Part shown: piece after piece, positions 1 through 35,962 of the stretch
How positions within the stretch are numbered: position 1 is the first letter of the stretch
Layout: each line of letters opens with the position of its first letter
Source of the DNA: Prevotella sp.
GTDB lineage: Bacteria > Bacteroidota > Bacteroidia > Bacteroidales > Bacteroidaceae
Reading direction: 5' to 3'
Assembly (NCBI GenBank): GCA_017964785.1
Contig: JAGCRH010000134.1
Location: 1 to 35,962, forward strand
DNA length: 35,962 nt
Translations under genes and position numbers: made by a program
Notes under the pieces: model-generated
What the model saw: only the letters and a program-made list of their open reading frames with translations
Told to the model about the DNA's origin: nothing
Database searches by the model: none

Positions 1-1232
1 ACGATGTGAGAACCACCGTATGACTTGCGCAGGGTGACGGTGATCTTGGGAACAGTAGCCTCGCCATAGGCGTAGAGCAACTGGGCACCGTGCAGGATGA
101 CGGCGTTGTACTCCTGACCCGTTCCGGGCAGGAATCCCGGTACGTCAACGAGCGACACGATAGGAATGTTGAAGGCGTCGCAGAAACGTACGAAACGGGC
201 ACCCTTACGAGAGGCGTTCACGTCGAGCACACCAGCGTAGCAAGAGGGCTGATTAGCAACAATACCCACGCTCTGCCCATTAAACCTAGCAAAACCCACA
301 ATAATATTCTTCGCGAACTTCGGCTGCACCTCGAAGAACTCGCCATTGTCGGTAACGGCGGCGATGACCTTATACATATCGTAGGCCTCGTTGGGGTTCT
401 CGGGGATGATCTCGTTCAGGCTGTCCTCCATACGGTTGATGGGGTCGTCGCACTTGCGGCGTGGAGCCGTCTCCATATTGTTAGAAGGAATATAACTTAG
501 CAACGTCTTGAGCATCTGCAAACCCTCTTCCTCGGTCTTGGCAGTGAAATGGGTCACACCCGACTTCGTGGCGTGTACCGATGCACCGCCGAGGTGCTCC
601 TGGTCGATATCCTCGCCAGTGACTGTCTTCACCACCTTCGGGCCCGTGAGGAACATGTACGATGTGCCTTCCATCATCAGGGTGAAGTCGGTGAGGGCAG
701 GGGAATAGACAGCACCGCCTGCACAGGGGCCGAAAATACCGGAGATCTGGGGAATCACACCCGATGCGAGGATGTTACGCTCGAAGATCTCGGCGTAGCC
801 TGCGAGGGCGTTGATACCTTCCTGGATACGAGCACCACCCGAGTCATTGATACCGATCACGGGGGCTCCCATCTTCATGGCCATATCCATCACCTTGCAG
901 ATCTTCTGGCTCATGGTCTCGGAGAGAGAACCGGCATGTACGGTGAAGTCTTGTGCGAAGATGAATACGAGACGTCCGTCGATAGTACCACTACCTGCTA
1001 CGACGCCGTCGCCAAGGAACTGCTTTTTCTCCATGCCGAAATTGTGGCAACGGTGCTCCTTGAACATGTCGTACTCCTCGAATGAACCCTCGTCGAGCAG
1101 CATCTCGATGCGCTCACGGGCGGTATATTTACCACGTTCGTGCTGTTTCTGGATGGCCTTCTCGCCACCACCGAGGCGTGCCAGTTCACGCTTCTCAATC
1201 AGTTGTTTGATTTTGTCTAATTGCTTTGACAT
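1..1232 (-). CDS. mmdA: Acyl-CoA carboxylase/decarboxylase carboxyltransferase subunit (methylmalonyl-CoA decarboxylase alpha type), partial
   Basis: Biotin-dependent carboxyltransferase subunit. It either moves the carboxyl group of methylmalonyl-CoA to biotin (decarboxylase, propionate formation) or runs the reverse as propionyl-CoA carboxylase beta. About 410 of the usual 510-520 residues are present; the C-terminus lies beyond the left edge. The ATG at 1232-1230 gives [16 protein letters not shown], a normal start for the family. Family motifs are visible: SGGARIQEG (131-139) and the oxyanion-forming GPCAGGAVY (168-176) of the N-terminal half, then [13 protein letters not shown] in the C-terminal half. 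The upstream gene on the same strand is methylmalonyl-CoA epimerase, which supports the methylmalonyl-CoA substrate. Biotin carrier and membrane subunits would be expected just outside the window; their identity would separate decarboxylase from carboxylase. Confidence 0.9.
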
Positions 1233-1328
1233 TGTAATTTACTATTTATGTATTTGATGATTTACTATTGTTATTTTCAATTTACTGATTTTCGATTTTC
1301 GATTTATATGTTTGGTGGTAGTGGGTAT
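1233..1328. other. AT-rich spacer holding the left inverted-repeat arm
   Basis: Short AT-rich spacer between the carboxyltransferase start and the four-helix-bundle gene stop. ATTTAC/TTTACT motifs recur. The left copy of a 20-bp inverted repeat lies at 1288-1307. No TAnnTTTG promoter was seen for the carboxyltransferase, so it is probably transcribed from upstream of mce. Confidence 0.5.
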
Positions 1329-1714
1329 TCACCGAGTTTTCGCTTCATGGTTAGGATGGAACTGGCAATGATTTTTTTGTAATTCCTGACTTTCTTCATA
1401 GAGAGGCTGTACTCGATTGTGTGGTAACTTCTCAGTATCCATAATCAACTCCAACCATTGTCCAGTCTCGTCCAATTCTTCTTCCACCATTTTCAATTTG
1501 TTCAGAAAATCCTTGTCTGACTTACCCAGGCAAGCAGCCTGATAGTTGGCATAAGGCGATGTTCCAGAACGTACGATTTGTTTGGCAATTGCAACAGACG
1601 AAATAGTGTTTGGCATGGAGTCCACCATTTTTACAATCCTATTGGAAAAAGATCTGAACCTTTGCTTTAATTCTAATTCTGTCATTGCAAAGTAATAAAT
1701 CGAAAATCGAAAAT
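1288..1714. repeat. 20-bp perfect inverted repeats framing the four-helix-bundle gene
   Basis: The left arm at 1288-1307 reads ATTTTCGATTTTCGATTTAT, and 1695-1714 is its exact reverse complement. Each arm contains two ATTTTCG heptamers. The similarity continues outward imperfectly for about 17 nt (12 of 17 by eye), where the right side carries two CGTAAAT heptamers (1716-1729) up to the mce stop codon. The enclosed 427 bp contain only the small gene at 1329-1685. The arrangement resembles a small non-autonomous insertion or a gene cassette, but no target-site duplication is obvious. Confidence 0.65.
1329..1685 (-). CDS. Four-helix-bundle protein (23S rRNA intervening-sequence / S23 family)
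   Basis: 118 aa, predicted almost wholly alpha-helical. The pattern SNRIVKMVDSMPNTISSVAIAKQIVRSGTS followed by NYQAA and FLNKLKMVEEELDETGQWLEL is typical of the S23/IVP four-helix-bundle family, first found in insertions in 23S rRNA genes but common as stand-alone genes in Bacteroidetes. The family has no enzymatic activity that I know of; it forms pentameric bundles related to Avd of diversity-generating retroelements. It sits between mce and the carboxyltransferase, two genes that would otherwise be neighbours, and is framed by 20-bp inverted repeats, so it looks inserted into a metabolic operon. No role in methylmalonyl-CoA metabolism is implied. A near match to a -7 box (TTACTTTG) lies just upstream of its ATG. 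Confidence 0.8.
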   Translation of the reverse strand: MTELELKQRFRSFSNRIVKMVDSMPNTISSVAIAKQIVRSGTSPYANYQAACLGKSDKDFLNKLKMVEEELDETGQWLELIMDTEKLPHNRVQPLYEESQELQKNHCQFHPNHEAKTR

Positions 1715-1728
1715 TCGTAAATCGTAAA

Positions 1729-2139
1729 TTACTCCGGGTGTTCGCAGAGTTCTGTGAGGATACCGCAGGTTGACTTCGGATGCAGGAAGGCGATGTTCAG
1801 ACCCTCGGCACCCTTACGAGGCTTCTCGTCGATCAGGCGCACACCCTTCTCAGATACCTCAGCGAGGCCTTTGGCCACACCGTCCTCTACGCAGAAGGCC
1901 ACGTGGTGCACACCCTTGTTGCCCTTGTCGAGCCACTTCTGGATGGTGCTCTCAGGTGATGTCGGCTCCAACAGTTCCAGTTTCACCTCACCGCAGCGCA
2001 GGAAGGCAGTCTTCACCTTCTGGTCCTCTACTACTTCTGTTGCATAACACTCCAAGCCCAGCACGTCAGTGAAGTACGGCAGGCTTTCCTCGATGCTCTG
2101 GACGGCGATGCCCAGATGCTCAATGTGGGAAATCTTCAT
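1729..2139 (-). CDS. mce: Methylmalonyl-CoA epimerase
   Basis: 136 aa, the usual size of the single-domain vicinal-oxygen-chelate epimerase that interconverts (R)- and (S)-methylmalonyl-CoA in the succinate-propionate pathway. The start MKISHIEHLGIAV supplies metal ligand H8; GVHHVAFCVED supplies H79; TELCEHPE supplies the candidate ligand E130 near the C-terminus. The KGAEGLNIAFLHPKSTCG stretch is typical of the family. It is followed by the small four-helix-bundle gene and then the carboxyltransferase on the same strand. A -7 box (TACCTTTG) lies at 2179-2186 about 40 nt upstream, so this is probably the first gene of the operon. Confidence 0.93.
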   Translation of the reverse strand: MKISHIEHLGIAVQSIEESLPYFTDVLGLECYATEVVEDQKVKTAFLRCGEVKLELLEPTSPESTIQKWLDKGNKGVHHVAFCVEDGVAKGLAEVSEKGVRLIDEKPRKGAEGLNIAFLHPKSTCGILTELCEHPE

Positions 2140-2178
2140 ATCGTTAGAATTAAAATGTATTTATATAAATAATGTGTG

Positions 2179-2186
2179 CAAAGGTA
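2179..2186 (-). promoter_or_regulatory. Promoter -7 box upstream of mce
   Basis: On the minus strand the sequence is TACCTTTG, a full match to the Bacteroidetes -7 consensus TAnnTTTG, about 40 nt upstream of the mce ATG. No good TTTG -33 box is seen at the normal distance, so the call rests on the -7 box and its position. Confidence 0.6.
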
Positions 2187-2235
2187 CTAAATCTAATTTA
2201 AGAAAGAAGCAATCCCCAATAAGAATTAAGCATTA

Positions 2236-4596
2236 TTAAAACTCTACGGTGACTTTTCCATTGATTTGGCGACCTGTCAGGTAATTGGGTACTGCCCACT
2301 GGCGATTGGTGACATCGGTGACCCAGTAATAACTATTGACATTGCTGATGCCGAAAAGGTTCAGGCAGTCGAGGCCAATCCACACCCGCTTGATACCCTT
2401 TTCCTGCTTGACGGCCAGCCAACTCATACCGATGTCGGCTCGTTTATAGGCCGGCGCACGGAAATTCTGATGCTCAATACCTCTGTGGGGAGCACCAAAG
2501 GGGAGTCCGTCGGCAAAGGCGAGGCGCAGGGTCATTTTCCAACGGTCTGTACCAGGGAAATAATCGGTAAAATGGAGATTAATGGCATATCGCTGGTCAT
2601 TGGGCTGTGGGAAGGAGACACCGCCCATCTTCATCTGCGCTTTCATCACGGAGAAGGTGAGCCAGGAGTCTGTGCCAGGCACGAACTCACCGAAGAGTTT
2701 CAGGTCGATACCTGCCGTATAGCCACTGGCGAGGTTTTCGCCGTAATAGGTCACCTTGACGTTCTGGACATTATAAGGAATCAGATTGGAAAGGGCCTTG
2801 AAATAGGCTTCTGCCGTGAAGCGGAAGGGACGGTTGAGCATTTTGAAACGATAGTCCATAGCCGCAATGAACTGCAAACTCCGCTGGCTCTTGATCTTCT
2901 CATTGAGCACTGCCGTTGTCATGCCATTCAGGGTGACGGTATCCCTCATTTCTTTATAGAAGGGAGTCTGGTAATAGAGACCTGTTGCAAAACGGAATGT
3001 GTAGTTGTGATTGAAGGCCGGTACCAAAGCAATGGAAGCACGGGGCGAAACAATGGTTTCTTTGTTGAATGACCAGTTGGCTAAACGAACGCCATAATTA
3101 AGGGTGAAATAGTTCTCTCCCTTAGCAAACTTGTAGGTGTCTTGCAGATAGGCTTCTATGCGATGACTCTTGATGTCATTCTTTGCTACAAGTGTGTAGA
3201 TCAAGTCGAGACGGTCGGCGGTATGGGGAACGGAATACCCGCTGGAATCACGCATTTCATATTCTTTGGACTGCTCCTTGATGTGTTCCGTCTTATAGGT
3301 CAGTCCTGCCTCAATGTCGTGGTGGCGGGTCTTGTGACTGCCGATCAATTTGAAACTAATCACATCGGCTGTCAGATAATTGCGCGCATGTTCCATGTAG
3401 GTTCCTACGCCCAGATTTTCTGACGACTGTGTGTCGTCGAGCCAGTATTGCCCTTGAATGTCGTAGGCTTCCTTCTCTTTGGTATGGAAGGCTGATGTCA
3501 GGAATTTTATCTTGGTGGAGTCGCTAAACGAACGGGTGATACTGGCTGTGCCAAACAGGGTGCGGAACACATCCTTCTCCTGTCCGTCGAAATAGACCTT
3601 GAACGACTTGACATCCTCCATTGTACCGAAAGATGTCTCTCTATCTTTGGGTTTGAAGTTGTAGTGGTTCTCAGAGATATTGCCGATAAAATCTACCGTC
3701 CATCTTTGGTTGGGTGTATAACTGATATATGTCTGATAATCAAGAAAATTCGGCCGATACTCTCCTGTTGTTTCTAAGGAGCCGAGCAGGTATCTGTTTG
3801 TCTTGTATCTGAGTCCGTGACTCATGGAGAATTTCTTGTTGCCCAGCCCGACATAGGCGCTTGCTCCTAAAAGCGAGGCAGTGACAGAGGCTTCGAAGTG
3901 TTGGGGACGGCGATAGGTGATGTCGAGAGCCGATGACATCTTGTCACCATATTTTGCCTCGAACCCACCGGTAGAGAAGCCGATCTTATCCACCATATTG
4001 GGATTGATGATAGAGAGTCCTTCCTGTTGTCCGCTGCTAATGAGCAAAGGACGATAGATCTCCACATTATTAATGTATACAGAGTTCTCGTCGAAACTAC
4101 CGCCTCGCACATTATATTGGCTCGACATCTCGTTGTGAGTCGAGACGCCAGCCTGTTGCTGGATCAATTCCTCTACGGCGTTGCCCGTTGTCGAAGGTCC
4201 GAGTTTAGCGTTTTCTATGTTCAGTTGCTCAGTGCCAGTGGTCTGTCTTCTTTGTTCTGTGATGGTCACTTCCTGCAATGCCTCCATTGGCTGCATCACA
4301 ATCTGCACCGTCATTTTTCCTTTCGGATTTCGGAACACCCGTTTGCGTGAGGCATAACCTACCATCGTAAAGCGTACCTCGACGGAATCTTCTGATTGGA
4401 GCGTGATCTCGAATTCGCCTTTCAGATTTGACATCGCTACCTTTCCTTGCTTAGGGCAAGACACCGTCACAAGTTCCAGTGCATTCTCCTCATTGTCAAC
4501 CACTTTACCTTTCAGGGTAAAGTCGTCGGCCTTGATAGCGCTGCTCAACAGGAGCATCGCCAGTAGCAGAATTGTTCTTGTAACGTGATGTTTCAT
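2236..4596 (-). CDS. TonB-dependent outer-membrane receptor with N-terminal carboxypeptidase-like regulatory domain
   Basis: 786 aa. It has a signal peptide at 1-23 (MKHHVTRTILLLAMLLLSSA, cleavage near IKA/D) and a CarboxypepD_reg-like beta-sandwich at about 27-105 (LKGKVVDNEENALELVTVSC). The plug follows at about 125-235, with VRGGSFDENSVYINNVE and IGFSTGGFEAKYGDKMSSALDI, then a long Tyr/aromatic-rich 22-strand barrel ending in KVTVEF with the terminal Phe typical of BamA substrates. It should import a ligand across the outer membrane using TonB energy. There is no SusD partner beside it, so it is not a classical Sus-type glycan importer, and the substrate cannot be told. It is transcribed divergently from the membrane-anchored HTH-like protein at 4725 across a spacer with a 29-bp tandem repeat; regulation by that neighbour is possible but unproven. 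Confidence 0.9.
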   Translation of the reverse strand: MKHHVTRTILLLAMLLLSSAIKADDFTLKGKVVDNEENALELVTVSCPKQGKVAMSNLKGEFEITLQSEDSVEVRFTMVGYASRKRVFRNPKGKMTVQIVMQPMEALQEVTITEQRRQTTGTEQLNIENAKLGPSTTGNAVEELIQQQAGVSTHNEMSSQYNVRGGSFDENSVYINNVEIYRPLLISSGQQEGLSIINPNMVDKIGFSTGGFEAKYGDKMSSALDITYRRPQHFEASVTASLLGASAYVGLGNKKFSMSHGLRYKTNRYLLGSLETTGEYRPNFLDYQTYISYTPNQRWTVDFIGNISENHYNFKPKDRETSFGTMEDVKSFKVYFDGQEKDVFRTLFGTASITRSFSDSTKIKFLTSAFHTKEKEAYDIQGQYWLDDTQSSENLGVGTYMEHARNYLTADVISFKLIGSHKTRHHDIEAGLTYKTEHIKEQSKEYEMRDSSGYSVPHTADRLDLIYTLVAKNDIKSHRIEAYLQDTYKFAKGENYFTLNYGVRLANWSFNKETIVSPRASIALVPAFNHNYTFRFATGLYYQTPFYKEMRDTVTLNGMTTAVLNEKIKSQRSLQFIAAMDYRFKMLNRPFRFTAEAYFKALSNLIPYNVQNVKVTYYGENLASGYTAGIDLKLFGEFVPGTDSWLTFSVMKAQMKMGGVSFPQPNDQRYAINLHFTDYFPGTDRWKMTLRLAFADGLPFGAPHRGIEHQNFRAPAYKRADIGMSWLAVKQEKGIKRVWIGLDCLNLFGISNVNSYYWVTDVTNRQWAVPNYLTGRQINGKVTVEF

Positions 4597-4634
4597 CAGA
4601 CTATATAACGTGATAATCGGCTGTTTATTGCATT

Positions 4635-4692
4635 TTGCGAACTTTTGCGAACCGAAAAGACGATTGCAAACTATTGCGAACGGAAAAGTTTG
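4635..4692. repeat. 29-bp tandem repeat with four TTGCGAAC-type boxes in a divergent promoter region
   Basis: Two adjacent 29-nt units, 4635-4663 and 4664-4692, differ at only a few positions. Each holds two TTGCRAAC boxes with starts 10 nt apart (4635, 4645, 4664, 4674) followed by GAAAAG. The second unit ends in the TTTG that serves as the -33 box of the rightward promoter. Ten-nt spacing places the paired boxes on the same helix face, as expected of an operator for a dimeric or cooperative DNA-binding protein. Confidence 0.7.
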
Positions 4693-4720
4693 GAGGTTTC
4701 ATTTTTTATTCGTACCTTTG
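4689..4720 (+). promoter_or_regulatory. Consensus Bacteroidetes promoter for the 4725 gene
   Basis: TTTG at 4689-4692, a 20-nt spacer, then TACCTTTG at 4713-4720: a full consensus match. It lies immediately before the ATG at 4725, so the transcript is leaderless or has a leader of only a few nt, and this excludes the longer upstream in-frame start. Confidence 0.8.
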
Positions 4721-4724
4721 CGCT

Positions 4725-5372
4725 ATGATTTACGAAATGCTGATAGGAATACTGGTTTATGCGGTGCTGTTCATCGTAACAGTGCAGAGCAGTCGGCGGA
4801 AGGTGCTGGCTTTGCAGGAGCGTCTTGATAAGGTACGCGCCCTCCAAGAACTGCAACAGGCCCAGAGCCGTCAGAACATTGACCAGAACGAGGCCAAGAT
4901 CCGTGAGTTGGAGACGTTGCTTCAAAAACTCGGCGATGAAAACTCCCTGCTCCGTCTGGAACTGGAAGAGAAGAAAGCCACCCTTGATTATAATAATAAG
5001 GTGGCGATCATCGAGAACGAGAAACGTCAGCAGGCAGAGACCGTCATCTTCACTTCCAGCATCTACCATCGGATTCAGAACTGCCTTAATAGTGGGCGCA
5101 GTCTCGGACATGAGGACTGGTCGGAGTTGTCGGAGATCGTGAATAGCGTCTATACAGGCTTTACGGAGAAACTCTACAGCCTCTACCGGATGACAGAACA
5201 GGACTATCACGTCAGTCTGCTCATCAAGGTGAGGGTACAGCCGAAGGACATCGCCCTGCTGACGGCACACTCGAAGGAGAGTGTGGCCTCTACCCGTAGC
5301 CGTCTCTATCAGAAAGTCTTCGGACAAAAAGGCTCCTCAAAGGACTGGGATGATTTTGTGTTATCACTCTAA
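4725..5372 (+). CDS. Membrane-anchored coiled-coil protein with C-terminal HTH-like domain
   Basis: 215 aa from the ATG at 4725; an earlier in-frame ATG at 4635 lies upstream of the promoter and inside the tandem repeat, so it is rejected. One N-terminal membrane helix (about 5-21, MLIGILVYAVLFIVTV) is followed by basic residues (SSRRK), giving a cytoplasmic C-terminus. A coiled coil runs from about 26 to 108 (Leu/Gln/Glu heptads). The end (155-215) has the pattern LYRMTEQDYHVSLLIKVRV, KDIALLTAHSKESVASTRSRLYQKVFG, WDDFVLSL. It resembles the LuxR-like HTH end of Bacteroidetes TPR-type regulators, where RLYKK and a final DEFI motif recur. It is probably a membrane-tethered transcription regulator. 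The target could be the divergent TonB receptor or its own promoter (inference). It is followed by NfeD after 33 nt. Confidence 0.7.
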   Translation: MIYEMLIGILVYAVLFIVTVQSSRRKVLALQERLDKVRALQELQQAQSRQNIDQNEAKIRELETLLQKLGDENSLLRLELEEKKATLDYNNKVAIIENEKRQQAETVIFTSSIYHRIQNCLNSGRSLGHEDWSELSEIVNSVYTGFTEKLYSLYRMTEQDYHVSLLIKVRVQPKDIALLTAHSKESVASTRSRLYQKVFGQKGSSKDWDDFVLSL

Positions 5373-5405
5373 ACAATAAACATTAAACAATAAACAATAA
5401 ACGTT
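5371..5405 (+). repeat. Five phased AAACAAT-type heptamers between stop and start codons
   Basis: Starting in the stop codon of the preceding gene and ending exactly at the NfeD ATG, the sequence divides into five 7-mers: AAACAAT, AAACATT, AAACAAT, AAACAAT, AAACGTT. They form the whole intergenic spacer. There is no Shine-Dalgarno-like sequence, and the A-rich run probably serves as the translation-initiation region. Confidence 0.75.
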
Positions 5406-5867
5406 ATGATTGATTATTTAGCACAGCACTTATGGCAGATGTGGGCGGTGATAGCCGTCGTCTGTCTGATTTTGGAACTCACAGCGGGTGATTTCTTCAT
5501 CATCTGCTTCTCCATTGGTGCCTTCTTTGGTGCCATAGCAGCAGCCTGCGGATTAGGCTTCTATGTGCAACTGGTCATTTTCGCCGTGTTCACGCTGATC
5601 AGCCTCTTCTGGGTACGGCCCTTTGCCCAGCGCTATCTGCACAAGGGTGAGGACAACCGTGTGAGTAATGCCGATGCCTTGCTGGGTCGTCAGGGCAGGG
5701 TAGTGGAGTCTGTCAAGGCCGACGGTTTTGGACGTGTCCAGATTGATGGCGACATCTGGAAAGCCGTCACGAACGAAGCCCAGGACATCCCTGAGAATGC
5801 GAACGTCCGCGTCGTAGGGCGCGAGAGTACCATCATCACAGTAGAAACAATAAACATTAATCAATAA
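5406..5867 (+). CDS. NfeD family membrane protein
   Basis: 153 aa. Three membrane helices (about 11-27, 29-49 and 52-71, including WAVIAVVCLILELTAGDFF) are followed by a soluble OB-fold domain at about 87-150 (ALLGRQGRVVES, GRVQIDGDIWKAV). This is the short NfeD1b form, without the N-terminal ClpP-like protease domain. NfeD proteins are nearly always encoded beside an SPFH/stomatin gene, as here (next gene after 17 nt), and are thought to act with it in membrane microdomain organisation or quality control. Its final codons (TININQ) are encoded by an AAACATT-type heptamer array that runs on into the spacer, so the C-terminus may vary among relatives. Confidence 0.9.
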   Translation: MIDYLAQHLWQMWAVIAVVCLILELTAGDFFIICFSIGAFFGAIAAACGLGFYVQLVIFAVFTLISLFWVRPFAQRYLHKGEDNRVSNADALLGRQGRVVESVKADGFGRVQIDGDIWKAVTNEAQDIPENANVRVVGRESTIITVETININQ

Positions 5868-5884
5868 TTAAACATTAAGACATT
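5845..5884 (+). repeat. AAACATT-type heptamer array across the NfeD stop codon
   Basis: AAACAAT (5845-5851), AAACATT (5852-5858) and AATCAAT (5859-5865) are adjacent, then AAACATT recurs at 5870-5876 before the ATG at 5885. The same heptamer family occurs at 5371-5405, one gene upstream. The array encodes the last residues of NfeD and forms the spacer to the SPFH gene. Confidence 0.65.
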
Positions 5885-6829
5885 ATGAGTTACGTACTTA
5901 TTGCTATCGTCGTTCTGGTGATTCTGTTCGCCAAAATGGCACTTGTGATTATCCCCCAGTCGGAAACCAAGATTGTGGAGCGCTTAGGCCGCTATTATGC
6001 CACGCTGAAGCCGGGTATCAACATCATCATCCCCTTCATCGATCGGGCCAAGTCTATCGTTGTGCTCAACCACGGGCGCTACCAGTACTCTACCACCATC
6101 GATCTGCGTGAACAGGTCTATGACTTCCCCAAGCAGAACGTGATCACGAAGGATAACGTGCAGACGGAGATCAATGCGCTGCTCTACTTCCAGATTGTAG
6201 ATCCCTTCAAGGCTACTTATGAGATCAACAACCTGCCCAACGCCATCGAGAAACTGACGCAGACCACCCTGCGTAACATCATCGGTGAACTGGAACTCGA
6301 TGAGACGCTGACCTCTCGTGACACTATCAACAAGAAGTTGAGCGCCGTGCTCGACGATGCCACCGATAAGTGGGGCGTCAAGGTCAACCGCGTGGAACTG
6401 CAGGACATCACGCCTCCCGACTCCGTGCTTACTGCCATGGAGAAGCAGATGCAGGCCGAGCGTAACAAGCGTGCACAGATCCTGACCTCCGAGGGACAGA
6501 AGGCTGCCGAGATCCTGGCATCTGAGGGTGAGCGTACGGCTATCGTCAACAAGGCCGAGGCCGCCAAGGAACAGGCTATCCTTGAGGCCGAGGGTGAGGC
6601 TCAGGCCCGTATCCGTAAGGCTGAGGCTGAGGCAAAGGCCATCGAACTGATCACCGAGGCAGTGGGCAAGAGTACCAATCCTGCCAATTACCTGTTGGCC
6701 CAGAAGTATATTCAGATGATGCAGGAACTGGCTGAGGGCGACAAGACCAAGACCGTTTACCTGCCTTACGAGGCTACGAACCTGCTGGGCTCGATAGGTG
6801 GTATTAAGGACCTGTTTAAGTCAGAATAA
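5885..6829 (+). CDS. SPFH/Band 7 domain protein (stomatin/QmcA-like)
   Basis: 314 aa. An N-terminal membrane anchor (2-24, SYVLIAIVVLVILFAKMALV) leads directly into an SPFH domain (about 20-190: VIIPQSETKIVERLGRYYATLKPG, LREQVYDFPKQNVITKDNV, VKVNRVELQDITPP). An Ala/Glu/Lys-rich coiled coil (about 185-260) and a short C-terminal tail follow. Proteins of this type form large ring-shaped membrane assemblies that organise microdomains and often modulate membrane proteases. The NfeD partner precedes it, so the two are an operon and a likely complex. A T6GCA6 palindrome after the stop (6833-6846) is too AT-rich to be a convincing terminator. Confidence 0.93.
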   Translation: MSYVLIAIVVLVILFAKMALVIIPQSETKIVERLGRYYATLKPGINIIIPFIDRAKSIVVLNHGRYQYSTTIDLREQVYDFPKQNVITKDNVQTEINALLYFQIVDPFKATYEINNLPNAIEKLTQTTLRNIIGELELDETLTSRDTINKKLSAVLDDATDKWGVKVNRVELQDITPPDSVLTAMEKQMQAERNKRAQILTSEGQKAAEILASEGERTAIVNKAEAAKEQAILEAEGEAQARIRKAEAEAKAIELITEAVGKSTNPANYLLAQKYIQMMQELAEGDKTKTVYLPYEATNLLGSIGGIKDLFKSE

Positions 6830-6882
6830 TACTTTTTTGCAAAAAATAGGGGCAGAATGACGTATTTCTGAATATAATTGTG

Positions 6883-6890
6883 TAAATTTG
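6883..6890 (+). promoter_or_regulatory. Promoter -7 box upstream of dapA
   Basis: TAAATTTG matches TAnnTTTG and lies 47 nt before the dapA ATG at 6938. The -33 region is poor (TTTC near 6865). Its position inside a longer in-frame extension that begins at 6878 argues that translation really starts at 6938. Confidence 0.55.
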
Positions 6891-6937
6891 CACCCGATTT
6901 CGGCACTTTGCCGCATCACAAAGCAAATTCATACTGT

Positions 6938-7825
6938 ATGGTACACAATATATTCAAGGGACTGGGCATCGCCCTTATAACCCCATTCAAGGAAGACGGC
7001 TCCGTTGACTACGAGGCTCTGATACGTCTGGTGGACTATCAACTCAGCAACGGTGCCGACTTCTTTTGTATTCTTGCTACGACAGGAGAGACACCGACGC
7101 TGACGGCTGCCGAGAAACTCAAAATCAAGGATACGGTTGTCGATTACGTTCAGGCCCGTGTTCCCATCCTGATGGGATGCGGTGGCTATAATACGGCGGC
7201 TGTCGTGGAAGAGTTGAAGACGGGTGATTTCCGTGGGGTGGACGGTATTCTCAGTATCTGTCCGTATTACAACAAACCGTCGCAGGAAGGACTCTATCAG
7301 CACTTCAAGGCAATCTCTGCCGCTACCAGTCTCCCTATTGTGATGTATAATGTACCAGGCCGTACAGGTGTCAATATGCAGGCAGCCACCACCGTCCGTT
7401 TGGCCCGTGACTGCCAGAATATCGTAGCCATCAAGGAGGCGAGCGGTAATCTGGAGCAGGTCGATGAGATTATCAAGAACAAGCCCAATGATTTCGATGT
7501 CATCTCCGGCGATGATGCTTTGACCTTCCCGATGGTCAGTTGCGGGGCTGTGGGTGTCATCAGTGTGATTGGTAATGCCCTGCCTAAGGAGTTCTCCAAG
7601 ATGATCCGTTTGCAGATGCGTGGCGAGTACGACCCTGCCCGCAAGATCCATCATCGCTTCACCGATCTTTTCTCTCTGCTCTTCGTCGATGGCAACCCTG
7701 CTGGTGTTAAGGCGATGCTTTCGGAGATGGGCTTTATCCAGAATGTGCTCCGTCTGCCACTGGTTCCCATGCGTATCAAGAACATGCAGCGCATGTCGGA
7801 GATTCTTAAGGAATTAAAGATATGA
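6938..7825 (+). CDS. dapA: 4-hydroxy-tetrahydrodipicolinate synthase
   Basis: 295 aa. It condenses pyruvate with aspartate semialdehyde, the first committed step of lysine and diaminopimelate synthesis. The ATG at 6938 (MVHNIFKGLGIALITPF) is preferred over the upstream ATG at 6878, whose 20 extra residues overlap the promoter. Catalytic features are visible: the TTGE motif (48-51), Y137 in YNVPGRTG, and the Schiff-base lysine K166 in VAIKEASGN; GDDALTFP follows later. The length matches the family. The stop codon overlaps the start of an AraC regulator (ATGA), so the two are translationally coupled. lysC and lysA of the same pathway lie about 11 kb downstream on the other strand. Confidence 0.96.
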   Translation: MVHNIFKGLGIALITPFKEDGSVDYEALIRLVDYQLSNGADFFCILATTGETPTLTAAEKLKIKDTVVDYVQARVPILMGCGGYNTAAVVEELKTGDFRGVDGILSICPYYNKPSQEGLYQHFKAISAATSLPIVMYNVPGRTGVNMQAATTVRLARDCQNIVAIKEASGNLEQVDEIIKNKPNDFDVISGDDALTFPMVSCGAVGVISVIGNALPKEFSKMIRLQMRGEYDPARKIHHRFTDLFSLLFVDGNPAGVKAMLSEMGFIQNVLRLPLVPMRIKNMQRMSEILKELKI

Positions 7826-8706
7826 CAGAAAGCAAGGTTATCCACGAGATTACCCCGCTGATGGGTAAGGATGTGCTCTACATTGCTGAACGCCGCAAGA
7901 AGGAGTTCACATACCCCATCCATAATCACAAGGTGTTTGAATTGAATTTCGTAGAGCATGCCCCTGGCGTGCGCCGTATTGTTGGCGACTCCAGCGAGGT
8001 GATTAGTGATTACGACTTGGTGCTGATCACTGGCCCAGATTTGGAACATGTATGGGAGCAGAATATCTGTAGCAGCGAAGATATCCACGAGATAACAGTT
8101 CATTTTGATATCGACTTCTCTGACAGCAGTATCTTCGGACGCAATCCTTTCAGGTCGCTGCAGAAGATGATGAACGAGGCCCAGAAGGGACTTTGCTTCC
8201 CAATGGATGCCATCATGAAAGTCTATCCGATGCTCTGTAAACTGAGTAGCATCAAGGATGGCTTCTATGCGTTTCAACAATTCCTCAGTATCCTCTACGA
8301 ACTCTCGCTCTGTCCCGGGGCCCGTACGCTTGCTACAAGCAGTTATGCCAAGGTCGAAGTCGCCAGTGACAGTCGTCGGGTACTGAAGGTCAAGAACTAT
8401 ATCAATGCGCATTATCGCGACGAGATCCGTCTGGCCGATGTTGCCAGTCTGGCAGGTATGAGTCCGAGTGCTTTCAGCCGTTTCTTCAAATTGCATACTG
8501 GGCGCAACCTCAGCGACTATATCATCGAACTGCGCCTAGGCTACGCCAGTAGGATGTTGGTAGACAGTACCCATTCCATTGCTGAGATAGGCTATGGCTG
8601 CGGCTTCAATAATCTGAGCAATTTTAATCGTATTTTCAGGAAGAAGAAGGGGTGCAGTCCGTCAGAATTCCGCGAAAACTATCATAAAACGCGTATTATC
8701 GTATAA
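7822..8706 (+). CDS. AraC family transcriptional regulator
   Basis: 294 aa. The N-terminal half has a cupin-like sensor pattern (YPIHNHKVFELNFV, VISDYDLVLITGPDLEHVW, about 28-100). The C-terminal AraC domain (about 188-290) has two HTH units: EIRLADVASLAGMSPSAFSRFFK (201-223) and SIAEIGYGCGFNNLSNFNRIFRKKKG (252-277), followed by SPSEF. HNH and DLEH in the sensor could bind a metal or sugar ligand, as in sugar-responsive AraC regulators. It overlaps dapA by 4 nt, which is unusual: there is no obvious reason for a lysine-pathway gene to share a transcript with a sugar-type regulator. A hairpin with a T-run follows the stop codon. Confidence 0.9.
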   Translation: MTESKVIHEITPLMGKDVLYIAERRKKEFTYPIHNHKVFELNFVEHAPGVRRIVGDSSEVISDYDLVLITGPDLEHVWEQNICSSEDIHEITVHFDIDFSDSSIFGRNPFRSLQKMMNEAQKGLCFPMDAIMKVYPMLCKLSSIKDGFYAFQQFLSILYELSLCPGARTLATSSYAKVEVASDSRRVLKVKNYINAHYRDEIRLADVASLAGMSPSAFSRFFKLHTGRNLSDYIIELRLGYASRMLVDSTHSIAEIGYGCGFNNLSNFNRIFRKKKGCSPSEFRENYHKTRIIV

Positions 8707-8710
8707 TAAT

Positions 8711-8731
8711 AGTGCAAAATAGCACTTTTTT
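8711..8731 (+). terminator. Intrinsic terminator after the AraC regulator
   Basis: AGTGC at 8711-8715 and GCACT at 8722-8726 form a 5-bp stem with a 6-nt loop, followed by T8726-8731. The stem is short but directly follows the stop codon and precedes the tRNA promoter. Confidence 0.55.
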
Positions 8732-8751
8732 CTAAAAAAGTCCCTAAAAGA

Positions 8752-8783
8752 TTTGGTCAGTTCAGAAAAAGTGCGTACCTTTG
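8752..8783 (+). promoter_or_regulatory. Consensus promoter of the tRNA-Arg gene
   Basis: TTTG at 8752-8755, a 20-nt spacer, and TACCTTTG at 8776-8783: a full Bacteroidetes promoter match, about 20 nt before the tRNA 5' end. Confidence 0.85.
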
Positions 8784-8804
8784 CACCCGCAAAAAGGAAC
8801 AAAG

Positions 8805-8878
8805 GGTTCCGTAGCTCAACTGAATAGAGCATCTGACTACGGATCAGAAGGTTGTGGGTTTGAATCCCGCCGGAATCA
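8805..8878 (+). tRNA. tRNA-Arg (anticodon ACG)
   Basis: A 74-nt cloverleaf. The acceptor arms GGTTCCG (8805-8811) and CGGAATC (8871-8877) pair with one G-U, followed by discriminator A8878. The D stem is GCTC/GAGC. The anticodon stem TCTGA/TCAGA encloses CTACGGA, giving anticodon ACG at 8839-8841, which reads CGN Arg codons after A34 is converted to inosine. The T stem GTGGG/CCCGC carries a T loop starting TTTGAAT. The 3' CCA is not encoded (CA follows), as is common in this phylum. Confidence 0.97.
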
Positions 8879-8882
8879 CAAG

Positions 8883-8917
8883 AGAGATGAAGTCCATCGG
8901 ATTTCATCTCTTTTTTT
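8883..8917 (+). terminator. Intrinsic terminator after tRNA-Arg
   Basis: 8883-8895 pairs with 8899-8911 in a 13-bp stem with one G-U and a 3-nt loop, followed by seven T. It starts only five nt after the tRNA. It is the clearest terminator in the window. Confidence 0.9.
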
Positions 8918-8993
8918 GTTAAGAAAATATGCCTAAAAAAGCAACTCCGCGATTGAGCGTTCTGGGTGAAAAGAACGGTGCAAAAGGCGGTGG

Positions 8994-9164
8994 AGGCTGA
9001 ATAGAGGTAGAATAGAGGTTGAATAGATGCTTTATTCGGGTCGTTTAGATGCTCCAAACAACCTGTTCGGATAATCCCTATGGGGGTATAGAGATTATCC
9101 GAACGAGTTGAAAGTGCCATTTGAACAGGTGAAAAGGACCATCTGAACGACTCAAAGGTGACCT
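8994..9164. repeat. Inverted array of 11/22-nt degenerate repeats around a central hairpin
   Basis: On the right, three 22-nt units (9099-9120, 9121-9142, 9143-9164) share NNGAAC at the start, an A-rich middle and CCAT/CCT at the end. On the left, reading the minus strand, units at 9070-9049 (starting CCGAAC), 9048-9027 and 9026-9005 have the same length and similar ends (GCAT, GCAT, ACCT). The left part also splits into 11-mers: AGGCTGAATAG, AGGTAGAATAG and AGGTTGAATAG at 8994-9026. The two sides mirror each other across the hairpin at 9065-9104; 9040-9055 and 9136-9151 are inverted copies with two mismatches. An 11-nt unit shifts the reading frame, so this is not a protein repeat. Confidence 0.65.
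9065..9104. repeat. Long perfect hairpin at the centre of the repeat array
   Basis: GTTCGGATAATC (9065-9076) and GATTATCCGAAC (9093-9104) form a perfect 12-bp stem. After one mismatch, CTAT (9078-9081) and ATAG (9088-9091) add 4 bp, leaving a G-rich 6-nt loop. There is no T-run on either strand, so it is not an ordinary terminator. Confidence 0.75.
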
Positions 9165-9305
9165 ATCCTTGTGCCGATGGAATGGTATGAAACGTAACTC
9201 GCATATTGTCAGTGGTTTAACGAAATTGCTCATAACTCGCGTATTTGCGGACAAGATCCTGTTTCCTGACTGCGGTGCGAGTTTTAAGAAACTATTTGTA
9301 AAGAT

Positions 9306-10265
9306 TTATTTCAATTTTGTCAGTTCCTCCCAGTGCTGACGGGCTGCTTCCTCACCGGCCTTGATCATCCTGGCACTGTTCTTATTGCCGAAACTCGTCA
9401 CGTCGTAGTCGGGGATATCGGGATGGATATAGATATCTGCCAGTTTCTTGTTCTCCACATGTTTGCGAATGTCAGGACGGTTGGTCAGCCATTCGATCAC
9501 GCCACCCAGTCCGAGGAAATCCCCGATACTGGTCAGCAGCGAGGTGTCTGCCTGTGGCTTCGGTTGCTTTTCCTCCTGTTGCAAGTCGATGGCGATGATG
9601 ATGTCGGCACCCATCGCCTTACATACATCCACAGGCAAGTTGTTTAACAAACCGCCGTCCACCAACAGATGGTCGCCCTTGCTCACAGGCTTGAAGATGC
9701 CTGGTATCGCTATCGAGGCCCGTATGGCCGAGGCAAGGATGCCTTTTGAGAGTACCACTTCTTGAGCCGTACGCATATCGGCGGCGACACACCTGAATGG
9801 AATCCGCAGACTCTCAAACTCTGTGCAGCCACGAACAGATGCCATTGAGTCGAGCACCTGTTCAATCCTTCCGCCTCTCATTAAGCCAAAGCCTTGGCTG
9901 TTCCTGTCCATTACGGGAAAGCCGAATATGTAGGTCACGCCGCCCTCAGTCTTATACGGCTCGTTGCTGAACGCTGCCTTCCGGTCTGTCAGCAGCGAAA
10001 GCCATTCCTGCGTCTGAAACATCGTTTCGAGTTCATCAGCCGTATATCCTGCTGCATAGAGTCCACCCACTATAGCACCAATTGACGAGCCTGCGATATA
10101 GTCGATAGGTATGCCTGCCTGTTCAATCACTTTCAGTACACCTACCTCGGCAGCGCCCTTGGCTCCGCCACCGCCTAACACCAGCCCGATCTTGGGCCTT
10201 CCTGCCATAGTCGCTGATGCCATAAAAACGGCAATCAGGATTGTGAATAATCGTTGTAGTTTCAT
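9306..10265 (-). CDS. Exported patatin-like phospholipase (RssA-like)
   Basis: 319 aa from the ATG at 10265; the open frame extends 24 codons further but that part overlaps promoter sequence. A signal peptide is likely at 1-21 (MKLQRLFTILIAVFMASATM, then AG). The patatin fold follows: glycine-rich oxyanion hole GGGGAKG (31-37), nucleophile S61 in GSSIG (59-63), and catalytic D203 in VDGG. It should hydrolyse acyl esters of lipids in the periplasm or at the outer membrane. The length is close to single-domain patatins; the C-terminal barrel of the long two-domain patatins is absent. It is transcribed divergently from the sigma/sensor fusion gene with 80 nt between starts. A -7-like box TATTTTTG lies at 10274-10281 on its strand. 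Confidence 0.88.
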   Translation of the reverse strand: MKLQRLFTILIAVFMASATMAGRPKIGLVLGGGGAKGAAEVGVLKVIEQAGIPIDYIAGSSIGAIVGGLYAAGYTADELETMFQTQEWLSLLTDRKAAFSNEPYKTEGGVTYIFGFPVMDRNSQGFGLMRGGRIEQVLDSMASVRGCTEFESLRIPFRCVAADMRTAQEVVLSKGILASAIRASIAIPGIFKPVSKGDHLLVDGGLLNNLPVDVCKAMGADIIIAIDLQQEEKQPKPQADTSLLTSIGDFLGLGGVIEWLTNRPDIRKHVENKKLADIYIHPDIPDYDVTSFGNKNSARMIKAGEEAARQHWEELTKLK

Positions 10266-10315
10266 TTCGGTTGCAAAAATAATAAAAAGAATGATTGTAT
10301 ATGATATTTTTTCAT

Positions 10316-10323
10316 TATCTTTG
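10316..10323 (+). promoter_or_regulatory. Promoter -7 box for the sigma/sensor fusion gene
   Basis: TATCTTTG matches TAnnTTTG and lies 22 nt before the ATG at 10346. The -33 element is weak (ATTG near 10294-10297, 18 nt away). Because the box is downstream of the first in-frame ATG at 10295, the start at 10346 is the supported one. Confidence 0.65.
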
Positions 10324-10345
10324 CAAGCAAGAAACAATTTTTAAG

Positions 10346-13300
10346 ATGGAAGAATCTGGCTTAAACAAATATTTGGACGAGATTGGCCGCGAGTCGTTGC
10401 TTTCGGCAGAGGAGGAACGGACCCTGTCGGAACGCATCCAGAAAGGTGACGAACGGGCCCTCAACAAACTCGTAGAGGCAAACTTGAGGTTTGTGGTGTC
10501 GGTTGCCAATCAGTACAAGGGCAAGGGCTTGCAGATGGAAGATTTGGTGAGTGAGGGCAATATCGGACTATTGAAGGCTGCAGGGCATTTCGATGCCTCG
10601 AAAGGTACGCGTTTCGTGAACTATGCCGTCGTCCATGTCCGCCAGCAGATTGAGAAAGCCATCAGTCAACAGGTAGGCCTCTACCAGTTGCCTCGTGACG
10701 TGAAGCAGGAGGCCGCCGCTCGGCTGCAGAGTTATCCTCTGTCTGTTGATGCACCTTTGGGCCACCGCACGAACATGAGTTTGTTGTCCGTCTTGGTGAA
10801 CCAGGATGCGCCCTTAGCCGATGAACGTGTCCATTCCGAGTCCATCGAGGATGCGATAGAGTATGCCTTAGGTGCTTTGGACGAACGTGAGAGTAGGGTG
10901 GTGAATGCCTATTTCGGTATCAGCCAGGAGCACGAGACGATGGCTGAGATTGCCGAGGATATGGAGTTGAAGCGAGAGCGCGTCCGACAGATACGTGACA
11001 AGGCTGTCCGTAAACTCCGTAAGGCCTACAAGTCACGTCTTCGCGAACTGCAGAGGCTTGTCATGTTACTTGGATTGTTGTTGGTGACTGTTGTTGCCAC
11101 GGCTGACAGCGATAAGGTCTTCTATGTCTATAATGCCGCTAACGGTTTGGCAGATAACAGTGCGCAGACCGTAAACTGCACCAAAACGGGGCGTCTGGTG
11201 ATCACGACGATGGGACAGATAAACTTCTACGACGGCCAGAAGTTCAGTTTTATCGACCCCTCTACAGAAAACACATATCCGCTTTCGAAATATAATGGTC
11301 ATGCCCATCAATATTTTGACAAGCATCATCACCTTTGGTTGAAGACACGTCACCAGTTGACTTGTGTAAATCTGACCAACGAAATGTTTGTGCATAATAT
11401 TGTTGATGAATTCAAGGCGTTGGGAATGACTGACAAGGTGGAGGATCTCTTCGTGGACAGCAGCAACGATGTATGGTTGCTGACCGAGAAAGGACTCTTT
11501 CATACTGAGAGTCATAAATATTATCAGGTGCAACCGAAGTGGAATTTACAGGAACTGGATACTTACGACAACAAATATCTCCTTCTTTTCTATGACAACG
11601 GACAGTTGGATGCCCTGAACTTAGGTACGGGCGAGATGGTGAATTCCGTGAAGGCTTACGATGCTCCAAAAGCGGAGAAATACAACCGGACAACCGTTGT
11701 CCACAGGGTGGGGAACTTCTATTATCAGATACGTAATGGGTCTGTGAACGGCAACTCGGTGGGCATCCTGCTTCGTTTCGATATGGCGAAATGGAAATAT
11801 GATACCATCTTGGAGACACCTTATTATCTTAGTAATACGGTGGAACGTGACTCGCTACTGTACGTGCCCTCTGCATACGGCTATTGGACATACGATATCC
11901 CGACGGGAAAGTTAGAGCATATAGAGAAACTGAAAATGTCCACCGGAGGGATGCTGCTGACGGATATCAATTGTATGGAGTTCGACCGTCAGGGAGGCCT
12001 CTGGGTGGGTACGGAGAAGCGCGGACTGCTCTACGCACGTCCATTCCCGGCACCCTTCAAGTCGTATGGTTGGACTGACAAGCGGGCATTGGATATCTCT
12101 GATTTGTTGGATCGTCAGCCGACACCAGCCACACAGTATCGCGGTATGTCAGTGAATTGCGTGCTTCACGATTCACGTGGATGGGACTGGGTCGGTACGT
12201 CTGTGGGGCTGCAACTTTATCAGAACAACAATAACCATCTGCCTCAACTCTTCACACGTAATGAGGGATTGATGAACAATGTCATCCACTGTATCGTGGA
12301 AGACCGCGAACATCATATCTGGGTGGGAACTAGTTATGGCGTCTGTTGCCTGGTGATTGAGAACGACAAGGTGAGATATATCAACAGGTACAACCAGTGG
12401 GACGGTGTGCCCAATGAATCGTTTGTCAACGGACGCTCGATGATTATGCCTGACGGTGAGATTGTGATGCAGGCGCTCGATCACGTGATTGCATTCAATC
12501 CCAGCCAGATGAAGACACTCAATGACTCCGTCAAGTTTGAGATCTATCCCAAACTCATACGCCTCATGGTGAATGGAAACGATATTGGAACTGGTCAGAA
12601 GTTGGGAGGGAATGTGATCCTCGAACGTGCGCTGACCCGTACGAAGGAAATCAATCTGAACTACGATCAGAACAGTATTTCCCTGACCTTTTCCGGCTTG
12701 AACTTTTTCCGACCCCAGCAGACTTACTATCGGGTGCGTCAGACGGGGCCTGGTCGAAGCGGGAAATGGGAGTTGTATACACCCTATAACTCGCAAGGCA
12801 TGGTTGACAGGTCCGGTCTCCTGCATCTGCCGATGGCCTCCTTGCAGCCTGGTCATTATACGGTTGAGGTGCAGTCCTCTATGCTGCCCGATGTATGGGA
12901 TACAACGCCCTATGAGTGGATTGTCAACGTCCATGAGCCTTGGTGGCGCACCACGGGTGTGCTGGCGCTTCTTGGTCTTGGACTCTTGTTTTTGTTGATG
13001 GTCTATGTCTTACTCTATCTGAGAAATGCCAATTTGCGGGCCCGTCGTATCAGTGAGGAGATGGGCATCATCAGACGTATCAGGACATTTGTGGAGCGTT
13101 GTGATGCTAAGAACGGATCCATCTTGGAGCCTCAGCCTGAGGTGGTTGCAGGTACATTTGAAATCTCAGGTGATTTCAGTCCGGAGTTCATTGAGGCCAT
13201 GACAGCCATTATGCCTACGGTTGCCCAAAAGAGCGAGAAGCCTCTCTCCATGCGTGATTTGAGTAATGTGGCAGGATTGAAGTTGGATGAATTCTGTAAA

Positions 13301-13507
13301 CTGATAGCATCGAACATCTATAAGAACCCGCGTCCGATAGCCATGCAGATGATGCTGAATCGTGCTGCGGATATGCTGTTGAGGAATCGTCAGAAGGATA
13401 TTGCGGAGATTTCAGACGAGTGTGGCTTTGTTTCGCCCAACTTCTTCATCGCCTCGTTCTATCATAAGTTTAAGAAGACGCCAGAGCAGTATCGGTATCA
13501 AAAGTAG
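10346..13507 (+). CDS. Sigma-70-like domain fused to periplasmic beta-propeller/Y_Y_Y sensor and AraC HTH
   Basis: One open frame of 1053 codons with no stop at the junction. Residues 1-235 are a sigma-70 protein: region 1.2 (5-38, LNKYLDEIGRESLLSAEEE), region 2 (39-112, NLRFVVSVANQYKGKGL, DLVSEGNIGLLKAA), little of region 3, a 3.2-like finger (133-160, SVDAPLGH), and region 4 (168-235, MAEIAEDMELKRERVRQIRDKA). A hydrophobic stretch at 238-252 after KSRLRELQR ends in an ATA/D signal-peptidase-like site. Periplasmic two-component-type propeller repeats follow, with W331, W377, WVGT at 553, 615 and 659; then a Y_Y_Y domain (795-860), a membrane helix (871-893) and an AraC domain (967-1053). There is no histidine kinase or receiver. 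It may be a membrane-held regulator responding to an extracellular ligand (inference). Alternatives: a lost stop codon between two genes, or a sequencing error. Confidence 0.8.
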   Translation: MEESGLNKYLDEIGRESLLSAEEERTLSERIQKGDERALNKLVEANLRFVVSVANQYKGKGLQMEDLVSEGNIGLLKAAGHFDASKGTRFVNYAVVHVRQQIEKAISQQVGLYQLPRDVKQEAAARLQSYPLSVDAPLGHRTNMSLLSVLVNQDAPLADERVHSESIEDAIEYALGALDERESRVVNAYFGISQEHETMAEIAEDMELKRERVRQIRDKAVRKLRKAYKSRLRELQRLVMLLGLLLVTVVATADSDKVFYVYNAANGLADNSAQTVNCTKTGRLVITTMGQINFYDGQKFSFIDPSTENTYPLSKYNGHAHQYFDKHHHLWLKTRHQLTCVNLTNEMFVHNIVDEFKALGMTDKVEDLFVDSSNDVWLLTEKGLFHTESHKYYQVQPKWNLQELDTYDNKYLLLFYDNGQLDALNLGTGEMVNSVKAYDAPKAEKYNRTTVVHRVGNFYYQIRNGSVNGNSVGILLRFDMAKWKYDTILETPYYLSNTVERDSLLYVPSAYGYWTYDIPTGKLEHIEKLKMSTGGMLLTDINCMEFDRQGGLWVGTEKRGLLYARPFPAPFKSYGWTDKRALDISDLLDRQPTPATQYRGMSVNCVLHDSRGWDWVGTSVGLQLYQNNNNHLPQLFTRNEGLMNNVIHCIVEDREHHIWVGTSYGVCCLVIENDKVRYINRYNQWDGVPNESFVNGRSMIMPDGEIVMQALDHVIAFNPSQMKTLNDSVKFEIYPKLIRLMVNGNDIGTGQKLGGNVILERALTRTKEINLNYDQNSISLTFSGLNFFRPQQTYYRVRQTGPGRSGKWELYTPYNSQGMVDRSGLLHLPMASLQPGHYTVEVQSSMLPDVWDTTPYEWIVNVHEPWWRTTGVLALLGLGLLFLLMVYVLLYLRNANLRARRISEEMGIIRRIRTFVERCDAKNGSILEPQPEVVAGTFEISGDFSPEFIEAMTAIMPTVAQKSEKPLSMRDLSNVAGLKLDEFCKLIASNIYKNPRPIAMQMMLNRAADMLLRNRQKDIAEISDECGFVSPNFFIASFYHKFKKTPEQYRYQK

Positions 13508-13508
13508 A

Positions 13509-14735
13509 CTATCTTAATTCTATCTGGCGATAACTGACCAGTCGCCAAGTCCTTTCTCCCGTTCCTTTATAATAGGCATAGGCCTGATAGCGGTTTTCTG
13601 TCTGGAAGAAGTTTCCTTCCGAGGGTAGGAAGGTGGTGCTGCCGTCGTCCTTCAACCACAGATATTGGTAGTTGTAGTAGCCTTGCTTTTGCAGGATGCG
13701 GGTATGATACATGCCTTCTTCCTCGTCGTATGCCATTACATAGTTGTAGATGTTGTCATCGGTAGTCCATTGGCCGTCGATGATGACTTTTCCTTCTGGG
13801 AGTCTGGGGGCCTTCAGACGATAGTTTATCCATACATAGTCGCTGATAATGTCGTTTTCACGATTGTCGCTGTTGCGGATGTAGAATGCACCGTCGGCAT
13901 CCTCGTCGTATATGTAGTTGGGCCTTGGCTCGTTCATAAACGGGAAGGCCTGATAGTAAGTGCCGTCCCATCGGATGAAGTCAATACCCATAGTAGGGTG
14001 ACTCACATCAAGTACCTCAAACTTGTGGTACTCATTCCCTGCATCGAAGATGAGGGCTTTGTTGTGCGTCCATTCCAGTCCATTGGCATTTTGGAAGTTG
14101 GGCTTGACATTTTCTCTGGCGTTCCCTCCATTCTGCATGATAACGGTCTTGATCTGATCTTCGGGGTTGGTCACAAGCAAACCGCTATATCCCAGTTTCA
14201 TCGACACCTGCTGATGACTATCGTTCAAATCGATGTCTGTATTAGTGGTCACGCTGAGAGATAGGTTCATTATCTGCTCTGTTACCATAAATTCCACTGT
14301 CAGGTTCTCTTCGTTGTCATTGTCATCGTCGAATATATGCAGACGGTAGTTGCCGCTCATCTTCAGGCGACAACGCTCATTGGGTATCTGCAGATGATAG
14401 TGGGTATAGGCCACCGTTGTGTTCACCGAGTTCTCATAATTGTCGATGGGATTATTGTTAAACCCTTCCAACCAGTCACTTTCAAAGATTTCCTCGGAAG
14501 TGGTCCAGTCGGCCTCGCAGTGTTCCACCTTATATATATATCTATGGTAGATGTGGGAGAGTTCGTCGAAAGAGATGTTCAGTATATCATCTGTACCTAA
14601 GCGCATGACAGCGGGTGAGAGCCAGTCCTGGTTTACCACAACCTGTAAAGACCTGATTTGTGGATCGTGAATCTTGCTTTTGGCAAAGGCCATCAGCGGC
14701 ATCAGCAGCATGGTGATGATGAGTAGTCGTTTCAT
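13509..14735 (-). CDS. Type IX secretion system plug protein (DUF5103)
   Basis: 408 aa. Signal peptide at 1-18 (MKRLLIITMLLMPLMAFA). The body is beta-rich with features of DUF5103: HDPQIRSLQVVVNQDWLSPAV, DILNISFDELSH, YKVEHCEADW, IHYHLQIPNE-like NERCRLKMSGNYRLHI, and a C-terminal Ig-like part with YNYVMAYDEEEGMYHT and GYYNYQYLW. In the T9SS, members of this family close the SprA translocon channel when it carries no cargo (established for the Flavobacterium plug). It is the last gene of a tight minus-strand run, 9 nt after fbp. Its stop codon is one nt from that of the convergent fusion gene, with no terminator between them. Confidence 0.88.
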   Translation of the reverse strand: MKRLLIITMLLMPLMAFAKSKIHDPQIRSLQVVVNQDWLSPAVMRLGTDDILNISFDELSHIYHRYIYKVEHCEADWTTSEEIFESDWLEGFNNNPIDNYENSVNTTVAYTHYHLQIPNERCRLKMSGNYRLHIFDDDNDNEENLTVEFMVTEQIMNLSLSVTTNTDIDLNDSHQQVSMKLGYSGLLVTNPEDQIKTVIMQNGGNARENVKPNFQNANGLEWTHNKALIFDAGNEYHKFEVLDVSHPTMGIDFIRWDGTYYQAFPFMNEPRPNYIYDEDADGAFYIRNSDNRENDIISDYVWINYRLKAPRLPEGKVIIDGQWTTDDNIYNYVMAYDEEEGMYHTRILQKQGYYNYQYLWLKDDGSTTFLPSEGNFFQTENRYQAYAYYKGTGERTWRLVSYRQIELR

Positions 14736-14744
14736 TTCGTTCTA

Positions 14745-16736
14745 CTAACTACGTTTCTCGGTGATGATGCCGTGACGATAGGCATAGAGCAGTTCTTTTA
14801 GGTCTGCTATCTGAGCCCGCAGTTCCTTGCCTTTGTCCGTATCGGCTACGAGCATACGGTGGGCTGACATCTCCACAATCTGTGTGGTCGATTTGATGTC
14901 TGTTCCATTGACTATCGCTTCACGGGCAGAAGTAAACGGTGCGTGCTGCACAAGTTGGAAACCACGTGAGTGATAGACGAGGGTGTAGCCTGCAATACCT
15001 GTCTCAGAGTGGTAGGCTTCAGAGAATCCTCCGTCAATGACCATCAGTTTACCGCCTGCCTTGATGGGGTTCTCGCCCTTTGAGGCGTGGACAGGTACGT
15101 GACCGTTAATGATATGTCGGTTCTCGCCCTTGACCTCAAAGGCATCGAGGATACGGTCGCATATTTCTTCGGAGTCACGGAGTTTGAAGTAGTTGCCTTT
15201 TTCCTCTTTATAGGTCTCTTTGTCTTTAAGGAAGTAACGCTCGAAGGTGGCCATCTTTGACTTGTCAAAGAGAGGGGAGTTTTTGCCACACCAGAGGTAG
15301 AGGAAGTAGTCGCGGGCATAGTCACGAGGATATTCATCCGCCGGGCCTGCGTTAGAGTTGAAGGCTGCGCGGATCATCATGCCGATGTTGTGCATCAGGT
15401 CTTTGCCGCTATATTTCTTGCCAGGATAGATTTCCACCTCTTTCAGTGAGCCGTCGTCATTGAGGGGAATGCTCGCATGAAAAAGCAGGTTGGAATTGCT
15501 GATGGCATACATACACCCATGAGAGAGGATGGTGCGGATATGCTTCTGCAGTTTCTCACTGATACGGAAGGAGTGGTGGAGTTTCTCCATCAACTGCCAT
15601 TCCTCTTCGGTAAAGGCATTGGGATCAGACGGGTCGATGGTGGGGAAGTTGCAGGAACGCATCTCGTATGCCTTCCCGTCTATCGTGCAGATGCTACGCT
15701 GGTAGTCTACGTGGTTGAAGAGACTGCGATCCTGCATCTGCCATTCGGGATGACGACCAAAGATCTTAGCCTCCTCCTTGAGTTGGAGGACGGTAATGGC
15801 CTTATGCATCTTCGCCGTCAACTGACGGGTCTTTTCGTCAATGTCATTATCACGTAAGAGTATAGGTAAGAATTCCTCACAGGGGTCATCACCATAGACC
15901 TCTAAAGCAAAAGTGGCCAGTGGCACAAGGTTGATGCCGTACTCCTCAAGGGTGGCGAGGTTAGCATAACGCAGACTAAGACGTAGCACGTTACAGATAC
16001 AGGCATTATTGCCAGCCGAGGCTCCCATCCAGAGAATATCATGATTGCCCCACTGAATGTCCCAGGAGTGATACTGCCGCAGCGTCTCCATGATCTTATG
16101 AGCCCCAGGGCCACGATCGTATATATCACCGAGAATGTGCAACTGGTCGATGGCGAGGCGTTGTATCACGTTACAGATAGCCTCGATAAAGGCATCGGCA
16201 CGTCCCGTTGAGATGATAGTATCGACGATGACAGCCACATAGGCTGCCTTATCCTGGTCGTCGGTACGTTCGTGGAGCAGTTCCTCGATGATATAGGAGA
16301 AATCATCGGGCAGCGACTTACGTACCTTGCTGCGTGTGTATTTACTACTGACATCACGGCACACTCGTACCAGTTGGTGAATAGTGATGCGGTACCAGTC
16401 GTCAAGGTCTGTCTCCTGTGCTTTGATAAGTTCCAATTTCTGCTCAGGGTAGTAGATCAGGGTGCAGAGTTCTTTCTTCTCCGACTCACGGATGGTGTTG
16501 CCGAAGAGTTCGTTCACCTTACGCTTGATATTGCCTGAAGCATTCTTGAGCACGTGCTGGAAGGCCTCACTCTCACCATGTATGTCGGCCAAGAAATGCT
16601 CTGTGCCTTTGGGCAGGTTCATGATGGCCTCCAGATTGATGATTTCCTTTGCGGCATCAGCGATGGTGGGAAATGATTGCGAAAGCAGTTGCAGATAGTG
16701 TCTGTCTGCCTGATTGTAAGGGTGTTTAGATGTCAT
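14745..16736 (-). CDS. fbp: Class III fructose-1,6-bisphosphatase
   Basis: 663 aa, full length for the Firmicutes/Bacteroidetes class III enzyme (about 640-670). It hydrolyses fructose-1,6-bisphosphate to fructose-6-phosphate in gluconeogenesis. Metallophosphatase motifs are clear: FLADIHGESEAF (D51, H53), GDIYDRGPG (203-211) and WGNHD (229-233); INGHVPVHASKGENPIKAGGKLMVIDGGFS near the C-terminus completes the metal site and is diagnostic for the class. Its start overlaps the stop of the glycosyltransferase upstream (ATGA), showing translational coupling. Confidence 0.96.
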   Translation of the reverse strand: MTSKHPYNQADRHYLQLLSQSFPTIADAAKEIINLEAIMNLPKGTEHFLADIHGESEAFQHVLKNASGNIKRKVNELFGNTIRESEKKELCTLIYYPEQKLELIKAQETDLDDWYRITIHQLVRVCRDVSSKYTRSKVRKSLPDDFSYIIEELLHERTDDQDKAAYVAVIVDTIISTGRADAFIEAICNVIQRLAIDQLHILGDIYDRGPGAHKIMETLRQYHSWDIQWGNHDILWMGASAGNNACICNVLRLSLRYANLATLEEYGINLVPLATFALEVYGDDPCEEFLPILLRDNDIDEKTRQLTAKMHKAITVLQLKEEAKIFGRHPEWQMQDRSLFNHVDYQRSICTIDGKAYEMRSCNFPTIDPSDPNAFTEEEWQLMEKLHHSFRISEKLQKHIRTILSHGCMYAISNSNLLFHASIPLNDDGSLKEVEIYPGKKYSGKDLMHNIGMMIRAAFNSNAGPADEYPRDYARDYFLYLWCGKNSPLFDKSKMATFERYFLKDKETYKEEKGNYFKLRDSEEICDRILDAFEVKGENRHIINGHVPVHASKGENPIKAGGKLMVIDGGFSEAYHSETGIAGYTLVYHSRGFQLVQHAPFTSAREAIVNGTDIKSTTQIVEMSAHRMLVADTDKGKELRAQIADLKELLYAYRHGIITEKRS

Positions 16737-17809
16737 ATTGTCAGATGGTTAGTAATCAGTTTGCGTATTTGTTGTGTTCCCCTGTCGTCTGCCGACGGTA
16801 GGGGCATATAACCTTCTTCCAAGAGTGTCTGTTCTTGCAGGATCTGCATGAGTCGTGAGGCATATTTCAACAGTTTCTTTTCTTCGAGGGCCTGTTTTAA
16901 CAGGTTATCATCAATCGTGTCCCGTCGCAGTTCGCGGGCCAGTTCAATGAGATGCAGCAACAGGGGTTGCTTCTCTATCTGACAGATCATACGCACCAGA
17001 TAGTCCGTCTCGTCGCCCTTGTATTCTCCAATGATATCCTTCAGCGGCACAGATTGCTGCCAGTTGTCTGGAAAGTAGGCCGTAATCTTGGAGGTGTCGA
17101 GACTGGGTGTCTCCAGACCGAGAATACTGATGCCGTAATCTACGTAATTACGGATGTTTTCGTGTTCGGCATATATCAGTAGCCTGCGCCAGTCAGTCTC
17201 CTGACTGCAGACCACCGGTTCCTGAACCCATCGTTTGTCACCAGTTATACCTGCCTTGAGAATTACTGCCAACAGTTGTTTTGTAGTCTCATCCATCTGT
17301 TCCAGGACATTGGAGTCCATCACCTTCTGGTAGACGGCGAATGTTTGTGTACACATCTCCTGCGGGGTGAGGCTGTTGGTGATTATGCAGTTGCGGATCA
17401 CCTCTATGCGCTGGTTCCATTTCAATAGTCTGAGGTGTTTCTGCTCCATATTGCCAAAGGCAATGACAGCATAGGTGCATTCAACGCTCCTCTTTTGCCA
17501 AAGCAGAGTCTTGTGCAGTTTCTCCTGCAACGATTTCTCCTCAAGTATCCATGGCTCCAGTTGTCCGTGTGGAGAGAGGATAATGCGTGCACCGTTCTTG
17601 CGGGCGGCATTGGCGGCATTCACAATGGCATATTGCCAACATCCGTGACAGTGTACGATGTCTGGCTTCATCTGTCGGCAGATGGTCTTGAAGTCGCTGG
17701 GTGAGTCCGTGGCTCTGACATCGGCACTATGGCGCATACCCTCTAACAATATATTGACATGCTTGGCAATCATATTGTCTGACTTCGGGTATATATGCAG
17801 TACCTTCAT
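16733..17809 (-). CDS. Glycosyltransferase family 4-like protein lacking the usual nucleotide-binding C-terminal domain
   Basis: 358 aa. The first 150 residues fit the GT4-type acceptor-binding Rossmann domain: MKVLHIYPKSDNMIAKHVNILLEGM, KPDIVHCHGCWQY, GARIILSPHGQLEPWILEEKS, and IEVIRNCIITNSL at about 135-147, where the second domain would normally begin. The rest is not a recognisable Glycos_transf_1 domain: the EX7E nucleotide-sugar motif is absent and the sequence is mainly helical (WRRLLIYAEHENIRNYVDYGISIL, LLHLIELARELRRD). It may be inactive, act with a partner, or carry out something else. It lies between a GT2 gene and fbp in one operon, so a role in surface glycan assembly with the GT2 protein is plausible but not shown. 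Confidence 0.7.
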   Translation of the reverse strand: MKVLHIYPKSDNMIAKHVNILLEGMRHSADVRATDSPSDFKTICRQMKPDIVHCHGCWQYAIVNAANAARKNGARIILSPHGQLEPWILEEKSLQEKLHKTLLWQKRSVECTYAVIAFGNMEQKHLRLLKWNQRIEVIRNCIITNSLTPQEMCTQTFAVYQKVMDSNVLEQMDETTKQLLAVILKAGITGDKRWVQEPVVCSQETDWRRLLIYAEHENIRNYVDYGISILGLETPSLDTSKITAYFPDNWQQSVPLKDIIGEYKGDETDYLVRMICQIEKQPLLLHLIELARELRRDTIDDNLLKQALEEKKLLKYASRLMQILQEQTLLEEGYMPLPSADDRGTQQIRKLITNHLTI

Positions 17810-17825
17810 GATGGAGAAAGGATAA

Positions 17826-18458
17826 CTAATTGCTGTTCTGGCACATCACAGCCAGTCTGAGACCCATCAAACGGCGGAAGCCAATCTTCTGTTCGAAATA
17901 CTTCAGGAGGTCGTGGGCCTTATTGGTCTTCACAACGATGAAGTCATATTTGCCACGCAGGTATTTCAGGTGTTTCCCCTTATGGCCGTCAGCCCTTTTC
18001 CGTTCTGCCTTTCTGATAAGACGGCGTGCCTGGGTGATATCATCGAAGAGTTGTATCTTAGTACCTTTCTTCCGATAATAGCCAATCATAGCCTCTGTCG
18101 AGGAGTCCATACACTCGGAAATTTCTTTTAACCATTCTCCAGAGGGGGGCTGCTTGTGTATGTCTGTCAGTATAACCCATTCATTCTTAGCCGCTTTTAC
18201 TCCAATCGTTAGAGCCAGTTTCCGACGCATGATGTTACGGTCGGGCTTAGGAAGGAAAGTGTTGTAGAGGTGTGGGTTATCATGTCTGAACAGTTTCAGC
18301 ACATCTTCCGTATTATCGGTAGAAGACTCGTCAACGACAATGACTTCATAGCCTGGCTCATACGTCTGGGTAAGGAATGTGGGGAGGTTTTCTTCCAACT
18401 CCTGAGCATTGTCACAGACAGCCATGATAACGGAAAAACGGCATGCTTCTTTTGTCAT
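17826..18458 (-). CDS. Family 2 glycosyltransferase, short form
   Basis: 210 aa. A GT-A fold start is clear: FSVIMAVCDNAQELEENLPTFLTQTY then YEVIVVDESSTDNTEDVL (about 36-53), with nucleotide-binding D and the basic LALTIGVKAAKNEWVILTDIH. The usual metal-binding DxD position reads D-I-H, so the second acid is replaced by His. This may alter metal use or activity. The C-terminal part is rich in basic residues (RKAERKRADGHKGKHLKY), suggesting peripheral membrane contact. It probably adds a sugar to an envelope glycan; the acceptor is unknown. It lies 11 nt after lysA and 16 nt before the GT4-like gene. Confidence 0.8.
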   Translation of the reverse strand: MTKEACRFSVIMAVCDNAQELEENLPTFLTQTYEPGYEVIVVDESSTDNTEDVLKLFRHDNPHLYNTFLPKPDRNIMRRKLALTIGVKAAKNEWVILTDIHKQPPSGEWLKEISECMDSSTEAMIGYYRKKGTKIQLFDDITQARRLIRKAERKRADGHKGKHLKYLRGKYDFIVVKTNKAHDLLKYFEQKIGFRRLMGLRLAVMCQNSN

Positions 18459-18469
18459 GTTGGATTTGT

Positions 18470-19630
18470 TTATAAATCGTCGCTCATATAGCCTATTGGC
18501 AGTTTGCGACAGTTGTATTGAGAGGCCATGATCTCACCATAGGCTCCTGCAGAACGGATAGCCAACAGGTCGCCCCGACGGGTACCGTTCAGGTCTATTT
18601 GTTTGGCGAAGACATCTGTAGACTCACAGATGGGGCCTACCACGTCGTAGGTGTCATTGGGTTCCTCGCTGGTGATATTCTCAATCTTGTGATATGCCTG
18701 ATAGAGGGCTGGCCGGATGAGATCGGGGAATCCTGCATCTACAATGGCGAACTTCTTCAGGGCCCCTTTCTTAATATATAAGGTACGCGTGATAAGACTT
18801 CCGCATTGGGCCACCATTGCCCGTCCGAGTTCGAAGTGAAGCGTCTGACCAGGACGTAGTTTCAATTTCTTGGCGTAGGTATCGAAATAGGCCTTGAAAT
18901 CAGGAATAGGCAGACGGTTCGGATGTTCATAGTCCACGCCGAGGCCACCGCCCACATTGATGTGCTCTGCACGGATACGGTGACTGTCGAGGACGTTTTG
19001 TAGTTCGTTGACTCGGTTGCAGAGGGCCTCGAAATCTCCCATGTCAAGAATCTGCGAACCTATATGGAAATGCAGTCCCACGAATTTTACATTAGGTAGT
19101 TTCTCGGCCTCGGCTATTACGTCGAGCATGTCACGCATGGCAATGCCAAACTTGTTCTCTGCCAGTCCCGTCGTGATATTCGCATGGGTATGTGCTCCCA
19201 CATTGGGGTTCAGGCGGAAAGCCACGCGTGCCACTTTACCCTTGGCGGCAGCCAATTCGTTGATGACCTCGAGTTCGGGTATGCTCTCCACGTTAAAGCA
19301 GAAGATATCATTGTCCAGTCCGAGGTTGATTTCCCAATCAGCCTTGCCCACGCCGGCATAGACGATCTTATTTGTGGGGAAACCTGCCTTGACGACGGTT
19401 TCTATCTCACCACCACTGACGCAGTCGGCTCCCATGCGGGCCTCGCGGATAAGACGGAGAACTTTCGGGTTAGCATTGGCCTTGATGGCGTAGTGTACCA
19501 CAAAGCCCTCATGCCTGCCAGCCTCTTCGTTGATGGTGCTCAGTGTCTGGCGCAACACTTCCGCATCATAGTAGTAGAAGGGCGTCTGTATCGTCTGCAA
19601 TTTCTCTACGGGGAATTTTCCTTTGCCCAT
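18470..19630 (-). CDS. lysA: Diaminopimelate decarboxylase
   Basis: 386 aa. PLP-dependent alanine-racemase-type barrel that decarboxylates meso-diaminopimelate to lysine. The PLP lysine is K50 in VVHYAIKANANP. HIGSQI (189-194) and GGGLGVDY (227-234) bind the cofactor phosphate. C335 in CESTDVF is the acid-base residue from the partner subunit, and AGAYG (361-365) is conserved. It is somewhat shorter than the roughly 415 residues of many homologues but complete in motifs. It follows lysC by 30 nt on the same strand. Confidence 0.96.
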   Translation of the reverse strand: MGKGKFPVEKLQTIQTPFYYYDAEVLRQTLSTINEEAGRHEGFVVHYAIKANANPKVLRLIREARMGADCVSGGEIETVVKAGFPTNKIVYAGVGKADWEINLGLDNDIFCFNVESIPELEVINELAAAKGKVARVAFRLNPNVGAHTHANITTGLAENKFGIAMRDMLDVIAEAEKLPNVKFVGLHFHIGSQILDMGDFEALCNRVNELQNVLDSHRIRAEHINVGGGLGVDYEHPNRLPIPDFKAYFDTYAKKLKLRPGQTLHFELGRAMVAQCGSLITRTLYIKKGALKKFAIVDAGFPDLIRPALYQAYHKIENITSEEPNDTYDVVGPICESTDVFAKQIDLNGTRRGDLLAIRSAGAYGEIMASQYNCRKLPIGYMSDDL

Positions 19631-19660
19631 AATTAGTCTGTGTTGTGTTTTTGTCGGTTC

Positions 19661-20980
19661 CTATTTGTTGAAGATGGTGTCGCTGAGTTTTTGGAGGGCA
19701 CGCTTCTTGTCTTCCTCGCGAATGAGGAAGGAAATGTTGTAGTTTGAACCACCGTAACTCACCATACGTACGGGAATATCTTTCAGGGCATCGAGTGCCA
19801 ATGTCTCGAAGCCAATGTTCGACCAGTCGAGGTCGCCCACCACACAGATGATGCACATGCCAGTGTCGACAGTTACCGTACCGTACTTCTTCAGTTCGTC
19901 CACAATCTCACCCAGATGGGCAGAATTGTCGATACTCATCGAAACACCTACCTCGGAGGTACACACCATGTCGATTGGTGTTTGATAACTCTCGAAGATC
20001 TCGAATACTTTACGCAGGAAACCGGTGGCGAGTAACATCCTTGAAGACTTGATCTTGATGGCAATGATGTTGTCTTTGGCGGCAATGGCCTTGATTTTGC
20101 CGTATTCAGTGGCGTTACTAATAGTAGTGCCTTCGGCATCGGGATCCATCGTGTTCAGCAAGCGTACGGGTATGCCGGCATACTTTGCAGGCTGCACACA
20201 AGTGGGGTGGAGGATCTTAGCACCAAAGTAAGCCAACTCAGCGGCTTCCTCGAAATGCAACTGGTGTACAGGTTCTGTCTTATCTACCACACGGGGGTCG
20301 TTATTGTGCATACCGTCGATGTCCGTCCAGATCTGGATCTCCTCAGCCCCGATGGCAGCCCCCACCAGTGAGGCGGTATAGTCAGAACCGCCACGCTGTA
20401 AGTTGTCCACCTCGCCATAGGCATTACGGCAGATGAATCCCTGAGTAATATACACCTGTGCGCCCTCGTTGTCGGCGAGGATAGCGTTCAGTTTCTCCTT
20501 GATATAAACAGGATCCGGCTCGGAATTCTTATCCGTGCGCATAAAGTCGAGGGCGTTCAGCAATATGGCGTTGATACCCTGTTCCTTCATGTAGTTGGCC
20601 ACCATGTTGGTCGACATCATCTCACCCTGTGCCACGATACTCTTTTCCTCGAAACTAGTGAAAAGTTCCTTGGTAAACGAGCGCAGGTAGTCGAACTCTC
20701 CCTTTAGAAACTCACGGGTCGTCTGCTTCGTCTCATCCTTATTGTACAATTCCTCCACATGGCGCAGATATTTTTGTTCGAGACGGTTGATTACCTCATT
20801 AGCACCATCAGGGTTCTTCTTATAAAGATAATCGGAAATCTCGACAAGCGAGTTGGTGGTTCCTGACATGGCGGAGAGCACAACGAACACGGGTTCTCCT
20901 GACTTAGTGACGAGTTTGGTCACCTCTTTCATTCTCTCTGGGCTACCGACGGACGTGCCGCCGAATTTCATGACTTTCAT
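19661..20980 (-). CDS. lysC: Aspartate kinase
   Basis: 439 aa, monofunctional (no homoserine dehydrogenase domain). It phosphorylates aspartate, the entry step to lysine, threonine and methionine. The N-terminal kinase motif is MKVMKFGGTSVGSPERM (K5-S10). GGSDYTASLVGAAIGAEEIQIWTDIDGM forms the substrate and ATP pocket. Two ACT domains at about 305-439 (IKSSRMLLATGFLRKVFEIFE and GDLDWSNIGFETLALDAL) would give feedback control by an end product. It is followed by lysA; dapA is separate at 6938. The 47-nt spacer before it contains a 9-mer array rather than a TAnnTTTG promoter. Confidence 0.96.
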   Translation of the reverse strand: MKVMKFGGTSVGSPERMKEVTKLVTKSGEPVFVVLSAMSGTTNSLVEISDYLYKKNPDGANEVINRLEQKYLRHVEELYNKDETKQTTREFLKGEFDYLRSFTKELFTSFEEKSIVAQGEMMSTNMVANYMKEQGINAILLNALDFMRTDKNSEPDPVYIKEKLNAILADNEGAQVYITQGFICRNAYGEVDNLQRGGSDYTASLVGAAIGAEEIQIWTDIDGMHNNDPRVVDKTEPVHQLHFEEAAELAYFGAKILHPTCVQPAKYAGIPVRLLNTMDPDAEGTTISNATEYGKIKAIAAKDNIIAIKIKSSRMLLATGFLRKVFEIFESYQTPIDMVCTSEVGVSMSIDNSAHLGEIVDELKKYGTVTVDTGMCIICVVGDLDWSNIGFETLALDALKDIPVRMVSYGGSNYNISFLIREEDKKRALQKLSDTIFNK

Positions 20981-20995
20981 ATGCTTTGTTTTTTA

Positions 20996-21022
20996 TTCAA
21001 TTCGTGTAATTCGTTTAATTCG
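20996..21022. repeat. Three tandem 9-mers between ftsE and lysC
   Basis: TTCAATTCG, TGTAATTCG and TTTAATTCG lie head to tail in the 47-nt spacer. Together with similar short phased arrays elsewhere in the window they form a recurring junction feature; this one has a 9-nt rather than a 7-nt period. Confidence 0.6.
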
Positions 21023-21027
21023 TTGTC

Positions 21028-21786
21028 TTATATCTCCTCGCGCTCTGAGTACCTGACGGTAATTTCATCGGTGTCAGGCTCATCCACCAGTTGTATCTGG
21101 TTGAAGTCGCTGGTCACTTCCTCCATTTTGCCTCCGACACAGCGGTAGACGACCCCAGGATACTTGTCGAGCAATGGCATGTTATGGGTGGCCATCACTA
21201 CAGCGGTTCCTGTCTGACAGATTTGCCGAAGCAGTTCAATAATGTTTTCTGCAGTCTCAGTATCCAGGTTGCCTGTCGGCTCGTCGGCAATAATGAGTTT
21301 TGGCTGATTGAGGATGGCTCGTGCTATGGCTACGCGCTGCTGTTCGCCACCGGAGAGTTCGTGGGGCATCTTGTTGGCCTTGTTTTGCAACCCCACATCA
21401 GTAAGCACTTCGTTAATGCGCTGGTCTATCTCTTCCTTCTTCTTCCAGCCTGTTGCTTTTAGTACGAACTGCAAATTCTTATATACGGTACGATCACCTA
21501 ACAGTTGAAAGTCCTGGAAGACGACCCCCATCTGTCGTCTGAGATTGGGGATGTCCTTCTGGCGCAGGCTGAGCAAATCATAGTCAAACACCTTAGCCTC
21601 GTCGGCTTCGTCCATATCCAATTCAAAATACAGGGTTCGTAACAGACTGGACTTTCCGGATCCTACGCGTCCTATGATATAGACAAACTCTCCTTCCTCC
21701 ACGTGGAAGTTCACATCCTTCAGCACACAGATACCATGTCGCTGATAGATATTCGCGTTCTTATAACTTATCAATAATTCACTCAT
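21028..21786 (-). CDS. ftsE: ABC transporter ATP-binding protein, FtsE-like
   Basis: 252 aa. Complete ABC ATPase: Walker A GRVGSGKS (39-46), Q-loop VVFQDFQLL (88-96), signature LSGGEQQR (144-151), Walker B LIIADEP (164-170) and switch H201. The layout IGRVGSGKSSLLRTLY and the YP.GVVYR.GG ending fit FtsE, which with FtsX couples division to peptidoglycan hydrolase activation. A C-terminal extension of about 25 residues (FNQIQLVDEPDTDEITVRYSE) goes beyond E. coli FtsE. ftsX is not adjacent, which is common in Bacteroidetes, but a LolD/MacB-type role cannot be excluded from sequence alone. It starts 3 nt after the hisIE stop. Confidence 0.85.
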   Translation of the reverse strand: MSELLISYKNANIYQRHGICVLKDVNFHVEEGEFVYIIGRVGSGKSSLLRTLYFELDMDEADEAKVFDYDLLSLRQKDIPNLRRQMGVVFQDFQLLGDRTVYKNLQFVLKATGWKKKEEIDQRINEVLTDVGLQNKANKMPHELSGGEQQRVAIARAILNQPKLIIADEPTGNLDTETAENIIELLRQICQTGTAVVMATHNMPLLDKYPGVVYRCVGGKMEEVTSDFNQIQLVDEPDTDEITVRYSEREEI

Positions 21787-21789
21787 CGC

Positions 21790-22446
21790 TTATTCCATCG
21801 TTCCTTTGGCTTTTGCCTCGCGGCGCTGCTTATCCCAATTAGGGTCGTGACGCTTCTGCAGTTCGGTGGCCACATCTTCTATGCGCAGCCCTTTGCTGGT
21901 CATCAGCACGATTAGGTGGTATAGCAGGTCAGAGGCTTCGTAAACCAACTTGTCCTTGCTACCATTAGTTGCCTCGATGACAGTCTCCAGGGCTTCTTCG
22001 CCTACCTTTTGGGCTATACGATTAATACCGTCCTTGAAGAGCGAGGTGGTATAACTCCCCTCAGGCATTTCCTCGTGGCGCTTGTTGATGAAGTCCTGCA
22101 ACTCGGTCAGAAAGAGTAGGGGATTACTTTCGTTGTCCTCTCCCCAGCAGGTGTCAGTGCCTTTATGACAGGTAGGCCCGTCTGGCAGTGCCTTCACCAG
22201 TAGCGTGTCGTTGTCACAGTCGACAGCAATACTCACCAGATTCAGGAAGTTTCCGCTGGTCTCACCCTTTGTCCATAGACACTCGCGACTGCGACTCCAA
22301 AAAGTCACCTTCTTCGTAAGCAGTGTTTTGTCATAAGCCTCTTTGTTCATATAGCCCAGCATCAGCACGTTCTTTGTCTTGGCATCCTGTATGATGGCGG
22401 GCACCAGTCCGCCGCTCTTTTCAAAATTAATCTCCATTTCTTTCAT
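21790..22446 (-). CDS. hisIE: Bifunctional phosphoribosyl-AMP cyclohydrolase / phosphoribosyl-ATP pyrophosphatase
   Basis: 218 aa from the ATG at 22446. A TTG seven codons upstream keeps the frame open but lies inside the -7 box and is rejected. It performs histidine steps 2 and 3. The HisI half (about 1-108) has FWSRSRECLWTKGETSGN and the metal site D76, D78, D80 with C93 and C100 (DCDNDTLL, GPTCHKGTDTCW). The HisE half (about 112-205) has SYTTSLFKDG, QKVGEEALETVIEA and YEASDLLYHLIVLM. It is the only histidine gene in the window and heads an eight-gene operon of mixed function. Confidence 0.96.
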   Translation of the reverse strand: MKEMEINFEKSGGLVPAIIQDAKTKNVLMLGYMNKEAYDKTLLTKKVTFWSRSRECLWTKGETSGNFLNLVSIAVDCDNDTLLVKALPDGPTCHKGTDTCWGEDNESNPLLFLTELQDFINKRHEEMPEGSYTTSLFKDGINRIAQKVGEEALETVIEATNGSKDKLVYEASDLLYHLIVLMTSKGLRIEDVATELQKRHDPNWDKQRREAKAKGTME

Positions 22447-22464
22447 TGTTACACAATTTGGCTG

Positions 22465-22496
22465 CAAAGTTACGAATAAGCGAGCGAAAAACCAAA
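22465..22496 (-). promoter_or_regulatory. Consensus promoter of the hisIE operon
   Basis: On the minus strand TTTG (22493-22496), a 20-nt spacer, then TAACTTTG (22465-22472): a full match. It appears to drive the whole run from hisIE to the T9SS plug gene, since no other consensus promoter was found inside it. Confidence 0.85.
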
Positions 22497-22522
22497 TATA
22501 AATAAAAATAAATCACGAATTT

Positions 22523-22554
22523 TTTGGTGTTTTACTCGATTTACATTATCTTTG
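22523..22554 (+). promoter_or_regulatory. Consensus promoter of the RsbW-like operon
   Basis: TTTG at 22523-22526, 20 nt, TATCTTTG at 22547-22554. It lies 8 nt before the ATG at 22563, so the transcript is nearly leaderless. It is divergent from the hisIE promoter, with only 26 nt between the two -33 boxes. Confidence 0.85.
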
Positions 22555-22562
22555 CACTCGAT

Positions 22563-23009
22563 ATGAGTAAGAGTGAAGAAAAACGGCAAAAAGACGTTAG
22601 GAGCAGCCTCATTCTGCCTAACGATGTGCAGGAGGTGCCGCGACTTGCGGAGTTCGTGGATGCTGCCTGTGAGGCGGCAGGCTTCGATATGTCGACGACC
22701 ATGCAGATGAACCTCGCTATTGAGGAGGCCGTGGTGAATGTGATGGACTATGCCTATCCCCCTGGGACTAAGGGTGATGTCTGCATTGAAACGGTGGCTG
22801 GAGAAGAGGGACTGGTCGTTACCATTTCTGATAAGGGAACGCCTTTTGATCCCACTACCCGTGGTGAGGTAGACACCACGTTATCAGCAGAGGAACGCAA
22901 TATCGGTGGTCTGGGCATCATGTTGATGCGCCGTTATATGGATAGTACCGAATATAGGCGTGAAGGCGACCGGAATATTTTGACACTCACCAAAAAACGA
23001 ACAAATTAA
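22563..23009 (+). CDS. RsbW/SpoIIAB-like anti-sigma serine kinase (HATPase_c)
   Basis: 148 aa from the ATG at 22563, which directly follows the promoter; an in-frame start 13 codons earlier precedes the -7 box and is rejected. GHKL ATPase motifs are visible: N-box MQMNLAIEEAVVNVMDYAYP (E55, N59), G1-box ISDKGTPFDP (D90, G92) and G2-box NIGGLGIMLMRRYMD. It should bind ATP and phosphorylate a STAS-domain antagonist, or hold a sigma factor or another target, in a partner-switching module. The STAS gene follows after 13 nt. No SpoIIE/RsbU-type phosphatase or sigma gene is adjacent, so the input and target are unknown. Confidence 0.88.
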   Translation: MSKSEEKRQKDVRSSLILPNDVQEVPRLAEFVDAACEAAGFDMSTTMQMNLAIEEAVVNVMDYAYPPGTKGDVCIETVAGEEGLVVTISDKGTPFDPTTRGEVDTTLSAEERNIGGLGIMLMRRYMDSTEYRREGDRNILTLTKKRTN

Positions 23010-23022
23010 AAAACAAAGAAAT

Positions 23023-23325
23023 ATGAAGACAACATTCAAAGAAGAAAACAATCAACTCGTAATGGCCTTCTTCGGACGGCTTGACACGGCAGCAGCAGTA
23101 CAGACAGAAAAAGACATGCAGGTGCTCTACAATTGTGACGGACGTGACATCGTGCTTGACTGCGACAAATTGGAGTATATCTCATCGAGTGGACTGCGCT
23201 TGTTCCTTGGTCTGCTGAAAGTAGCGAAGCCCAAAGGCAGTCGTGTCTGCATCTCCGGTCTGAGCAATGATCTGCGCCAGGTGTTCAATATGACAGGCTT
23301 TACCAACCTGTTTGAGATTATTTGA
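23023..23325 (+). CDS. STAS-domain anti-sigma factor antagonist (RsbV/SpoIIAA-like)
   Basis: 100 aa, a single STAS domain. The motif LDCDKLEYISSSGLRLFLGLLK (45-66) is the classical phosphorylation loop; S56 aligns with the serine phosphorylated in SpoIIAA. When unphosphorylated it should bind the preceding RsbW-like kinase and release the kinase's target. It is encoded immediately after the kinase and is followed by an RluA gene whose likely ATG is 17 nt downstream of this stop. Confidence 0.9.
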   Translation: MKTTFKEENNQLVMAFFGRLDTAAAVQTEKDMQVLYNCDGRDIVLDCDKLEYISSSGLRLFLGLLKVAKPKGSRVCISGLSNDLRQVFNMTGFTNLFEII

Positions 23326-23342
23326 ACGCGTCAGCCAAAACG

Positions 23343-24239
23343 ATGAGATACCACGCAGGATTCAATCGTGAGGGCGAGTATGACCACTATGTCGTAGAAG
23401 AACCGATGCCATTGTTGGAGTGGCTGTTGCAGAACGTGCAGCAGTCAAAGTCGAAGATCAAGGCGACACTTCAAGGGAGGGGCATCAAGGTGAATGGTAA
23501 AACCGTGTCGCAATTCGACTTTCCTCTGGAATGCGGCATGAAGGTGGCTGTCAGTAAGACTAAGCGCAACCAACAGGGCTTCAAGAGCCGTTGGGTGAAG
23601 ATTGTGTATGAGGACAAATGGCTGATCGTCGTGGAGAAGGCCGAGGGTATCCTCTCCATGGCGGCAGGTCATTCAACACTGAATGTGAAGTCGGTACTCG
23701 ATGACTACTTCAAGAAGTCACGTCAGAAATGTACAGCACACGTGGTACATCGGCTGGACAGGGACACCAGCGGTTTGATGGTCTATGCAAAGGATATGGA
23801 GACGGAGCAGATATTAGAGCACCATTGGCACGATATCGTATATGACCGTCGGTATGTGGCTGTTTGCTCTGGTGAGGTGATGGAGGATGATGGTACGATA
23901 GAGAATTGGTTGAAGGACAACAAAGCCTACGTGACTTATTCTTCGCCTGTGGACAATGGCGGAAAATATGCCATTACCCACTGGCATGTGCTGGCCCGTA
24001 CGGCAGAGCACTCGTTGGTGGAGTTCAAACTGGAAACAGGGCGCAAGAACCAGATTCGTGTCCACTCAGCAGATATGGGCCATCCGGTGTGTGGCGATGT
24101 GAAATACGGCAATGGAGATGATCCGCTCCACCGTCTGTGTCTGCATGCGTGGCTGTTGTGTTTCCACCATCCCGTGACGGGTGAGCCGATGGAGTTTGAG
24201 ACCCCTTTGCCGACGACGTTTAAGAAATTGTTTAAGTGA
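23343..24239 (+). CDS. RluA family RNA pseudouridine synthase
   Basis: 298 aa from the ATG at 23343; a TTG at 23322 would add seven residues and overlap the STAS stop. An S4 RNA-binding domain (about 24-72, LLEWLLQNVQQSKSKIKATL, GIKVNGKTV) precedes the catalytic domain. D139 in HRLDRDTSGLMV is the catalytic aspartate of the RluA motif. FKLETGRKNQIRVHSADMGHPVCGD is the conserved C-terminal motif. It converts specific uridines in rRNA or tRNA; the site cannot be assigned. It belongs to the same run as the partner-switch pair, though no functional link is known. Confidence 0.93.
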   Translation: MRYHAGFNREGEYDHYVVEEPMPLLEWLLQNVQQSKSKIKATLQGRGIKVNGKTVSQFDFPLECGMKVAVSKTKRNQQGFKSRWVKIVYEDKWLIVVEKAEGILSMAAGHSTLNVKSVLDDYFKKSRQKCTAHVVHRLDRDTSGLMVYAKDMETEQILEHHWHDIVYDRRYVAVCSGEVMEDDGTIENWLKDNKAYVTYSSPVDNGGKYAITHWHVLARTAEHSLVEFKLETGRKNQIRVHSADMGHPVCGDVKYGNGDDPLHRLCLHAWLLCFHHPVTGEPMEFETPLPTTFKKLFK

Positions 24240-24403
24240 TGGAGATACAGATACCCAATTTAGGTTATTACATTTTTATATTGGTGGCCATCATTGTGGC
24301 CTTCCTGATCATCAAGAAGGTAACGACGTGCTTGGTCAAGTCAATCGTGCTGATTGTGCTGGCCGCTTTGTTGGGCTATATCTATTGGATGTACCTTAGG
24401 TAG
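24239..24403 (+). CDS. Small membrane protein, 54 aa
   Basis: The ATG at 24239 overlaps the RluA stop (TGATG), and the frame runs 54 codons to TAG at 24401. Two hydrophobic helices are predicted: about 10-25 (YYIFILVAIIVAFLII) and 36-52 (IVLIVLAALLGYIYWMY), joined by KKVTTCLVK. No family is recognised. The overlap with rluA, an intact frame and a membrane-hairpin composition support a real gene. Its end overlaps the convergent HD-domain gene by 8 nt. Function unknown. Confidence 0.65.
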   Translation: MEIQIPNLGYYIFILVAIIVAFLIIKKVTTCLVKSIVLIVLAALLGYIYWMYLR

Positions 24404-25031
24404 TCTCTTCGGCAAAGATGCGCTCGAAGAATTCGCGTAGTTGGGGAGGATTGGAGATCAGGTTACGTAAATCGTTGAGATTCTTTTCATTGGGCGACTT
24501 TGGCAACCACAGTCGGATATAACCGTTGACCGAATATTTGCTGTCAAGGTGTTCCTTGAAGCGTTTCCAATGTCCTTCCTTGTCAAGTTCTGGATAATTA
24601 CTCAAACCATATTGGACGGTGCGACGGATGACCACCTCCACATCGATGTCCCTGTCGGCCTCTGCAATGATCTTTCCATAAAGACTTCGGGGGGCATGAC
24701 TGGCTGAGGCACGGTGATCCTCAACGGCTTCCTTCATAATCTTGATCTGTTCTGCAGAGAACCATTTCTTCAGTCGGTTGTCTGCTGCGAGGATTTTCCC
24801 GCCTGTGAGATGATGGATGGCCCGAGGCCCAGACATACCGAGGTCATGGTAGGCGGCAACGGTATATACCATGTTGATGTCGGCACCGGTGATCTTCACT
24901 AACTCGAGGCTGCGACGGATGACACGGGTGACGTGCTCCAGGTTGTGGGCACGGTCGAATTCGGCATATTTGGGGAGAATCTTAGTCTCGATGAACTCTA
25001 CCAAATCAAGGCTTGGGGTGTTGCTGATCAT
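24396..25031 (-). CDS. HD-domain phosphohydrolase
   Basis: 211 aa from the ATG at 25031; a TTG at 25055 lies inside the -7 box and is rejected. HD-superfamily metal ligands are visible: H33 in HNLEHVTRV, H62-D63 in AAYHDLG, H106 in EDHR and D126 in IAEADRD. The order fits a small soluble HD hydrolase (often nucleotide or phosphate-ester substrates). The C-terminal part (LDSKYSVNGYIRLWLPKSPNEKNL) is typical of a Bacteroidetes/Firmicutes subfamily annotated only as HD domain protein. The substrate is unknown. It is divergent from menA with interleaved promoters. Confidence 0.85.
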   Translation of the reverse strand: MISNTPSLDLVEFIETKILPKYAEFDRAHNLEHVTRVIRRSLELVKITGADINMVYTVAAYHDLGMSGPRAIHHLTGGKILAADNRLKKWFSAEQIKIMKEAVEDHRASASHAPRSLYGKIIAEADRDIDVEVVIRRTVQYGLSNYPELDKEGHWKRFKEHLDSKYSVNGYIRLWLPKSPNEKNLNDLRNLISNPPQLREFFERIFAEETT

Positions 25032-25048
25032 AAAAAGTTGGCTTATTT

Positions 25049-25084
25049 GTTGCAAAATTACGAAATTCTCCGTATTTTTGCAAG
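25049..25084. promoter_or_regulatory. Interleaved divergent promoters of the HD gene and menA
   Basis: Rightward: GTTG (25049-25052), 20 nt, TATTTTTG (25073-25080). Leftward, on the minus strand: CTTG (25081-25084), 20 nt, TAATTTTG (25053-25060). The -7 box of each promoter abuts the -33 box of the other, so both occupy the same 36 bp and polymerase should be able to use only one at a time. Confidence 0.65.
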
Positions 25085-25090
25085 CAAATA

Positions 25091-26014
25091 ATGAAAAATA
25101 TGAAAGAAGAAACCAGAATCAAGACAGATTCATTAAAAGCGTGGCTGTTGGCAGCACGTCCCAAGACACTTTCTGGCGCTGCTGTACCTGTGATGATAGG
25201 TGTGTCGTTAGCCTATACCGATGCACCTCTGTATGGGGATGATGTGTTCAGTTGGACGGCAGCATTATTGTGTCTGCTCTTTGCCTTCACCATGCAGATC
25301 GATGCGAACTTCATCAATGACTTCTTTGATTTTGCCAACGGCACCGATAACAATGAGACCCGTTTAGGGCCTCGGAGAGCCTGTGCACAGGGATGGGTGA
25401 AACTCGACTCGATGAAGCGAGCCATAGCCCTTACCACTTGTCTGGCCTGTATCATCGGACTGCCCTTGGTTTGGTATGGCGGACTGGAGATGATTCTCAT
25501 AGGTATCATCTGTGTGGTGTTTTGTTTTCTCTATACCACCCATTTTTCCTATTCAGGGTTGGGCGATGTGCTGGTACTCGTGTTTTTCGGTATCGTACCG
25601 GTATGTACCTCTTACTATCTCCAATTGCACACGGTGACGTGGGAGGCGTTTTTGGCTTCACTGGCCTGCGGACTGGTGATAGATGCCCTGCTGATCGTGA
25701 ATAATTTCCGTGATCGCGATACAGACAAGGAGGCTGGCAAAAACACGATTATCGTGCGTCTGGGAGCCAAGGCTGGTCTACAACTCTATTTGGGTGTGGG
25801 TGTGAGTGCCATGATCTTAAGCGGTACTTTCTGGATGAACGGTCATCCGTTGGCGTTCTTTCTGCCATTTATTTATTTCATCCTTCATGTATTTACTTAT
25901 CTGAAAATCAAGCGCATCGATAAAGGAAAGGCACTAAACCTCTGTTTGGGGGAGACGGCACGAAATATCTTTATTTACGGCCTCTGCGTGACAGCAGGTC
26001 TGCTGCTGATCTAG
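25091..26014 (+). CDS. menA: 1,4-dihydroxy-2-naphthoate polyprenyltransferase (UbiA family)
   Basis: 307 aa integral membrane protein with about eight or nine helices. It attaches the polyprenyl chain to 1,4-dihydroxy-2-naphthoate to give demethylmenaquinone. The start KAWLLAARPKTLSGAAVPVMIG is typical of MenA. The prenyl-diphosphate/Mg motifs are NDFFDFANGTD (76-86) and NNFRDRDTDKEAGKNT. RLGPRRACAQGWV after the first motif is characteristic. Menaquinone is the expected quinone of this group. It stands apart from other men genes. The CTAG at 26011-26014 holds its stop codon and that of the convergent porin. Confidence 0.93.
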   Translation: MKNMKEETRIKTDSLKAWLLAARPKTLSGAAVPVMIGVSLAYTDAPLYGDDVFSWTAALLCLLFAFTMQIDANFINDFFDFANGTDNNETRLGPRRACAQGWVKLDSMKRAIALTTCLACIIGLPLVWYGGLEMILIGIICVVFCFLYTTHFSYSGLGDVLVLVFFGIVPVCTSYYLQLHTVTWEAFLASLACGLVIDALLIVNNFRDRDTDKEAGKNTIIVRLGAKAGLQLYLGVGVSAMILSGTFWMNGHPLAFFLPFIYFILHVFTYLKIKRIDKGKALNLCLGETARNIFIYGLCVTAGLLLI

Positions 26015-28383
26015 TTAAAGAAAGGCCACGAAACGCCGAAATGCATCACGCTGCCATTGACGGGATAGTGGGGAGTAAGGAATTTCATGTGGTTAGCCTT
26101 GCCGTCTAGCACATTGCTCATCATCACGAAGAAACGCACGCCTTTCAGTTTCATGTTGGCATAGACATCCATGAAGGGATAGCCGCCCAGTTCCACACGA
26201 CTCTTACTATTCTGCTGAACAGCAAATTGGTTGATCATCGGACAGAAGTCGGGAGCATCGTATTGCGTGAAGTAGGTGGCATCAGCACCAAGTTCCACAT
26301 CAAGCACTTTGGCAATCCTGAATTTCAGATAGAGGTTGGAGAAGAAGTTCCAGGCAGGCAGGGGGAGTGCCTCTTTGTTGCTGGCGTTCTGATAAGTCAC
26401 GATATTCTCCCAGTTCAGGGGACCTAAGCGGAAGTTCTGATGCAGTTGGGCCGTGAGGATGTTGATATTGCCAGACTCCTGATAGATGCCTGCTGTCATA
26501 TTGGTGCGAGCAGATGTCGTCGCATCGTAACTCATGCCGAAATACGTGTAGTTCTGTATCTCTTCCACAGCCACACGCAGTTTGGTGTCAGTCTTCTCGT
26601 AGGAGAAGAACCCCTCAATACGGGTACGTGTCTCCATCGACAAGTCATCACGATCCCACCAGATATATTTGGAGTGATATTTACGTTGGTAGAAGGTGGG
26701 ATTCAATCGGTGGAAATAAGCGTTGGCGGCCAGTCGGACGGTATCTCCGAAAAGACGGAAGTTCAAGTCGGTGCCGAAATCGAGTTTCAATTGTCCGGCA
26801 TCTTCTCCAACCACCCATACCTCTGCCTGCGCCTTGAAATGGAGGGTCTTGCCCTGTGTCTTGTTGATGAGTCCGCCCACGCTGATGTTATTCTCGCTCC
26901 ATGAGCGTTGATAAGATGAGTCTGTGTTCTCCAGAAGGTCAGGCATCTTGTATTTCCGGTGTTCGTGGGTGACGAATCCTTTCAGACCGGCCTTCATGTA
27001 TTTGTTGAAGCCTTCGAGCAGGGCAATGCCGAGCGTGTTCTTGATTTGTAGGTGCTTCGTCTCGTCGTAGATGGAGTCATTGCCGTATTTCTGTCCCCAG
27101 TTGTAATAACTGCTGTTCAGATAATAGTCGTTAGGCGTATTATAGGCCAGATATGTACGTGTATAGTTGTGCAGTTCCAACGTGTGGATAAAACTGGTGA
27201 CGGGCACATACTCTTTCTTCATCGTGGCATCGATGGAGTCCTGAATGGCCTGGGCACGGTTCAGACTGTCGATGGCAGCCTGACCTGCCACTTGGATACG
27301 GGTGGTGTCTGCGGCCAAAGCCAGAGAATCCGTCTTGGCTTTCGGTTCACTACCTACAATGGCTGCACCTGCCGGACGTCCTTTGGGGGCAGTCGATTTC
27401 TCGTCGAGACCCTTCAACTGATTGTCCTGCTTCTCCTTTTCCCTTTCCTTCTCTTTCTTCGATGCTTCTGCAAACTGACGGGCTTTCAGTTCCTCTTCAG
27501 TCATTTTCACTTTGCGGTAGAAACCTACGTTGTAACGGTGACTGAGGAAAATGTGCTGGTTGTCATTGCGGTTCCAGTTTTGTTTAAGTACCGTCGGAAT
27601 TTCGTTCTCTTCATAGTCGTCTTGAAATGATTCGGGATGTTTGATGTATTCGTCATCAGTAATACCACCATTTTCTGTTGCTTTCTGGTGATTGGTGGAG
27701 AGAAGAACGTGCATCTGGTACCGGTCGCCTATGTATGAGCCGAAGAGGGTTCCGTTGAAATGCGATACGCTCTGATTATTGAAATAGCCTCGTGCATAGT
27801 CGTAGTTCAGGTCGAAACCGAAGCCGAGCCGCTTGTTGGCATTCACTGCAAATTTGGCACTGAAGCGGTCTTCGCCGTTTTGCTTGTCACCACAGTTGTC
27901 ATAAGTGACACACGTATAGGGCGAGAGCGTGTTCATGAAAAGGAACTCATCAGGTTGTTTGAAGAAGAAACTATAGGGGTCTGTGAAGATGAACGAACTG
28001 TTCTCGCGACGGTCTATGAAGATGCGGTTCTGACGGGCAGTATAGTTGTTGCCGAGGGTATTGTATTCACCGTAGAAGCCTGTATTGAACGTGGTGTTCA
28101 CAAACAGATGATGTACAGTGTCAGGAGTGGCGGGGATAATGTCGCCGAACTTCCGGTCAATCGTCCAAGAATAATGTCCTTTGGGTATCTCCTTATTTTT
28201 GGTGGTGTCGTTGCTGTTCTTGTTGAAATTCCTGTTGTCAGAGCGTTGTGTGATGTTGCCGTTCTCGTCTATCTGATTGAAGGTACGGTTGTCCTGAGCG
28301 AAAGAAGTGAGAAATGATAAGTGAAAAGTGATAAGTACCCCTATCACCTTTACCATCCATCCAGTTATTTTCCTATTCCTCAT
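26011..28383 (-). CDS. Putative porin (Porin_10 family)
   Basis: 790 aa from the ATG at 28383; a GTG three codons earlier overlaps the stop of the gene upstream and is an alternative. The signal peptide ends in LSFLTSFAQ/D near residue 30, and its core is encoded by a heptamer array (28309-28336). After a polar linker, the body is an aromatic-rich barrel: FVNTTFNTGFYGEYNTLGNNY, SAKFAVNANKRLGFGFDLNYDY, ending with VMHFGVSWPFFN. Unusual is a charged, low-complexity segment at about 300-390 (EEELKARQFAEASKKEKERE onward, then AAADTTRIQ-like Ala/Asp/Thr-rich sequence) that should form a periplasmic or surface loop. It is the last gene of a three-gene operon. Confidence 0.82.
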   Translation of the reverse strand: MRNRKITGWMVKVIGVLITFHLSFLTSFAQDNRTFNQIDENGNITQRSDNRNFNKNSNDTTKNKEIPKGHYSWTIDRKFGDIIPATPDTVHHLFVNTTFNTGFYGEYNTLGNNYTARQNRIFIDRRENSSFIFTDPYSFFFKQPDEFLFMNTLSPYTCVTYDNCGDKQNGEDRFSAKFAVNANKRLGFGFDLNYDYARGYFNNQSVSHFNGTLFGSYIGDRYQMHVLLSTNHQKATENGGITDDEYIKHPESFQDDYEENEIPTVLKQNWNRNDNQHIFLSHRYNVGFYRKVKMTEEELKARQFAEASKKEKEREKEKQDNQLKGLDEKSTAPKGRPAGAAIVGSEPKAKTDSLALAADTTRIQVAGQAAIDSLNRAQAIQDSIDATMKKEYVPVTSFIHTLELHNYTRTYLAYNTPNDYYLNSSYYNWGQKYGNDSIYDETKHLQIKNTLGIALLEGFNKYMKAGLKGFVTHEHRKYKMPDLLENTDSSYQRSWSENNISVGGLINKTQGKTLHFKAQAEVWVVGEDAGQLKLDFGTDLNFRLFGDTVRLAANAYFHRLNPTFYQRKYHSKYIWWDRDDLSMETRTRIEGFFSYEKTDTKLRVAVEEIQNYTYFGMSYDATTSARTNMTAGIYQESGNINILTAQLHQNFRLGPLNWENIVTYQNASNKEALPLPAWNFFSNLYLKFRIAKVLDVELGADATYFTQYDAPDFCPMINQFAVQQNSKSRVELGGYPFMDVYANMKLKGVRFFVMMSNVLDGKANHMKFLTPHYPVNGSVMHFGVSWPFFN
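28309..28336. repeat. Heptamer array inside the porin signal-peptide codons
   Basis: GAGAAAT, GATAAGT, GAAAAGT and GATAAGT are adjacent 7-mers. On the coding strand they give ACTTATC/ACTTTTC-type units and encode LITFHLSFLTSF. Gain or loss of one unit would shift the reading frame of the porin. Confidence 0.7.
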
Positions 28384-28391
28384 GCTTCCCA

Positions 28392-28556
28392 CTACTTAAT
28401 CATGCGCAGCGACGACTCGGCAATCTTAAAGCACATGGAAATCAAAATGATATATGTGCCCACCGTCCTGTCCTTGGTGAGATACCAGATCACGCCAATG
28501 ACGGCTCCAATCATAAAGATGAGATTCAGCCAATTGCGTATCTTGTCTTTATTCAT
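28392..28556 (-). CDS. Small membrane protein, 54 aa
   Basis: The ATG at 28556 overlaps the stop of the DUF4468 gene (ATGA), and the frame ends with TAG at 28392, where a GTG alternative start of the porin begins. The sequence starts MNKDKIRNWLNLIFMIGAVI; helices are likely at about 9-25 and 33-45 (VGTYIILISMCFKI), with a short basic end. No family is recognised. Tight overlaps on both sides make it likely to be translated. It probably works with, or in the same membrane as, its operon neighbours (inference). Confidence 0.7.
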   Translation of the reverse strand: MNKDKIRNWLNLIFMIGAVIGVIWYLTKDRTVGTYIILISMCFKIAESSLRMIK

Positions 28557-29173
28557 TTCTGGTCGTTCAGTAGTGTGTTGAACTTATTGAAGATGAAGTC
28601 CTTGCGGTCAATGGTCTTACGACGGAACTTACCGGAGAGCGGCAGGAGTTTGGTGTGCTTCTTATTCACACAGTACTTGTCTGTAATCCATTGTTCTGCT
28701 ACGTAGCGTATGGGGTCGCGCTCCACGTCATAGTCGTATGTGATGCGGGTTAGCCTGACATCTGCCTTGCCGTCGGCACAATCGACGATGATCTGGTAGT
28801 TGAAGATGGTCTGGTCGAGCGAGAGGGCGGCTTTCTTGAAAACGAGCCATTCGTGGTAGACGGCTCCTATCTCATGTTTCTCAGCGTCCTTGAGGGCTAC
28901 GACACTGTTCTTTTCCTGATTCGGTTCTTGTGTCATCTTCTCCATCTGAGCCAGCAGGATGTCGTAGATCTGCTGGGCCGATTTGCCAGGGGCTTGGATG
29001 GTTGTCTTCCAGCACACCTTTCCGTCAATGACGGGTACAGCATTCTCCACCAGATACTTGGCATCTTTGTTCTGCTTCGAGACTGGTTCCTGTTCTGTTC
29101 TCTCCCAAGTGTTGTCTTGTGCTGAGGCCAGCATGGGCATAGCCATCAGCAGGGCTATCAGAATTTGTTTCAT
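28553..29173 (-). CDS. Exported DUF4468 domain protein
   Basis: 206 aa with a signal peptide (1-18, MKQILIALLMAMPMLASA, cleavage before Q). The mature part matches the DUF4468 pattern (TBP-like fold): YLVENAVPVIDGKVCWKTTIQAPGKSAQQIY near the start, then HEWLVFKKAALSLDQTIFNYQIIVDCADGKADVRLTRITYDY, and YVAEQWITDKYCVNKKHTKL toward the end. The family is common in Bacteroidetes as exported proteins of unknown function. It is the first gene of the operon with the 54-aa protein and the porin. Confidence 0.8.
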   Translation of the reverse strand: MKQILIALLMAMPMLASAQDNTWERTEQEPVSKQNKDAKYLVENAVPVIDGKVCWKTTIQAPGKSAQQIYDILLAQMEKMTQEPNQEKNSVVALKDAEKHEIGAVYHEWLVFKKAALSLDQTIFNYQIIVDCADGKADVRLTRITYDYDVERDPIRYVAEQWITDKYCVNKKHTKLLPLSGKFRRKTIDRKDFIFNKFNTLLNDQK

Positions 29174-29200
29174 TTTTACTTTGATTTATAATTATGGGTG

Positions 29201-29208
29201 CAAAGGTA
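29201..29208 (-). promoter_or_regulatory. Promoter -7 box of the DUF4468-porin operon
   Basis: TACCTTTG on the minus strand, about 30 nt before the ATG at 29173. The -33 position falls inside the AAAAGTG heptamer array and reads CTTT instead of TTTG, so array length could set the promoter spacing. Confidence 0.65.
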
Positions 29209-29213
29209 CGAAT

Positions 29214-29234
29214 AAAAGTGAAAAGTGAAAAGTG
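29214..29234. repeat. Three AAAAGTG heptamers upstream of the DUF4468 promoter
   Basis: Exact copies at 29214-29220, 29221-29227 and 29228-29234. They cover the spacer and -33 region of the leftward promoter at 29201-29208. Confidence 0.8.
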
Positions 29235-29258
29235 AATAATTTGCTGCCGCTCTACATT

Positions 29259-29300
29259 TATTAACGATTAACTATTCACTCTTAACTATTCGTTATTCAC
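29259..29300. repeat. Six-unit heptamer array at the uvrB stop codon
   Basis: On the minus strand, starting at the last base of the uvrB stop, six phased units follow: GTGAATA, ACGAATA, GTTAAGA, GTGAATA, GTTAATC, GTTAATA. There is no GC-rich hairpin here, so termination after uvrB is not explained by an intrinsic terminator. Confidence 0.7.
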
Positions 29301-31339
29301 TATTTCAGTTCCAGTTCCTTTTGCAGGCGGATAATCTCGTCGCGATACTGGGCGGCCTGCAGGAAGTCGAGTTGCTTGGCAGCCTCCTTCATCTTACGGG
29401 TGGTCTCGGCGATGAGTTTCTCCATCTGCGGACGGGTCATGTGTTCGATAATCGGGTCGGCGGTGGTGGTACTACTTGTGCTGCCGCTTTCTGCTGCCAT
29501 ACCGATGCTCCGTATCAGTTCTTTCGTGTCGGCACGGTTCTCCTTCTGCAAGTTACTTAGGCTCAGGTTCTTGACAATCTGTTTGGGCGTGATGTGATGC
29601 GTCTCGTTATAGTGCATCTGTTTCATGCGCCGACGCAGGGTCTCATCGATAGTCAGTTGCATGGAAGCGGTGATGGTGTCAGCATACATGATCACCTTAC
29701 CGTTCACGTTTCTGGCGGCACGTCCTGCCGTCTGCGTCAGACTACGGTGACTGCGCAGGAAACCCTCCTTATCGGCATCAAGGATAGCCACCAGCGACAC
29801 CTCGGGCAAGTCCAGTCCCTCACGCAGCAGGTTCACACCCACCAGTACATCGTAGACACCCTGTCGCAAGTCTGACAGGATCTTCACTCTTTCGAGCGTC
29901 GCCACATCGCTGTGGATATAGGCGGTTTGGATGTCGTGGTTCATCAGGTATTCCGTCAGTTCCTCTGCCATACGCTTGGTGAGGGTGGTCACCAGCACAC
30001 GCTCCCCACGGTGACTGCGTGTCAGGATCTCGTCCATCAGGTCGTCAATCTGGTTCTCACTCTTACGCACCTCAATCTCGGGATCCAGCAGACCCGTTGG
30101 ACGGATCACCTGTTCCACCACAACGCCCTCTGCCTCAGTCAGTTCGTAGTCGGCAGGGGTGGCACTCACGTAGATCACCTGGTTGATCATCTCGTGGAAC
30201 TCCTCGAAGGTCAGCGGACGGTTGTCGAAGGCCGCTGGCAGACGGAACCCATACTCCACGAGGTTGGTCTTACGGGCCCTGTCGCCGCCATACATCGCAT
30301 TGATCTGTGGCACGCTCACATGACTCTCGTCGATAATCAGCAGATAGTCTTCCGGGAAGAAGTCGAGCAGGCAATAGGGCCTTTCTCCTGCCTTGCGCCC
30401 GTCAAAGTAGCGGCTGTAGTTCTCAATGCCCGAGCAATGCCCGAGTTCCTTGATCATTTCCATATCGTACTCTACGCGTTCCTTGATGCGCTGCGCCTTG
30501 ATGCCGTCGCCGAGTTCCTGGAAATAGGCAATCTGCTGCACCAGGTCGTCCTGAATATTGCGGATGGCGATGTTGGTCTGTTCCTGCGAGGTCATAAAGA
30601 GGTTGGCAGGGTAGAGTTTATATTCCTCGAAGCGTGCCAGACGGTCGAAGGTCACAGCATCCACTTCTTCCAGGGCATCTATCTCATCGTCCCAGAAGGT
30701 GACGCGCAGCACCACCTCACTATAAGCCATGGCGATATCCACTGTGTCGCCTTTCACACGGAAGTTGCCCCGTTGCAGGTCAATGTCGTTGCGGATATAC
30801 AGAGCCGAGACGAGATTTCTTAACAAAGCGTTCCTGTCTAACTTCTGTCCGACGTGCAGTTCTATGACATTTTCCTGTAAGGCCACAGGACTCCCCATAC
30901 CATAGATACATGAAACCGATGATACAACGACGACATCGTTTCTGCCTGACAATAAGTTTGATACCGCGGACAGTCGTAGTCGGTCAATTTCCTGGTTGAT
31001 GGCAAGGTCTTTCTCAATATAGGTGTCTGTCGACGGGAGATAGGCCTCTGGCTGGTAGTAGTCATAATAACTGACATAATACTCGATGGCGTTCTGTGGG
31101 AAAAAGCCCCTCATCTCGTCGTAGAGTTGGGCGGCAAGGGTCTTGTTATGGCTCAGGATGAGGGTAGGGCGGTTGATGTTGGCAATGACATTTGCCATTG
31201 TGAATGTCTTGCCGGAACCCGTCACGCCCAACAGCACCTGCGACTTGTCTCCCCGTCGCAGTCCGTCAGTCAGTTCCCTGATCGCCTCCGGCTGGTCGCC
31301 AGTGGGCTGATAGGGTGAAGTCAGTATAAATTTGCTCAT
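29300..31339 (-). CDS. uvrB: Excinuclease ABC subunit B
   Basis: 679 aa from the ATG at 31339 (MSKFILTSPYQPTGDQPEAI). The upstream in-frame extension is encoded by the AATTATG repeat array and the promoter, and is rejected. It is the damage-verifying helicase of nucleotide excision repair. Walker A is GVTGSGKT (38-45); the DNA-clamping beta-hairpin YYDYYQPEAYLPSTDTYIEK is at 91-110; IDESHVSVPQI is the Walker B region; VTTLTKRMAEELTEYL and VGVNLLREGLDLPEVSLV belong to the second helicase domain; TQTAGRAARN is motif VI. The C-terminal UVR domain (KLIAETTRKMKEAAKQLDFLQAAQYRDEI) contacts UvrC. Full length, with no oddities. Confidence 0.98.
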   Translation of the reverse strand: MSKFILTSPYQPTGDQPEAIRELTDGLRRGDKSQVLLGVTGSGKTFTMANVIANINRPTLILSHNKTLAAQLYDEMRGFFPQNAIEYYVSYYDYYQPEAYLPSTDTYIEKDLAINQEIDRLRLSAVSNLLSGRNDVVVVSSVSCIYGMGSPVALQENVIELHVGQKLDRNALLRNLVSALYIRNDIDLQRGNFRVKGDTVDIAMAYSEVVLRVTFWDDEIDALEEVDAVTFDRLARFEEYKLYPANLFMTSQEQTNIAIRNIQDDLVQQIAYFQELGDGIKAQRIKERVEYDMEMIKELGHCSGIENYSRYFDGRKAGERPYCLLDFFPEDYLLIIDESHVSVPQINAMYGGDRARKTNLVEYGFRLPAAFDNRPLTFEEFHEMINQVIYVSATPADYELTEAEGVVVEQVIRPTGLLDPEIEVRKSENQIDDLMDEILTRSHRGERVLVTTLTKRMAEELTEYLMNHDIQTAYIHSDVATLERVKILSDLRQGVYDVLVGVNLLREGLDLPEVSLVAILDADKEGFLRSHRSLTQTAGRAARNVNGKVIMYADTITASMQLTIDETLRRRMKQMHYNETHHITPKQIVKNLSLSNLQKENRADTKELIRSIGMAAESGSTSSTTTADPIIEHMTRPQMEKLIAETTRKMKEAAKQLDFLQAAQYRDEIIRLQKELELK

Positions 31340-31348
31340 AACAAAGTG

Positions 31349-31356
31349 CAAAGATA
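31349..31356 (-). promoter_or_regulatory. Promoter -7 box of uvrB
   Basis: TATCTTTG on the minus strand, 9 nt before the uvrB ATG at 31339. No TTTG lies at the -33 distance, where the CATAATT array begins. Confidence 0.6.
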
Positions 31357-31359
31357 CGA

Positions 31360-31394
31360 AATAATTCATAATACATAATTCATAATTCATAATT
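31360..31394. repeat. CATAATT heptamer array between uvrB and bamD
   Basis: AATAATT (31360-31366), CATAATA (31367-31373), then three exact CATAATT units to 31394. The array sits between the two divergent promoters. On the minus strand it gives AATTATG units, which explains the false N-terminal extension of uvrB. Confidence 0.8.
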
Positions 31395-31406
31395 TTAATA
31401 AAAAAC

Positions 31407-31437
31407 TTTGTTATTTAGCCGAAATGTCGTAACTTTG
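31407..31437 (+). promoter_or_regulatory. Consensus promoter of bamD-rpoZ-DUF4293
   Basis: TTTG at 31407-31410, a 19-nt spacer and TAACTTTG at 31430-31437, nine nt before the bamD ATG. Confidence 0.8.
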
Positions 31438-31446
31438 CACCCCGAA

Positions 31447-32274
31447 ATGAAGAAAAGTCTTATAATAGGTACGTGTATGACGCTACTCCTTTGCAGTTGC
31501 GCAGGGGAGTTCAACAAGGTCTATAAGTCGACAGACAACGACTACAGATATGAATACGCCAAGGAGGCCTTTGCCATGGGAAAGTTCCAGCAGGCAGCGA
31601 CCCTCTTGGAGGAAATCATTACTCTCAAGAAAGGTTCTGAGGAGGAGCAGGAAAGCCTCTACATGCTGGCGATGGCCCAGTATTGCAATCGCGACTACGA
31701 GGCAGCCTCTGCCACCTTTAAGAAATATATCAGCCGCTATCCCCGTGGCATCTATGCCGAGGCGGCAGCCTTCTATGTGGGTCAGACCCTCTATGAGGAA
31801 TCGCCCGAGCCCCGTCTCGACCAGTCGCCTACGATTGGTGCCATGAATGCCTATCAGCAGTTCCTCGACCTCTATCCCGACTCCAAACTGCGTCCTGCTG
31901 CCCAGGAGCGCCTTTATGAGTTGCAGGACAAACTGGTGCAGAAGGAGTTGCTCTCTGCCGAACTCTATTACAACCTCGGCGGTTATTTCGGCAATATCAA
32001 CAAGAACGACGAGAGTAACTACACCTCGTGTATCATCACTGCCCAGAACGCCCTCAAACAGTATCCCTATTCCAAGTGGCGTGAGGAATTTGCCGTGCTC
32101 ATCATGAAGAGCAAGTTCCAGTTGGCAGAGAATTCCACGATGGAGAAGCGTCTGGATCGTTATCGCGATGCCGAGGATGAGTGCTATGGCTTCCTCAATG
32201 AGTATCCCGACTCAAAGAATATCTCGCTGGCCGAGAAATACATCAATAAATGCAAAAAAGTAATTAAGGATTAA
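31447..32274 (+). CDS. bamD: Outer membrane protein assembly factor BamD (lipoprotein)
   Basis: 275 aa from the ATG at 31447, just after the promoter; the earlier in-frame start overlaps the -33 box. It has a lipoprotein signal ending LLLCSC with lipidated C18, then TPR repeats: YRYEYAKEAFAMGKFQQAATLLEEI, YMLAMAQYCNRDYEAASATFKKYI, AMNAYQQFLDLYPDSKLRP, and the C-terminal pattern NEYPDSKNISLAEKYINKCKK. BamD is the essential lipoprotein of the BAM complex, which inserts barrels such as the TonB receptor and the porin in this window. It is followed by rpoZ after 3 nt. Confidence 0.93.
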   Translation: MKKSLIIGTCMTLLLCSCAGEFNKVYKSTDNDYRYEYAKEAFAMGKFQQAATLLEEIITLKKGSEEEQESLYMLAMAQYCNRDYEAASATFKKYISRYPRGIYAEAAAFYVGQTLYEESPEPRLDQSPTIGAMNAYQQFLDLYPDSKLRPAAQERLYELQDKLVQKELLSAELYYNLGGYFGNINKNDESNYTSCIITAQNALKQYPYSKWREEFAVLIMKSKFQLAENSTMEKRLDRYRDAEDECYGFLNEYPDSKNISLAEKYINKCKKVIKD

Positions 32275-32277
32275 AAT

Positions 32278-32616
32278 ATGGATTACAAGAAATCAAAAGC
32301 ACCGGTGAATACCGTGACCCGTAACATTATGGATCTCTGCAAGGATACCGACAATATCTACGAGAGTGTTGCCATCATTGCCAAGCGTGCCAACCAGATT
32401 AGCGTACAGATCAAAGAAGACCTGTCGAAGAAACTGGCTGAGTTTGCTTCCTATAACGACTCACTTGAGGAGGTGTTCGAGAACCGTGAACAGATCGAGA
32501 TATCACGTTACTATGAGAAGTTGCCGAAGCCCTCTCTGCTGGCTACTCAGGAGTTTATTGAGGACAAGGTGTACTGGCGTGATCCCCAACGTGACAGTCT
32601 GAATCAGGAGAACTAA
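32278..32616 (+). CDS. rpoZ: DNA-directed RNA polymerase omega subunit (Rpb6/RpoZ-like)
   Basis: 112 aa. The pattern MDYKKSKAPVNTVTRNIMDLCKDTDNIYESVAIIAKRANQI is the Bacteroidetes form of omega, longer than the roughly 90-residue E. coli protein and with a C-terminal tail (EFIEDKVYWRDPQRDSLNQ). It assists assembly of beta-prime. Location directly after bamD and before DUF4293 is a common Bacteroidetes arrangement. Confidence 0.9.
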   Translation: MDYKKSKAPVNTVTRNIMDLCKDTDNIYESVAIIAKRANQISVQIKEDLSKKLAEFASYNDSLEEVFENREQIEISRYYEKLPKPSLLATQEFIEDKVYWRDPQRDSLNQEN

Positions 32617-32622
32617 TTCGCT

Positions 32623-33084
32623 ATGATACAGCGTAAACAGACTCTCTATCTCATGGCGGCCATCATCCTGACCGTCATGTGTCTTTCTATGCAGATTGGT
32701 GCGTTCCGTGCTGCCGGCATGGAGGTAGCCCGTGTCTATAACCTGTGGTTTACCGACCCTCTCGGCAAGCACCACTTCGACACCTGGCCCCTGATGGCTA
32801 TCCTGCTGCCTACAGCCGTGATAGCCTGCTATACCATCTTCTTATATCACAACCGCAAGACGCAAGCCCTTTTCTGCGGACTCAACGCCTTGCTGGTCGT
32901 GGGTTGGTATATCTGCTATTTCGTCGTAGGACAGACGGTAGGTGATAAGTCCTGGGGAACAGTCAGTTTCCGTCCGGAGTGGCCTGCCGTGCTGCCAGCC
33001 GTTGCGCTCATCCTCTATCTGATGGCGATGCGCGCCATCAGGGCTGATGAGCGGCTCGTCCGTTCAATGGACCGTATTCGTTGA
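32623..33084 (+). CDS. DUF4293 family four-helix membrane protein
   Basis: 153 aa with four membrane helices: about 8-28 (LYLMAAIILTVMCLSMQIGAF), 50-70 (WPLMAILLPTAVIACYTIFLY), 82-103 (ALFCGLNALLVVGWYICYFVVG) and 120-140 (WPAVLPAVALILYLMAMRAI). The start MIQRKQTLYLMAA and the end VRSMDRIR are typical of the DUF4293 family of unknown function. It follows rpoZ by 6 nt, and its end overlaps the convergent GH43 gene by 21 nt. Confidence 0.88.
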   Translation: MIQRKQTLYLMAAIILTVMCLSMQIGAFRAAGMEVARVYNLWFTDPLGKHHFDTWPLMAILLPTAVIACYTIFLYHNRKTQALFCGLNALLVVGWYICYFVVGQTVGDKSWGTVSFRPEWPAVLPAVALILYLMAMRAIRADERLVRSMDRIR

Positions 33085-34821
33085 CAAGCGTTTACGGCTC
33101 CGCATCTTTCCATTCTTATCTTGATACTGCTCGATGACGACACCACGATACGGGGTGCCGTCCGTCAGGCGGTGTCCGTTCAGGTCGAAGAGACCCGTGG
33201 GCTTTTCGGTTTCAGTTGTGCGGATGGGGAAGATGCCGTTGGTGGCTGGCTCGTGAGAGAAGTTCCAGGCATCAAACTGCACCTCGTCGGCCTCACTAAA
33301 GATGAAGTACAGGTTTTGCTTACCCTTGAACACCTCGGGGTCGACATCTATCGTATAGTCTTCCCAATCGGTGGAGGAGAACTCTACCGTGGCCTTGAAG
33401 CCTCTTGCCGTCTTACTGAAACGTACCCCCAACTTACCCGTTCCTTTTACTCTGACCTTCAACGACTTGGCGCCTTCCTCGCCGAAGTCGGCGTTGCGCA
33501 CCATCGTCCAGGCACCAGTATTCATCTTCACATACATGTTTTCTGAAGCGTCATTACCAAGTGTACTGACCTTCGTATTGGTCTTGACGTTCTTGAAGTC
33601 CTCGTACACCACGCCGCCACAATTGGCCATCGTCTCAGCCTCCTGCAAAGCGTAGGGATCCAGGTTCTTGATGGCAGTCACACCGGTCAGGTTCGGTGTC
33701 ACCGTGGTAATCTTCTGCGTACTCTCGTTTACCGTTACCTTGTTCACACAAATGGAACGGAAGATGCTCGTATTGTTGTCTATGATGCCTGCGCTTTGCC
33801 AACTCTGCATCAAGGGCGCTCCATGGTAGAGATAATAGTAGGTGCCCTGAAATTTCTGTATATGGGAATGGTTGTTGTTCGTCCCCATACCAGGATGAGG
33901 CCCATAGACTCCTTTGTACACCCATGAGTCAGGGTTTGTGGGGTCGTCGGAAACCATATAGCACATGGTGCAGGTATTCGGTTTTGAAACGCTGATGCCC
34001 TTTTCTTTTTTGTAGGCATTCCAGTCGGCATCGTTGCGCTGTGCCCAATTAGAACAATAGGTATAGACATACTTACCGTCCATGACGTTCAGTTCATTAG
34101 CCTCGAAGTGGTAGGGGGCAGGGATCTTGACTGCCGAACCATCGACTGCGGTCATGGATGACTTTAGTTTGGCAATACGGGCAGCATCGGGCATTATCTG
34201 ACTGGGGCCAAGGCCACCGAAAGAAATCCAGCCAACGCCGTTCTCGTCGATGACTACACCTGGATCGAAATTGGCATTCGTACCTATCTTATTGGCACCT
34301 GATGTATCGTAATGTATCATCAATCTTGAAAGAGGCGATTTCCATGGACCGATAGGCGAATTGGCCTTCAGCACGCCAACGCCATGACTGCTGTTGCAGA
34401 AGTATAGGAAGAACTCTTCGGTACCGTCCTCCTTGGTACGCCATACGACTGATGGTGCCCATGAGACCCCATAGCCCTGGTACCATGGATTCGATGTCCA
34501 ACTGGAGCAGATCTTCTTCGTGTCGATGGTGCCGTGGAAGGTCCAGTTTACCATATCATCAGTCGAGAATACCACGATCGATTTGATCTCACCATAGGTG
34601 TTCTCACCTTTTTTGCCATTTTTGATAAATTGCTGGTGGTCGTTCGAACCGTAGACATACAGACGCCCATTGTATTCCAGCGCCGTCGGGTCGGCACAGA
34701 AGACGCTCGCACTGATCGGGTTACCGTCAGATAATCCCTTGTAGTTCTTTTCAATTGATTGTGCACTCAGGTGCAGGCTTGCGGCCATCAGGGTGGCCAT
34801 AGTCATGATACGTATATGCAT
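33064..34821 (-). CDS. Exported family 43 glycoside hydrolase with C-terminal CBM6-like domain
   Basis: 585 aa. Signal peptide at 1-20 (MHIRIMTMATLMAASLHLSA). The five-bladed GH43 propeller spans about 30-375: candidate base D44 in CADPTALEY, pKa modulator D186 in ANFDPGVVIDENG, and candidate acid E240 in HFEANELNVMDG. WAPSVVW and GGLGPSQIM are typical. A CBM6-like carbohydrate-binding domain is at about 395-535 (YALQEAETMANCGGVVYEDF, GRVKGTGKLG-like VKGTGKLGVRF). The end has GLFDLNGHRLTDG, a degenerate Prevotella-type sorting-like tail. GH43 enzymes release arabinose or xylose from arabinoxylan or arabinan; the exact bond is not predictable. It stands alone, not in a polysaccharide-utilisation locus. 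Confidence 0.9.
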   Translation of the reverse strand: MHIRIMTMATLMAASLHLSAQSIEKNYKGLSDGNPISASVFCADPTALEYNGRLYVYGSNDHQQFIKNGKKGENTYGEIKSIVVFSTDDMVNWTFHGTIDTKKICSSWTSNPWYQGYGVSWAPSVVWRTKEDGTEEFFLYFCNSSHGVGVLKANSPIGPWKSPLSRLMIHYDTSGANKIGTNANFDPGVVIDENGVGWISFGGLGPSQIMPDAARIAKLKSSMTAVDGSAVKIPAPYHFEANELNVMDGKYVYTYCSNWAQRNDADWNAYKKEKGISVSKPNTCTMCYMVSDDPTNPDSWVYKGVYGPHPGMGTNNNHSHIQKFQGTYYYLYHGAPLMQSWQSAGIIDNNTSIFRSICVNKVTVNESTQKITTVTPNLTGVTAIKNLDPYALQEAETMANCGGVVYEDFKNVKTNTKVSTLGNDASENMYVKMNTGAWTMVRNADFGEEGAKSLKVRVKGTGKLGVRFSKTARGFKATVEFSSTDWEDYTIDVDPEVFKGKQNLYFIFSEADEVQFDAWNFSHEPATNGIFPIRTTETEKPTGLFDLNGHRLTDGTPYRGVVIEQYQDKNGKMRSRKRLSTNTVH

Positions 34822-34843
34822 AGTTCATCAGTTATTTTGGGTG

Positions 34844-34875
34844 CAAAATTACTAAAAAGAAAGGTAAGAACCAAA
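34844..34875 (-). promoter_or_regulatory. Consensus promoter of the GH43 gene
   Basis: On the minus strand TTTG (34872-34875), 20 nt, TAATTTTG (34844-34851), 22 nt before the ATG at 34821. The gene therefore has its own promoter and is not merely read through from HU/smalltalk. Confidence 0.8.
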
Positions 34876-34883
34876 TAAAACGT

Positions 34884-34907
34884 CAAAAACCTGCCATTGC
34901 TGGCAGG
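34884..34907 (-). terminator. Intrinsic terminator after smalltalk
   Basis: CCTGCCA (34890-34896) and TGGCAGG (34901-34907) form a 7-bp stem with a 4-nt loop. On the minus strand it is followed by a T-run (complement of 34885-34889). The plus strand also has a T-rich downstream stretch, so it may work both ways. Confidence 0.75.
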
Positions 34908-34916
34908 CTTTTGCTT

Positions 34917-35030
34917 TTAGATTAATGGGCCTCGGCCCATGCAACTGGTCGTTGTGATGGCCGTCAGGAAGGCTGTGAGCGCGGCTACTAACACCTTCAC
35001 CGCAATCTCAATAAATCCTTTCTTTTTCAT
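34917..35030 (-). CDS. Smalltalk family mini-protein, 37 aa
   Basis: The ATG at 35030 gives MKKKGFIEIAVKVLVAALTA, then FLTAITTTSC and MGRGPLI. A basic start, one hydrophobic helix (about 7-27) and a TTSC lipobox-like end match the Bacteroidetes 'smalltalk' mini-proteins, usually encoded right after an HU-HIG DNA-binding protein, as here (25 nt after its stop). Their function is unknown. C30 might be lipidated, leaving only a seven-residue tail after it, which would be an unusual lipopeptide. Confidence 0.8.
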   Translation of the reverse strand: MKKKGFIEIAVKVLVAALTAFLTAITTTSCMGRGPLI

Positions 35031-35055
35031 TTTCAATTTTTCAATTTTTTAATTC
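35031..35055. repeat. AATTTTTC-type octamers between HU-HIG gene and smalltalk
   Basis: TTTTCAAT, TTTTCAAT and TTTTTAAT follow each other in the 25-nt spacer; on the transcribed strand they read ATTGAAAA-type units directly upstream of the smalltalk ATG. Confidence 0.55.
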
Positions 35056-35619
35056 TTACTGGTCTCCGCCTCCGGTGTTTTCACCGCCTTGGCTGGTGCC
35101 GCCACCGTTGCCACCTTGGTTCTCACCGCCGTTGGTGTTCTCGCCGGTGTTGGTGTTCTCGGGATCCTCGATGGTGCCGTCGTCGGTCGAGGTCACACGC
35201 TTCACCTCCTTGCCCGTGCGGTCAAAGCAGGTGATCTGCACAGCCGTGTCGGCCAACTCCTCCTTCAGGTCTACGGCAGGCGTGAAGATGATACGGCGGG
35301 CGGTAATCAACGAGGACTTCACATCCTCCACCTTCTCCACGCTCTTGGCGCGCAGACCGAAGCGCATGCTTCCCAGTCCGGGCAGCGCCACCGAGTGACC
35401 TTCCGTCGCCCACGCCTTGATCACCTCACCGGCTGCGTCCCAGCAGGCTCGCATCACACCCTTGCTGACGCCCGAGCGCAGGGCTGCCTCCTTGATCACC
35501 TTCTCTTGACTCAGGGCGATGTACAACTCTGGCTGCATCACATAGCGCCACACACCGGGATCGTTCGGATTCTTTGTGAACTTAATGTTCTTCTCAATTG
35601 CTTTTACTTTCAATGCCAT
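35056..35619 (-). CDS. HU-HIG family DNA-binding protein with Gly/Asn-rich tail
   Basis: 187 aa. The HU/IHF-like domain (about 1-125) has the HIG-type features: MALKVKAIEKNIKFTKNPND at the start, EKVIKEAALRSGVSKGVMRACWDAAGEVIKAW in the helical half, GHSVALPGLGSMRFGLRAKSV on the DNA-binding arm, and RRIIFTPAVDLKEEL. The last 45 residues are acidic and low complexity (ENTN, GGEN, GGNGGG repeats) and probably disordered. The family is specific to Bacteroidetes and often sits with smalltalk and a cell-wall amidase gene; no amidase is visible within the window. Its promoter is at 35805-35836, giving an unusually long leader of about 180 nt. Confidence 0.9.
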   Translation of the reverse strand: MALKVKAIEKNIKFTKNPNDPGVWRYVMQPELYIALSQEKVIKEAALRSGVSKGVMRACWDAAGEVIKAWATEGHSVALPGLGSMRFGLRAKSVEKVEDVKSSLITARRIIFTPAVDLKEELADTAVQITCFDRTGKEVKRVTSTDDGTIEDPENTNTGENTNGGENQGGNGGGTSQGGENTGGGDQ

Positions 35620-35797
35620 AATCTTACTTTTTTAATGGTTAATAAATTGGTTAATTGTTTAAATGGTTAATAAATTGTTTAAATTTTTCTCATGTCTCTG
35701 GTTCGACTCATTTTCGGGCTCCAGTTAGGTAAAAATGCCTGCGCGCCTTGGAAATTTTTCCGCCCTGGGCAGGCCGCAAAAAAATCGTCTTACTTTT
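35620..35797 (-). promoter_or_regulatory. Long structured 5' leader of the HU-HIG gene
   Basis: Transcription from the promoter at 35805-35836 gives a leader of about 178 nt. Its distal part is GC-rich with pairing potential: 35737-35742 (GCCTGC) with 35769-35774 (GCAGGC), and inside it GGAAA (35750-35754) with TTTCC (35757-35761). The part near the ATG is an AT-only 7-mer array (35634-35682). It does not match a riboswitch I know. It could act in autoregulation or mRNA stability (inference). Confidence 0.45.
35634..35682. repeat. AT-only heptamer array upstream of the HU-HIG gene
   Basis: AATGGTTAATAAATTG occurs at 35634-35649 and again at 35662-35677, a period of 28 nt, i.e. four 7-mers. 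The intervening units (TGGTTAA, TTGTTTA) keep the 7-nt phase. It ends about 15 nt before the start codon on the minus strand. Confidence 0.6.
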
Positions 35798-35804
35798 GAC
35801 ACTG

Positions 35805-35836
35805 CAAAGGTACTCATAAAATCGTCCGGTTCCAAA
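35805..35836 (-). promoter_or_regulatory. Consensus promoter of HU-HIG/smalltalk
   Basis: On the minus strand TTTG (35833-35836), 20 nt, TACCTTTG (35805-35812): a full match. It is 186 nt from the ATG at 35619. Confidence 0.8.
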
Positions 35837-35962
35837 TTTTTGTCTTCAAACTTCGTGTTAATTTTTGTAAACGAAACGAGGCTCTATTTCCCCCATGTCA
35901 TCGGAGCGTCTTTTTGTCTTTTTGTCTTTTTTGATTTTTTGTAAATGTGCAAAAAATCACTC
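35837..35962. other. AT-rich upstream region with phased T-tract octamers
   Basis: No gene. GTCTTTTT units at 35908-35915, 35916-35923 and 35924-35931 are tandem 8-mers, followed by GATTTTTT. On the minus strand these are A-tracts 70 to 110 nt upstream of the HU-HIG promoter and might act as curved or UP-like DNA, although the 8-nt period is not helical. Confidence 0.4.

Follow-up and report, generated by a model that had tools for sequence, protein, structure and literature searches.

ECF sigma factors consist of regions 2 and 4 only, without region 1.2, and HTCS have an output of the AraC type. Some ECF sigma factors are known to carry a membrane or periplasmic extension; the part of PMC8999054 used here lists IutY (ECF243), SCO4117 (ECF52) and members of ECF48 and ECF53. 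The same part of that text reports that proteolytic release has been shown for IutY; SCO4117 is the subject of PMC5826349. The first-pass annotation of the DNA studied here had presented as new a sigma factor carrying both its own periplasmic sensor and a second DNA-binding domain. The first half of that claim omits the ECF sigma factors with built-in membrane or periplasmic parts; as to its second half, searches of the open-licence PMC literature listed no sigma factor combined with a further DNA-binding domain and no single chain of sigma-70 and propeller/AraC regulator. What is described below resembles a young gene fusion that arose once, or possibly a join made during assembly, and not a conserved new signalling machine.

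Parts of the open frame

The window, i.e. the whole stretch of DNA analysed, is a complete contig (G000:C86) of 35962 bases from a Prevotella MAG with 147 contigs that is 81% complete. The uninterrupted frame claimed for it is present in the assembly: the ORF list gives an ORF at 10295..13507 (+) with a TTG start (1070 aa), inside which the fused gene runs from an ATG at 10346 to 13507 (+), 1053 codons without a stop, for a product with a calculated mass of 120.5 kDa. A promoter-like motif of the TAnnTTTG type, the -7 promoter consensus of Bacteroidales, can be read before the sigma gene (10316..10323, +).

Residues 1-235 (10346..11050, +) form a sigma-70 family factor recognized by Pfam and NCBIfam models, the homology ending at 11047-11050. 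Pfam matched Sigma70_r1_2 (residues 7-36, E 9e-11), Sigma70_r2 (residues 42-108, E 8e-15) and Sigma70_r4 (residues 174-226, E 6e-12). Sigma70_r3 had no Pfam match in the fused protein at E<=0.1, nor in the unfused orthologue from locus L061 (E<=0.01). With regions 1.2, 2 and 4 present, the sigma part can be assigned, judging by its sequence, to the non-ECF sigma-70 family. The fusion junction is at codon Q236 (11051..11053, +), as placed by comparing the sigma ends of loci L061-L073 with the regulator starts of L053-L059. It is followed by the former signal peptide of the regulator, R237-A253 (11054..11104, +; alignment and hydropathy), now an internal hydrophobic segment, within which an in-frame ATG (M240; 11063..11065, +) is a possible internal start for the regulator; an AGAGG (11052-11056, +) lies 6 nt upstream of it.

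The remainder of the frame corresponds to a sensor and its output. An exported beta-propeller and a strand-rich domain make up a periplasmic region of the HTCS type (11105..12943, +), with a Pfam match to Reg_prop (E 2.4e-13) and matches, both by sequence search and by Foldseek, to the HTCS-type periplasmic domains 3v9f, 4a2l and 3ott of Bacteroides. A transmembrane helix at residues about 867-897 (12944..13036, +) was located by hydropathy and is a helix in the predicted structure, and the AraC-type HTH_18 DNA-binding domain occupies residues 973-1050 (13262..13495, +; Pfam HTH_18/AraC, E 2e-9). No kinase or receiver was matched by Pfam in the fused protein at E<=0.1. Sigma-70 regions 1.2, 2 and 4, the propeller and the AraC domain, all proposed earlier, are thus matched by Pfam models. 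The Y_Y_Y domain proposed with them had no Pfam match at E<=0.1, but it is plausible given the strand-rich stretch and the matches to HTCS periplasmic domains. In the predicted structure of residues 237-1053 (mean pLDDT 70, pTM 0.48), strands were seen along with a long helix and a C-terminal domain of helices, and the strand-rich stretch (residues 499-627 of the 817-residue regulator part) precedes the membrane helix. This model, built from a ten-sequence alignment, is of moderate quality and was used for domain type only; because of this moderate quality, the Foldseek whole-chain TM-scores were low (0.14-0.29 for HTCS-type chains), with strong E-values.

Hydropathy analysis indicated two hydrophobic segments in the fused protein, at residues ~232-256 and ~867-897. 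The basic C-terminus of the sigma part precedes the first of them, residues 215-238 having a net charge of +8. These two segments are consistent with the topology originally suggested, in which the sigma and AraC parts would be cytoplasmic and the propeller would lie outside.

The fused gene is a coding sequence beyond what chance would produce, as indicated by the domain matches and by the dN/dS values of both halves. Computed with a simple Nei-Gojobori script, these were 0.050-0.081 for the sigma half and 0.058-0.088 for the regulator half in pairs that include the window (dS at least 0.59); against the genome Red_deer_1_mag_188 they were 0.052 and 0.070, respectively. The remaining pairs gave values from 0.054 to 0.162, except for two saturated pairs that gave none. 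Purifying selection acts on both halves. Most of this constraint dates from before the fusion and says nothing on selection of the fused form.

The junction and its two halves in related genomes

Sigma homology stops at about 11050 and regulator homology begins at about 11054, the regulator matches at the DNA level beginning at 11063 or 11076. Sigma orthologues end in ELRK followed by a stop, or similarly; the window has ELQR and reads on. Where a regulator orthologue has a complete start, its N-terminus is of the type MVIRKNCRFVM (L054); the corresponding residues of the window are RLVM. The regulator of the window lacks its first ~7 codons and its native promoter, and the sigma gene lacks its last codons and stop. 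A 261-base stretch from L057 with the regulator's native promoter was searched for in the window's own genome, where it matched only from 11063 on, in this same contig. The sequences that flank the sigma and regulator genes in Red_deer_1_mag_188 lie on other contigs of the window's own genome or were not found there.

The sigma gene of close relatives ends in a stop of its own, with one exception that is fused to a different partner, and their propeller/AraC regulator is a complete gene of ~820 codons with its own start, mostly on a different contig from the sigma gene. A stop codon and two separate genes in relatives is the outcome that had been named beforehand as refuting a single-chain gene. 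When 150 genomes of the genus were searched (including the window's own), sigma and regulator matches were at different places among the matches listed. Scanning named genomes yielded 22 loci. In the stretches fetched for them, eight held the regulator only, 12 the sigma gene only and one (L071) both as separate genes, the remaining locus being a Clostridia fragment with 42 matched residues. Red_deer_1_mag_188, the closest named genome, has a sigma factor 94% identical and a regulator 89% identical to those of the window, on two contigs. The window itself is collinear from 549 to 11050 with sigma loci such as L065, including a patatin-like gene between an AraC gene and the sigma gene, and from 11054 to 23009 with regulator loci such as L054.

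The distance between the two genes varies among the genomes in which both were placed. In L071 the regulator follows the sigma gene on the same strand, 8.2 kb away, and same-strand regulator-like matches, paired by eye, lie after the sigma gene at ~17 kb (G345), 22 kb (G144) and 36 kb (G023 and G100). In G265 and G117, by contrast, they are on opposite strands and far apart, at about 650 kb and about 430 kb, respectively. A 137-residue query spanning the junction was searched against 398 genomes of the genus (including the window's own); among the matches listed, the window was the only one to cover the whole query. Some other rows started 13-21 residues into the query, but these had stops or lay in frames of at most 865 aa, which are too short for regulator plus sigma. 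The domain order that was to be sought in related Prevotella genomes was therefore found joined in the window's own genome alone, among the matches listed, and a conserved architecture was rejected. In a draw from the wider family, the sigma factor was matched in 21 of 399 genomes, and the frames of the other 20 had 226-317 aa.

Other sigma fusions and the origin of the join

The sequence of 119 distinct sigma loci was read through at base level, with identical sequences collapsed and with loci repeating a genome already in the set left out beforehand (e.g. L036-L052, L069, L145, L149, L154 and L155). A sigma match at E<=1e-36 was obtained in 254 genomes; those beyond the base-by-base set were judged by open-frame length, among the matches listed, as were the loci of the family draw and those of a search with the G082 sigma factor. 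In 115 of the 119 loci the sigma gene ends by itself, with a stop 2-14 residues past region 4. The other four run in frame into an exported-looking protein, each with a different partner: the propeller/AraC regulator of the window; an M6-type metalloprotease in RGIG7923 (L067, JAFZNI010000174.1), where the contig ends inside the gene; a DUF4886 protein in G082 (L140); and, in G008 (L141), a protein that has no Pfam match and starts in the manner of a signal peptide. A strongly hydrophobic stretch starts 1-20 residues past region 4 in all four, and two of the four fusions are in closely related species. Genome G007 has the unfused state of the G082 pair, with a sigma gene (product 74% identical), a stop, 15 bp and a DUF4886 gene (product 60% identical); among the 48 listed rows at least 62% identical to the G082 sigma factor, a frame of more than 246 aa occurred in G082 only. 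The G082/G007 pair is an independent case of the same fusion process. Such fusions arise now and then, and none was seen to be common to several species among the matches listed.

Other candidates were inspected and discarded. In G384 a 580 aa open frame is present, but the sigma gene has its own stop and the long upstream open frame was judged by eye to be non-coding; in G110, G007 and G134 a sigma stop is followed by a separate downstream gene. A repeat common to the region upstream of the G013 regulator and that after the L064 sigma gene was also discarded, the exact 18- and 20-base patterns occurring once in L037 and being absent from L064.

Our assessment, which leans only moderately to one side, is that the window contains a lineage-specific, probably recent gene fusion whose product is probably split or membrane-tethered. 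The join itself is likely to be real rather than a product of assembly. In an assembly artefact, the contig would join loci that are not adjacent in one genome (or that come from two strains or species) and the open frame would be accidental. We consider this unlikely, although the fusion was found in one MAG only (among the matches listed from 398 genus genomes), sigma and regulator lie on different contigs in close relatives, and the relatives' contigs often end less than 1 kb downstream of sigma (e.g. L064, L066, L067 and L015), which indicates that assemblies tend to break here. The identity contrast between the two sides of the join is also at the top edge of the controls: identity to Red_deer_1_mag_188 is 91.6 on the left and 84.5 on the right, a contrast of 7.1 points, and six control pairs gave -0.4 to 7.0. 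These values come from gene-wise nucleotide identities against seven relatives, the left side being represented in three of these by sigma and patatin alone; which relative is nearest varies along the window contig. The contrast is no clear anomaly; a between-species chimera or, still more, a join within one genome would be compatible with it. An artefact is opposed by the junction itself. No k-mer-sized overlap was seen between the sigma end and the regulator start; the 146 bases round the junction have a single match in the genome, and no tandem repeat was found there, so that a repeat-driven misjoin was discarded; and the two breakpoints are in frame and no more than a few codons from gene ends. 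The same order and strand of the two genes in L071, G345, G144, G023 and G100, 8 to 36 kb apart, argue in the same direction, although the distant, opposite-strand genes of G265 and G117 do not. A junction that is unique, keeps the frame at the ends of two genes and shows neither overlap nor repeat is better explained by a genuine, recent rearrangement than by a chimeric contig. We infer that the living organism carries the join and that the fused product is translated, placed in the membrane and processed along the following lines.

A chromosomal rearrangement would have set the 3' end of the sigma-70 gene against the 5' end of a gene for a kinase-less one-component regulator, made up of signal peptide, propeller, membrane helix and AraC domain, deleting the sigma stop codon, the regulator promoter and its first ~7 codons and keeping the frame. 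The regulator would now be read from the sigma promoter, or from the internal ATG at 11063. The sigma part would remain cytoplasmic and, in line with the positive-inside rule, the old signal peptide, whose n-region would now be the basic C-terminus of the sigma part, may serve as an internal signal for export of the propeller. Residues 251-253 (A-T-A, before D254) are a candidate signal-peptidase site, agreeing with the AxA cleavage rule. Cleavage after A253 would yield a sigma factor with a hydrophobic tail and a normal mature regulator, a nearly ancestral state; the other possible fate is a membrane-tethered sigma factor. With a signal peptide and a candidate cleavage site as the link, the product need not work as a single chain. 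The first-pass annotation had proposed such a chain as an evolved device, in which the periplasmic propeller would directly control the sigma and AraC parts of its own molecule, by release or rearrangement. The frame is continuous with its domains, both halves are constrained, basic residues followed by a hydrophobic segment would permit an N-in/C-out anchor, and membrane and periplasmic parts are known from ECF sigma factors (described in the part of PMC8999054 used here). We nevertheless regard a selected device as improbable: among the matches listed, the fused form is absent from the relatives examined, which have the two genes separately and in separate neighbourhoods; the linking segment is a signal peptide carrying a candidate site for cleavage; and the separate functions of the two halves explain the constraint on each. 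The device is in this sense unsupported, a one-molecule switch being possible with the open frame as its support. Slightly more doubtful again is a neutral accident, in which the fusion is real, the sigma factor is unaffected or impaired, the regulator is made mainly from the ATG at 11063 and the fused chain is made as a by-product that has no role. The AGAGG before this in-frame ATG and the singleton distribution, shared with the other three fusions among the matches listed, are in keeping with it, but a product started internally would miss the n-region of the signal peptide, and Shine-Dalgarno-like sites are thought to be of little importance in Bacteroidota. We hold equally doubtful a broader idea, that this sigma family repeatedly becomes membrane-tethered by losing its stop and capturing a downstream exported gene, the tethered state being selected, the captured domain serving as sensor and the AraC domain adding promoter choice in the present case; the window would then be one of at least four captures. 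Of 38 unfused loci that have a close downstream gene (a co-directional ORF -20 to 60 bp after the sigma stop), 15 showed a signal-peptide-like start in that gene by a crude hydropathy rule. At that rate four exported partners out of four would be drawn a few times in a hundred, which, the rule being rough, is weak evidence of selection.

If the join is real, the fusion is a snapshot of a non-ECF sigma factor gaining a sensor by gene fusion, with its unfused relatives sequenced alongside. The four different fusions in one sigma family would then serve as natural replicates for asking whether capture of a signal peptide makes a soluble sigma factor membrane-controlled. An assembly error would instead make it a useful caution for architecture-based discovery in MAGs.

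Comparison with known systems

Each half of the fused protein has a stand-alone counterpart. Residues 1-234 are orthologous to stand-alone Prevotella sigma-70 factors and are 94% identical to that of L061 (237 aa); unlike the latter, the sigma factor of the window has no stop and runs into an exported protein. Residues 237-1053 are orthologous to the propeller/AraC one-component regulators of Prevotella, with 86-91% identity to the six nearest that were aligned. One such regulator, the 824-aa protein of Red_deer_1_mag_188 (L054), has its own start, n-region and promoter, which in the window are replaced by the sigma gene.

The fused protein resembles the HTCS BT4663 and BT3049, as well as BT4673, in having the same kind of periplasmic propeller (3v9f, 4a2l, 3ott), a membrane helix and an AraC-type output. 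Unlike HTCS, it contains no histidine kinase or receiver detectable with Pfam at E<=0.1 and is therefore not an HTCS.

As in the ECF extensions described in the part of PMC8999054 used here, the C-terminus of the sigma factor continues through a membrane helix into a predicted extracytoplasmic part on one polypeptide. Those extensions carry anti-sigma-like or zinc-finger segments, according to the same part of that text, whereas none was matched in the fused protein (Pfam, E<=0.1). The fused protein differs further in having region 1.2, a second membrane helix and an AraC domain, and in that its relatives are unfused. With region 1.2 present and an anti-sigma-like segment missing, it is not a member of the ECF-extension group. 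Membrane and periplasmic extensions were thus already known on ECF sigma factors; here the extended sigma factor is one with region 1.2, and the chain ends in an AraC domain.

Distribution of the sigma factor family

Matches to the sigma factor family were found in 21 of the 399 family genomes, in two of 30 genera (E ≤ 1e-40, family-level draw); the family therefore seems to be largely restricted to Prevotella.

Genes flanking the sigma factor gene

The gene located 3′ of the sigma factor gene was different in most of the species represented by the relatives' loci L061–L073, its identity being assigned by reading the translations. It was named htpG in L061 and L068, while glmS, rubrerythrin-like, SusD-like and his genes were found at other loci of this set. 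Since the downstream gene varies and several of these contigs end less than 1 kb 3′ of the sigma factor gene, this flank is a rearrangement-prone spot.

On the other side, a gene coding for a patatin-like phospholipase (window 9309–10265, minus strand) lies between the AraC and sigma factor genes. It was present in some species (loci L065 and L066) and was not found at this position in others (L061 and L069). The sequence that precedes the regulator gene in the genus genome G013 (locus L037, about 8000–8400) looked repetitive by eye.

Other sigma factor fusions

In RGIG7923 (JAFZNI010000174.1; locus L067, 10001–11596), the orthologous sigma factor gene had no stop codon of its own and continued into the coding sequence of an M6-type metalloprotease that begins with a signal-peptide-like segment; the end of the contig falls within this fusion gene. 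A related sigma factor of genome G008 (locus L141, 2665–3861, minus strand) was fused to a protein of ∼150 residues, also with a signal-peptide-like start, for which no Pfam match was obtained. Finally, a sigma factor and a DUF4886 protein formed one fused gene in genome G082 (locus L140, 1810–3306, minus strand), whereas in G007 (locus L143) the same pair corresponded to separate genes with 15 bp between them.
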